Source: Pontederia crassipes
Taxonomy: Eukaryota; Streptophyta; Magnoliopsida; Commelinales; Pontederiaceae
Assembly (NCBI GenBank): GCA_030549335.1
Contig: CM060188.1
Coordinates: 11,842,001-11,906,000, forward strand
DNA length: 64,000 nt
Reading direction: 5' to 3'
In this document: positions 1 through 64,000 of the stretch, one piece after another
How positions within the stretch are numbered: the stretch's first letter is position 1
Layout of the letters: each line of letters starts with the position of its first letter
Notes under the pieces: model-generated
Told to the model about the DNA's origin: nothing
What the model saw: only the letters and a program-made list of their open reading frames with translations
The model's database searches: none
Position numbers and translations under genes: made by a program

Positions 1-1411
1 CGGATGGATCTGGCCGGATTCGAGCGGATCTAGCTAGAGGCGCTGGGATCCGACGGTACGAGAGAGAGCGAGAGAGAGAGCGCGATGACGACAAATGAGA
101 GAGAGCGAGATGAGAGAAGAGGAGAGAGAGAGAGCGCGACGACATATGGGTAAAAAAATTTTACCCAGCGCTTTTGTACCGCGACGCATCGAACCGGACC
201 GGGCGCGGTTTTTCACTTCGTCGGACCGATCAATAAATCGGCCTCCACGCTAGATGAGGTCGGCTTAGATGCGCGCCCGTCCGATTCGCATCGGACGAGC
301 GCCGTTTAATGGGTGAAAAGTCTCCCATCTAAGTTGGGGGGACACACATTAAATCCATAAAATATGATTCATAGATTTTTAATCTAATGAATAAAAAAAC
401 AGAGAACACGGTGTTCCTCCTTTAAAGAGGAAACATCTCCATTTTTTTCTTAATTTAATATAAAAAGCATTGAATATTTTATTCTAAAGATTAAAATATT
501 TTTAGATATTTATATATATTAAAAATACTTTATTTTCATGTATATTAAATTTTAAATTATATAAAGCCTTAAATTAAGTTTTAGAAAATAATTTACATAA
601 AAAAACTCGTACCATTAAGTGTAGATAGGATTTAAAATTTTTAATTCGAACCGATTCAATCCTAACTCGCATCCCAATTCTTTCTCTCGCATTTCTTTGG
701 AGTGCGTCTCTTGGACTGGAGTCTGGTGGAGTACACAGGAACAGCTACATAACAACCATTTTGAGCTTCGAAAGGGATAAATTCAACCATCAAAAAGTTT
801 CTCCTGTTTAAATAAAATATCGAGTTCGAGTTTTTTTTAATGTAGAATATTTTTTACCGTCAAATATATGACACGAAATAAATCTAATCGAATTAGTAAA
901 ATTCGATGATTGGACAATGAGTGTCGCATGAGTTGAATTACATAGCTTTTCAAAGGGCTGAAAAAAAAATAGAAAATGACTTGCAAATTGCAATCAAAAC
1001 GATTTATCATATCCAGATACCCAAGCCTAAGCATTAAAAGTGACTGGCGCAGACTTTTTTCTTTCGTTAATATTAACTTGAATTCAAATCTGATGACCAA
1101 TTCTCTTGAATTCCTCAATTGGAAAACGACGTGCTTTAAATCTGCGAAGTTGGTTGTTGATGTGGCCGCTGATGCGTCAAAACTATGACTTTATACCTGA
1201 ATAATTTTGCACTTCAACCATTAATGGCCATATTGATGGAGAAAGAAAAGGTACAAGTCAAATACAGAAAGGAAGGAAAAAAAGGTTTTCTTGTCTTGTT
1301 TCCGTACCAACAGTGCTGTCGAGCAAAAAGTTTCTTCGATCTGTCATACGTTTGATTCTTCAATCGGTGCAACAAATAAGTTTCTTTCCAGCAAAATATT
1401 TTTCTAGCAAC
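1..1411. other. 5' flank of RLK1, no gene seen
   Basis: A GA-rich low-complexity tract lies at about 60-140, followed by GC-richer DNA to about 345 and then AT-rich DNA. Short open frames on both strands here look like products of base composition. The last ~140 bases before the RLK1 start resemble the stretch just before the RLK2 start near 22270-22317 (shared 'gtttctttccagcaaaa' and 'agcatgaacagc'-like text), so the duplicated unit includes part of the 5' leader. No convincing TATA box was identified. Confidence 0.6.
60..140. repeat. GA-rich microsatellite tract
   Basis: Interrupted runs of GA/GAGC are visible across this stretch. It produces a spurious arginine/serine-rich open frame on the minus strand. 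Confidence 0.8.
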
Positions 1412-3793
1412 ATGAACAGCACTCCTCTTGTCATGTTCTGTCTTATTAATTTCCTGTCTCTTCTCCTTCCTGCGTCAGTAGCATCTGAGAGTTTTCTCTC
1501 TACGGGATATTCACTATTTGCAGAGAAAGAATCGCAGGTTGTGGTATTGTCAAATGGTTCTTATGCTTGTGGATTCTACCTGGTGGGCACAAATGCATAT
1601 GTATTCTCCATCTGGGTCTCAAACTCCATTGAGAAAACAGTTGTGTGGAGTGCAAATCGAGATCAGCCCATCAATGGCCATGGTTCAAGAATTACCGTGC
1701 GAGAGGATGGAGGCTTGGTGCTGACAGATGCCAACGGCATGGTGGTCTGGAGCACCAACACAAAGGATACACAGGTGGAACAGGTCGAGCTTCTTGACAC
1801 AGGAAACCTGGTGGTGAAGGATACCAGAGGTAATATTATTTGGCAAAGCTTCGATTATCCTACTGATACCCTTCTTGCATTACAACCGATGACAAAAACA
1901 ACTAAGTTGGTATCTGCGGTTGATAATGGGTCACTATCTTCAGGGTTCTTTAGCTTCTATTTCGACAACGATAATGTGTTGAAGCTCATTTATAACGAGA
2001 CCTCAAGTATATACTGGCCTAATAACTATTATTCCTTGAAGCAAAATCTTAGGAACAGCTATAACAGTTCAAGGTTTGCAATTTTGGATACCATGGGACA
2101 GTTTGTGTCAAGCGATAATTACACATTTGATGCTTGTGACATGGGCCATGGGATCTTGAGGAGGATGACCTTGGACCGCGATGGTAACCTTCGCTTGTAT
2201 AGTCTGAATGACACCTCAGGAACGTGGTCAGTTACATGGGAAGCGATTCGACAGCTCTGCCATGTGCATGGCCTGTGCGGCAGGAATGGGATTTGTTCGT
2301 ATTCGCCGCAGTCGCAACCCTCCTGTTCATGTCCTCCGTACTATGAGATGCGAAAGCCAGGTGACTGGAGCAAGGGATGTGAGCCCAAATTTAACTTCTC
2401 AGGTGATAAAGATGATTTCGACTTCTATGAACTGCGGCACACTTTGTATTGGAGCAACGATCGTTCTTCCCCTGCCCCGGTATCAGTGGAGACATGTAAA
2501 CAGATATGCCTAGATGACGCCTTTTGTGTGGGTTTACTGTACAGGCCTGGCGTAGGGGAGTGCTATATTAAAGGTGACCTATATAGTGGGGCGTCATCTC
2601 CATGGTACACAGCAAGGATGTATTTAAAAGTTCCTAAGAATGCAGCCACTGAGGTGGCTCTCTCTGCCTCACGCGATAATACATGCAACATTAGCGAGGA
2701 AGCAGCCGTGTCTTCTGATGTGTACAAGAGAAATAGAGGAAGTAGAGTTAATTGGAGCTACTTTTATTCGTTTGTGTTAGCACTTGGTGCCATTGAAATG
2801 TTGTTCCTAGTTGCTGGATGGTGGTTTATCTCAAGAGTAGGTCACAAGCCAACTTCAGTAGGAGAAGGGCATGGCGTGACACTCGGTCAAATCAAGAAAT
2901 TCACGTACAAGGAGCTGAAGAAAGCAACTGGAAACTTCAAGCATGAACTTGGCCGGGGAGCTTCTGGAGCTGCTTTCAAGGGTTCCTTGGATGATGAGAG
3001 AGTGGTGGCAGTGAAAAAGCTGGAGGACATGTCTCAAGGGGAAGAAGAATTCCAAGCCGAGCTGAACTTAATAGGCAGGATAAACCATATGAACTTAGTG
3101 AGAATGTTTGGGTTCTGTGCAGAAGGAAAGCACAGGCTTTTGGTGGCAGAGTACGTGGCAAATGGTGCGTTAAACAAGCACCTCTTTGATGACCATAACA
3201 CAGGCAGCATACTTGGATGGAAGGAGAGGTATAAAATTGCGACAGGGGTGGCAAAAGGCTTGGCTTATCTTCATCATGAATGCCTCGAATGGGTGATTCA
3301 CTGTGACATCAAGCCTGAAAACATCCTCTTGGATTCAGATTTCGAGCCTAAGATTGCAGACTTTGGATTGGCGAAACTGACTAAAAGGGGTGCAGTTGAT
3401 TGGAAATTTTCACACATTCGAGGAACAAGGGGATATATGGCACCTGAGTGGACTTCAAATTTGCCAATAACCTCGAAAGTTGATGTCTACAGCTATGGAG
3501 TGGTGCTTCTGGAGTTGGTCATAGGGTGCAGGATCTCCAGGTTGATGTTTGATGAGGAAGGAAGCAAATTCAATATGGATCTGATTAGCCTAATGAGGTC
3601 AATGAAGATGAAACTGGCCACTGAAGACAAGTCATGGATTGGAGGTTTTGTTGATATTAAATTGAATGGGCAATTCAACATCAGGCAGGCAGAGGTCATG
3701 TTGGAGACATCTATTTCTTGCTTGGAAGTAGAAAGGAGCCAAAGGCCAACAATGGATCTTGTAGTCCAGACACTACTTTCTGTTGATGAATAG
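1412..3793 (+). CDS. G-type lectin receptor-like Ser/Thr kinase, ZmPK1-type (RLK1), intact
   Basis: Single-exon 793-residue receptor kinase. The ATG at 1412 is chosen because a hydrophobic signal peptide (about residues 1-26) follows at once and the paralogue starts at the same place; the open frame continues upstream only without an ATG. Order: B-lectin domain (about 27-157), S-locus glycoprotein-like part, Cys-rich EGF-like stretch (about 286-320), PAN/apple region (about 355-390), one transmembrane helix (about 448-474), kinase (about 505-785). Kinase marks seen: Gly-rich loop GRGASGAAFKG, VAVKK lysine (about K535), HCDIKPENIL with the catalytic Asp near 632, DFG near 650 and GTRGYMAPEW. 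HCD in place of HRD makes it a non-RD kinase, a class often tied to innate immunity (family knowledge). Ligand unknown. Plasma-membrane location is inferred from the signal peptide and helix. Confidence 0.95.
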   Translation: MNSTPLVMFCLINFLSLLLPASVASESFLSTGYSLFAEKESQVVVLSNGSYACGFYLVGTNAYVFSIWVSNSIEKTVVWSANRDQPINGHGSRITVREDGGLVLTDANGMVVWSTNTKDTQVEQVELLDTGNLVVKDTRGNIIWQSFDYPTDTLLALQPMTKTTKLVSAVDNGSLSSGFFSFYFDNDNVLKLIYNETSSIYWPNNYYSLKQNLRNSYNSSRFAILDTMGQFVSSDNYTFDACDMGHGILRRMTLDRDGNLRLYSLNDTSGTWSVTWEAIRQLCHVHGLCGRNGICSYSPQSQPSCSCPPYYEMRKPGDWSKGCEPKFNFSGDKDDFDFYELRHTLYWSNDRSSPAPVSVETCKQICLDDAFCVGLLYRPGVGECYIKGDLYSGASSPWYTARMYLKVPKNAATEVALSASRDNTCNISEEAAVSSDVYKRNRGSRVNWSYFYSFVLALGAIEMLFLVAGWWFISRVGHKPTSVGEGHGVTLGQIKKFTYKELKKATGNFKHELGRGASGAAFKGSLDDERVVAVKKLEDMSQGEEEFQAELNLIGRINHMNLVRMFGFCAEGKHRLLVAEYVANGALNKHLFDDHNTGSILGWKERYKIATGVAKGLAYLHHECLEWVIHCDIKPENILLDSDFEPKIADFGLAKLTKRGAVDWKFSHIRGTRGYMAPEWTSNLPITSKVDVYSYGVVLLELVIGCRISRLMFDEEGSKFNMDLISLMRSMKMKLATEDKSWIGGFVDIKLNGQFNIRQAEVMLETSISCLEVERSQRPTMDLVVQTLLSVDE

Positions 3794-4224
3794 CTCCGAT
3801 CTCCCTGCAGAATGTCATACCCCAAGAACTTAAGTTATGACCCGACGACGTTTTTATCTGGATTCATAAAGTACAATGCCTTCTATAAGTTTATGCCATA
3901 ATTTGTGTGTGCGTGTGGCCAGTCTTTTGTGTAAATATACATATTTCTTTTCGTCAAATAGTTGAGGGAGTTATATGTACTTTGTATTGCAGACAATTTA
4001 TTAAAAAAAGGTGTAATCATCGTTTCTAATTTTGACCCTCCCATGTGGTGATACGGCGTTATTTTTTTCGATACTTCTTCCATACTTCTTCGATACTTCT
4101 TTGCTCTAAATAATCAATAAAATGACACATAAATAAAAATATTAAAATAAAATATTATAATAATTAAATATGAAAATGCAAAAGTTAAAGTGATAAATGA
4201 AATGTAAAAGTACATCATCATGTT
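3794..4224. other. 3' UTR and flank of RLK1
   Basis: The first ~210 bases match the region after the RLK2 stop (29767-30007), sharing 'ccccaagaactt' and 'ttatatgtactttg' among other words, so the 3' UTR belongs to the duplicated gene unit. A possible poly(A) signal (AATAAA) lies near 4108. The rest is AT-rich with nothing recognised. Confidence 0.65.
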
Positions 4225-4735
4225 TGTTGATAATGCCGCACTTAATTGTAATTCTATATGATTTCCCTTTTTAATCAAGTGTTTCAACAGATTTTTCTTA
4301 CGGGGGTCTCGTTGTTCTGTCAGCGAGCTTATGGGGGGTCAAGAGAGGGATCCAAGGGGATCCCCAATGCGGGAGTGCAGGGGGCAGAGTTCCTTGGGCA
4401 AAAATTTTTTAGGGGTATTCTGTATGTTATTCGGATTTGATTTATTTCCTTATCACAAGATATATGTCTTACTTTTGGAGATTAATTCAAAGTTCCAGTC
4501 TGTAATTTTTATCATCTGTGAAATGGAGTGTCTATATAAACTCTCTATTTCAGTCTGTAATTTTTATCATCTGTGAAATGGAGTGTCTATATAAATTCCC
4601 TACGAGTCCGAAGAGAAAATCATCTCTGATCTTGTAATCCTCTTTTGATTCTTCCATCTAATAAAATTCTGCGTCACCTTAAATTTCTCAAATTTTTTCG
4701 TGGTGCATAATTTCTTTCGTGCAGAAATTCTAACA
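4225..4735 (+). repeat. 5' LTR of old copia element
   Basis: Begins TGTTGATAAT and ends CTAACA, matching the 3' LTR at 10732-11198 with many substitutions. It is 44 bases longer than the 3' LTR, largely because a 55-bp segment holding the TATA motif (TCTATATAAA) is tandemly duplicated at 4496-4595. Confidence 0.9.
4496..4595 (+). repeat. 55-bp tandem duplication covering the LTR TATA box
   Basis: Two near-identical copies start at 4496 and 4551, each ending with TCTATATAAA. The 3' LTR has a single copy around 11010-11058. The duplication doubles the core promoter of the 5' LTR. Confidence 0.88.
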
Positions 4736-4738
4736 AAC

Positions 4739-4750
4739 TGATATAAGAGC
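4739..4750 (+). other. Primer-binding site, degenerate (tRNA-iMet)
   Basis: TGATATAAGAGC differs at two positions from the canonical plant copia site TGGTATCAGAGC and lies 3 bases after the 5' LTR. Confidence 0.75.
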
Positions 4751-4785
4751 GAAGCTTCATCGCCGATTCTCCATCAGGCATAGAG

Positions 4786-5703
4786 ATGACATCGCACAAC
4801 GTCAACATCAAGAAAACAACAAAGAGTTTGGACGCCGCTCGCGAACGTGCCGAAGAACAAACCAAAGGAGAAAGACTCAAAGGGCAAAGAAAAGAAGTTC
4901 GACCTCACAAATTTGGTGGCACAAGAGGAGAAGACGCAATCTATGATCATGTTGTGTCTGGCGGACGAGGTGATTATCGAAGTCGCCGATAAAAAATGAT
5001 GACTGGTCTGTGGTCGAAATTTGAGAGTCTCTACATGACCAACAAGTTGTTGTTGAAGCATGGTTTGTTTGCCCTCTGCATGCAAAAAGGTACCCTTCTA
5101 AAAGATAATTTTGATTAGATGAATATACTATTGATGAAATTACGAAACATAAATGTGAAGATTGAGGATGAAGATACTTTCCTACTTCTGTTGGTGTCTC
5201 TTCCTCTGTCATACGAAAATTTCGTTCAGTCTCTTATCATCGAAAGAAACACAATTACTTTAAAAGAAGTAAGATCGCGTTTACATACTCGTAAATTTCG
5301 TCATATGGCATCTGACAAGACTATGGAGACTCAGGCCGCATGGTTGATAACAATCGCAGAGAAGACAAACCCTAAAAAGAGTAAGTCGAAGAAGAAGAAC
5401 GTCAATTCGAATGACATCTGTAACTATTGCAAAGAATCGGATCACTGAAAAAAGATTGCGCCAAGGAAAAGAAGGACACGGTTGCTGCAGTAGCACACCA
5501 GAATAGCGAATCTGATGACGATTTGACTCTCATGGTGTCCGACCATAGATGTTTGGATGAGAGTTGGATTTTCGACTTAGGATGTTCCTATCATATGTCT
5601 CCGCACGGATAGTGGTTCTCAACTTCAGAATATTGATGGTGGAAACGTCATCATGGGCAATGATGCATCATATAAAATAGATAGAATCGACTCAATTGAT
5701 AAG
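4786..5703 (+). pseudogene. Copia gag and protease remnant
   Basis: Broken gag reading with a zinc-knuckle start CNYCKESDH near 5419-5447, then a stop/frameshift before KKDCAKEKKD. The protease active-site region near 5567-5608 reads WIFDLGCSYHMSPH, where intact copia proteases have D-S/T-G, so the catalytic motif is altered. The frame is lost at the 5714 insertion. Confidence 0.85.
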
Positions 5704-5713
5704 TGGAATTCAT

Positions 5714-6194
<481 letters not shown>

Positions 6195-6204
6195 TGGAAT
6201 TCAT

Positions 6205-6533
6205 AGGTATAGGAAGAAGCAGAACTCATGACAATCGGGTGAGGACATTGACAGAGATCCGTCATGTTCTGCAACTTAAAAAAATCTGATATTGTTATGA
6301 GTTTTGAACTCCAAAGAATGTCGGATGAATGTTGCAAGAGATGTTCTCACGGTCACCAAGGGTGATGTTGAAGTCATGACAGGAGTTGGGTAAAAGTCCT
6401 TGTACATATTATAAGGCACAGTAATTTTTGACGTGACTGCAGTAGGTAGTTCATCCAAATCAGAATCAGAAGCATCTAAGTCGTGGCACATGCGACTTGG
6501 ACATATGAGTCAGAAAGGGATGGATATCCTCAG
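6205..6533 (+). pseudogene. Copia GAG-pre-integrase remnant
   Basis: On the + strand the decayed protein reads [13 protein letters not shown], then KSLYIL, then SWHMRLGHMSQKGMDILS, the signature of the copia GAG-pre-integrase segment (WH-x-RLGH). Stops interrupt it. It is cut at 6533 by the TG...CA element and resumes at 8088. Confidence 0.8.
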
Positions 6534-8087
6534 TGACGCATTAATTTTGTAACAATAAATTGTTAGCAAGTGCACTAGTCGTTACAAGTAATAAAGTAAA
6601 GAGTAGAGTGTCGAACCCACGAGGAACTAGTTAAATTTAATCTATCCTAATAATCTACTAAGAGAAGAAAATGGTGTACGTGATATGAAGATAGAAAATA
6701 AATGTGCAGAAAATTAAATAACAAAAAATAAAATAAATTGGTGTTGAGCCTAAGGATTATGAATTATTAACTAATATGAATCATGATGATGATTGAATTA
6801 TAACAATGATAAACAAGTCAAGTTCTTAAGACGGATTATGATTACTTAAATTATTGGCCTCTACGCTAAGTAAATCAAATTATCTTAATTCCCGTAAAAC
6901 TTAAGACCACAAACCATGAGTTAATCTTCAGTTAAGAAATATATTAAGATACATTAAGTTGTAATTCCTAAACTAACAGTTATTCTCGCTTGGTAAAAAT
7001 TAATAGACCGCACAAAATCTAGCACATATGATGAGTTACTAGATTTGTATTATGATTGCTTCAACTTTAAGTTAAGAATCGATTCGCTAAAAATTATTAA
7101 ATCCTAAAACTAGCCACCCCAAATCTGATTTGTAATCTTATCTCAAAATATAATAATCTGAGTAAAAAGCATTAAGCACAACAATCATAATCAAAATAAA
7201 CTGAAATACTAAATTAATTCAAATCTAATAATGGTTCATGCAGTTTTCTCAATAAACTAAATATCTCTATTACATAAAAGATAAAAATAATGAAATCTGA
7301 GTAAAGAGCATCCAAACAATGATTAGGAGATAGAACTCTTCGCCTTCAATGGTCTCTAGATCGTTGCAGAGTACGCACTAAGTTGCTCCGCAGTTTCTCC
7401 CAAACAAACACCGAAAAAACTCTAAAATTTGCCTCTGCAATGTAGCACGGCTCTCAGGTCTCAAGCACATATTTTTCTGTCTTCTATGATCTCTATTTAT
7501 AGCCTCCAGGGGTCTCGAGAGTTTTAGTAGAGTTTTGATTTGATTCGAAGTCTTTTCTTGTTAAAAAGAGTAAATTCGGAATTGACTTTGATAGGTTTTT
7601 AAAACTATCCAAAACTCCTTCAAAGTTTGGGTTCGATCTGGACTTGAAATTCCCAATAAAAGTCAAAGAAATCTCGAAAACAGCCTTCGTTACGACCCAC
7701 AACAGCTCTGTAACGGCCCTTACAGTGTCTAAATTGGATTCTGACTCAAAATTGAGCCTTTTAACGGGCCGTAACGGGTTGTTCACGCCTTTGCTGTTAC
7801 GGCCGTTATGGTCATATAACGGCTCGTTATATTCAACTTAGCACTGGCAGCCTTCACTAATTTGTACTTTTTGGTTCTGTTTTAATTCCGATTTGAGTGT
7901 CATTTGTTTTTGTAGATTCCTAACTCGATTCTCTTCAATTTTTTGCAATAAAACATACAATTTGGATAGATTTTCATTTTTATAAAATTAAAGCAAGTAA
8001 GGCCATGAATTAATGCATGTTATATGAAAAGAAATCGAAATGTGATTAAATGCATGACTAATTATATGTTATATTTTGCATGCATCA
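6534..8087. mobile_element. Solo-LTR-like element nested in old copia, 5-bp TSD
   Basis: A 1,554-bp AT-rich block starts TGACGCA and ends TGCATCA, giving near-perfect 7-base inverted ends of the TG...CA type. It is flanked by exact CTCAG copies (6529-6533 and 8088-8092). Removing it with one copy restores the copia reading DILSKHNLLDG. TG/CA ends, a 5-bp duplication and the lack of coding sequence indicate a solo LTR, left by recombination between two LTRs. Orientation is not determined. Confidence 0.85.
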
Positions 8088-9182
8088 CTCAGCAAGCACA
8101 ATCTTTTGGATGGCCAAAAGATATTTGAAATTGGATTTTGAAATCGGCAAGCAAAAATGACATCAATTCAGCAAAGTCGTATACAAAACGAAGGCAACAC
8201 TTGATTACATCCACGCTGACCGTTGGAGCCCCTCTCGTGTCTATCTCTTGTAGGTTCTAGATATTTTTTTATCTATGATAGATGATTACTCAAGAATGAC
8301 ATGGATATTCATGATGAAGAACAAGAGTGAGGCATTCGAAATTTTCAAGCAATGGAAGATTCTAGTGGAAAATCAGACATCGAAAAAAGTGAAACGTCTT
8401 TATACCGATAATGACTTGGAGTTCTGTTCGTCTAAATTTGATCGATTCTGCAAGGATGAAGGCATTACCAGACATCGCACCGTTAGAAATACACCATACC
8501 AGAATGGCGTAGCAAACGCATGAACAGAACACTTCTGGAGAGGACACGATGCATGCTCTCTAATTTTGGTCTGAACAAGTCATTCTGGACTAAGGCTATT
8601 AGCACAACATGCTAACTTGTCAATTGGAGTCCTGCAACCGCGGTCGATTTGAAGACTTCTATTGAGGTATGAACAGGTAATCTCGCTGATTATACTAATT
8701 TGAAAATTTTTTGCTGTCCATCATATTATCATGTCAGCGAAGGAAAGTTGGAATCAAAGGTCAAAGAAGAAGTTTTTGTGGAATATGGTGCAGGTGTAAA
8801 AGGCTTCAGAATTTGGTCTTCCTCAGAGCACAAGGTTATTCACAGCAGAAATATATCTTTTGATGGGATGTTTATACTCAAGCAAAAATCAGATGTTGTT
8901 GATTCAATAAAGGATGGTGTCAACAAATATGTGGAGTTTGAATTAACTCCAATTCAGAATGAGACAGAAAAATCTCATCAAGCTGAACAACCTCAACTTG
9001 AGGAGCAAACAGAAGAAACAATGACAAGTCTAGCTGCAGAACGTACTCGCAGGCAAGTCGGTCCTCCTAAGCGTTATGGCTTTAAAGACATAATTGCATA
9101 TGCATTCCAAATAGTTGAAGAGGTGAAGTCGCTAGAGCCATCGAATTATAAGAATGCTATCATATGTGTAGAATCAGAATAG
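8088..9182 (+). pseudogene. Copia integrase remnant
   Basis: Reads HADRWSPS, then MIDDYSRMTWIFMMKNKSEAF and LYTDNDLEF (8275-8523), the integrase core. The third acidic residue region reads NGVANA, where intact elements have NGVAE, followed by a stop at 8521. The C-terminal part (8700-9182) keeps YHVSEGKLESK and GVKGFRIW. Multiple stops make it inactive. Confidence 0.85.
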
Positions 9183-10653
9183 TATATTGCAACAATGAGT
9201 GAAGAGATTGAGTCTCTTTACAAGAATCAGACTTAGGAGTTAATCAAGCTACCAAAAGGTAGAAAGGTCGTTGGATGCAAGTGAATTTTCAAGAAGAATG
9301 TTGGAAGTCCAGAAGCTGAAGGCATCAGATTTAAATCACGTCTAATTGCTAAATGCTACAGTCAGAAAGAAGGAGTAGACTATAACGAGATCTTCTCTTT
9401 AGTTGTCAGACACACTTCCATTCGGGTGCTACTTGTCACTATAGCACATCAGAATTTGGAGCTCGAACAATTAGACGTGAAGACAGCTTTTCTACATGGG
9501 AAAATTGAAGAAGATATTCTTATGAGTCAGCCAGAGGGTTTTTCTATTTCAAATAAAGAATTCCAAGTGTGCAGATTGAAGAAGTCATTATATGGCATGA
9601 AGCAATCACGGAGGCAGTGGTACAAGAGATTCGATAATTTTATGATCAGTAAGGGATTCAACAGGAGTCCTTATGATTGTTGCGTCTATCACAAGAAGGT
9701 GGAGAGTTATTTTACCATCTATCTACTCTTGTACTTTGATGATGTGTTGATTGCTGTCAAGAACATGGAAGATATTCAGAATTTGAAGAAACTTCTTAGT
9801 GCAAAATTCGATATGAAGGATTTTGGTGCAATAAAGAAGATTTTAGGAATGGAGATATATAGGGATCATGTAAAGGATAAACTCTTTCTGTCTCAGAAAA
9901 GTTACACTCATAAAATTTTATCTAGGTTCGGTATATCTGCAGCGAAGACCTTAAGTACTATATTAGTTTCAAATGTGCACATTTTTGCAACTGAATTTAT
10001 GTCTCGAGTTTCATATGCCAGTGCAATCGGAAGCTTGATGTATGCTATGATATGCATAAGACCTGATATTGCGCATGTCGATAGTGTGGTTAGCAGATAC
10101 ATGAGCAATCTAAGGAAGTAGCACTGACAGGCAATAAAGTGTATCATCCGATATTTGAGAGGAACGTCTGACATTGGCCTCATTCATAGAAGTGGAAAAG
10201 AGTGTTTGGTTGTAGGTTATTCAGACTCAAATTATGCTGCAAATGTTGATGGAAGAATATTAATGACAAGTTATGTTTTTACTCTTGACAATTCTGTTAT
10301 CAGTTGGAAAACCACACTCCAGCCATCAGTTATATTATTTATCACAGAGGCAGTACATGACATTGACAAAAACTGCTAAGGAAGTCATCTGGTTAAAAGG
10401 CCTTGTCGAAGATCTTGGACTACAACAAGATCAGGCTATAGTGTATTGTGATAGTTTAAGTGCAATATATTTAGTCAAGGATCAAGTGCATTATGGTAAA
10501 CACATCAACGTCATGTATCACTTCATCCGCACTGAGAAGATGATCAAGGTGAAAAGGATCGGCACAAAAAATAATCCAGCAGACATATTCATCAAATCGG
10601 TTCCTACTAGCAAGTTTCAACATTGTTTGGACTTACTAAATATTGATAGGTGA
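9183..10653 (+). pseudogene. Copia reverse transcriptase and RNase H remnant
   Basis: RT is recognisable from KGRKVVGCK (about 9256), KEGVDYNEIFS, LDVKTAFLHGKIEEDI and LYFDDVLI (about 9733). Intact copia RTs have YVDD, so YFDD is a change at the catalytic site. RNase H follows in another frame (10155-10653), with TAKEVIWLKGL and a degenerate TEAVHD for the usual TEAEYM. Stops at about 9181, 9237, 9283 and 10120. Confidence 0.88.
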
Positions 10654-10719
10654 CAGTAATCCCCAATTGGGACTAGCGGCGGCAGAGAGTATAAAATATC
10701 TAATTGGAGGATTCAAGTT

Positions 10720-10731
10720 AAGGTGGAGATT
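10720..10731 (+). other. Polypurine tract of old copia element
   Basis: AAGGTGGAGATT directly precedes the 3' LTR, as expected for the plus-strand primer of copia elements. Confidence 0.8.
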
Positions 10732-11198
10732 TGTTGATAATGCCTTAAATCTGAACCCAGTTATAATCCTATATGATCCATCATCTTAGTTAGATGTTTC
10801 AGCAGATTTCTCCTAGAGGGTCTCGCTGTCCTGTGAGCAAGTCTGTTGGGAAGTCAAGGAATGATCCAGTGGGATCCCCTTGTGGGAGGTGAAGGGGGTG
10901 AAGCTCCTTGGATGAAATTTTTTTAGAAGCATCATGTATGCGATTCGGATTTGATTTATTTCTTTATCACAAAATAGGTATCTTATTTTTGGAGATTAAT
11001 TCAGAATCTCAGTCAGTTTGTAATTCCTATTATCTGTGAAAAGGAGTGCTTATATAAACTCCCTACGGGTCCAAAGAGAAAATCATCTCTGATCATGTAA
11101 TCCTTTTCTGATTCTTCCATCTAATAAAATTTTGCGTCGCCTTAAATTTCTCATGTTTTTTCGTGGTGCATAATTTCTTTCGTGCAGAAATCCTAACA
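10732..11198 (+). repeat. 3' LTR of old copia element
   Basis: 467 bp, TGTTGATAAT...CTAACA, aligning along its length with 4225-4735 but with frequent substitutions and only one copy of the TATA segment. Confidence 0.9.
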
Positions 11199-11203
11199 AT
11201 GTC

Positions 11204-12800
11204 CAACATCACATTAGGTATATAAAGTCCGTCGTATAGAACAACTCAATAGGTCTCATGCATGCAACTACATGCAACTCTAAAATAGTAAAATAAGACT
11301 CTATATAGACCTTATGATAATCACGTGCACCTGAGTCAATTTGGCTCGTAAATATTTTAGGTACCTACGAGGATTACACAAGAGGGTAAGATTAACCATT
11401 AACATAAAACTAACTGTGAATTCATAATAGACCATAGAGATGATGCACGAGAAATAAGCATGAAGAATAACATAATGAAGAACTTATATTATACATGGGG
11501 ATCATCATAGTTCCATTCATTTTTTTTCTCAGTTCATTTCATATTCATATTCATAAGGGCATTGTCCTTCTATTCATCTTTAGTCATTCATTTAATTTTT
11601 TCATGAGTTGAAAGAACTCTCTACTTTTAGAAAGTACCATTGCAAATACATAAGTGTTGTGCCACGACATGTGCCCGTAAAGGGAGAGGACGGCCTCGCA
11701 CAAGGCTAATAACATCCTTAGATAAGGTGGAGTGCCTCACACAAGCCAATAACCTTCACGAGAAGCGCCTCACATAAGGTTGATAACCTTCCTTTTTATG
11801 TAGGCAGTGATAACCCTCATCTTTTATCTTTATTAACGATGAATTTATATTTTGATCACTTTGATCAATCAAAATTATATCCGATAGTTGCTATATTTTT
11901 TAGAGATGATTCGGATGCCCGATCGAGGATCAGTCACCTATTTTAGTAGTAAAAATCTTTAAATTTTCAATCAGCTCTTCATGCAAAACATAAATCTAAA
12001 CATGAGGAAGATGAACATAAATCTCTAATAATATCATAGCATAAATCTCATCCTATTCATATTCAAAATATCATATACAATCATAAGTAAAAACTATCTT
12101 GTTTCTATCAAATAAGGAAGATGAACATATCTCTAATAATATCATTCGAATCTAACCTTTTCAAAGACCACTAAATAATATTCTTTGTGACAATCATGCT
12201 TAAACTAAACTCAACATGTCATAAATTATAGATTCATGCTATCACAAGGCTATTGTATGCAAATCACATGAAAAGGCATCCGATAGTCATCATTTATTTT
12301 TAGGAATAAAATCTTAGATCTTCTAGTCCAAACATAAAGCATGAATTCTACCATGTATAATGTAAAATTTACTCTAAAACTAGTCCTTAAAATATGCAAA
12401 TCATTCTAAAAATTCCTATGACTCATATTCTGAATAACATGCCTTTTTGAATGAGCTTTGGTCGGACCCGGTACTAGCCGCATCCCCTTCTTCCTCCTTG
12501 CTTTCTTGCATCTCTAGCACCTGAAGGAACTGCTACTACATCATGTGGCCGAGACCAATAATGGAGCAAGAACAGAAAACCAAAGAATGGGGAAAGACAA
12601 TAAGAGAGATGAAGAAAAGAGATGAAAGGCATAAGTCAGTTTTTATGGCCATAAAACTATGAGGGTTTCATGATTCGATTGCAATAAATTAAAATGGAAT
12701 TTATAGCATAATATTTAAATTAAATTGAACAAAAATGTTAATAATAAAAAGCAAAAAAAATATAGAAAGAATGGTAGGATTAATTGATGGATAATCCATA
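11204..12800. other. AT-rich intergenic DNA, no gene
   Basis: No supported coding sequence. A short degenerate tandem repeat of roughly 40-45 bases (words like 'gcctcacacaagccaataacc') occurs at about 11685-11795. The rest is AT-rich with no recognised element. Confidence 0.6.
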
Positions 12801-12810
12801 AAACTAATTA

Positions 12811-13725
12811 GGGTAAATTATACTGAATGCTCTCCAACTTTGACATTTGCTCAGTGATGCCCTCCGATTTTACTTTGTAACACGAATGTCCTCCATCTTT
12901 TAACTCATTTTCACCCGATGCCCTGCTTACTTACAATCGACGATTACTCGGTCACGAAGCTGACGTGGCGCTGACTCTCTCCTCTTCTTAACATACAGTG
13001 ATGTAAAAATATTTTTAAAAAATAAAAAATAATTAAAAAAATAAAAAAGCCACATCAGGGCCTCACCCCCTGCATCCTCGGTGAGGTCGTAGAGGGGGGC
13101 GAGGCCCGCTCCTTTAATCGCACCGGCGAAGAGAAAAAGGGGGTGTGAGCCCCCCCCCCTTGCCCGTGGAACGGGGGGGGGGGGGGGGGGGGGGGGGGGT
13201 GGGGGGGCTCGCCCCCTCTGTGATCTCGTCGGAGGTCATAGAGGGGGGCGAGGCCCCCTCCTTTGATCGTGCTGGCGAAGAGCAGAAAGCCCCCCCCCCC
13301 CCCCCCCCCCCCCCCCCTTGCTCTTCGTCGGTGCGAGGGGGGGAGGCCTTTTGCTCTTCACCGGCTGCGACCTCCTTTGCTTGTGCCGGCGAAGAGCAAA
13401 AGGCCTCCCCCCTCACCGGCGAACAGCATGGGGGGGCGCCCCAGCTGTCACCGGCTTCCTCTTCTCCCTCCGGCGAGGACGCCGGAGAGAGAGGAAGTGG
13501 CTTTTTTTAATATATATTCTTTTAAATTTGCTGATGTGGCATATGCTCTCTTACGTGACGGAGAGAGTGCATCGCCATGTACCGATCGAAAAATCGGATA
13601 TTTCCGATCGGGAGGGCATTCCATGCAATAAGTTTGAAGATGGAGGGTATCGTTGTTACAAAGTGAAGTTGGATGACATCGCTGAGCAAACTTAAAAGTT
13701 GGAGGACATTTGGTGTAATTTATCC
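12811..13725. mobile_element. Fold-back (MULE-like) element with G/C homopolymer loop
   Basis: Ends GGGTAAATTA and TAATTTATCC are inverted partners, and similarity between the inverted arms continues for over 100 bases (TTTGCTCAGTGATG left, complement of CATCGCTGAGCAAA right). Exact 10-bp direct repeats AAACTAATTA flank it (12801-12810 and 13726-13735), fitting a MULE-type 9-10-bp target duplication. The interior is GC-rich with a G run at about 13170-13199 and a C run at about 13287-13317. Open frames inside are proline/glycine artefacts of these runs. No transposase is present, so it is non-autonomous. Confidence 0.85.
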
Positions 13726-13735
13726 AAACTAATTA

Positions 13736-15550
13736 TGAAAAGGAATTAATATATAGATATTTGTGAGTGATGCATGCATTTATTATATATATATATATAA
13801 GATGCATGCATTTATTATATATATATATATATACACATATATACATATTATTTTTTATGATTTCAAATTGAAACCAATTTATGTTATATATAAAATTTAA
13901 ATTGGTATTAAATAGATTTAAATTTATTAATATATTAATTGGTATTGTTTAAAAGGGAAATAACTTCAAATGAAAATATTAGATAATATAAAATGCCTTA
14001 ATAAATTTAAGTAGTACATTAAATTAAATTAAATAGAACATCATTAATTATGACATTGTGAAATTTAATGTATTCATGGTGCCATTAAAATAAATTAAAA
14101 TGGAAGTTACTTCGTAAAAATTGAATATAATTTTAATAATTAAAAAATCAGAAAAAGATATAAGACTAATTAAAAATGCATATATATATTGTTGAATAAT
14201 GCATGATTATATATATATATATATATATTGGTGTAGTTTATAAAAGAAATAACTTCAAATGAAAATATTAGATAATTTAAAATGACTTAATAAATTTAAC
14301 GGGTACCTTAAACTAAATTAAATAGAATCTCATTAATGATCGCAATATCAAATTTAATGTTTTCATGATGTCATTAAAATAAATTAAAATGAAAGTTACA
14401 CCACAAAAATTGAATTGACTTGTATAAAATAATAAAAGAGATAAAAAGAATGGTAGGATGAGAGCTAAAAATCAACTATACAACTGTATGCATGATTTTA
14501 TATTATATATATATATATGATTTTTATTAAATAAAATGTCTCTTTTGTAATATATAAAAATGTTATAAATATAAAAAGTCAAATGTTATGAAAAACATAT
14601 AATTTTAATGCACATTAATAAGTGTTTGCATTTATTATGATGACTAGTAATAATTTGTTATTGTAAAAAATCTACAAAAAATAATTAGAGATTTATTTTT
14701 ATTAAAGGAGTGCCTTTTGTAATATATATAAAAAAATTATTGAATATGAAAAGTCAAATGTTATGAATAACATATAACTTTAATGACATTAATAAGTGTT
14801 TGCATTTATTATGATCACTAATAATAAATTTTTATTATAAAAGATTCAAAAATTCTATAAAAAAATAATTAGAAATGTATTTTTATTAAATAAAATACCT
14901 TTTGTAATATATAAAAATATTATGAAATATGAAAAGTCAAATTTTATAAATAACATATAACTTTAATGTCCATTAGGAAGTGCTTGCATTTATTATGACC
15001 ACTAATAATAATGTATTATTATAAAAAATTAAAAATTTCACAAGAAAAATGAAGGAAGTGTGAAAGAGGAGAGCTCATCGTCATAATTACAAAATTATCA
15101 TGAGTATAAGTATGACTTTATATTATATACAGATAGATTTGTCAGAAAGTCGGATTAAAATATAATTTTAAATATTCAGTTTGTTGTATAAACGTCCCAT
15201 GATCAAAGCCTACTGTCCATCTCGTTAGAAAACAAGGCATCTCCACAATGTTAGAGAAATAAACTACTGTCCATCTCGTTTTCTAAATCGATATAACGTA
15301 CGGAACAATACCTTATTTTGGGACGCCCATTCATGATCAAACATATCTTTATTATGATTGCTAAGTAAATGAGTTTTTCTGAGGAGTGAGAACATATGAT
15401 TTGATAAGCAAATTTAGTTATGATATAATGAATCAGAATGAAATTATTCAGAAAGCTGGACAAGGAACAACACTGCAAATTTCAAATATCAGCTTGTTGT
15501 AGTTGAGTCATTACGTGGATACTGTACAGTATCACTAAGGCAGAAACTTT
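13736..15550. other. AT-rich DNA with tandem and direct repeats
   Basis: Contains a 33-bp duplication with (TA)n at about 13768-13832, an imperfect direct repeat of about 180 bp (about 13950-14135 and 14239-14420), and a three-copy tandem repeat described separately. No gene seen. Confidence 0.7.
14519..15045. repeat. Three-copy tandem repeat, ~171-187-bp period
   Basis: The words TTTTGTAATATATA and AAAGTCAAAT recur in order with TGCATTTATTATGA in three units whose TTTGTAA anchors fall at about 14543, 14714 and 14901. Very AT-rich. Satellite-like in unit size but with only three diverged copies. Confidence 0.75.
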
Positions 15551-16246
15551 TGTAAGAAATCAAATTTTTTATAAAATTTAAAACTTTAATATATTGTTGA
15601 GGTCGAATTTTCGAACGCCTGAATCATAGAACGGGTGCTTGATATCATGATGACGAAACAATTTAGACATCAGACGATCAAAACACTTTCGGACATCTAT
15701 ATAAGTAACTGTGTCGGTTGCTGCTCACCTCGAAGCAGCCTCAGTGCCGCCCATGCTGCCCCTCTCCAATGCCGCGTGCTTCAAGGCTGACCTCGGCTTC
15801 ACCTTTCCTCCAGATCCTGTGCGCTCCTCATCGTCGCCTTGCCCTCCCCCCTAGCTTTTCGGACTATAGGAGTCACCTGAATGGACGGAGCTCCTCCGGT
15901 GACTTGGGCGGCAGCCCGAAGCTCCTCCGTCTCGCGTTCGACTTGCATCTGGCCTCGCTCCTGGGGCCCTCGACCCGCCGACCCCGACCGCACACTCCGC
16001 CTCGCACGCTCCGCTCTCCGCCGCGCACTCCGCCTCGTGCGCTCCGCTCTCCACTTCTTCCTCCGCTCCTGCGGCATCGACCTTGCTGACTTCTTCCTAC
16101 GACACTTCGCCTTCCAGCCACCCTGTCCGCCTCCGCCGCCTCCACTTCGTCGCCATCAGCATCAGAAGTCGTCGCCGCTGCCTTCGTCGACATCATCCAC
16201 CCACTGAAGCATTGCGACTGTCGTCGCCACACCCACGCCCCGCTAG

Positions 16247-16639
16247 ATTGAGTTTTGGAGCGACGCGGCCTTCGATCGCTGCCGTTGGATCTCTTCATCC
16301 TCCTCGTCATCGTCGTCCTCCTTTTCTGAGACCACGTCATCGCCTTCTTCCCCCGATGCCGAATCCGGCACGATTCGTGAGATCCGGTCTACGTCCAAGA
16401 CGCCAGATTGGGTTGATGGCTTCCTCGACCAGATCAATTCAGTTCTAAGGGATGGAGGGTGGGGTGAAATGGATGTCAACGAGATGGTCGACGTGTCCGC
16501 CTCCGACATCTTCGACAGTGGTGATGATGACTCAAGTTCAAAACACTCGTCGATGCGGTGGCCAAATGTTGAGCAGTGGAAACCATATCCAAAGATTAAC
16601 ACTTGTAACAAGGGTATAATGGACTTTTCACAAATGTGA
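16247..16639 (+). pseudogene. Gene fragment of unknown function, protein-like frame
   Basis: An open frame of 130 codons without an obvious ATG. It reads WSDAAFDRCRWIS, a long serine run, an acidic stretch, then TPDWVDGFLDQINSVLRDGG and GWGEMDVNEMVDVSASDIF before the stop at 16637. The mix of aromatic, acidic and glycine residues looks like a real conserved host protein rather than compositional noise, but the family is not recognised. No splice structure is evident. It is probably a truncated copy or captured exon. The GC-rich DNA upstream (15718-16240) gives proline/arginine-rich frames that are not believed. Confidence 0.4.
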
Positions 16640-18229
16640 AAAATCGAAGATAATCGAGAAATTGACGGAATTGAACGGAAGAATCAAATTGAAAAAATCG
16701 TGATAGTTTAAGAACCCAAAAAATGAAGTTCGTATTTGAGGTTAGTTCTGAAAAAACGTGATAGTTTAGAGGTGGTTAGAAAAAATAACCCTTCTGTCAC
16801 GGACGTGCTCTACAAACGTCAATTCTGTATAATCATGCATTTGATTAACATATTAAGTTAGTTTGGATGTTTGATATTTGTATATAATAATTAATATTTC
16901 GATTAGAGCATAATGACTACTTAACCCTCGATAAATTTTACAAAAGTTATTACATAAGTTTCTTAGGAATAAATTGTAAAATTTCTAAATATTATAATAT
17001 ATATATATATATGTTTAAATAGGATTAAGTAAGTTTAATTAGGGTAAAAACACTTATGACAAAAAATGTGATTGGCCATCACTTAAGTTCCAAGCAGCTG
17101 AAGCAGACAAGTGAACAGTTGCTTAAAGAGATATTTTTTCAAACCGCCTTATGTCGTGAGAAAATTTCTCTCACCGTAGAAAAATTACCAGAGGCGGAAG
17201 TCAAGCGAAACGACATAGAAAAAATCGAGAACATCGGCTGTTCAAGGTGAGTTTTGATCAGAAAATTATTCTTCTGATTGCGAGGATCATTCCTTCGTGA
17301 TTACCAAACCATAAATCATGAAAATTTGTATGTTTAATCCATTGAAGTTAGCTTTCCATGGCCCTTAGAATCATCTAAAAAGGAGTTTTATAGAGGAAGT
17401 TATGTACTTAATTTCGTTGATCACTCATCCTGTCGCGACTCTGATAGAAGTTCAACTTGTAAATCGGGGCACGGTTAGAATATATAATGAATTAGGATTT
17501 GAAATTTCGATATGATTAATTAGACATTCTAAAAGTTTGGTGATAAGTGGAATCATCCTATTTGGATTTGTATTTTGGGAGAAATGAATTTTTCATTTCA
17601 TAGTGATTCTTTTGTCAAATTTGAGGACATGGACATATCACGACCCTAATTAACTGTTTTTGTTATAAGGGCATACAAGGAGTTAAATTCTACAAATTGT
17701 ATGCCTAAACATTAGTGAAGTATAGATTCTAGAAAAATTAGGATCTCATCAAATGGATACGTATTGTTAAAGATATAAATTAATCATTGACACACAGTAT
17801 GCCAGGACACAAATCCTAGGTCAGATTTTCTAGGATGTTTTGAATTACTTACTTGGACTTAGTTAATGATATTTGAGGGTTGAAAATCTTAGTAAGTCTA
17901 GTTTCTAATTTATTCAGAATCATAAGATTTGCCTTTGTGATTAAGAAGTTATAAATTATTCATTAAAAAATACTCCTGAGACAACACCTAGTTAAACTAT
18001 GGAGGATTGAGAAGTTCCAATTGTGAAATAACCTATGAACAAAAATATCTGAAGTTAGAAATTGGTATTAGAGGAGATCAAATTGTAGGAAAACATCAAA
18101 TTGCATGTGAAAGGGAGAAAATCTAATAAACTTTCTTGAAGGGATAAAGTACAATGTGAGTGGATAAATTTATAACATAGTAAAATGTTGTATGTTAGTT
18201 CTTTAATTTATGATATTATCTCAAGCAAA

Positions 18230-18293
<64 letters not shown>

Positions 18294-18904
18294 GAAATAT
18301 ATATTGAGTTATGAAATATAGTTATGATATGTTTCAATAATATCACATGAGATGGAGTAACTTTTTACACAAAAATATTTTCAGAAAATAATGCTTGTGA
18401 AGTTAAAATATGTTTTACTTGATAATGATATGTAAATTATGACATGAGTATTTTGATATTATTAAACTCCATGTGTTCATTAGTCATGTTATTTGAAAAA
18501 AGTTTTTGGGGCCGCATTCAATATACATGAAGTCTTTGGGCGTATATTCGATATACATAAAGCCTTTGGGGCGTATATCGGGTGTCTTTGCCCTTTGGGG
18601 ACTGTTCTGTGTGCACGTATTGATCCATGATACATTATGCATATTTGAGAATTATAATTATGTGACACACAATCATGATTGGAATACGTATTGACCCATG
18701 ATTTGCTTTGTGTATTTGAGACTCTTTGATTATGAAGCTTTGTTTAAATGTATGACACATAATTATAAAGAAATATATATTGACCTATGAATATATATAT
18801 ATATATATATATGCATCATTTGTATGTATTGATAAATAACACAAAAATAAGTAAGGAAGGAATAACCTTTCAATTTAAGGTACACTTTAAATTTATTAAG
18901 GCAT
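16640..18904. other. AT-rich intergenic DNA with short tandem repeats
   Basis: No supported gene. It holds an (ATT)n microsatellite, about three 30-base units sharing 'tttgggg' and 'atatacat' at 18503-18597, and about three 70-90-base units starting near 18616, 18687 and 18776 ('cgtattgaccatga'-like). Such arrays are common in LTR or spacer remnants, but no element ends could be fixed. Confidence 0.55.
18229..18294. repeat. (ATT)n microsatellite
   Basis: An uninterrupted run of about 22 ATT units. A likely length-polymorphic marker. Confidence 0.95.
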
Positions 18905-19110
18905 TTTAAATTACTAGGAACCAAACCAAGGGCCACTGGTGGGCCGGGCTTGGACGATTATTTGCATCACTAGGAACCAAACCATCCATGAAGATTAGGG
19001 GAGGGCAAATTATAAACAGTGAAAAAAGATTTTGATCTGAATCGAACACGCGACTATTGAATTGGTGGGAGCACACCAACCCAATGAGACAACACTTAAT
19101 ACTTATAGTA
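18905..19110 (-). mobile_element. Candidate tRNA-derived SINE or SINE-like repeat
   Basis: On the minus strand a head with a B-box-like GTTCGATTC (about 19035-19050) and an A-box-like TGTCTCATTGGGTTGG (about 19076-19092) is followed by a tail ('cctcccctaatcttcatgg' and 'ggtttggttcctag'). The tail also occurs at about 31020-31130 and 35680-35770 without the tRNA-like head. The order fits a Pol III SINE, but the box matches are imperfect and no target duplication was found. Confidence 0.4.
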
Positions 19111-22100
19111 ATTTTCGGTGAGTGCACAACTCTATTCGTTTGTCATCTGGAGGTGTTCAGATTCGGCGTGAGAGTGTGTAGGATGTCGACGAACTGAGAA
19201 GGGACAAATAAAAGAAGATGAAGCAAGTTTAGAAAAAATAGATCGTCGAAATTTGTCTTAGCTCTGATGCTAATGAAATAATAGTTCAATGTTCTTGCAT
19301 ATGGAAGATCCCAAATTTTCATCTCCCGACTGAGATTATATAGGCGCTTTAACATCATCTTCGTTTGCCCTTCCGCCTGCGCCGAAAACATCATTTCATC
19401 CGCATCCTTCCACCGTCACACGTCACTGCCCTTAGGAAGCGGCCGCTCCTTGGACCGGAGGAACGCATCATCCGGCTTATTATAAAGGATGCTCATGATC
19501 TTATTATAAAGTTGTAAGTAAAACTATTTTTTGACTCCGCACTTCTTTAATATTCCTACTTAATTTATTTTCTTGTTTACTAAATTCACTGATTTTCCTT
19601 AAAAAATTCACTTACATCGTGCCTAATTTTTGAATTAATGTTTGGAGCACATTTTTTGTGATATCTTGGAGGTTTACTAGTGATGGGGATGGCCACCAAT
19701 TTTTATTTCTATTGAACGCGTGAAACACGTTGAGATCAAGTGTTCCTTTTTTATAATGCACGAAGGCATCATTTGTCACATTTATAAAAACAAACTGACG
19801 CTATAATCGTTGAAACTTCTTCCAACCAAAACTTGCTAATGGAAAAGAGTTTCCGTTGACCAGGGAAAAAAAAAAGATTCCTTCCCTTTTCACTCAAAGA
19901 AGGCAATGAATCTGTTCTCGTGAAGTATATATGTAAACATAGTAAGTCTCATTCTTTCCTCATGTACAAGGGATCCTAAAAATTTCTTGAGGTGTATTAG
20001 TCAATAATGCTGGTGGGTCTGATTAAAAAACATTTAACTTGTGTCACATTGATAAAATGTCTGAACGAAGTTTTAATTTTCTTCTGATAACAATCCATCG
20101 TCAAGACTAATTTGGTATTCGAATGTGAAATGAAAAAAGATAAACTTTATTCAAATTGGAGGTTCTAAAAGTTAAATCGAAACTACTAACTCTTATACGG
20201 TTGATTATGAGATACAATACACTTAACCAGCTTCCATAATCAAACTTGGTTGAAGCCTTAATTATAGCATCGCGATTCATATGTCGAGCTGCTTAATTCT
20301 ATTACTTAATTTTTTTTCCTTAATTTTGACCAATCAACATATTGACTTAGGTCAACAAAAAATTTGAATATAATAAACTTTATAATATACAAAAACTATC
20401 TATACAATATTCAATGAAATGTGAGTTATACACTTACAAATATACAAGTCGGAATCCAATTCAGATTCTTCGCAATTCTACTAGTCATGTTCGGGTTACA
20501 AAACTTGGGTCCCACGTCTTCAAACTCGTGTCGGGTTTTACGAACTCGAACAAGATTATTTCGAGCCCTACCCAAAGTTCAGTGAACCTGAGCTGAGGTC
20601 GGGTTTTGTAGGTCTTCATGATGTCACATTTTTGGCACAACTTTTCGACTCTATTTCAATATGATTAACTATCCAATTCTATTAGTGATTCATCCATTTT
20701 ATACTTCAAATGTAGGGCAAGAGCTTTGAGGGACTATATTGATAAAAATCATCAATATAAGGATCTCCTGTGTATCTCAAGTTGACTGAGATCCATATAT
20801 CAACTTTTTGCATGATCATTAAACTTTGATGGGTGATTCCTCTATGATGTCCTCTCGAAACCCGCACAAATCACCTCTAAGACGATATTGATGTTGGGGC
20901 TTTGAAACAATGTATCGATTGTTCATAGATGTGCCTCACTTCATGTGAACATAAGAGGAAAAATAGTGCTTGTGGTTTAGAAATTAAACTATTCCGGTGG
21001 GGGAGAATTCAATACATTTAGGATCCTATTTATAACTTTTTCGGCGGAGTTTCTCCCTCAAATTATGATTTAATTTTTATTTGTTGACTTAATTAGTCTC
21101 TCATAACAATTTTCTACAAATTAATTTTAAATTATCTTTAATCCTTCTCTTGGATTGAGGGTTATGGAGGGGTGGGGTGGAATATGGGGGAATGAAATTA
21201 GTTATATCATGTTTGGTTATATTTTTTATTTAAGTTAAGAGGGGTGGGGTGGAATAGCTAAGCCCTTTAAACATTACATTTTTCATTCTACCAAATTGGT
21301 GAAATGAGGAGGGATAGATTATTTTAGATCAAATTAACCTCTTTCCTTTTTTTTATTACCAAATTAAATTATTTTTCTTCTTACCAAATTAAACCACCTC
21401 TTTCAATCTCCTTTTCTCTCTCTCATTCGTTGATATATTATCTTTTTTCTAATATGAATACATATTTATCTATAATTTATTATTAAATAAAGCTTTTTAG
21501 TAAATATAAAATTTTATTCAAAATAAACATAAATATACTATTTAAAAATAATTTAATATTAATATAATATATTCAATCAGGTCGAGATATAAAATTCGGA
21601 TTCGGTCCCAACCCGGCCGGATTTCAAAGGAATAAGATCCGGTCCTGACCCAATTATCCATCGGGTCGAAAAAAATTTAAAAAATCTGAGCGGTGCGGAC
21701 GAGGGCGATCAGGTCGTCCCGATTCATGTTCACCCCTAATTAACGATTATAAATACTTTAAATATATAATGAAGGATAAAAATAACTTTTATACAAATAA
21801 AATATTCGTTACCCCACCCCACATTTTATATTATTTATTATCCAAACATGGACTTTCTAATGATACACCAAGCCATTCCATCCCATCACTCACCACACCA
21901 CACCACCTCACCACATTCCTCCATTAGTTATTTGCCAAAGAGACCCTTAACCTCAATCTCAATTAAATTTCATTTTTTTATCTCTTATCTCTAATTTATA
22001 ATTTCTCTCAATCAAACTTTACTCCTATTTTATCATTTTATTTCTTTTTTTCTCTAATTTTTATTATTTTTTTAAAAATTATAATAATTAATGGTTGAAA

Positions 22101-22317
22101 TATTCTAAGACATAAGACCCCCAAATCTTATCATAATTGCGAGCCTTATGTACATTAAACGTTTTTTCCATATTATAAGAAATAATTGGCTGCAGAGATC
22201 TGTACATATTATTAGAAATAGGTGGAATAAATTCCTCTGCTCCTTCCCCCAATCTCTTGCGATTCCTCAGAGTTGTTTGACAGTGCAACAAGTTTCTTTC
22301 CAGCAAAACATAGCAGC
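19111..22317. other. Intergenic DNA upstream of RLK2
   Basis: AT-rich with no supported gene. A minus-strand stretch near 19240-19350 has a CTATATAA motif followed by TAGCATCAGAGC, one base-pair class away from a copia primer site, so an LTR remnant is possible. Around 20440-20610 and 21580-21745 are GGGTT/CGGGTCC-rich words ending 'gttcacccct', resembling short DNA-transposon ends. Nothing else is recognised. Confidence 0.5.
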
Positions 22318-23778
22318 ATGAACAGCACTTCTCTTGCCATGCTCTGTCTTATTAATTTCCTACCTCTTCTCTTTTCTGCGTCAGTGAAATCTGAGAGTTT
22401 TCTCTCTACGGGATATTCACTATTTGCAGAGAGTAAATCGCAGGTTGTGGTATTATCAAATGGTTCTTATGCCTGTGGATTCTACATAGTGGGCACAAAT
22501 GCATATATATTCTCCATCTGGGTCTCAAACTCCATTGGAAAAACAATTGTGTGGAGCGCAAATCGAGACCAGCCCGTCAATGGTCATGGTTCAAGAATTG
22601 CCATGCTAGAGAATGGAGGCTTGGTGCTGACAGATGCCAACGGCATGGTGGTCTGGAGCACCAACACGAAGAATGCACAGGCGGACCAGGTGGGACTTCT
22701 TGACACAGGAAACCTGGTGGTGAAGGATACCAGAGGTAATATCATTTGGCAAAGCTTCGATTATCCTACTGATACCCTTCTTGCATCACAACCGATGACA
22801 AAAACAACTAAGTTGGTATCTGCGGTTGCTAATGGATCGCCAGCTTCAGGGTTCTTCATGTTTTATTTCTCTGATGATAATGCATTGAAGCTCATTTATA
22901 ATGAGACCTCAAGTATCTACTGGCCTAATAACTATTATTCCTTGTGGCAAAATCGTAGGAACAGCTATAACAGTTCAAGGTTTGCGATCTTAAATCCTAT
23001 GGGACAATTCACGTCAAGCGATAATTTGAAATTTGATGCTTGTGACATGGGTCATGGTATCCTGAGGAGAATAACCTTGGACCGCGATGGTAACCTTCGC
23101 TTGTATAGTTTAAATGACACCTCAGGAATGTGGTCAGTTACATGGGAAGCGATTCCGCAGCTCTGCGGTGTTCATGGACTGTGTGGCGAGAATGGAATTT
23201 GTTCATATTCTCCACAGTCGAAACCCTTCTGTTCATGTCCTCCTTACTATGATATGCGAAAGCTAGGTGACTGGAGCAAGGGATGCGAGCCCAAATTTAA
23301 CTTCTCAGGTGATAAAGATGATTTCGACTTCTATGAACTGCGGCACACTTTGTATTGGAGCAACGGTCGTTCTTCCCCTGCCCCGGTATCAGTGGAGACA
23401 TGTAAACAGATATGCCTAGATGACGCCTTGTGCGTGGGTTTAGTGTACAGGCCTGGCGTAGGAGAGTGCTATACTAGAAGTGACCTCTATAGTGGGGCGT
23501 CATCTCCATGGTACACAGCAAGGACATATTTAAAAGTTCCTAAGAATGCAGCCACTGAGGTGGCTCTCTCCGCGTCACGCAATAATACATGTAACATTAG
23601 CGAGGAAACAGCCGTGTCTTCTGATGTGTACAAGAGAAGTAGAGGAAATAGATTTAAATGGAGCTACTTCTATTCGTTCGCGTTAATGATGGGAAAATCC
23701 GAGAACAAGGAGAGAAGATCGCAGAGAGATTGCAGAAAAATAAAGGGGACACACGAAATTACTCAGGTTCACCCTTGA
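22318..23778 (+). CDS. Truncated RLK2 ectodomain ORF reading into the LTR
   Basis: From the native ATG the frame runs through the extracellular part and stops 92 bases inside the LTR at 23776-23778. The predicted product is 486 residues: signal peptide (about 1-26), B-lectin (about 27-157), SLG/EGF-like and PAN regions, the first eight or so residues of the helix, then about 30 polar residues from the LTR ending ITQVHP. Without a full membrane helix or kinase it would be secreted if stable. Whether a transcript ends here is unknown. The ordinary alternative is a dead pseudogene half. Confidence 0.6.
   Translation: MNSTSLAMLCLINFLPLLFSASVKSESFLSTGYSLFAESKSQVVVLSNGSYACGFYIVGTNAYIFSIWVSNSIGKTIVWSANRDQPVNGHGSRIAMLENGGLVLTDANGMVVWSTNTKNAQADQVGLLDTGNLVVKDTRGNIIWQSFDYPTDTLLASQPMTKTTKLVSAVANGSPASGFFMFYFSDDNALKLIYNETSSIYWPNNYYSLWQNRRNSYNSSRFAILNPMGQFTSSDNLKFDACDMGHGILRRITLDRDGNLRLYSLNDTSGMWSVTWEAIPQLCGVHGLCGENGICSYSPQSKPFCSCPPYYDMRKLGDWSKGCEPKFNFSGDKDDFDFYELRHTLYWSNGRSSPAPVSVETCKQICLDDALCVGLVYRPGVGECYTRSDLYSGASSPWYTARTYLKVPKNAATEVALSASRNNTCNISEETAVSSDVYKRSRGNRFKWSYFYSFALMMGKSENKERRSQRDCRKIKGTHEITQVHP
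23682..23686. other. Left target-site duplication of young copia
   Basis: GTTAA, repeated exactly at 28749-28753 on the other side of the element. Confidence 0.95.
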
Positions 23779-24165
23779 GATAAGGGCTACGTCCTGCAAA
23801 GAGATTCCACTATATCGTTTAGGTTTACAGCCGCCACACCAAATTACATCAGAAATTAGGCTATTAATAGCCTCTCCAAACCGGGTATATAACCCAAACA
23901 AACAGAGAAAAAACCTAATCCGAACCACACGGGCCGGCTAAACAAAAGCCCAAAACCCGTCTAGGTTTCGGGGGCGCTGCCCCCGAACCCCCGCCCGCTC
24001 ACCGGCGAGCGGGACCGCCGTCGGGGGGCGGGGCCCCCCGAACCCCCCCTTTCGTTCGTACGCCAGCAATACTGTTAATTGGGTAATACTTAGATTCCCC
24101 TAAGCTCACGTGGGCGAACCCGGTGTGAGAAACAAGGGGCCCTGAAGTATTCACCAACTCTAACA
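23687..24165 (-). repeat. 3' LTR of young copia element
   Basis: In element sense it runs TGTTAGAG...CCCATCA. A GC-rich stretch at about 23965-24055 forms strong inverted repeats (TTCGGGGGC with GCCCCCGAA), lying upstream of the LTR TATA in element sense, that is, in U3. Confidence 0.95.
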
Positions 24166-25630
24166 TTCTCCCACTTGGTGGATACTTCACACCAATGAGA
24201 GCCTTGCCAGCAACATTCTTCTTCAATCCGACAGCAGTAGAGCACCACTCAAACTTTACACCTGTAACTGCTTTAGTCAGAAAATCAGAACTATTCTCTG
24301 TTGTATCAACCTTTTCAAGCTGAACCTCTTTCTTTTCCACCTTTTCCCGAATAAAGTGGTATTGGATGTCAATATGCTTTGTGCGTGAGTGAAATGCGGG
24401 ATTCTTAGCTAACTGAATAGCACCTTGATTATCACATCTCACCTCTATAGCACCTTGCTCAAATCCGAGCTCCAAGCACAACCGTCGTAGCCATATGGCC
24501 TCTTTTGCAGCATGAGTAAGAGCCATATATTCTGCTTCTGTAGAAGAAAGTGCCACCACGCTTTGTCTCTTGCTCATCCAACTTAGTGCAGCCCCAAATA
24601 ATGTAAAAACATATCCGCTAGTGGACCGTCTACTATCAATGTCTCCACCCCAATCAGCATCTACATGGCCCACAATATCAAGCATCTTTCCTTTTTCCGC
24701 ACCTTCAAAGCACAAAGCAAAATCTGAAGTTCCACGAAGGTACCTGAAAACTCTCTTGATAGCATTCCAATGTTCCCTGCCTGGGTTAGACATATACCGA
24801 CTCAAGACTCCCACTGCTTGGGCTATATCTGGACGCGTGCAAACCATGGCGTACATCAAGCTGCCCACTGCACTTGCATATGGCACACGGTCCATCTCTT
24901 CGGCTTCTTCATCCGTCTTCGGGCATTGCTCTGCAGAAAGTTTGGTTCCTAGAGACATAGGAGTACCCACTGGCTTGCAGTCCGACATGTTAAATTTCTT
25001 CAACACTTCTTTTATGTACTTCTCCTGTCCTAGCCACAACTTTCTCTTCTGACGATCCCTTCTAATCTGCATACCCAAAATAAAATTCGCTGGTCCCAAG
25101 TCTTTCATCTCAAACTTCTTGGCCAACAAACCCTTCACTGAATTCACCATCTTCATACTGTTTCCAATCAGCAACATGTCATCCACATACAGTGTAAGAA
25201 TGACAAACTGATCTCCAACTCTCTTCACATAAACACAATGATCTGAATCTGAACGTACAAACTTGAGTTCGAGCATGTACGTATCAAACTTCTGGTACCA
25301 CATCCTTGGCGACTGCTTCAATCCATACAAAGACTTCTTCAATTTGCACACCAGCTTTTCTTTACCTTGAACTTCAAAGCCTTCTGGTTGCCTCATATAT
25401 ATCTCTTCCTCCAAGTCCCCATGAAGGAATGCCGTCTTCACATCCATCTGCTCTACCTCAAGATTATATGCTGCTGCCAGAGATAGAACAAATCTGATTG
25501 AAGTCATTTTCGCCACGGGAGAAAAAATCTCATCATAGTCGACTCCCTCAACCTGAGAGTACCCTTTAGCTACCAGCCTCGCCTTGTACTTCTCTACAGA
25601 CCCATCCGGTTTCAGCTTTCGTTTGAACAC
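23999..25630 (-). CDS. Copia pol C-terminal part: reverse transcriptase and RNase H
   Basis: Continues the polyprotein after the in-frame TGA, beginning VFKRKLKPDG without an ATG. RT marks: AKGYSQVEGVDYDEIFSPV, MDVKTAFLHGDLEEEIYM and the catalytic LYVDDMLL. RNase H marks: HVDADWGGD and SSTEAEYMALTHAAKEAIW. All expected catalytic residues are visible. The frame runs through the polypurine tract and about 55 codons into the 3' LTR before stopping. Synthesises element cDNA in virus-like particles (family knowledge). Translation would need read-through of the TGA or initiation elsewhere. Confidence 0.93.
   Translation of the reverse strand: MFKRKLKPDGSVEKYKARLVAKGYSQVEGVDYDEIFSPVAKMTSIRFVLSLAAAYNLEVEQMDVKTAFLHGDLEEEIYMRQPEGFEVQGKEKLVCKLKKSLYGLKQSPRMWYQKFDTYMLELKFVRSDSDHCVYVKRVGDQFVILTLYVDDMLLIGNSMKMVNSVKGLLAKKFEMKDLGPANFILGMQIRRDRQKRKLWLGQEKYIKEVLKKFNMSDCKPVGTPMSLGTKLSAEQCPKTDEEAEEMDRVPYASAVGSLMYAMVCTRPDIAQAVGVLSRYMSNPGREHWNAIKRVFRYLRGTSDFALCFEGAEKGKMLDIVGHVDADWGGDIDSRRSTSGYVFTLFGAALSWMSKRQSVVALSSTEAEYMALTHAAKEAIWLRRLCLELGFEQGAIEVRCDNQGAIQLAKNPAFHSRTKHIDIQYHFIREKVEKKEVQLEKVDTTENSSDFLTKAVTGVKFEWCSTAVGLKKNVAGKALIGVKYPPSGRMLELVNTSGPLVSHTGFAHVSLGESKYYPINSIAGVRTKGGVRGAPPPDGGPARR
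24166..24178 (-). other. Polypurine tract of young copia
   Basis: The minus strand reads CCAAGTGGGAGAA immediately before the 3' LTR, the usual copia plus-strand primer. Confidence 0.88.
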
Positions 25631-25633
25631 TCA
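25631..25633 (-). other. In-frame TGA splitting the copia polyprotein
   Basis: The reading is AIGCK-stop-VFKRK, where related copia elements have a tryptophan (CKWVFK). One TGG to TGA change accounts for it. The following codon is GTG. It is the only in-frame stop in about 1,400 codons. Confidence 0.9.
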
Positions 25634-28222
25634 TTTGCAACCAATTGCCTTTCTATCCTTAGGCAATTTACACAAACTCCATGTTTCATTCTTATCCAGT
25701 GACTGCATCTCATCTGCCATAGCAAGCTCCCACTGATTTGCATCATCCATAGACCTTGCATCTTTTACAGAACTAGGTTCTTCGCCGATGATGCTCAAAG
25801 CATGAAACGAACTCAGAGCACTAAGAGAGTATCTCAAAGGTGCTCTTCTTTCTCGTGTCGATCTCCTGAGAACTGGAATGGTAGTACCAATATCTGGGTC
25901 TTCATCTGAATCTGCATCTTCAACTTCATTAACCGAGTCCTCTTGATCCGGTTCTATAACAGACTCAACTGAAGTATCTTGTGCATCCACCTCTGAAGTT
26001 TCAGAATCAGAATCTTCTTCAAGCACTACCACTTTCTTAGGTTCATCACATTTTTGAACTTCAACTTGGGAACGTGATTCACGGAAAACAACATCCCTGC
26101 TGTAAACAATAGTCCTTGACTTTGGATTCCACAGTTTGTAGCCCTTGATCCCGTCCTTGTATCCGACAAATATGTTCTTTTCAGATTTACTATCAAGCTT
26201 ACCCCGCTTTTCCTTGGGTATATGAACATATGCGTCACATCCGAACACCCGAACATGAGACAAATTTGGCTTCTTCCCAAACATTGCCTCATAAGGTGTC
26301 TGATCCTTCACTGATGAGGTCGGTGAGCGATTCTTCAGGTAGTTTGCTGTGGCTACAGCTTCTGCCCAGAATTCTTGCCCCAATTCAGCCCAACTCAGCA
26401 TACATCTGACCTTCTCTATGAGTGACCGATTTAACCTTTCAGCTACTCCATTCTGCTCAGGTGTATATGGAGTTGTCTTCTGCCTAGCAATACCATTGTC
26501 CACGCAGAACTGCTCAAACTTATCTGAACAAAATTCACCTCCATTATCTGTACGAAGAACCTTGATCTTGCAGCTCAATTGATTTTCCACCAAAACTTTA
26601 AATTCTCGAAACTTATCGAATACATCTGATTTATTCTTGATAAAATAAATCCAACTGTATCTCGAAAAATCATCTATAAAAGAAACATAGTACCTGGACC
26701 CTCCAATAGATGGAGTCGGAGTTGGTCCAAAGACATCACTATGAATCAGTTCGAGAATTTTCGTTGCTCTTGAACCTGTGTGTTGAAAACTGACTCGGTT
26801 CTGTTTTCCATGGAGGCAATGTTCACAGAACCCGAAGCCCACAGAACAATCCGGAACTCCTTCTACCATCTGACTTGATGCTATAGTGGAGAGTCCTTTT
26901 TCACTGATATGGCCTAATCTCCGATGCCACAACATAGATTTGCTGTCTTCATCTTCTTTGGCCTCTTCAGAAATAAATCCACAGCCCATAGATATTGTCT
27001 CTCCGAGCAACTTGTACAACGTGCCATAGCGAACTCCTCGTGCAATTACAATCGACCCTCTGATCATCTTGCACGAATCCTTATCGCAACTGAATATAAC
27101 ACCCGAGTCGGCCATTGTACCAACAGATAATAAACTCCTACTCATAAGTGGTATATGCATCACATCTGGTAGAGTCTTCACCGTGCCATCATTCATCCTC
27201 AACTTCACCCTGCCACGTCCAACAATCTGAACTGCAGTGTCATCTCCGAGCATGACATCCCCACCATTATACTCCTCATATTCACAGAACCAGTGTTTAT
27301 GAGGCGTCATGTGGTACGAAGCACCAGTGTCGATAAGCCATACATCTTTATCTGACTGTGCCATACATGCAGAAGCCACATACATATCTCCTGCCTCAGC
27401 CTCCTTTTTGTCCGAGGTTGAATCAGCTTCTTTCTTATGAACCGGCTTGTTTTTGCAATCTCGCTTCAGATGGCCCCACTCTTGACATCTCCAGCATTGC
27501 ACCTTCTTATCCTTACTCTTCGAACGCCCACGAGATTTGGATCTCCCTCTCTGATTTTGATTCCTTTCTGGTTGCCTTCCTCTGGCCGCCAGCGCCTCTT
27601 TACCAGAACTTGCTGATCCCTTTCTCCGTATTTCCTCTGATAACAAGGCAGCACATACACTTTCATACGAAAGTTCTTTATCCCCGCCACCAATCACAAC
27701 AATCAGATTGTCCCATGAATCCGGCAGCGAACAGAGCAATGTTATTGCCTTATCATCATCTTGAAACTTAACACCGATTGATACAAGTTGACTGATCACC
27801 GTGTTAAAGTTATAAAGATGGGTAGAAAACGAGTCACCCTCCTGCATCCGAAGATTGTACAATTTCTTTCTCAGAAATAACTTGTTAACCAACGACTTAC
27901 TTTGATATAGGGATTCCAACTTCCTCCACAGATCTCTGGCAGTAGGTTCGCCCATCACATTCGTAAGAATTGAATCCGCGAGACACAGCCGAATCAAACC
28001 CTTCGCCTTTCTATCAATCCGATCCCACTCTTCGATCGCCTTTGGATCTGCCTGACTGGAGGAGGCCTCGTCCGCGACCTTCGCCGCCTCCATGCCTGGT
28101 CTCTCCTTCTCGATTGCCGTCCAAAGATCTCGATCACAGAGAAGATCCTCCATCTTCATCTTCCAGAGATCAAATCGCGTTCCATCAAATTTTTCTATCT
28201 CAATCCGCGATCCTCCTGACAT
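25631..28222 (-). CDS. Copia gag-protease-integrase part of polyprotein
   Basis: 863 residues from the ATG at 28222, 34 bases after the primer site. Order: gag with UBN2-like start (EKFDGTRFDLWKMKMEDLL), zinc knuckle CWRCQEWGHLKRDC (about 250-265), protease LIDTGASYHM (about 305), GAG-pre-integrase WHRRLGHISEKG (about 430), integrase core with HSDVFGP, TDNGGEF and PYTPEQNGVAE, then a serine/acid-rich spacer and the start of RT (SLDKNETWSLCKLP). Catalytic motifs are intact. Packages element RNA and integrates cDNA (family knowledge). The frame ends at the TGA at 25631. Confidence 0.95.
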   Translation of the reverse strand: MSGGSRIEIEKFDGTRFDLWKMKMEDLLCDRDLWTAIEKERPGMEAAKVADEASSSQADPKAIEEWDRIDRKAKGLIRLCLADSILTNVMGEPTARDLWRKLESLYQSKSLVNKLFLRKKLYNLRMQEGDSFSTHLYNFNTVISQLVSIGVKFQDDDKAITLLCSLPDSWDNLIVVIGGGDKELSYESVCAALLSEEIRRKGSASSGKEALAARGRQPERNQNQRGRSKSRGRSKSKDKKVQCWRCQEWGHLKRDCKNKPVHKKEADSTSDKKEAEAGDMYVASACMAQSDKDVWLIDTGASYHMTPHKHWFCEYEEYNGGDVMLGDDTAVQIVGRGRVKLRMNDGTVKTLPDVMHIPLMSRSLLSVGTMADSGVIFSCDKDSCKMIRGSIVIARGVRYGTLYKLLGETISMGCGFISEEAKEDEDSKSMLWHRRLGHISEKGLSTIASSQMVEGVPDCSVGFGFCEHCLHGKQNRVSFQHTGSRATKILELIHSDVFGPTPTPSIGGSRYYVSFIDDFSRYSWIYFIKNKSDVFDKFREFKVLVENQLSCKIKVLRTDNGGEFCSDKFEQFCVDNGIARQKTTPYTPEQNGVAERLNRSLIEKVRCMLSWAELGQEFWAEAVATANYLKNRSPTSSVKDQTPYEAMFGKKPNLSHVRVFGCDAYVHIPKEKRGKLDSKSEKNIFVGYKDGIKGYKLWNPKSRTIVYSRDVVFRESRSQVEVQKCDEPKKVVVLEEDSDSETSEVDAQDTSVESVIEPDQEDSVNEVEDADSDEDPDIGTTIPVLRRSTRERRAPLRYSLSALSSFHALSIIGEEPSSVKDARSMDDANQWELAMADEMQSLDKNETWSLCKLPKDRKAIGCK

Positions 28223-28255
28223 CTCGAATAAACCCTAATTCCTCGAACAACCTGT

Positions 28256-28267
28256 GCTCTGATACCA
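28256..28267 (-). other. Primer-binding site of young copia (tRNA-iMet)
   Basis: The minus strand reads TGGTATCAGAGC, two bases from the end of the 5' LTR; a perfect canonical site. Confidence 0.95.
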
Positions 28268-28269
28268 AT

Positions 28270-28748
28270 TGATGGGAAAATCCGAGAACAAGGAGAGAAG
28301 ATCGCAGAGAGATTGCAGAAAAATAAAGGGGACACACGAAATTACCCAGGTTCACCCTTGAGATAAGGGCTACGTCCTGCAAAGAGATTCCACTATATCG
28401 TTTAGGTTTACAGCCGCCACACCAAATTACATCAGAAATTAGGCTATTAATAGCCTCTCCAAACCGGGTATATAACCCAAACAAACAGAGAAAAAACCTA
28501 ATCCGAACCACACGGGCCGGCTAAACAAAAGCCCAAAACCCGTCTAGGTTTCGGGGGCGCTGCCCCCGAACCCCCGCCCGCTCACCGGCGAGCGGGACCG
28601 CCGTCGGGGGGCGGGGCCCCCCGAACCCCCCCTTTCGTTCGTACGCCAGCAATACTGTTAATTGGGTAATACTCAGATTCCCCTAAGCTCACGTGGGCGA
28701 ACCCGGTGTGAGAAACAAGGGGCCCTGAAGTATTCACCAACTCTAACA
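28270..28748 (-). repeat. 5' LTR of young copia element
   Basis: 479 bp, identical to 23687-24165 except at two positions. Ends TG...CA in element sense. Confidence 0.96.
28466..28478 (-). promoter_or_regulatory. TATA-like box of young copia LTR
   Basis: GGGTTATATACCC on the minus strand, AT core inside a GC-rich LTR. Same motif at about 23883-23895 in the 3' LTR. Transcription from it would run leftward, antisense to RLK2. Confidence 0.55.
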
Positions 28749-28770
28749 GTTAACACTAGGTGCCATCGAA

Positions 28771-29766
28771 ATGTTGTTCGTTCTCGCTGGATGGTGGTTT
28801 ATCTCAAGAGTAGGCCGTAAGTCAACTTCATTAGGCGACGGGCATGGCGTTATGGTCGGCCAAATCAAGAAGTTCACATACACGGAACTGAAGAAAGCAA
28901 CTGGAAACTTCAAGCATGAACTTGGCCGGGGCGCTTCTGGAGCTGCTTTCAAGGGTTCCTTGGATGATGGGAGAGCGGTGGCAGTGAAAAAGTTGGAGGA
29001 CATGTCACAAGGGGAAGAAGAATTCCAAGCCGAGCTGAACTTAATAGGCAGGATAAACCATATGAACTTAGTGAGAATGTTTGGGTTCTGTGCAGAAGGA
29101 AAGCACAGGCTTTTGGTGGCAGAGTACGTGGCAAATGGTGCGTTAAACAAGCATCTCTTTGATGACCATAACACAGGCAGCATACTTGGATGGAAGGAGA
29201 GGTATAAAATTGCGACAGGGGTGGCAAAAGGCTTGGCTTATCTTCATCATGAATGCCTAGAGTGGGTGATTCACTGTGACATCAAGCCTGAAAACATCCT
29301 CTTGGATTCAGATTTCGAGACCAAGATTGCAGACTTTGGATTGGCAAAACTGTCTAAAAGAGGTGCAGTTGATTGGAAATTTTCTCACATTCGGGGAACA
29401 AGGGGATATATGGCACCTGAGTGGAGTTCAAATGTGCCAATAACCTCGAAAGTTGATGTCTACAGCTATGGGGTAGTGCTTCTGGAGTTGGTCACAGGGT
29501 GCAGGACTTCCAGGTTGATGTTTGATGGGGAAGGAAGCAAATTTAATATGGATCTGATTAGCTTAATTAGGTCAATAAAGATGAAATTGGCCACTGAAGA
29601 CAAGTCATGGATTGGAAACTTTGTTGATGTTAAACTGAATGGGGAATTCAACATCAGGCAGGCAGAGGCCATGTTGGTGACATCTATTTCTTGCTTGGAA
29701 GTAGAAAGGAGCCAAAGGCCAACAATGGATCTTGTAGTCCAGAGACTGCTTTCCTTTGATGAATAG
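28771..29766 (+). CDS. RLK2 kinase half, possible N-truncated ORF
   Basis: From the first ATG after the element the frame encodes 331 residues: the end of the membrane helix (MLFVLAGWWFIS), a short juxtamembrane part and a complete kinase with GRGASGAAFKG, VAVKK, HCDIKPEN, DFG and APEW motifs. It would lack any ectodomain and signal peptide. No sense-strand promoter is apparent, since both LTRs point the other way, so expression is doubtful. It is best read as the stranded right half of RLK2. Confidence 0.6.
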   Translation: MLFVLAGWWFISRVGRKSTSLGDGHGVMVGQIKKFTYTELKKATGNFKHELGRGASGAAFKGSLDDGRAVAVKKLEDMSQGEEEFQAELNLIGRINHMNLVRMFGFCAEGKHRLLVAEYVANGALNKHLFDDHNTGSILGWKERYKIATGVAKGLAYLHHECLEWVIHCDIKPENILLDSDFETKIADFGLAKLSKRGAVDWKFSHIRGTRGYMAPEWSSNVPITSKVDVYSYGVVLLELVTGCRTSRLMFDGEGSKFNMDLISLIRSIKMKLATEDKSWIGNFVDVKLNGEFNIRQAEAMLVTSISCLEVERSQRPTMDLVVQRLLSFDE

Positions 29767-30480
29767 TTCCAATCTCCCTGCAGCATGTCATACCCCAAGA
29801 ACTTATGTTACATGTCATACTCCAAGAACTTGTGTTATGATCCGAAGACGTTTTCATCTGGATACATATGTATAAGTATAATGCCTTGTATGAGTTTATG
29901 ACATGATTTGTATGTGTATGTGACCAGTTTTTGTTTAGATACGTATTTCGCTTGGTCAAATAGTGGAGTTATATGTACTTTGCATTACAGACAATTGGGA
30001 AAAAAAGGTTCTGCTTTCATGACACTGCACAATATCCGCCCCGTGATTTGTATGTGTATGTGCCCAGTTTTTGTTTAGATATTTGAACTTTTCAGTATTT
30101 TTCCTTGTCCAGTCTGCTGAATAATTTCATACTGATTCATTATACCTGAACCAAATTTCTTAACCTCATGATGCAAGATATATACTCTCTCATAATAGGA
30201 TAAAAATCGATTTTTTTCTGAAATCATACGTTCTCAGCAAAACTCAATTGCTTAGCGATCATCACAAATGTACGTTTGATCACAAAGTAAAGTTCTTTTC
30301 CTACTTCAAATCAATTCAGAAAACGAGATGAACAGTAATTGATTTCTCCAACACTCTGAAGATTCTTTCTTTTCTAGCTTAGCCTTGGTCTTCTCTTACC
30401 TCCATCTTTGTTTTTTCTCCTTTTTTGCCTTACTCTGTTTTGATGTAACGAGTGTTGCTGCTTACTCTGGGGAAGATATT
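29767..30480. other. RLK2 3' UTR and flank
   Basis: The first ~240 bases match the RLK1 3' flank. A 'catgtcata-ccccaagaactt'-type unit is locally duplicated (about 29786-29835) relative to RLK1. After about 30010 no further similarity to the RLK1 flank was noticed; no gene. Confidence 0.65.
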
Positions 30481-31130
30481 TCTTCATTTCTTTAATGGGC
30501 CCGAGAAAGCATTTTCTTCATTTTTCGTGGAAGATCATATTCTATTATTCTTCACTTACTTTTTGGTTTTCTTATCAAATTAAAATATTTTTTCCTTAGT
30601 CATTTTTCCATTAAGGTTAAATAGGAGATTTGACCCCCTAACATTAATCTAAAACTATTAATTTACATAATGGTTATCAGATATTTATCTAAGTTAATTC
30701 ATATATATGATATATTAATATTTTTATGTTTAAGTAGTAGTTCAGCACTTGTAAATTAATCTAGAATAAATAAATAAAATTGTATTTTTAAAATATTTAT
30801 TAATTTTACTTTTATTATTTTATAATATATATGGCTCTCCTTAGATATTTTTTATTTCTCTCCCTCACTTAAAACATATACTGAATTTTCATTTAATAAA
30901 AATAATATAAATTATATTTATATTTTTAAAAAAAAATAAACTTTTCATAATATTTAATATCATAAATTTTAAATCAACATTGGTAAACAAATTATAGGAT
31001 TCAGATACATTTTTTGCCTGGAGTAACAATTTGGGCAAGTGAAGGGACACTAGTATATGGAGCTTGGAGGATATTTGCACAACTAGGAACCAAACCATCC
31101 AAGAATATTAAGGGAGGGTAAAATGGGCAT
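30481..31130. repeat. Duplicated ~650-bp segment, copy 1
   Basis: Aligns in direct orientation with 35121-35770 over about 650 bases (shared 'aaagcattttcttcattt', 'ggagatttgaccccctaa', 'ttgggcaagtgaag', 'aaccaaacc'). Diverged by substitutions and small gaps. Function unknown; the right-hand ~110 bases also match 18905-19010. Confidence 0.75.
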
Positions 31131-32868
31131 ATGCTATAAAACCTTCCGAGGTCAGATTGATCAACAGATCGAATTGGATCAGTTGGACCGAATGAGATAA
31201 AAAAATAATAAATTAATAAAAATGATAAAATCCTTTGAGGCTGGATAGTCACAATTGTTCAATGTCGGATCGTCATTGGATCATCGAATAGCCGACTTTT
31301 GAGACTTGAGATTATGTGCTCGACTTGAGAGTTGTCCACGCAAAAAGATGAAGGAGCTGAAGGATACCGTCGTAGTTGATCACCACTTGATCATCGTCAA
31401 ATTTCGCAGTCGACATGAGAGCTATAAGCATAGGTGTGCGATGACACAACACAGTGTGAAGTTAGGAATCGAAGGGATTAAATATTCTAAGTTTTAACAA
31501 TTTTTATGGAAAAAGTTGAACCTGCTGGACACTTGAACTTGGCGGGTCAATTGATCAAAATCGAGTTTTACCAAGTTTGACCAGTCAATATGGGTCAAAA
31601 GGGTAGCTGGTTTCCTGCTAAACCATGACCCATTTCCTCCCCCTGAACATTTCGGCCGGTCAGGTCGGTTTTAAAAGTATTGTCATGATTTTTTCGTACC
31701 GTTTTTAGGAAACAAAACTACTTACACAAGACTGAGGATCTCATGATGAGATGTTGATTCCTCTCAAAAAGTGGTTAAAAAATTATCTCTCACAAGTTTT
31801 GCATATGGTGGGCAATGTGATTTGCCTATCGCTAGAAATGTTTAAAAATCATAGATTAGCAATTGTATTTTTGAATCTCAGGGACAATTCAATTGCCATT
31901 GAAGAATGTTGATGGTCAGCATTGAGTCACATTCTATGGTAATCTTCTTGTGCCCTTAGTTATGCAGCAGCTAGAGTCCACACCAGACAGCCCAAGCTTC
32001 TTCTTCAAGTATTTTGCCAAAAGTTCTAGCCACACTTATGATCCATCCATCTGAGTTGAATTTTATCCAATCTAAAGGTGGTGGGTCCCATTTAGCCATG
32101 GTAATCATGTCGATGATAGTCCTTATGACAAATTGAGATTAGTACATTCCTTGCAAGCATACAACACTCTTTCCCATATTCTATTAGATGATGTGTGAGT
32201 CCTATTGGAGTGAATGTCATTTCTACTCTTCCATAAACCTAAAAAACAATGATCTCCTAGATCTATCATTCAGGTCCGTGCCCTCTAGAGGAGCCTTAGT
32301 AGTGGCATGGCCATAAGAGTCATTTTGCCATATCCATACATCCTTGGGTTAGAGGTGGCTGAATGATGGTAACAGGAGCAACCAAATATGGACTAAAGTA
32401 TTCAGATAAAATTTGCACGTACATTGCAAATGAGAAACATTTTGATCATGTAATGCAAAATTAGCATTTATAGAAGTCGGCATAAATGCAAATGGTACAT
32501 TTTAGTTTCCCTGGCATCCCCAATGTGCCTTAAAGGACCTAATTTAATTTCTCATAATGCAATTAACTAATTTCCAGCTCCAAGACAAGTGCGTAGGATT
32601 ACATTTTGTTTCTAAGATAATTCTTCACATTTATTAGCTAATAGTAGTGCCCATGGATCACTTATTTTTGTTTAACAATAGAAATATTCTTCCAGCTAGG
32701 AGTGAGGATTCAACATGATACATGTTTCTAATTCCTAATCCTTCATTTTTCTTCGGGAAGTTGGATTGTGTTGTAATTAATAAGATGCATGCTACGTGTC
32801 ATTATGAGATCACCATTGGAAGGATCTATTATATGCCTCTCAAAATTATTGAATGCAGTAATGTCTTT
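31131..32868. other. Intergenic DNA, no gene
   Basis: Mixed-composition DNA without a supported open frame or element ends. It may include decayed transposon sequence, as no features stand out. Confidence 0.5.
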
Positions 32869-33705
32869 AAAATCGGATCAGACCAATCGGTCTGATCGGT
32901 TCAATCATGAATCGGTCATCGGTCCGGTTTGATATTTAAATTGTATTGAACTGGATTGGTCGAAACCAAATTGAACTGAAAAATCGGTTCAATTCGATTT
33001 TTTAAAAAACTAAACTAATAGAAAACAGATAGAAAAAGGAAAGTATATTATAGTATGAATGGTGTAAGAGTAGGAAGGGGGAGAAAATAAGGGATTAGAT
33101 TTTATAAGGGGAAAAAAAATAAGGGATTGGGTTTTTTAGGATGAATGTAAAAAAAAAGATATTAATATTAAGGAAAGTAAATTTGAATTTGAAAATAAAA
33201 TTTAAGAAGGTAATAATAAAGACAAATTTAAATAAAAGAGAAAATTATCATGAACTTAAATAAAATGATAATAAATCATTATAATAATATATACTAAAAA
33301 ATAAAACATAAGGTATAATAAAATTTATAGGATGATCTTGAAAAAGGAAATAGATAATATGAAGAAAATTTTGAAATTATAAAATAAAATGTGGGAAGAT
33401 AGTAATAAAGACACATTTAAATAGAAAAATAAACTTATTGATGAAATTATTAAATATGAAAATAATAAAATTAAATTATAACTAATATATATTTTAAAAT
33501 TATAAAAAATATTAATATTTAAAATGATGATTGATATGATTTTATTTCATTATTTATTATCTTTTATGCTTTAATTTATAATATATTTTTTGAAGTAATA
33601 AAAATAATATTATTTTAATAAATTTTTTTGTTCAATCCGGTTGAACCGCTCGAACCATGATCTAATTGGTCCATCGGTTCGATTTTAAAAATATTGGGTT
33701 TAATG
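32869..33705. mobile_element. Non-autonomous DNA transposon, TTTAAAATC-ended family, copy 1
   Basis: The left end carries TTTAAAATCGGATCAGACC and the right end the inverted partner GGTTCGATTTTAAAAATATT, with further inverted GGTTCAATC-type words on both sides. The AT-rich interior aligns with the element at 51226-52030 (shared 'gaaaattatcatgaac', 'aataatattattttaata'). No transposase. Exact ends and target duplication are unclear. Confidence 0.6.
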
Positions 33706-34905
33706 CGCCCTCCCAAGTAGGGGCGTTCCCGAAAATCCGACCCGACGGGTCGGGTCGGGTCGACCCGACCGACCTGATCATGACCCGACCAAGGGTCGGG
33801 TCGGAAAAATTCCAACCCGAACCCGACCCGATGATCCGATTTTTTTCTTTTTTTTAAATTATTTTTTAGTTAAATGTATAGTTTTATATTATTTAAAATC
33901 TAAAAAATGAAATAAATTATTTTAAATGTAGAAAGTATATAAATATTTAAAACAATATTTTGGTATTAAAAAATACTTTATTTTGTATTAAAAATAAAAT
34001 AATAAATACTTTTTATATTAAAAAATAAATTAAAAATTAAAAAAAAAAGAAAAAGGGTGGTCGGGTAACCCCGACCACCCCGACCACCCGACCCGACTCC
34101 TACTCCCAAGTTAAACTTGGGAAGACTGTCCTCCCAAGTTGTGTGATCTGTCCGATGGCTGATCAATGACTCTCGAAGAGGCGCAACTAGAGAACTCGGA
34201 CGAGTAGAAAACGATCGATCGATTCAGAAGACATGATCATCCAGCGAGCCGTTCGAACCGTTGTCTAGAGGAACTCTTCAGGCCTTTCGTCCCCAGAGTT
34301 GAGAAGCGGACGCCGGCACGGGGAGGGTCCAGTTGCGCTTCCTGTCGCTGCCCTCACCGCCACTTTCGCGGGCATAGTCATTGCCATGCCAATCAGTCAT
34401 CTCCCCTAGAGATGTCGACGATAGTTGAGATGGCGAAGCAAGGGATGCCTCACGCAAAAGCAGGTCAAGTGCAGCCAAGTTGACCTTGCCGTGTCCGAGC
34501 ATAACCATCCCATGTGCACCCACCGCAACTCCATCATCAGCATCACCCGCCAGTTCCCCCCTTGGTCCTCCTCCTAACACCGCCACCTCCACCTCCACCT
34601 CAACTAGTGAGGACTCTGGGACAACCCCACTTCCGCGCCCGACGGCAACCCCACTTCCATGGCCGCAAGCCTATCGTCGTCCACGAATCGATAATGAAGC
34701 TCGGGTGATGAGTTTGTTAGGGCAGGGGAGATCGAGTTCGCGAGAGAGGACATCTCACGGGTGAACCGCGCCATGAATCACTTGTAATCCAACGAACCGG
34801 CACCACGAACCATAATTTCCTTCATCATGGTCGATTCTCCATCAGATGGATGAGATAGCGGGAGGGCAATCCTCCCAAGTTAACTTGGGAGATGGGTGTT
34901 CCTGA
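33700..34905. mobile_element. TIR element carrying GC-rich sequence (Pack-MULE-like), with nested insertion
   Basis: Inverted ends: the left arm (CCCTCCCAAGT, resuming at 34112 as TAAACTTGGGAAGACTG, then GATCTGTCCGATGGCTGATC) pairs with the right arm (about 34830-34900). A perfect 20-bp palindrome, CTCCCAAGTTAACTTGGGAG, lies at 34872-34891. The interior (about 34270-34790) is GC-rich and could be captured host coding DNA, but no family was recognised. A separate 384-bp element is inserted in the left arm. Confidence 0.55.
33719..34102. mobile_element. 384-bp nested insertion with 9-bp target duplication
   Basis: Flanked by exact CTCCCAAGT copies at 33710-33718 and 34103-34111. It has GGGTCGGGTCGGGTCGACCC-type GC-rich ends and an AT-rich middle. 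The 9-bp duplication fits a MULE-type MITE. Removing it restores the host arm CTCCCAAGTTAAACTTGG. Confidence 0.75.
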
Positions 34906-35120
34906 TTTATTTTACTGGTTCGGTAACATTACATCTAATTATTGAAGCATTTTTTCTTTCTTCTTTTTAGTACTTCGAAAGTGATTATAATAAAATAAAT
35001 TTAAGCTTTCATTTATTATTCTGGAAAAATAAATTTGGAAGGTAAAATTTGACTGACAACAATAGTGGAAAATAATAAATTTTTAAAAAGGTAAATTAAC
35101 TGTTTATGTGGGCAAGAAAA
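34906..35120. other. Short AT-rich spacer
   Basis: Nothing recognised. Confidence 0.5.
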
Positions 35121-35770
35121 TTATTCTTCATTCTTTTATGTGTCCTAGAAAGCATTTTCTTCATTTCTCGAGAAAGATCAGTTTCTCCACTTACTTTTTG
35201 TTTTCTATCAAATGCAAATTTACTTTCCTTAGACATTTTAGTTTAAATAGGAGATTTGACCCCCTAATATTAATCTAAAACTAGTATATTACATGATATT
35301 TCTCGAATTTTTTTCTAAAACAGTTCATATAATATATATATTTATACATATGAAATGTGTATATCTTTAAGGCCAAAGAATCGTTTAGCACTTTTAAATT
35401 AAGCTAGAAATTAGTAAATTAAAATAAATTATATTTTTTTATTAGTTTATGACAATATGCTTGCTTCTTCTCAAATATTTTTTAGTTCCGTCCCTGATAA
35501 ATCATATACTCGATGTTAGTTGAGATAAAAATAAAAGCTAATCTAAATTTTATTTATAAACTTTTTTCAAAACAATCAAACTTTTCGTAATATTTAAAAT
35601 CATAAAATTTAAATCGGACCGGTAAATGAATTATAGGTTCACATTTCACAATACATTTTTCTTTCTCGTTTAAAAACTTGGGCAAGTGAAGGCCACGACT
35701 GGGCCGGGCTTGGACGATATTTGCACTACCTGGAACCAAACCTTCCATGAAAGATTAGGGGAGGGTAAAA
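35121..35770. repeat. Duplicated ~650-bp segment, copy 2, upstream of the RETICULATA homologue
   Basis: Direct-orientation partner of 30481-31130. It abuts the GC-rich leader region of the gene starting at 36244, so it occupies the position of that gene's proximal promoter. Confidence 0.75.
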
Positions 35771-36243
35771 TCGGCGTCACGATCGCGGTCTTCCCTTTTC
35801 CCACGCTTCTTCTCGCCTGTTCACTCCACTTCGCTCTATACGTTACGCCGCCTCCTCTCCCGGTCAAGTCCGCCCGCCATCCCTGCGCCTCTATTTGTGT
35901 CCGCCACGCCTCTTGGCGTCTGAGAGACTCGAAAGCGTACTCCGTCGGCGCGCGTCGCGGTCTCCTCTCGACCGGCGTAGTATTTCGCGGAGAAGCCTGC
36001 AGGCATCGCTCTGTTCCCCGCCCTTCGAACTTTGGATATTTATAAAAGTATGGTTCTTGGCCATTTGTCTTGCATTTACGAACGGCTTCCAGTGCGCGGT
36101 AGTCTTTTTAGGACCTATGTCACCAAAGCGGCATTTTTTTTTCTATTTTGTGCTTCTGTAATCTGACATCTGTCTGGACATGTTCTCTTAATAAATGTTA
36201 GGGCATTTAGGTTGATTCCAAGTAAATAGTACTTCGGAAGGAT
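35771..36243 (+). promoter_or_regulatory. Probable 5' leader region of the RETICULATA homologue
   Basis: A CT-rich, GC-rich block (35780-36030) with 'cttcccttttccc' words typical of plant 5' UTRs precedes a T-rich stretch and the ATG at 36244. A leader intron is possible (GT near 36050) but could not be fixed. Confidence 0.45.
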
Positions 36244-39200
36244 ATGACGTTTGCCTGTTCTAACTTTGGATTGCGCAATTCTTCATGCTTAATGGGCGAT
36301 GCTTTGCTTGGAACCAATGTGACGAGCTGGGGAAGCGCGCATGCGATTGTTGAGACGAAGGGTCTTAGATACCAACGAAATCTCACGCCTGGGCGTGCTA
36401 TATATGTGAACAATAGTATATTTTCTCTGTCTTTGAGGGTTGGCAAAAATGCTCATTGTTCAAAGAAGCTGCAATGTTATGCGGAGTTGAGTAGCGAATC
36501 ACACCCAAAGGCCGAAGTGGTATCTATTGAGAGTACGATCACTTTTCAGGGCGTTAGTGATGTTTCCGTAAAGGACTCTAGGACGGGGGACTCAGCTTAC
36601 CATGCTGAATTAGATAATGGAAATGGAGGTGCAAGGTTTCCTAATGACTCTGATGACAATGGAAAATTTCCACCTGGTGGTGGTGGCAATGAAGGCAACA
36701 ATGGAAATGACGGTGAGAACAATGAAGACAAGAAGGAAGAAGATGAGTTTGGACCAGTCTTAAAATTTGAGGAGGTGATGAGAGAGGTGGAAGCACGGGG
36801 AGCAAGTCTTCCTCCTGATATGTTGGAGGCTGCCAAGACTTTTGGAATCCAGAAGCTCCTACTGTATAGATATTTTGATTTGCAGGTATTGCTTCCTCTC
36901 TTGTTTTAGTTGGATTTTAGCTTCTTCCAAATACAGCACTTACCTTGTAAGCTGATAATGTGACCCTTGGATGAAAATTACTTTAGGCAACAGCTTGGCC
37001 TCTTGGTTTTGCCATCAGGTCATGTGGACTCCTTCGAAACAGGATGCTTGCTGATCCATCTTTCCTTTTTAAAATTGGCACTGAGGTCAGTTTTGTTTAA
37101 TCCATAATACCTTTAATTAGAAAGATATAATATTGACAGAATCTTTTTTTTGTAATCCAGATAATTATTGATTCTTGTTGTGCAACATTTGCTGAAGTTC
37201 AAAAGAGGGGCAAAGATTTCTGGTCAGAATTTGAGTTGTATGCTGCTGATCTTTTGGTAGGAGTGGTTGTCAATGTGGCCTTAGTGGGCATGCTAGCACC
37301 ATATGCGCGATTCGGACAACCATCTGCTTCGAAAGGTTTATTAGGGCGTCTTGCACATGCTTATGGAGCGCTTCCTAGCAGGTTTGTACATTTATCATCC
37401 TTTTAAAATAATAGAACAAGTCTAGTTCTCTTTATTATTGTCATTGATTACAAAGATTTTAGTTTAGGTTTATACAATTCATGAAAACAATCATTAATCA
37501 TGAATGTTGATAATGTTCCTGGAGTGCTATCTGTAATAATGTTCGTGTTTCTTAATTTCAATCCAAAAGAGTACAGTATTATATAGACACGGGACTGATA
37601 TATAATGTGGATGAAGTGCTAGTCATACCTTACTGCTGAAACATTAGGAATTATACTTTAGTGCTATTTTCTTGAGCAGCTGAAGATTTCTAGGCTTGTG
37701 ATATCATGTTAGTTTCAGTATATGCTTTAGTGTGCGCCCAAAGGCCTTATCTTGTGAAGAATGTTATAAAAATTTTCTGTCCAAGTTGATTGTTTGTAAT
37801 GTCCATTTTATCTGTTGAACCTGAGGCTGCATAGTTTTCCATTTTAGTTGTAGAAGTATTGGTTACTTCCTCTAAAAATAAGTATTGATTACTTCAAATG
37901 TGTGGTCTGACAACATGTGGCCTGATGGTCGTGAATGATTATATACTTGTGGTCCTATTTCTAACTTCTCAGTTTTCTTTAAATTCTAGTGTATTCGAAG
38001 CAGGAAGACCAGGCTGCAATTTTTCAGTCCAACAACGGATCTCAACATACTTTTACAAGGTATATGAATAAATCCGATGTTTTTCTTTTAACTCATGCAT
38101 TGTGATATTTTAAAAAAAATTATGCATTGTTACAACTAAGATTGTCATCAGAGTTTCCATTGTTTAATTTCTGGAAAGGAATTAATGACAGCAGTGGCCT
38201 ACTATTAGTTTCTGTGTCAGGAAAATTTACGGGCTCTATTTTACAGGGATTCTTATATGGTGTAGTTGGATTTGGATGCGGTCTCATAGGACAAGGCATT
38301 GCCAATATGATTATGACAGCAAAGAGGTTAGTTTTCTCTATTCCTTATCGTGACGCAAAACTTATGGATGCACTAGTTCTTTTTATATCTTTGTCTTTTT
38401 CTTTATGTTTTTTCTGCATCTGGGTCCAAGTTGATCAATTGAAGCCTCTGTATTGGAGTTCTGAAATGATTTTTTACTATATGTTTACACATGTTTAATC
38501 TAGTTTGGTATCCAATGTCTGATTCCTTGCTGCTCAGTTTATTGGGTGGAAGGTCTAGCTTTGACAAAATACATTGTCTGCCGCTAATTAGAAGTATTTA
38601 TGAAAGCCTTGTAGACATTTGGATTTTACTTGGTTTATCTAGATTACTGCTGCATTTTCATGTTTAGTCATCTTGTAATAGGTACTCATTATTCCTATGG
38701 AGAGTTACTCTCCTTATTCTTGCAGGAGTGTAAAGAAATCGGAGGAGGATATCCCAGTTCCGCCACTAATTAAGAGTGCAGCATTATGGGGTATGCCTTA
38801 GTCCGTCACATATTACTTTTTGAAAATCAGATATCATACATTCAGAATGCATCACAACGCTTTTGCTATGCTTTCCTACATTTCCTTGCATATTGAGATG
38901 TCCATGGTAATTTTTGTAGTCTTCAAGACTTGCATTAATGTTCAAACCCACGACGTAGTTGATGATTATTTATTTACATACATTGATCTTTTAGAGATTA
39001 GGTCCTTATATTATCTTATTTTTCCAGATAGTTGCCTTGAACTCTCTTTTTATTTATTGAGAAAGAGAGAGATTCAGAATTCTTACTATATAGTTCTATA
39101 ACTGAAATATTTTATGTAGTTATTATGTCAGGGCATCTTAAGATCCTATAGCTTAGTGTTCTGTGATTAATTTACTAGCTTGTTCTTCTAAAAAAAACTA

Positions 39201-39570
39201 GCTTGTTCAAAACTATCAATGTAGTTGATAGTTCATGAATGTTTCTTCAGTTGTTTGAATGTCAGGGGATATTAGCTTTCATTACATACTTTTGTACTCA
39301 TTACAAGTAAGAGAGATCCTTTATAGTACAACATATTCCTGAATTCGGCAGTCTAACAACTTGTTTACTATATCAGGAGTCTTCCTTGCTGTTTCCTCTA
39401 ATACTCGCTACCAAATAATAAATGGTCTGGAACGCCTGGTTGAGGGTTCACCTCTAGCAAGACGACTTCCACCTGTTGCGATGGCCTTCACAGTTGGGGT
39501 TCGTTTTGCAAACAATGTCTATGGCGGGATGCAATTTGTTGATTGGGCCAGGTGGAGCGGCTGCCAATGA
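36244..39570 (+). CDS. RE: RETICULATA / RETICULATA-RELATED chloroplast protein, seven coding exons
   Basis: Coding exons by GT-AG signals and reading phase: 36244-36885, 36987-37085, 37161-37381, 37990-38059, 38247-38326, 38726-38790, 39377-39570. Together 1,371 bases encode 456 residues with no stops. The N-terminus (about 1-75) looks like a plastid transit peptide. A Gly/Asn/Asp-rich acidic linker follows (about 125-165), then the conserved DUF3411 region from FGPVLKFEEVMREVEARGA to the C-terminal YGGMQFVDWARWSGCQ. Several hydrophobic stretches (LLVGVVVNVALVGMLAPY, GVVGFGCGLIGQGIANMIM) suggest inner-envelope membrane location. Arabidopsis RETICULATA (LCD1) mutants have reticulate, pale leaves with fewer mesophyll cells (family knowledge); biochemistry unknown. 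It matches RE better than the shorter RER3-RER6 types, but a co-orthologue such as RER1 is not excluded. Confidence 0.93.
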
Positions 39571-40256
39571 CGGTATGCATGTTTTTTCTACTCGGTACAT
39601 CACATATTTATCCTTTTGCTCATTTCTCGAGTGTCTGTTGTTTCAATATTGTTTTTCGAAGTTTTCAGGGACTAATCTCTGATGGTGGCAGCAGATCAAG
39701 CATTTGCCTGTGGATTGAGGACCTGATAATATTTTGCTCTTGCAATTTAAATGGAGATTCTTGTATCCTGATGCAAAGGCGTCATAAGTTGTATTCTATT
39801 GCTCTGTTGTTGTATCAGAGCATTCCTTCTACAATGGTCTTCGTTTTGTTTGCAAGATAGAGTAAAACATTTAGTTGCATTAAGGTAGAAACTAGTGACT
39901 GAACGCTGATATAATAAAAGATTCAACTGGCCTCAATCTTTTGCTTAGTTTTCTACTCGCTCTCCCTTTTATTTTTTTCTGCCTAATATATTCGTCTTAA
40001 TATCTTATTGCTTAGTTCAAAAAACTGCTTGAGAGCGTCATGGAGAATAGATAAATCATAATTTTAATAACATAAAAAATTATTTTCCTTTTTCCCTTGT
40101 ATGCATAGAGTACTCTACCAAGGACAAATAACAAGTATCTTTCGTTTATACAAATTGATAACATAATTAATTATGATTCATGCAGACGTGTGATCCGTTC
40201 GTAGCGGGTTCACTTCACTGGTTATTGATTCCATGCTCCAATTCCCGGCGAACCAA
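39571..40256 (+). other. 3' UTR of the RE homologue and intergenic spacer
   Basis: A possible 3'-UTR intron is visible (donor GTATGC at 39573, acceptor TTTTCAG near 39668). A poly(A) signal AATAAA lies at about 39913. Beyond about 39940 the sequence is AT-rich spacer up to the convergent lectin gene. Confidence 0.5.
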
Positions 40257-41069
40257 CTAAACAGAGGACAAGGTATTGACGCCACGCCTCTTGTTATTGT
40301 ACCATATCATGGGGCCATAGACGCTGAGCCTGCCGTCGAACTGGAGCACCGCCATGTACGCCCCGCTCTCGTCCTTCTCGTTGCTGCTCCAGAGCCGCTC
40401 GTGCTCGTGCCTCACTATTAGATTCCCGTCGTCCTGCAGCTGGGTGTAGCAGCTGCTCCCCTTGTTGCTCTGCCGCGTGTTGGTCTGCCAGAGCAGCTTC
40501 CCGGACGGCACGTCCTCGATCACCATGTTGCAGTCCATCAGCTTCAGCTCGTACCTGCCGTACTTGAGCTTCTTCCCGGGAGTCAGCAGCTGGCCGGAGA
40601 ACAGGACGTAGTTCGCGGCGTCGTCGCCGTCCCCAGAGGGGTCGTCGGGCTCGGCGTTCCCGTTCCTGCTGCGGCTGCTCCAGAGCCTCTGCGAGTAGAT
40701 GCCGAGGTTGCCGCTCCCGTCGAGCACGAGCGCGTGTTCGCCGTTCTTCGTCCTCCGGGAGTTGGACGTCCAGAGCGTGTAGTGGATGCCGCTGCGGACG
40801 ACGAGCTCCGCGGTGTCCTTGAGCATCAGGTAGCAGTCGTGGCCCTGGCCGGCGACGTCGGCGGTCCAGATCGGGTTGTCGTCGCCGTCATAGACGACGA
40901 GATCGCAGTCGGTCTGCATGGCCAGTCGGAATTGCCCGTTGGTGAGGTTTTGGCCCGCCATGAGCACCTCCCCCGAGAAGAGGACGTAATCGGCGATGCC
41001 GCGGACTGGAAGGAGGACGAGGACGGCCAGCTGCAGGACGAGAACGACCGCCGTCTTGGTGGTTCCCAT
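40257..41069 (-). CDS. Two-domain GNA-like lectin, mannose sites mostly degenerate
   Basis: Intronless, 270 residues. The ATG at 41069 is preferred over an in-frame ATG at 41144 because a typical signal peptide (about 1-26) begins there. Two B-lectin (GNA) domains follow: about 27-136 and about 153-260, joined by an acidic linker (GNAEPDDPSGDGDD). Each keeps its disulfide pair (C55/C79 and C180/C207). The mannose-binding pattern QxDxNxVxY is altered at nearly every site: QTDCDLVVY, KDTAELVVR and DGSGNLGIY in the first, LMDCNMVIE, QDDGNLIVR and QFDGRLSVY in the second. Sugar binding may therefore be weak or changed. Tandem-domain GNA lectins are known from aroids and other monocots. Likely secreted or vacuolar. 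Convergent with the RE gene, about 700 bp apart. Confidence 0.9.
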   Translation of the reverse strand: MGTTKTAVVLVLQLAVLVLLPVRGIADYVLFSGEVLMAGQNLTNGQFRLAMQTDCDLVVYDGDDNPIWTADVAGQGHDCYLMLKDTAELVVRSGIHYTLWTSNSRRTKNGEHALVLDGSGNLGIYSQRLWSSRSRNGNAEPDDPSGDGDDAANYVLFSGQLLTPGKKLKYGRYELKLMDCNMVIEDVPSGKLLWQTNTRQSNKGSSCYTQLQDDGNLIVRHEHERLWSSNEKDESGAYMAVLQFDGRLSVYGPMIWYNNKRRGVNTLSSV

Positions 41070-41666
41070 TGCACGCAACGTCGGGAAACAACGGAGCTGC
41101 TGCTGCTGCATGTACTTGGCCTCATGCACAACTTTAGCCTGCATTTATCGACAACTCGCTCTAATGCATTATGCATGCATAATTGTATTTGCATGGGATC
41201 TGGCAGCGTTTGCATCATCGCATGCACACATTTTAGTTGTTTTCGCGTAATAATTTTCACGTCCTGGCAAAACAGGGCACTCATAAGTGGTGCAGATCAT
41301 TGCCGAACCAAATTGGTTCGTCTGTGAACGATGGATAGATTGCACTATGGACCCTATAGGTTCGGGTGCGCTCAACTCGAGCCCTTCGGATGCTGCTCTT
41401 GTCCTTGGTCGTATGGTTTGTCGCGGGAGTAATCGACACTCAGAGCAAGCTGAATTATGACATGCCAATTTCAAGTGCAATTTGTTTTCGTCTCTCTCTC
41501 TCACGCACACTTCGTACTTCTCCTTCCAATTATTAGGGATATTACGAAGAATTCGACAACTTTGTGTAAAGTATATATATATATATATGCAGAGCAATAT
41601 GGGCCGTTCATTTTTATATCCATGGCTGGCGTGCGAGGTTGCTCTCTTTTCCTTTTGTAGGTTCTC

Positions 41667-41704
<38 letters not shown>

Positions 41705-43102
41705 CACAGTGGCACTTTGCGCGATTAAAATAATATATACTCATTGGTCACATTAAGAAAATTAAGATATTTTCTAAATTATAGAATTTAATTATAAATA
41801 AAATTATTACAAAATTCTGTCTTTTTATAATATATGCATATATATCCAATGTATTTTTCATCATTAAATTTTCCATAGCCTCTTAAATTTTTTTGCTGCC
41901 GTCCCAGTGGTTGCCTAAAAATTTTATTTATTTTTCATTTCTTTCATGAATAAAATATATTTATTGTTAAAAAAGAGCATATTACTAATTAATTTAATAT
42001 TTTGTTATTGACTTTATGACTGATTTTAATTAAATGATGTCAATCATAAATACCTAGGATTTACTAGTGAGTTACTGTTGGATTATATCCAATTCCCTAG
42101 AATAACGTCGGTAATACATTTCATATCTTGAGGGATACACTCCAAGCACGCACACGACTACACTATATACAAGTCACCAAATCTCTCGTAAATATTGAAT
42201 AAAAGTTGTCAATCTGCCTAGTTATTGTATATATAATTATACGCAATATTATAAGGGATTAATGGGGTGTAATCCTCTTTAGGTGCAAAATTGTGTAGAC
42301 TCCCCACTCCTCTTTGCTTGCATTCCCTGCAACATCCCCACTGTCCGATGACCACCGACGATGCTCTCGATGCGGCGATCTCCCCATCCGGCGACTACCA
42401 ATGACACCGATTGGGAACCTTGGGGGGCTGCCGTCCGGCGCTCACGAGGGCGAGGAAGATGGGGACTACGGGCGGACACTCGCGGGGGCGGGGGAAGGTG
42501 GGATTGCTGGTCGGTGGAGTGGAAGACAGGAGAAGAGATGGCACCGATCACATGGGAGAGAGGAGAGTGGGGCTGACGTTGTCGTAACGGAGAGAGAGGA
42601 ATATGCAAATGCTACGTTCCATAGAGCTTGAAAGGTCTTTCATATCTTCTGGGTTGCTGTGATATCCACTCCGTCTGTAACTCTTATCAAGGTGATCTTT
42701 GTATGGCCTCTGCGAGTGCGAGGCAGTTTTCAAAAAAAAAATATCGGTGCAAACATGCCAGATGTAGAGACAAGATTCTTCATCTGCATGATTCAAGGGA
42801 ATAATGCATAAAAAAATAAGAGAGTGGAGGAATCATTGCCAATATTAGATATTTCGTGTGGATGATAAAAAAACTGCTATATTAGTGATGGAGAGACCAA
42901 GACCGATGCCAAAAGAAGAAAAAGACATCACAATTGTCGTGATGGAGAGCCACCATATCTTGAAAAAAAGAATCTACAACAAAACAATATCCAAGGCTGC
43001 AAAGATGACCGTGTTCTTGTTGTTCTTTGCCTTGCAGATTGCATCGTGGCCATTTTTGTGAAAATGGTGTGTCCTACTAAGCGTCCTGCGAGATGCATTT
43101 AC
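41070..43102. other. Intergenic DNA, no confident gene
   Basis: A CATGCAT (RY-like) motif at about 41173-41179 lies upstream of the lectin start. (TA)n runs occur at about 41571-41590 and 41671-41701. A GC-rich patch at 42310-42620 has open frames on both strands without recognisable motifs. The rest is AT-rich. Confidence 0.5.
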
Positions 43103-43789
43103 CAGTATTATAATATCTTCAAAATCGGCTCTCCTGTCACGTAGGCAATCAGGTTGATCCTAAGAGTGTTATGCTGTCTGCTATACTATTGACCATATTA
43201 TGATCTTGACCATTCAATAAATGTAATATGTGGTAATAAATATAATAATAAAATAACTAAGAACTTTATTGTAAATGTGGAAGCGTCAAAATATTAAAAG
43301 TCACCAACATCAAATGAAGATCATATGGAGGAAGAAAATGACAATAATATCCCACAGCTCTAAACAAATGACCACATGTTCAATTTCAAAATGAAAGATC
43401 ATAATATCCATCGGATGCAGAGATGAATTATTCAAATAATACAATTAAAAAGGCTAGACACTATAAATTTCAATGAGTCATGTGCAACTATCCTCAAGCT
43501 CTGCGTCCTCCATCACTCATTTTCTAGGCAAAATTTTCACCTGTAAAATTCTAAATGCAAGGACATCGAATACCCATGAGCGAAAACACCAAATACAATA
43601 GAATCATAAACTATAAATTGATAATCAAATCATGCTTAAATCAATAATGAATAAGCAACAAGATAACATGCTTTACTGTGAATAGGTAATCTCTTCTTTT
43701 CTTAAGTTATGCAAAGGCAATGAATTATTCTTCATCATGTCTATACTTTGTTCTTTATCATGTCCATGCTATGTTCCTTTTTGTAAGTA

Positions 43790-44060
43790 TACTTTGGCTT
43801 TACTATATCGTGTTCTATACTTTACTATGTCGTGTTTTACTATACTTTACTTTGTCATGTTTTACTATACTTTACTTTACCATTCTTTACTATACATTAT
43901 CATGCTTTATTATACTTTGTCTTGCCATGTTTTATTATACTTTACTTTTATCATACTGTACGATACTTTGCTTTACTATATTTCACTGTACTTTACTTTA
44001 TCATGCTTTATTGTACTTTATCATGTCATACTTTTACTTTAACATGAGCCGTACTATATC
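43790..44060. repeat. Degenerate TACTTTAC/TATGTCATG minisatellite
   Basis: Repeated TTTACTATACTTTACT and CATG words with a roughly 20-base rhythm. The complementary array lies at about 55000-55160 in copy B. The tyrosine/leucine/phenylalanine-rich open frames here are artefacts. Confidence 0.8.
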
Positions 44061-44169
44061 TTTTACATTACTATATAGTTCTTAAAGTTCGTTGTCTTAT
44101 ACGAGTTCGATTTTATTATGTTGGGATGTCAGATGTGTCTCTATATGAAGTGCTCAGTTTGGGAAAGGT

Positions 44170-44460
44170 GTAATTCTATTGCATACCCTTTTTGAAATAC
44201 AGGTGGGAGAGAACCTGTACCCCAGGAACAGTGGTCATTTAAGACCCATAAGTTCACTGCTCCTCAGCTAAGCTACCTGTCACTTTAGCGCTATAACCAT
44301 ATAATCAATATAACACCCTCTTTGGAGAAGGAGAGATGTCAATGCATAACTCTTTTCGGAGTATAGGTAGGAAAGAACCTGTACCCCCGGAGCAGTGGTC
44401 TTTAAGAGTGTTCACTGTCTCCTCAGCTCAGCTACCTGCCCCTTCTCTAACTCTGTGATA
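44170..44460. repeat. Two ~150-bp tandem units ('gaacctgtacccc')
   Basis: Units around 44175-44290 and 44330-44450 share 'agaacctgtacccc', 'agcagtggtc' and 'cctcagct-agctacctg'. Inverted counterparts lie at about 54610-54740 and 54770-54890. Confidence 0.75.
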
Positions 44461-44979
44461 CCATTACAGTGGGGCTATCAATATCCATCTCATGACATTG
44501 CCGCGGTGGGATTATTAATACCTATATGTTGACCTTCTTTAATCTTTACTTTTAACGGCGCGTAGCAATCTCATGGTTTCATTTTTTTTCTTTACTTAGC
44601 TTGTTTACCCTTCATGGAGTTTGGAAATCATGGATCAGAGAAGGTTAGAGTCAATTCCTTTTCTCTGAGGTATTACAATTTTGTTACATTGTTTGGTTCC
44701 TCATACCGGATCCCAACCTATCTCATAAGGTGGGAATGACTCATTAGAGTCTTCACATCATTAGACATGGCCTTGAGTGGGCCTGTCGAATGATGGGGCC
44801 CAACTATGAAAGTTTGGGCCACAATAAAAAGGTAGTTAAGTATATATAACAAAACTCGGGCCGGGTAAGAAAAACTCGAGTTGAGTTTTCTATCGAGGGT
44901 CCATGTGCATGAGTCGAGCCGAGTCGAGGTTCGACTCGGGCCGATTCAACGCTCGTGCATTGATATCAGTCCGGAACCC

Positions 44980-45125
44980 CTTTTGTCACGATCGTGCCAT
45001 ACTCTTTTAAATCGGTCGACCGTCCCCTGACAGTGCCGTTCACCATGCATGATCATTTCGTGATAATTGTCGTCTGCATGATTGGCACGCCCGTGCCACA
45101 TAACTGGCACGATCGTGCCATCGCA
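44980..45125. repeat. Palindromic GGCACGATCGTGCC-type motifs
   Basis: CACGATCGTGCCAT at about 44987, GGCACGCCCGTGCC at about 45083 and TGGCACGATCGTGCCA at about 45106: near-perfect inverted repeats spaced 20-100 bases apart inside repeat copy A, with a GGTCGACC word between them. Confidence 0.75.
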
Positions 45126-45551
45126 CTAGAACATGGCGTGAAAATTGCGCCCGTCTTCTTTCTCTTTTTCGGCCAACCTTCGGCCGTCAAATTACGACGA
45201 TCATAATACAAAAGTTGTAGCTTATGATCTTTAAATAAATATGAAGTCATCACAGACATCATATGATTAACGATTCATAGCCTACGGAGATTAGACATCT
45301 AAGATAACTTTCGTTCTCTTTTGGTTCGTTGGCGATATCCTCGGTCGTCTTCTCCGGTGTCGATCAGTCCTGGCCAGCGAGGAGGGTACCATCGACCTCC
45401 GAGCGCGTTGAGGGAGTGCTGCTACGTGCTGAACGTCTGTCGGATCACCCCCTGCTCTGTGCGCGCCGCTTGTGCGCCGTTCGTCGGAGAGAAAGAAGGA
45501 GAAGAAACAAGGGATAGGGCGACGACCGATCGGGAGAGGATCCAAGGGGCG

Positions 45552-45555
45552 CGAG
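45552..45555. other. Short target duplication of LARD (left)
   Basis: CGAG here and at 49896-49899. Only four bases match exactly; five are usual, so the fit is acceptable but not perfect. Confidence 0.6.
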
Positions 45556-46222
45556 TGTCACGGGGTCATTCTCGGACACTAGACCACGTGCGGCGACTAG
45601 GCGGATAGGCACCTAGCCAAGCCTGTTTTGAGTTTGCAACGGAAGTTTTATGGTCGAGACGACTTTGCCGAGAGTCGCTCTTATAGGCATTCAAACACGG
45701 ACATGACTAGAGTGTTGGACTACTCGTCACGAGACCGTGGCATTAGCGCGTTGCGGCACTAATGTTGGCGCTTGGGCGCTTAAAGTCCGAAGGGGCGACG
45801 AAGGGACCACGGGACGCCACGAAGGGACACCGATGTGGGTTGCCACCCCACGCTCAAGGCCATGACACTAGAATTAAAGGAAAGCTTGCTTGTATTAAAT
45901 ATGATGAAACATAACATACAATTGGGCCTCAGAAGGCACTAGTGAACTCCTCCCAGTGTACCGTAGGTATAGGAGTCTTGTTACATATTGAAGATGCAAA
46001 AGACGTACCCTACGGGAACGTCACCTACTTGGCCATTCATAAGGACGGCCTTACAAGATAAATGCCCTAAGGGCGGATAACTTGGTACTCCGCAATATTA
46101 CGCAGTGCGGGGCGGCTGCATGTGTTCCATGTTTTCGGCGCTGAGCGGCCGAGGGCTATAAGTTGAGCGGCACTGGTGCCGCGAGGCTTCACGCTTCGTG
46201 TCACGGGAAACGCCCCGTGACA
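45556..46222 (-). repeat. 3' LTR of LARD element
   Basis: 667 bp with 10-base perfect inverted ends TGTCACGGGG...CCCCGTGACA. Differs from the other LTR at about 45931 (A/G) and 46206 (G/A). Confidence 0.95.
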
Positions 46223-46240
46223 TTCTCCCCCACCAAAGTC
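46223..46240 (-). other. Polypurine tract of LARD
   Basis: The minus strand reads TTTGGTGGGGGAGAA just before the LTR. Confidence 0.85.
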
Positions 46241-46849
46241 GGCGACGCCCCCGACGCCGTTGTCCGGGCTTCCTCGGGGCCTTCGTCTTGAGTCTTGACT
46301 TCGCTTGTCTCGCTCAATTCTGCCTTCTTTGCCTTGACTTCAACTTCACCAGCATCACGCAACGCCAGGAATGCCCGCTCCTTGGGGTCTCGCTGAGGAC
46401 TCCTCCCTCAGGCCTGCTTCGCTCGCTGATCCTTCGTCCAATCCGGGGTCATCACTTGTGCAGCGCCAGTGGAGTCCGCCATGTGCGGTCTGACTTCATC
46501 AAGCAACTATCCGTCCATCAAGTCTCTGTTGGCTTCACTTCTCTTCGACTTACGCAGCGTCAACTTGTGTGGTTTGGCTTCTTTGGGGGTGAAACAACTC
46601 TTGTATGCCTTCAGGAATAGCGCGGAGAAGAGTTGTCTCAGGGTCGTGTAGAACACGATGAAGAGTCTCGCCATTCGACCTGCATGACTTGACTCGATGC
46701 CTTCATGTTGCGGATGGCCGCAGCATAAGGTCTTCCTTCCGTCGAATGCGAAGTGCGGGACCATCTCACCCTCGATGATCATTCTTGAATTTCGACGGCT
46801 TGAAACAGCACAAGCTCTCCGATGTCGATGCTTGTAGCTTGTCTGCTTT

Positions 46850-47340
46850 GGGTGCCTGGGGTCGCTATGATGAGCGACAAGAGTCTTCCCATGGAACTTT
46901 TGGGACGCTTCCGGTCTCTTTGTGGGCTTGACTCAATGTCTCTATGTTGCAAATGATTGCAACGTAGAGTCTTCCATATCTCTGCCGAACTAAAAGCGCA
47001 GGACCACCTCCTCCTTGGTGACCACATGATGTTTCGGCAGTCTTGAGGCGGGACAAGGTTCTTTGATATGACAATCCATGCCTTGTCCATCCAAGTCGCC
47101 ATAGTGGGCGACGAGAGTCTCCCCACGTTTCCTTGTGGTTCAACTCGCTGTCCCCAAGTTGCAGATGGCTGCAACGTTGAGTCCTTCGTCCGCCGAGCCT
47201 TGAGAACATCTCCACCTTCCCCTTGGTGGACAATAGATATCTCGACGGTTTGAGGTGGAGCAAGGTTCTTTGGTATAACATTCTGCACCTTGTCCACTCT
47301 CAGTCGCTATAGTGAGCGACGATGAGGGTCTCCCCACATG
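46850..47340. repeat. Degenerate ~208-234-bp tandem repeat in LARD
   Basis: 'gagcgac-aagagtcttccc'-type anchors at about 46872, 47106 and 47314 with similar text between ('caaggttctttg', 'ccttggtg'). Confidence 0.7.
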
Positions 47341-49214
47341 TGCCTGTGGTTCGATCCGCTTCTCCTGCTTCGATGGGCGATCTATATCTTCGGCATAAGT
47401 AGCTTCCTCCTTGCGACTTGAGCTTCTCTCCCCCACCATTGCCCTTGCCCAAGGGCTTTGGTGGTATGGCACTTGTTCCGATTGACTTGGCAGCGTCGAC
47501 TAGTGAACGGAAGTTGGACGATCCGGTCGTTCCAACTCCTTCCTAGTCCAAAGCTTCTAACCCCTCTGCTTGAAGAGCACCAACACTGGGTCTTCATCCT
47601 CCTGGGAACACTGTAGGCGGAGCTCGGTGATTCCTTTCACTTCCTCCTTCAACATGCCCATCTGGCCGCTGCTGAACAATGGGATCTTGACCTTCAGTCC
47701 CAACTTGTCAGGGTCTGCATAATTGATGAACTGCCAATTCTTCCGTCCCATGTCTGGGATGCATGTTTGCCATATTCTACATTATCGCGATGTCAACGCC
47801 ATCCTGAGTTTGCCACCTCTTGCAGGATTCTTGGGATATGCCTTCTTCCGGTCCTGGGACCTCCTTTGAAGCTTTGACAATCCCTTTGGGGTATAGACGG
47901 GGCGAGATCGTTGTGCTCGTTCACGAAGAGGATGCACCTTAGATGCTCGTCCGTCCGCACCTTGGACAAAGTAAAGTCATTGTGCTTGTCATCCTAGATC
48001 ATACACCTTTGACATACTCGTCCACTGAGCGGCTTGACCCTTGCGAAAGAGTAGCCGTTCCGAGCCTTCACTAATCTGGGCGGGTGCTTGTGAAGACGCT
48101 CCGCTTAGATAAGCGGACTGCGGTTGGTGAACTCGTGGCATGAGCTCCCAACATTACCTCCATCTCCATTCGAAGGGACGACATCGCCAATGTGTCCTTC
48201 CAAACTTTCGCATTGTGATCCGTGGAGGCCGCTTCGATTACTCGAGGCGATGTCCGAAAGGAAAGGGCACTCCTTCCTTCGGTTGGCGGCAGAACGCTTG
48301 ACAGCAGCATGCCAAGGTTCGCCGATGCTCGACGCTCAGACCATTTGCCAAATTGGTCGCTGAGTTGAGGCGTCGATTTGCGTTGGCATGTATCAAGTTC
48401 GTCCCACTCCTTGATGGATGGCATCGCGTCGCTTGCGGGGCGACACTTGACGAGGCAAGCAAGGCTGACAGCTCGTCCACGAGTGTTTGCAAGTAATCAA
48501 CGCTTTGCTCCATTCCTGAAAGTCATCGTGGCGTGGCAGGCGATGCTGCGGCACGACAAGATGCTTGTGATTGATGTTCCTTGACCGAAGGGATGATATT
48601 CTTTGGCCGAAAAGGGACCGTGAACCTTGATATTTGTCTTTAAGCCAACTTCTCCCGTGAAGCGGTTGTGCACTTCACGTTGCATGACTGGGCATGCGAT
48701 GCGACGTCACGAAATACCGAGCAGCGCCAGGTCGTCATGATAGTGCATGACCGACAGTCCCTGAATATGACACGGATCCTCCGAGTTACACGACGCTCGT
48801 GTAAGCGATCTCCTGATATGAGCAACGCAAGACCATCATGCCGAGCATATGGCCACTCTTTGACGCAGCGCGACACTTCAGGATTCCCGACTGTATACCT
48901 GGGGTGGTTGATCTGCTCGAGTGAGCGACGCATGACCGTCCCGGTTAGGCGGGGCGATCAATCCGCCATCATGATGCATGACGGACGTTCCTTGACACGA
49001 CACGGGTGTATGAGGAACATGCTGCGGGGCACGACTGGGCGTGCGGCGAGGAAGCTTGCCATGCATTCCTCGTTGGCGTCCATGATCAAAGACCATGGTA
49101 CCAGTGCGCCTGGGCGTGATGGAGTATTTGAGCGGAAGCACATTTCCTACGCCAGGGCACGTTGCGACGACACAAGCGAGTCATCGTCGCTGGGTAATCC
49201 GAGCAGGAAGAACT

Positions 49215-49226
49215 GCTCTGATACCA
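49215..49226 (-). other. Primer-binding site of LARD (tRNA-iMet)
   Basis: The minus strand reads TGGTATCAGAGC two bases from the LTR; perfect canonical site, continuing AG. Confidence 0.95.
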
Positions 49227-49228
49227 CT

Positions 49229-49895
49229 TGTCACGGGGTCATTCTCGGACACTAGACCACGTGCGGCGACTAGGCGGATAGGCACCTAGCCAAGCCTGTT
49301 TTGAGTTTGCAACGGAAGTTTTATGGTCGAGACGACTTTGCCGAGAGTCGCTCTTATAGGCATTCAAACACGGACATGACTAGAGTGTTGGACTACTCGT
49401 CACGAGACCGTGGCATTAGCGCGTTGCGGCACTAATGTTGGCGCTTGGGCGCTTAAAGTCCGAAGGGGCGACGAAGGGACCACGGGACGCCACGAAGGGA
49501 CACCGATGTGGGTTGCCACCCCACGCTCAAGGCCATGACACTAGAATTAAAGGAAAGCTTGCTTGTATTAAATATGATGAAACATAACATACAATTGGGC
49601 CTCGGAAGGCACTAGTGAACTCCTCCCAGTGTACCGTAGGTATAGGAGTCTTGTTACATATTGAAGATGCAAAAGACGTACCCTACGGGAACGTCACCTA
49701 CTTGGCCATTCATAAGGACGGCCTTACAAGATAAATGCCCTAAGGGCGGATAACTTGGTACTCCGCAATATTACGCAGTGCGGGGCGGCTGCATGTGTTC
49801 CATGTTTTCGGCGCTGAGCGGCCGAGGGCTATAAGTTGAGCGGCACTGGTGCCGCGAGGCTTCACGCTTCGTGTCACGAGAAACGCCCCGTGACA
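49229..49895 (-). repeat. 5' LTR of LARD element
   Basis: 667 bp, two differences from 45556-46222; same TGTCACGGGG inverted ends. Confidence 0.95.
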
Positions 49896-50130
49896 CGAGC
49901 GCTTCTCCTCGTGCTCCTTTTATAGCTTCATGCCGGTTTGATTCGAGGAGCAATCGGAAGAGGAATCGGGGACGAATCGGGGGAGGAAATCTCTCCCCCG
50001 ATTTCCACGTTCTTCGTTTCCTTTTCTTTCTTTCTCCTTTTTTTTTGAATTCGAATTCGTTTCCTTTTTGGAATTCCTCCATGTTTTGATTCCTTCTTTC
50101 CTTTGTTATTTCCATATATGAAAGTCAATT
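49896..50130 (+). repeat. Long LTR-like repeat, copy A right part
   Basis: Continues copy A after the LARD insertion: CTTCTCCTCGTGCTCCTTTTATAG resembles the complement of copy B around 53495-53515. The outer end is not precisely defined. Confidence 0.5.
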
Positions 50131-50945
50131 TCTACAGGTACCGATTGATTGAACAAAAGGTATACAAATATAAGTAATGCATATATCGATCATAGAAGCA
50201 AATATCAACTACCTACAGCCTACCTTTAGCTATAGTTTCCTTTTCCATGCACGGAGTCGTAGGATATGTAGCAATCCATGAGGATGCTGGAACATAATCC
50301 ACTCATCCAGAGATGAGGGAGGCCAAATTGAGTGTGGGACCATGCAAGATCTAGAGCCAACACTCTAGACTCGATCACGACGGTGATGATATGGGATCTT
50401 ACCGTTAGAAGATTCCCAGCACTCTCTACGTCTTCGCAAGTAGATATGCATGAGGCTATATGTGGGCGACGGTGGCACCTGGTGCGAAGCAGGCCGATTG
50501 CATGAAGCGCAAATAGAAGGAAAAGGTCATAGAAGTTCTACTAATTCGGTTGGGGCGACGACAGCGGGCCTCCTTCCGCGAGCTCTTCATGTATGCTCTC
50601 TCTCTTCTTTCTATCTTTCTCGCGAGAGACTCTTCAATGGAAAATTACATCATGCAATTATTGTTTCAGTTGGAATAACTTCTTCAATGTCCAATTGTGT
50701 GAAAATTAAAAAGAAACGGATGTGGGTCAGATGGGAGTTTCAGAAAGATAAAATAAATGGAGCGGTGGAACTTGGAAGTTACACACAACGTATAAACTCA
50801 TATGATGAGTTAAACGAGAGTTACACCTAATAGAGAAGAAATTGATGGTGAGATTGATGTTACAAAACAAACAAAAAACAAAATAGAGAAAAAAGATAAT
50901 CACTTAGAAAAAAGATAATGTCATATAGACTGCCCAATGCATCAG

Positions 50946-50995
<50 letters not shown>

Positions 50996-51225
50996 TATTT
51001 TTTCCCTCTACGTTGATTCGCCAGAAAGAAAAAAAATGGACAAATCAGAACAATTAGTGGTCGACAGCGGATAACGACAAATAACAAAAGCAACCGCATT
51101 CTTGACAAAACAAATACAAAGATATATATGTTTTCATTTTATTTCCTAAACTATAAAAAGGGTTTAATATCCATACTTACTAGAAGACCACATCCGGACT
51201 GTCCATCACATCATCTATGGTGTAT
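50131..51225. other. Intergenic DNA with long (TA)n
   Basis: No gene recognised. A (TA)n run of about 46 bases lies at 50947-50992. Confidence 0.55.
50947..50992. repeat. (TA)n microsatellite
   Basis: About 23 uninterrupted TA units. Confidence 0.95.
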
Positions 51226-52035
51226 GGCAGTATTTTTAAAATCAGACCGGTCGACCGATTCAATTATGAACCAGTCCAATTCGATTAGTAAGTAAAACTT
51301 ATTTTTATAAAAAATCAAATTAAACTAGGTTAATTCGATCAAAATTGAATTGAACCGAAAAACTAGTTCAATCCAAATTTTTAAAATAATAAAAAATGGT
51401 CCATATATGGAAAAAAGAAAAGAAAAGTGTATAATAACAGAGAAGCTAGAAGCGCTATAATAATAAAAAAGAGAGTAAAATAAATGATTTGATTGTTCAG
51501 AATCAATGGACTAAATAACAAGTAAAGTAATTTGAATTTGAAAGAAAATTAAAAAAGTAGTAATAAAGATAAATTTGAATAAAAGAAAAAATTATCATGA
51601 ACATAAATAAGAAGATGACAAATTTTAAATTATTATCAATAATATACATTAAAAATATGAAAATAGAAACATAATAATATAGAAAATTTTATAGGAGGAA
51701 TTTATCCAAGGAATCAAATAATATGAAAAGAAAATTTGAATTTGAAAAATAAAATAGGGAAATATAATAGTAATGGAAATCTAAAAAAAAGGAAATTATT
51801 CATGAAATTATTAAATAATAAAATATAAAATTAACTAATTATATATAATATATTCTTAAAATGTTAAAATAATTTATTAATTTTTTATTGATTCAAAATG
51901 TTTAATATATGTTTATTTCATTATTTTTTACCTTGTATACTTTTATTTGTAACTTTTTTGAAGGAATAAGAACAATATTATTTTAATAAAAATCTGATTT
52001 TACTCAATTGGCCCGGTGTACCGAGAGCATGGCCC
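51226..52035. mobile_element. Non-autonomous DNA transposon, TTTAAAATC-ended family, copy 2
   Basis: Left end TTTTTAAAATCAGACCGG. The interior aligns with 32869-33705 (shared 'gaaaaaattatcatgaac', 'aacaatattattttaata'). The right inverted end is less clear than in copy 1 ('ctgattttactcaattgg'). Confidence 0.55.
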
Positions 52036-53349
52036 TCTTGATCGTCGATTAGACATCAAGGGCCCAAATTTATTTTGCACTTGATAATTTTCAACTGGAC
52101 GAGAATTTAAAACAATTTTCGTTGGAGGAAACAAAGCGGTGTCTGCTTCCTTCTCTTCGCCGGACACGGTCATCGACTCCGCCTGCTGTCATCGACCCAC
52201 CCACCCAGACCCCACCCCACTCCCACCACCATTGCTGCCCCCCTCTTCCTTGGCCCTGTTTCAGTCTTGCCGCCTTCTTCATCCCCATCACTTTCCTTGC
52301 TTCTGATACTCGTCTTATGTTGCTCCCATCCTGTATTTATAAACTTCATTTGATCTTTAAGATAACGTTTTTGGTGTTTAATGCAAGCGGAGGTCATATT
52401 CCTTGTGCAGTTTAATACTGATATGACCATCGTATTCGAACTATAAGAGGTATAAATGGTTGGAGAAGATAGAAGATATTTTATAGGTGAGCATCAGTTC
52501 TCATCTTCTCCGATCTTTTATCAATATTCATAGAACCTTCTTTTATCAATATTCATGTAAAAACTTCCAGTGATACATGTCCTTTGTAGTTTCGTCTTTT
52601 GTAGATCGAAGAGAAATTGGCTTGCTTTTGTTCTAAACTTTGACCGCGTTGAAATAAAAGATAGCATTCAGTTCATTGTGTTAAAACCATTATGCAAATA
52701 TAGTACTCAATTCATGCATTCGTTCGTTAAACCGCAAACAAACTAAAACCGTAGGCACTACTACTACATGAATGAGAAAAGCTCATTTATTAATGCACAA
52801 GGGATCATAACAAATATATGAACGAAAAATTGTTTAATAATTTTTGGATGTTTCATTCTCAGTTTCACTAGTTTAATCAACTTTTGTTCGCTCTTGTCCG
52901 AATATATACGAGATTAATAAGCGGATGGGTCTCGAGCGAGGAAAAAAATGTCTGTTTGTTATGATTCGTGGAAGGAACTAAATATTCGAGACAAAAGAAG
53001 ACGACAAATGTCTCTTTGGCGATCTTATCGGAAATCCCTCGATTTGATAAATGGATAAAGTTACCGTACGATGTGGCCCTGCGTTGTCAACATGTACTGA
53101 CCATTTTACAAATCTATGAAAATTTGAATAGATCTCGTAATGGGGCAGTAAAGATTGATTGCACACGACCATGCGACGATTCCTCTTTTTGAATTCAAGT
53201 ATTGTGAATTTAAAATTTTTTACTGAGAATCTCATATATTATTATTAGATATTAGGTACGTGATTCGAAATCATTTATTCAGATTAATTATGTTCGATGG
53301 TAAGTCTATAACGTCTGCAATTAACATAAGAAAATCAATTCAAAATTAA
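52036..53349. other. Intergenic DNA, no confident gene
   Basis: A GC-richer patch at 52120-52290 has open frames on both strands but no recognisable motif. The rest is AT-rich. Confidence 0.5.
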
Positions 53350-53959
53350 TTGGAAATTATTGTCATTAATGAGGAATTTAAATCAAATTCAAAATAAAAA
53401 AGGAAGACCAACGGTATGAAACGGTCGACCAGGGGAGTAATCGTCTCCCCTGATCGCGCCCGTTTCCATATCCGGCCGACCAAGGGTCGGCCGGGACTAT
53501 AAAGGGGTGAGAAGGGGCACCCCCGCACCCCTTCGACACACCTGCCGATCGTCGACCGTCGCCGCCGCACCACTCCGTCCCTTTTCTCCTTCGTCTCTCC
53601 GATGATCGACGTACGAATAGCGAAGCAGAACACGGCAACCAGCAGAACGACGATCCTCTGACACGCGGCCGATCCTTCTCGACGCGTCCATGAAGACTCA
53701 GTGAACCTTCCCATCGGCCGAGATCGACCGGCGACACGATGGACGGCGTGAGAAAACACCGGCGAACTCAAATTATTCGGAAAATGTACCTTGGCGTTTT
53801 AAATCCCTAGACGAAGAAATATGGATTGTTTAATGCATAGGAATAGTCCATCATGATCCTGAGATAGTTATTCACATTTTTTGTATTCATGTCGTGTTGA
53901 TTTGATGGTCGAAAGACCGTCGGAATCGAGGACGAAGTCCGGCGGCTCTGTTTTATCGC

Positions 53960-54360
53960 AGGGACCGGTCGATCGATTTTAGGAAACGATCGATCGATCC
54001 TTGCGAGGAATTCGCCTGAATTCCTGTTGCTCGGTCGACCGGCTGCACCATGATGGTCGATCGATCTACCTATCATCGGACAGACCCAACCTCGTGACCG
54101 GTCGACCGATCTTCCGAGCGGTCGATCGATTATACGCGCAGTGCGCGTCCTTGTGATCTTGCGATCGATCGATCGATCATCAGAACGGTCGACCGATCCA
54201 GTAAAGTAATCGATCGACTGGCCCACGTGCGTGGTCGACCGATCCGACAGACAACGAAGAAGGTCGACCGATCCAAGAGGACGATCGACCGGTCCAGTTA
54301 ATCCAGTCGGTTCAGACCGGCCGGTTCAATCCAAACTATCGGTTCGACCTGACCGGTTCA
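53960..54360. repeat. Dense array of GGTCGACC / CGATCGATCG palindromes
   Basis: More than a dozen near-palindromic words built from CGGTCGACCGATC and CGATCGATCGATC occur in 400 bases at irregular 15-40-base spacing, ending with CCGGTTC-type words. It sits at the position corresponding to the GGCACGATCGTGCC motifs of copy A. Confidence 0.85.
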
Positions 54361-54609
54361 ACCAAGACGGATCCGTAGAGAGATGATAAATTGATTCTGA
54401 TGTATAAGTATTGACATAATTCGAGTCGAACTCTGGCCGATTGGAGTCCAACTCATAAATCCTAATCGGAGACTCTAACCAGTTCATCTATACTGGCTGA
54501 GTCCTATTGTACAAACACTAACACCCATTTGGGTCCTGATTCATAGACTACATGATAAGCAAAGATAAAGATACGAGATCGTTATGTGCCGCCCCATTGT
54601 ACGGAATAA

Positions 54610-54890
54610 ATATTACAGTATGGTATAGAGAGGGACAAGTAGTTAGCTGAGAAGACAGCAAAGCTACTGGTTTTTAATGACCACTGTTCCTGAGACTTCA
54701 GGTTCTCTCCCACTTGTGTCTCGAAGAAGGGTGATGCATTAGTCACACTCCTTCCCCCAAAGAACATAGTATTGAGCCAGAGAGACAGGTAGCTAACTGA
54801 GGAGACAGTGAACCCACAGGTTCTTAAATGACCACTGTTCCTGGGTGTAGGTCATCTCCCACCTACATTCCGAATTGGTGGTGCGTTGTC
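54610..54890. repeat. Two ~150-bp tandem units, copy B
   Basis: Units around 54610-54740 and 54770-54890 share 'tagctgag-agacag' and 'aatgaccactgttcctg'. They are the complement of the 44170-44460 pair. Confidence 0.75.
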
Positions 54891-55745
54891 ACACCCCTTT
54901 TCCTTTATGGGCTTACTGGCTTTACAGATTCATAGATACACCTCTGACATTCCAATTTAATAAAGTCAAGCTCGCATAGGACAACTAATCTTAAGGATAT
55001 CATAGTAATGTAAAGGATGTAGTGCAACTCACAACAATGTAAATGCAAAGTAAAGTATTGCATGGCATAGAACATGGTACAGTAAAATATGGAACATGAT
55101 ATAGTAAATATAATGTAGAGTAAAGACAAAGTATGGTCATAGCAAAGAACAAAGCACAAATATTGATATTGTTAAAGCATGAAGTATTGACCCATTATAG
55201 TCAATGTATAGAAGTCAAAGTATAGTATTGCTCATCACTGATATATTATTGTTATGATTATCATTGATCCTTATTTCACCGTCTATATTGCTATTGTACT
55301 GGGCTTTTTGCTCACGGTTATTCGATTTCCCTGCATTGGGATTTTACAGGTGAGAATGCTTACTGACGAGGATGGAGGGCACAGAACTTGGAGGACGCTA
55401 CACATGACATACTCTATTGCTACAAGTCTTTTAAATTTGCATCACGTATCAGCATGTTCTCTTCTATTGAGAAACATCATGATCTTCCGCATATCGACTC
55501 TTTATTTCAGTTGAACTTGTTACTTTTCTCCATTTTGGTTATCGATTACATTAACTATCAATGTCTCTTGGCATTCCAACGCTTGAACTTCCGCAATAAA
55601 GATTTTGATTACATTTGCTTATTATATTAATGTCACGTATGCCATTTTATTGAATGGTCATGGTCAATAGTGTAGTAGGTAGTGTAACGCTCCTGGAATC
55701 AACCTGACTGTCTACATGACAGGAAGAGCAATTTTGAGGACGTTA

Positions 55746-56239
55746 CAGAGTCAACTTTCAATATGTGGACAATGTGATCTTTAATATCGCGTGAATTAAA
55801 TCATCGTCACCGCTTTCCATACGCTGAGAACTTGGATAAAAAAATTATTGCATAGGGATATCTATTCATAATTCATGGTCCTACCGATCCATTCTTAAGT
55901 AATCGATTTCATTAGGGGTAACCAAATTTTTGTTTTAACTATTTGAATATATCCCAAAATCAGTCCCATCAAACTCGCCAAACCATGTTAAATATATTAG
56001 CACTAAATAATAATTCATGCGATGAATCGAAATAAATTATATACGAGATGGGATTAAAAATATAAATGAAAGATCACTCTTTTTAATGACTTTGTTCTTT
56101 AATTAGACAATAATCCATCGAATTTGATATGGTCTACTGTTTTCAATTTATCTATTATTTTTGTTTGATTCAAGTCATGCAACGCATTAATTCAAATGGT
56201 AAGTCACGTCCAACTCACTCGTGGAGTGCCTTAATTGAA
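55746..56239. other. AT-rich spacer
   Basis: No gene or element recognised. Confidence 0.55.
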
Positions 56240-57307
56240 GGTAAATTGCACGATTAATTCTTCAACTTTGAGTCAATTTTAAATCAGTCCACTAACTTCA
56301 GTTTGTAACTAGAATGTTCTTCATATTTAATTTTTTTGCACGATTAGTCCCCTTAACCGGTGATAGTAAATTTTTGGTTGCCTTGCGTACGTGGCCGTCA
56401 CGTGAGTCGTTTCTCTTATATTCACGTCATTTAAGTCATCCACGTTATTTAACGTACTAAATCGGATAAATTACACGGATCATCCCCCAACTTTGAGTCT
56501 ATTTCTGAAGAGTCACCAATTTTAATTTGTAACTAGAGCGTCGTCCAACTTTAATTTTATTGCACGATTCGTCCACTTGACCGGTAATAGGTAGCTTCTT
56601 GATTACCTTGCTAATGTGGCGTAATAAAATATAATAAAAAATTAACTTGTTGACATGATATAATAAAAATAATAAAAAAAATGATAAAGTGTCGACGAGC
56701 TCGCGAAGGGGGGGTTGGGGGGGGGGGGGGGGCTTTTCTTCCTTGTGGCGACAAGCAAAAGGGGGCTGACACCCTCCTCTGCCAGCTCGTGCACCGGTGA
56801 GCTAGAAGAGGGGGGCGCTAGCCCCCTCAGGCTCGTCGACATTCCTATTGTTTTTTATTTTTTATTATTATAATATATTTTATTGTGCCATATCAATAAG
56901 TTAATTTTTTATTATATTTTATTACGATACGTCAGTAAGGTAATCGGAAGACTGCCTATTATCGGTCAAGTAGATGAATTGTGTAATAAAATTAAAGTTG
57001 GGGATGTTCTAATTATAAATTAAAATTGGAGCACCGTTTAAAAATCGACTTAAAATTGAGGGACGATCCGTGTAATTTATCCAGTTTTGTACGTTAAATG
57101 ACGTAGATGATTTGAATGATGTGAATGTAAGAGAAATGACTTACGTGACGGTCACGTACGCAAAGCAACCGAGAAATCCACTATCATTGGTCAATGATAC
57201 TAATCGTGCAAGAAAATTAAATATGAAAGACGTTCTAATTACAAATTTAAGTTGAAGGACCGATTTGAAATTGACTCAAAGTTAATGAATTAATCGTGTA
57301 ATTTACC
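56240..57307. mobile_element. Compound fold-back element, arms of ~460 bp
   Basis: GGTAAATTGCACGATTAATTC at the left end pairs with the complement at 57287-57307. Inverted similarity continues to GTCGACGAGC (56692-56701) and GCTCGTCGAC (56831-56840). Each arm holds two modules beginning GGTAAATT and GGATAAATTACACGGATC (56240 and 56464 left; 57082 and 57307 right). The loop has a long G run (about 56707-56733) and GC-rich sequence like the loop of the 12811-13725 element. No transposase. No clear target duplication. Confidence 0.8.
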
Positions 57308-57510
57308 CCCTTAACTAGTGATGTGTATTAGTTAGGGACTCGCCGCTTGAACTTGATTAATTTGATATCATCTCGAACATTAGATGAATTTTTATAGTTG
57401 GAAAATCGAACTCAAAATCATACCTATGTATAAGATTCGCTATCCTCTTTATAATAACAAAATGAAGTAAACACAATTGCCCTATAATTATTAACTTTCT
57501 TATTACTCGA

Positions 57511-57557
<47 letters not shown>

Positions 57558-58827
57558 CCATTACAATGAGTGTAGTAACATAACTTTTTAAAAACTAGTG
57601 GTAAGATATTCGAAAAATATCTTAATCTTGTTTTCTGTCGTGTTCCTATTAATTGATCAATTAAGTCCTGGAAAACACGGTGAAGAAAATAAAAGCCACG
57701 ACAAACGACACGATACGCCGACCGACCTTCAATTACAAATATTAAAATGTTTAAATAACTAAGTACACTAAATTGATGTGTTGCATATATAATAGTGTAA
57801 TTGTTAAAGATAAGCCCTAATACATTATTAATGTTTAGGATATCATAACAAATCAAACTGCCCAAATCGTATTAAAAAATAGTTGTACCAAATAATAATT
57901 CATGCGTTTCGCATGGATGGGTTAAATTAGAATGGGATTAAAAATTTAAACAATTTTAATTACTTTATTCTTTAATTGAAAATAATTCATATAATATATA
58001 TATTCCTTCCAATTTATTTTTTATTTGATACAAGTCAAGCTGTCAACCATTTACCCACTCTCTCGATCTACGACAAGAGCAATAAAATATTAAACGCGTT
58101 CAATTATTATGAGCACGAAGCACTCGAGGATGGTAAAACTTGTTTATTATTAAGAATCCACGTATTTAACAGACATGCAATTCGTGAAGGATCTACGACA
58201 CATCGAATAATCATAATCTAGGTTTCATATGTTCTATGCAATCTTTCATCTTTATTTTATTCGGGATCATGAATTGTATGAAATAATTTCTTTTACTCCA
58301 CAAACATGGATTATTATGATTATAACATTAATAGTTAAAATATAACTCAACATTAGTTGAGATAAGATCGATTCATAAATAAAATGAACAAATGTTTACG
58401 ATTATTGTAATAAATAAAATATATTATTGTAATCTATTATTAAAATTATTCATATAAGTAATTGCATCATTTATATATACGATGCACATATATGCTACTA
58501 TGATCGTAGTTTTAAAATCTGATGGTTACGATTAAGTTTCATATATAATTCATCATTTGTCTCCTTCATTTTATATATGTCCAGATTTTTTTAGTTTTTT
58601 TATTATTTCGAAATATTAGCAAAAGATTGTTCCGGAGATGATAAGAAATTAGGGTTCCAACAACATGAGCCCATGCCTCATAGTATTATTGGGAGCAACG
58701 TGAGGAAGAAACAAATATACATAAGAAATAGGCCAATACATGCACAGTCATTCATGCATGCTCCACGTCCGGCACACCTGGGAGCTGCACTTATTCTCAC
58801 TGTTCCAAGGTTCTCTAGTCCACTGTT
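57308..58827. other. AT-rich intergenic DNA
   Basis: Contains (TA)n at 57513-57554. No gene supported; the short open frames are not convincing. Confidence 0.6.
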
Positions 58828-59355
58828 CTAGTTCTCAGTGACCATGGCGATCTTCCGGTTGATGGGTTCTGATGCCGCGTTGACAACAACGTCGACAGTG
58901 CCAGCAATAGCAGAGGCTGCCGGCTGAGTCACGTTCTCAGTTATGATGACGCCGGGGGTTCCGAAATGGTTGGTGCCCGTGGCCCAAATGGCGCCGCCGT
59001 AGATCACCACGTTCCTGTCTCGCTGCATGATGAGGACGTAGTTGCCCTGGCCGCGCGCGGTGTTGCTGGCCCAGACGGCGGCGCCGCTGCCGGTGTACAC
59101 CACCAAGTTGGCGTCCTTCTGCATCGAGAGCCGGCAGTTGGTGCCGCGGCCGTTCGTGCCGGACGCCCACACCGCCCTCCCGGTGTCGTAGAGCACGAGG
59201 TTGCAGTCGTTCTGGATGGTGAAGACGTAGTTCCCCTCCACCAGAGATTGGCCGGCGTAGATGGTGTTGCCGGAGTACATAAGGTTGTCCGCCACGGCGA
59301 AATATGGCATGACAAGAATGGCTAGAAAGATGAGGAGGCATGGAGATGTTGCCAT
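58828..59355 (-). CDS. GNA-type mannose-binding lectin, three intact sites
   Basis: Intronless, 175 residues; the ATG at 59355 starts a clear signal peptide (1-22, cleavage before DNLMYSG). The single GNA domain (about 23-133) keeps all three mannose pockets of the QxDxNxVxY form: QNDCNLVLY (48-56), QKDANLVVY (79-87), QRDRNVVIY (111-119). The disulfide pair is C51/C74. A C-terminal tail (about 134-175) with an N-glycosylation sequon NVT is probably a propeptide removed in the vacuole, as in snowdrop-type lectins (family knowledge). Binds mannose/oligomannose glycans, typically in storage or defence against sucking insects. A TATA box lies about 100 bases upstream. Related to the partial gene at 63684. 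Confidence 0.95.
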   Translation of the reverse strand: MATSPCLLIFLAILVMPYFAVADNLMYSGNTIYAGQSLVEGNYVFTIQNDCNLVLYDTGRAVWASGTNGRGTNCRLSMQKDANLVVYTGSGAAVWASNTARGQGNYVLIMQRDRNVVIYGGAIWATGTNHFGTPGVIITENVTQPAASAIAGTVDVVVNAASEPINRKIAMVTEN

Positions 59356-59452
59356 GGCTCTGGCCTGGAGACTGGAGGGCAATCTAATAGGTCTCTACTC
59401 TCGACTACGAGTTGCAGGTCAAGTGTACACCACTGAACGGGATGAGCTTCTC

Positions 59453-59460
59453 TATTTATA
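59453..59460 (-). promoter_or_regulatory. TATA box of GNA lectin gene
   Basis: TATAAATA on the minus strand, about 100 bases upstream of the ATG at 59355, a normal distance for a plant gene with a short leader. Confidence 0.75.
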
Positions 59461-59469
59461 GGAGCACCA

Positions 59470-62400
59470 TGATGTTTTTTCATAAATTAATTAATTAACC
59501 AATGAGACATATAATTAATTAATTAATTAATAATTAGGTAGGAGTAAATGACTTGAAGTACGATCGATGTCTGCATGTCTAATTAGCCGCCGGTGTTCTC
59601 TGTCCTCTTATGGCACATGAAAATAAAAGAAGAAAAAAAATGAAGTATAATCGTTGGCGCTTCCTTGCATTCTCATATTGATCAAGTGATGAGCACATAT
59701 GCACCGGAGCCTGTGTCCAAATTATTTGTGCTCCTGCAAAATATGGATATGCTTGACATATTCTATGCATATAAGCACTTTTTTTTAATCAATTTAGTGT
59801 GCATATATATATATATATATATGAAAAAATAAATATGCCAAGTATATGGGTACACAAAAATCTATATCCCCGAGAACTTATCCAAACAGGAGAAAGATAA
59901 AATTTTGGACCCAATATAAAAAGTAAGTTATTTTCTATAATAAATAAAATCACTAGTTTAAAATGGGGTCCCTAGCAAAAAAAAAAAAAAATGGAGCTCC
60001 TCTCGAATCTATAATAAAAACATTACTTTTATTTTAAATAATATTTCAAAATTTCGCTCTTTCTCCCTTGTTATATTTAGATAAAAAATTGAATTTTAGA
60101 GTTTCATTTCAAAGTTTTTTAAACTATTTAATATTATAATTCAAAATCGTATAGATCATTTTTTTGTATTTTAAAAAACATAGAATGATCTTTTCTTTAA
60201 AAAATCAACCCAAATTTGTATGTTAATTTTTTGTACCAAAAACCACCCAATTCAAATCTATGTAAAACTCTAATATTTGGATTTTAAATATTCAAGTGAT
60301 GCTGTCTTTTAACATTTTCAATCGATCGTGCAGCTTTCATATGTATATAGTTCTTAGTTATTATTATTTTCGTTGTTTTCTGCTGACACAATAATTTCTC
60401 TCTCATTCTTGTACAATGATGGCACGCCACAAATAAAATAATGCAGAAAATTTTCTAGTAAAATATTATACAAATAATAAATAATAAAAAACATAGAAAA
60501 GTTGGTGATCCTCTAAAATTGGTTCTCTCCCGCTAATAATAATAATTCAAAACTAAAGCTGAAAAGAAACAGATAAAAAAAGAAGCATAAACACGTTAAA
60601 CTATAACTTTTATTTGTATATAATTTTAAATTATATATTTTTCGAATTGAAAGCAAAGACCCCGGGACAAAAGAGAGTTGTCTCCTGCCCTAGCCATGAC
60701 GTGAAAGTTTCTATAATATTTTTACCCTTTTTTATTTATTTTAAAAATTATATAATAATAAAAAAATCTTATAATTGAGAATGTAATTAATAGACTTTTG
60801 AATGGAACCTGCCCGAACGATAAATTGGGACAATTTGGTAAAAAGGTTACAACTTTTCTTCTAATTTAGTTAATAATAGATGTGGAAGAATTGAAGTTAA
60901 AGGGATGTTAGAGGGCTCGTATATTATTCAGAGGTTTTATATTTATTTTGGTGCTAATTTAGTATTAAAAAAATTTAATGGGTTCTAACTTATCACGAAA
61001 ATTGCTGTCATTCAATTCATAACAAAACAAAAAACAAAAAATGAATTTAAGTGGTCAGCATTAAATAGCATATATGTGGGGCTAAACAATATTCCAATTA
61101 TCTGTGAAGCATGCTCCAATGGATAATGCTTGGGATATGTCATGCACATTACTTCAGTACTTGTCGGATAAGGATGCTTGTGCATGCTGAAGGCACGCAT
61201 TTGAATTGGAAAATTATGTATTATTATCGGTAAGGACCATGAGCTTTAGGTCCATCTCGATTACCTCCCCTCTTTTATTATTTTAAACACAAAGATAAGT
61301 GGATGACCTATGTAAGTTTATACATAAGACAACATATGCACATCGGCACATGGCACCATGGACCTGCTGTCTGCTGTAAAATATATTAAATTAGTGAGTC
61401 AGTCAGTTAATTAAAGACTTTTAATGTTTAATGCAATGAGTTGTACTAAAAATACTGTTAAGAATATAGCACAGAGAATTAATGAATAATTAAAATAACG
61501 AAAAAAAGAAGATAAATGCAAAAATTTAACATAATAAAATTTTTTTATCAATGTGAATAAAAAAAATATTCATAGATAAAGAAGTTCGTCACTATAAGAA
61601 TTTCACTATTAGTAATGAAATAATAACAGAAAAATGATAATGGAGAGACGCCACATAATATTGTAAGCACTAAACAAGGCCAATAAATTAGGAGAAAAAA
61701 TAACTCGTGAGATATTTCTTGGAAAAAAAACTAGGGGAAAAAATAAACTCGTGAGATATCTCTTTCCTTCGCTGTCTTGGGAGTTGGTGGCGATCGACAT
61801 TAAAGTAATAAAATAAGTGGACTTAGATGAGTCTTTGACATAATTAAAATTTTCCGATATTGTTTTTAAATTATTAATCATTATTACTATTATTATTGTT
61901 GCTGAAATAAAATTATCTTTCTGATTTTTCATATGTTGTTAATTCGATTTACGTATTGGACCAATGATGACTTTGTTTCTGTGCATGACGACACGATTTG
62001 AATTTAAAAGCTACGAACGAAACATGTGAGACGCGGAGATGGGTCTGTTTCACCGAACCATCGCTAGGTTAGTAACGAAGAAATAACTGGTCTTGTCGTG
62101 TTTTTAAAATCGCCCAATTTATGGATTTTAAAAAAGGAATTCATGGATATTAACGGATGTCATTTGAAAGGCAGAGAGAGAGAGAGAGAGAGAGAGTCGC
62201 AATGCAACACTGGAGACCACAGTAGATATCGTCATGGTTCCCACTTAGATATTGTAATAAACTAATAATAGGGACGTACAAAAAACGTAGTGCATTACAC
62301 TAACTGGGATTTGTGCATACAAAAAATTTATATCTGGATAATAAGTATGATATTTCACATACTATACTATTTTACATACCTTGGTAATAAATATGCAAGT

Positions 62401-63656
62401 ACAGATGGCGATAAATATGGGAGTACCGAATGCTACTATTTAAACCTATTATGTCTATTCATTAAAAGGAAAATAAGGTTTTTTTTATGGAATCTTTCAT
62501 TAGAGAGTTGATGATATCAGTCACATATTATTCCGTCACAAAATTTCAAACCTCAGATAGATTCCATGTGATAGAATTTGCCATCACAAATAATATTGTG
62601 ATCGAAATTTGTGTCGCCATATCTTTCACGTTTCTTTTATAAAAATAACATTTATTTTTATAGGAAATCCAAGTTGTGATAGACGAAAAATGAAATTTTA
62701 TTGTGACGCGTCGAAATTATGTAGCTAATTAATGGATTAGTGACTAGCGAAATTCCATGGATTAATGTTGGATTCTTTTAAATGATTAATTATCCAGATC
62801 ATAAGTTATATTTGTGACCATTTTTCTTGTGATGAATATTTTATCGAAAATATAAATGATGGAATCGTGACGAAGTTCTTATCTCTTATAAATCTGTACC
62901 ACAATTTCCATTTTATAAAACAAAATATCAAATTCACAACACTGTTAAGATATATATATATATATATCCGATCATCGAAGAAAAATTAAAACAATAAATT
63001 TTCATGGTATCATTATTTGGCCAAGTTGTGTAGATGGGATTCAACAGCTTCAAGTTTTATTTATAGAAATCTCAATTTGACAAAAAAAATATCATTCTAT
63101 TTTCGCACAAACCTCGAACTTAATTAGCGTTTGCTAATAAGCTTGTACACTGTTCGATCTAAATAAAAAAAATACGAAATTAAAGATGGCAACATAGCAA
63201 CCTCGATATGAGTCTTTCGAAACCTAGCTTGATATTAATTTGCGCCTCATAACATTAATTAAAACTTAGCCTTATTCTTTTACACCTAATTAGACCAATG
63301 TAACAGTATATCGACAACGGGATCAAAAGATTAATCGGAACGATGACGAAATCAAATTGCACTTTTGATACCCATTTCTCCGGAGAAACATATGTAGTTG
63401 AGCATGGAGTTCACAAACATATCAAGTTATTTGAATGTTTCGTCCCCTGATCAACAAAAGCCCTTTTATTTAACTAGCATAAATAACCTAGAGAACATTA
63501 ACATGAAGAGGGAACTAAAATTAGATATAATGCAGTGCATACCCATGCTCGATGCGTGCATACAGCATGCAAGTATATGCAACAGTGTACGTACATGGGA
63601 ACTTGGCGAACTTATTAAACTGAACTCAAATGACACACGTTATTTTATGCTTGCCG
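59470..63656. other. AT-rich intergenic DNA between lectin genes
   Basis: No gene supported. (TA)n at about 59805-59821 and (GA)n at about 62173-62195. A CACTA-like terminus and GTGACGAAA-type words are noted separately. Confidence 0.6.
61590..62900. mobile_element. Possible CACTA transposon remnant
   Basis: CACTATAAGAATTTC at 61590 resembles a CACTA-superfamily end. Repeated words such as CCGTCACAAA, TGTGACGCGTCG and GTGACGAAG at 62545-62875 resemble subterminal repeats. No matching inverted end or transposase was found, so this is tentative. Confidence 0.3.
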
Positions 63657-63676
63657 ATCGATCGATCGATCGATCT
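63657..63676. repeat. (GATC)5 short tandem repeat
   Basis: Five GATC units within 10 bases after the end of the downstream lectin coding region. Confidence 0.9.
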
Positions 63677-63683
63677 GTTTAAT

Positions 63684-64000
63684 TTAATTTGCAGTGACCA
63701 TGGAAATCTTCCGGTTAACGGGCTCAGAAGCTGCGTTGTTAGCAGCGACATGAGCAGCGGCCGGGGTTGTGGTTTGTTGGGTCATGTTCCCGGTTATGAC
63801 GACGACGCCGGGGGTTCCGTATCTGTTGCTGCCCGTGGCCCAGATGGAGCTGCCGTAGATGACGGCGTTCCTGTCCCGCTGCAGGACGAGGACGTAGTTC
63901 CCGTCGTCTCGCGCGGTGTTGCTCGCCCACACGGCCCCGCCATTGCCGTCGTAGATCACCAAGTTGCCGTCCCGCTGCATGGCGAGGCGGCAGTTGTAGC
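63684..64000 (-). CDS. GNA-type mannose-binding lectin, N-terminal part beyond window
   Basis: The C-terminal ~105 codons of a paralogue of the 58828 gene; the 5' part lies past position 64000. Visible: the YNCRLAM cysteine, two intact mannose motifs QRDGNLVIY and QRDRNAVIY, IWATGSNRYGTPGV, then a C-terminal tail with sequon NMT and the ending SEPVNRKISMVTAN, nearly the same as SEPINRKIAMVTEN in the neighbour. Same strand, about 4.3 kb apart, so a tandem duplicate. Reading is open to the window edge. Confidence 0.93.
   Translation of the reverse strand, partial: YNCRLAMQRDGNLVIYDGNGGAVWASNTARDDGNYVLVLQRDRNAVIYGSSIWATGSNRYGTPGVVVITGNMTQQTTTPAAAHVAANNAASEPVNRKISMVTAN

Follow-up and report, generated by a model that had tools for sequence, protein, structure and literature searches.

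In Brassica, a secreted S-domain ectodomain, the established secreted protein SLG, occurs beside the full receptor kinase SRK. In cucumber, the insertion of an LTR retrotransposon reportedly led to loss of function of CsGL3, a transcription factor whose phenotype is known (PMC4696102). As far as the available text of one Arabidopsis study reports, Ty1/copia elements favor exons of environment-responsive genes via H2A.Z, with recent copies of ATCOPIA93 and ATCOPIA78 found in the exons of such genes and away from essential ones (PMC6668482). For the OAK cluster, another tandem array in Arabidopsis, gene conversion is reported in the accessible part of the account, and the converted stretch is mostly the extracellular part (PMC3136440). 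Here, we describe RLK2 of Pontederia crassipes, which very probably is a G-type-lectin receptor-kinase gene of a tandem array, kept whole and constrained until a single Ty1/copia element arrived recently. The element is full length, with both of its LTRs, runs opposite to the gene, and splits it within codon 457. The event is of a known kind: pseudogenization by an LTR retrotransposon within a turnover-prone tandem array of receptor kinases.

The window, the whole stretch of 64,000 nucleotides that was analyzed, corresponds to C6:11842001-11906000 of a 1.13-Gb genome in 43 contigs. Its features are listed in Table 1. In RLK1 the domain order B_lectin, S_locus_glycop, predicted membrane helix, and kinase is found in a single protein, and in RLK2 it is distributed across two halves. 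The left half contains B_lectin (76-161) and S_locus_glycop (235-308) Pfam matches, three residues at the start of the predicted helix, and likely a signal peptide, while the right half contains the remaining helix, the juxtamembrane region, and a Pkinase match (profile positions 4-259 of 263) that keeps the G-loop, VAVK, HCDIKPEN, DFG, and APE motifs. The domain extents in the two halves are close to those in RLK1. With one GTTAA copy removed, the halves rejoin to 794 codons including the stop, with no internal stops, and the resulting protein of 793 aa aligns without gaps to RLK1. Codon 457 has one base to the left of the insert and two to the right. The best 21-residue hydropathy window begins at residue 454, so that codon 457 belongs to the predicted helix, close to its outer margin, and three residues stay on the left. 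The preliminary description had claimed that the halves sum to the RLK1 length, rejoin in frame at codon 457 after loss of one GTTAA copy, and are parted within the codons of the membrane helix, all of which our reconstruction reproduces.

Table 1. Features of RLK1, RLK2, and the inserted element (window positions; position 1 is the first letter of the window)
Feature	Position	Strand	Details
RLK1, intact tandem paralogue of RLK2	1412..3793	+	793 aa; coding 1412-3790 plus stop
RLK2 left half	22318..23686	+	1,369 bp; codons 1-456 and base 1 of codon 457
Target-site duplication GTTAA, left copy	23682..23686		sequence
Ty1/copia LTR retrotransposon	23687..28748	-	5,062 bp; orientation opposite to RLK2; LTRs, Pfam
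3' LTR	23687..24165	-	479 bp; has both derived G-to-A changes; LTR pair alignment
LTR-derived tail and stop closing the left-half frame	23687..23778	+	30 residues, 486 aa in total; reading frame alone
Element frame, part 2	24002..25630	-	543 aa; RVT_2 reverse transcriptase (Pfam)
In-frame TGA	25631..25633	-	just ahead of the reverse transcriptase match; sequence
Element frame, part 1	25634..28234	-	867 aa; gag, beta-barrel domain, GAG-pre-integrase, integrase core, SH3-like (Pfam)
Primer-binding site	28256..28269	-	ATTGGTATCAGAGC; adjoins 5' LTR
5' LTR	28270..28748	-	479 bp; LTR pair alignment
Target-site duplication GTTAA, right copy	28749..28753		sequence
RLK2 right half	28754..29766	+	1,013 bp; bases 2-3 of codon 457 through the stop

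By their predicted domains, RLK1 and RLK2 are G-type lectin (S-domain) receptor kinases of the ZmPK1-like class. Among the 120 homologues listed, relatives named ZmPK1 show 49-59% identity, and the best named relative of RLK1 stands at 59%. No Pfam match to a PAN domain was obtained in RLK1 at an E value of ≤0.001; PAN is not present in all ZmPK1-like members, and listed ZmPK1-named relatives (e.g., P0004 and P0006) are also without PAN-type accessions. Two further B-lectin frames are found near the lectin receptor kinases on the minus strand, at window positions 40260-41144 and 58831-59394, the latter below the Pfam cutoff. The best named relative of the former shows 55% identity, and six of its nine hits are named, all from monocots and mostly mannose-specific lectins.

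The inserted element contains Retrotran_gag_2, gag_pre-integrs, and rve in the first part of its frame and RVT_2 in the second, with the integrase upstream of the reverse transcriptase, which assigns it to Ty1/copia. Its LTRs have TG...CA ends (TGATGGG...CTCTAACA at the element ends on the plus strand), and a primer-binding site, which we take to be of the initiator-Met tRNA type, a purine tract before the 3' LTR, and a 5-bp target duplication are all present. The unbroken gag-pol frame that characterizes an autonomous element is absent: given the in-frame TGA, this copy in its present state is unable to provide a full-length polyprotein of its own. The frame is uninterrupted in the one sibling element examined whole. 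Remains of a second copia-type element, with SH3-like and RVT_2 frames on the plus strand, are observed between RLK1 and RLK2 (window 8673-10118).

The two LTRs differ at 2 of 479 positions (two mismatches, no gaps), the count given previously. Substitution rates of 1.3e-8 and 6.5e-9 per site per year were assumed, and 2 differences over 2 x 479 sites then correspond to an insertion age of 161 kyr (19-580 kyr, Poisson) at the former rate and 321 kyr (39-1,159 kyr) at the latter. Both differences are G-to-A in the element sense, and a G is found at these sites in 20 of 20 and 19 of 20 other LTRs, the single exception being an old solo LTR in the family member C6_822; both changes thus most likely arose after insertion. 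A search for the copia family gave 2,976 first-look candidates, of which 40 were scored; 26 further LTRs, representing 25 separate insertions, were taken from the 40 best-scoring. Half of these 26 look solo, and 12 of those 13 carry an exact 5-bp duplication. Eight sibling LTR pairs, picked among the closest matches, show 0, 0, 0, 0, 3, 3, 4, and 5 mismatches, the last in a truncated pair compared over 300 bases only. These low counts indicate that the family moved recently.

The receptor kinase family was collected in one DNA search with 601 bp of the RLK2 left half (23000-23600), which returned 15 matches including the probe itself. The close family comprises six members on C6 (11.77-11.87 Mb), two on C5, one on C2, and one on C1, and four more distant matches are located on C13-C16. 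Seven of the ten close members are broken, counting RLK2 and the C1 copy, and whole frames were found in three of eight loci tested (RLK1, C6_808, and C5b). The C1 copy is interrupted by 4.3 kb (L026 4571-8856) with an 83% match at window 45564-49896; this common sequence is perhaps a mobile element. In addition, a segment on C5 (57.300-57.3145 Mb; L017-L018) matches, in reversed orientation, window 34893-41564 and RLK1 at approximately 93-95%, along with short poorer pieces. It holds a frameshifted counterpart of RLK1 (C5a), and RLK2 is absent from the 30 kb examined there. In the ectodomain tree RLK1 and C5a group together with RLK2 outside (support, 92), and 30 sites favor this grouping versus 9 and 1 for the others. 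RLK2 therefore predates the duplication of the C5 segment, and its absence from C5 reflects either loss or exclusion from that duplication; we reject C5a as an empty RLK2 allele on the same grounds.

The kinase region tells a different story from the ectodomain. Sites for RLK1 plus C5a versus those for the other two groupings number 41:10 before the kinase and 2:11 within it (Fisher P = 2.5e-5, with sites assumed independent). The kinase parts of RLK1 and RLK2 (window 2932-3790 and 28905-29763) include an identical run of 146 bases, and the base of the kinase tree is poorly supported (42). We read this pattern as probable gene conversion among the kinase domains of RLK1, RLK2, and C5a.

Selection before the insertion was assessed with a codon likelihood model on RLK1, RLK2, C5a, C5b, and C6_808. 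The RLK2 branch has a whole-gene omega of 0.457 (versus 1, P = 5.6e-4), compared to 0.354 for the rest (difference, P = 0.29), and an ectodomain omega of 0.40 (versus 1, P = 0.0013). For the kinase, the RLK2 branch gives 0.545, 0.627, and 0.660 on three trees versus 0.22 elsewhere (P = 0.077, 0.040, and 0.028), values not separable from 1 (P = 0.22-0.40). Approximately seven stops are expected on the RLK2 branch without constraint, and no stop or frameshift is observed. Judged on 110 homologues, near-invariant residues are replaced at 4 of the 45 residues specific to RLK2. The corresponding counts are 6 of 14 for C5a, which is frameshifted, and 0 of 9 for RLK1, 2 of 12 for C6_808, and 1 of 12 for C5b, all three of which are intact. 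In our reading, RLK2 was maintained under purifying selection before the insertion, and its kinase shows slight signs of relaxation. The gene thus shows the marks of a recent pseudogene, namely, constraint before the lesion and one dominating lesion, less clearly so in the kinase half.

These results bear unevenly on the earlier account. A young insertion in a previously intact, constrained gene is borne out by the LTR pair and by the whole-gene and ectodomain omegas. The dN/dS comparison, proposed there as a check for relaxed constraint older than the element, finds purifying selection across the whole gene and the ectodomain and lends slight support to relaxation in the kinase. The statement that RLK2 has no other lesion stands for the coding sequence and fails for the 5' flank, which diverges from RLK1 about 35 bp before the ATG. 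We dropped the argument that it shows the break to be very fresh: since the insertion, a dead gene is expected to have gained approximately five neutral changes and 0.17 stops (probability of no stop, ~0.84), so that the absence of further postinsertion lesions is uninformative.

The flank also bears on the history of RLK2 before the insertion. RLK1 and C5a have approximately 400 bp of 5' flank in common at 89%, and partial homology to this flank extends to five other members (C5b, C6_808, C6_773, C6_791, and C1), whereas the RLK2 match ends at about -35, with window 21300-22283 beyond. The 4.3 kb upstream of RLK2 gave only short-repeat matches in the window and in ten 10-kb loci (L017-L026) at an E value of 1e-5. 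At this apparent breakpoint a duplication may have placed the gene behind new sequence, or an insertion may have occurred there, changing the promoter. Being unlike the flank of RLK1 and of the members that share it, the RLK2 flank suggests that the gene may have drifted or switched promoters before the element arrived. Taken further, RLK2 would already have been nonfunctional or drifting at the time of insertion, placed behind foreign sequence and with its kinase constraint lost, and the element would only have exposed that loss; the kinase omegas point the same way. We consider this unlikely, although it is the strongest of the alternatives. Loss of the flank is not peculiar to RLK2, as the match to the family flank is limited to 42 bases in C6_822 and none was obtained for the C2 copy. 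Decay before the insertion is also disfavored by the constrained ectodomain and by the lack of stops and frameshifts against the number expected, and the catalytic motifs are retained with few changes at invariant sites. In addition, an Arabidopsis OAK kinase is active despite a promoter made from a duplicated coding segment, according to the portion of that study available (PMC3136440).

Under our preferred reading, a constrained gene cut by the element, the full RLK2 receptor would no longer be produced. A sense transcript would enter the antisense LTR, where its reading frame closes 30 foreign residues later, and just three helix residues would be kept. Such a product opens a second alternative, gene fission, in which the left half would yield a 486-aa soluble protein, a lectin/S-locus-like ectodomain comparable to secreted S-locus glycoproteins, that may bind the ligand or act against RLK1. 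Both ectodomain domains survive the break, whereas the helix is reduced to three residues, and the LTR contains an AATAAA at 23739 in the RLK2 sense. However, this motif comes ahead of the stop gained at 23776-23778 and, given its A-rich surroundings, counts for little, and the insertion is so young that selection on a new soluble form is unreadable; we regard fission as quite improbable. An assembly artefact, with RLK2 whole and the element misplaced, is scarcely credible even for such a repetitive copia family, since a mis-join would not give complete element ends and an exact 5-bp duplication on both sides, and these, with the gap-free rejoining and the 99.6% LTR pair, lead us to reject a chance repeat or mis-join.

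For the disrupted gene we see roughly even chances that the insertion remains polymorphic in the species. The insertion age allows segregation at an ordinary population size. The 601-bp probe found no second near-identical match in the one assembly, the next best being RLK1 at 92%; another haplotype, if any, thus lies outside the assembly as far as this search sees. RLK2 is a clean candidate for a natural knockout of a lectin receptor kinase with an intact sister, RLK1, nearby. If an intact RLK2 allele persists, the allele pair could test the role of the receptor without engineering.

RLK2 is not the only member of the family hit by this element family. We observe a solo LTR with 80% identity to the RLK2 element and the exact duplication AATGC in the coding sequence of C6_822 (L021 ~5574-6018), and another with 94% identity to that element and imperfect flanks (CTGCC/CTGTC) in the coding sequence of the C2 copy (L025 7209-7687). 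A 67% match to the element interior at L025 8670-9087 represents another, older copia-type sequence and was left out of the count. All three LTR-family events (E value, 1e-4) in the 164 kb around the family fall in receptor kinase coding sequence, which makes up 13.8% of the bases; the chance of this is approximately 0.003, a post hoc figure from stretches selected for receptor kinase genes. An LTR of the copia family was found at none of the four more distant receptor kinase genes. The RLK1 protein had no match at any of the 26 further LTR loci, from which flanks of 400 or 1,500 bp were taken, and 10 selected frames from 9 of these loci gave one Pfam match, a UDP-glycosyltransferase. At L015 488-1582, a young copy of the same family adjoins the frame concerned. 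Strong targeting of the receptor kinase family is therefore not established, the three-of-three count being post hoc and the extension to distant genes giving none of four.

An exon preference guided by H2A.Z would explain repeated hits in receptor kinases, and the redundancy of the array would let them survive. For RLK2 itself, the preference of Ty1/copia for exons would have made a hit likely, and array redundancy would have allowed the insertion to persist. Extended to the whole subfamily, this suggests a rather improbable scenario in which the subfamily is mutated again and again by a single copia family, which would have struck coding sequence of three paralogues at three places and at three ages (99.6% between the LTRs of the RLK2 element, and 94% and 80% identity to that element for the C2 copy and C6_822), probably guided by chromatin, so that a still-moving element prunes the array and RLK2 is its newest and possibly segregating victim. 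The repeated hits by the same family are the best lead of this analysis and would provide a natural case, in a plant other than Arabidopsis, of a receptor gene cluster shaped by retrotransposons.

Compared with the systems described above, RLK2 resembles CsGL3 in having an LTR element inserted in the gene, but CsGL3 is tied to a known phenotype, whereas RLK2 is not known to have a phenotype or an empty allele. SLG is established as a secreted protein, whereas a soluble RLK2 product is a possibility raised by the reading frame. As with ATCOPIA93 and ATCOPIA78, a recent copia copy lies within an exon of an environment-responsive type of gene; in the Arabidopsis work, as far as its available text goes, new insertions were observed and accompanied by chromatin data, whereas RLK2 represents one natural insertion known from sequence alone (PMC6668482). 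Malectin-like and LRR regions characterize the OAK proteins, for which variation among accessions is described, in contrast to the B-lectin ectodomains and the single assembly considered here. Nonetheless, in the part of the OAK report available, that cluster resembles the present array in its tandem receptor kinases, gene conversion, duplication with a changed promoter, and truncated or missing members (PMC3136440).
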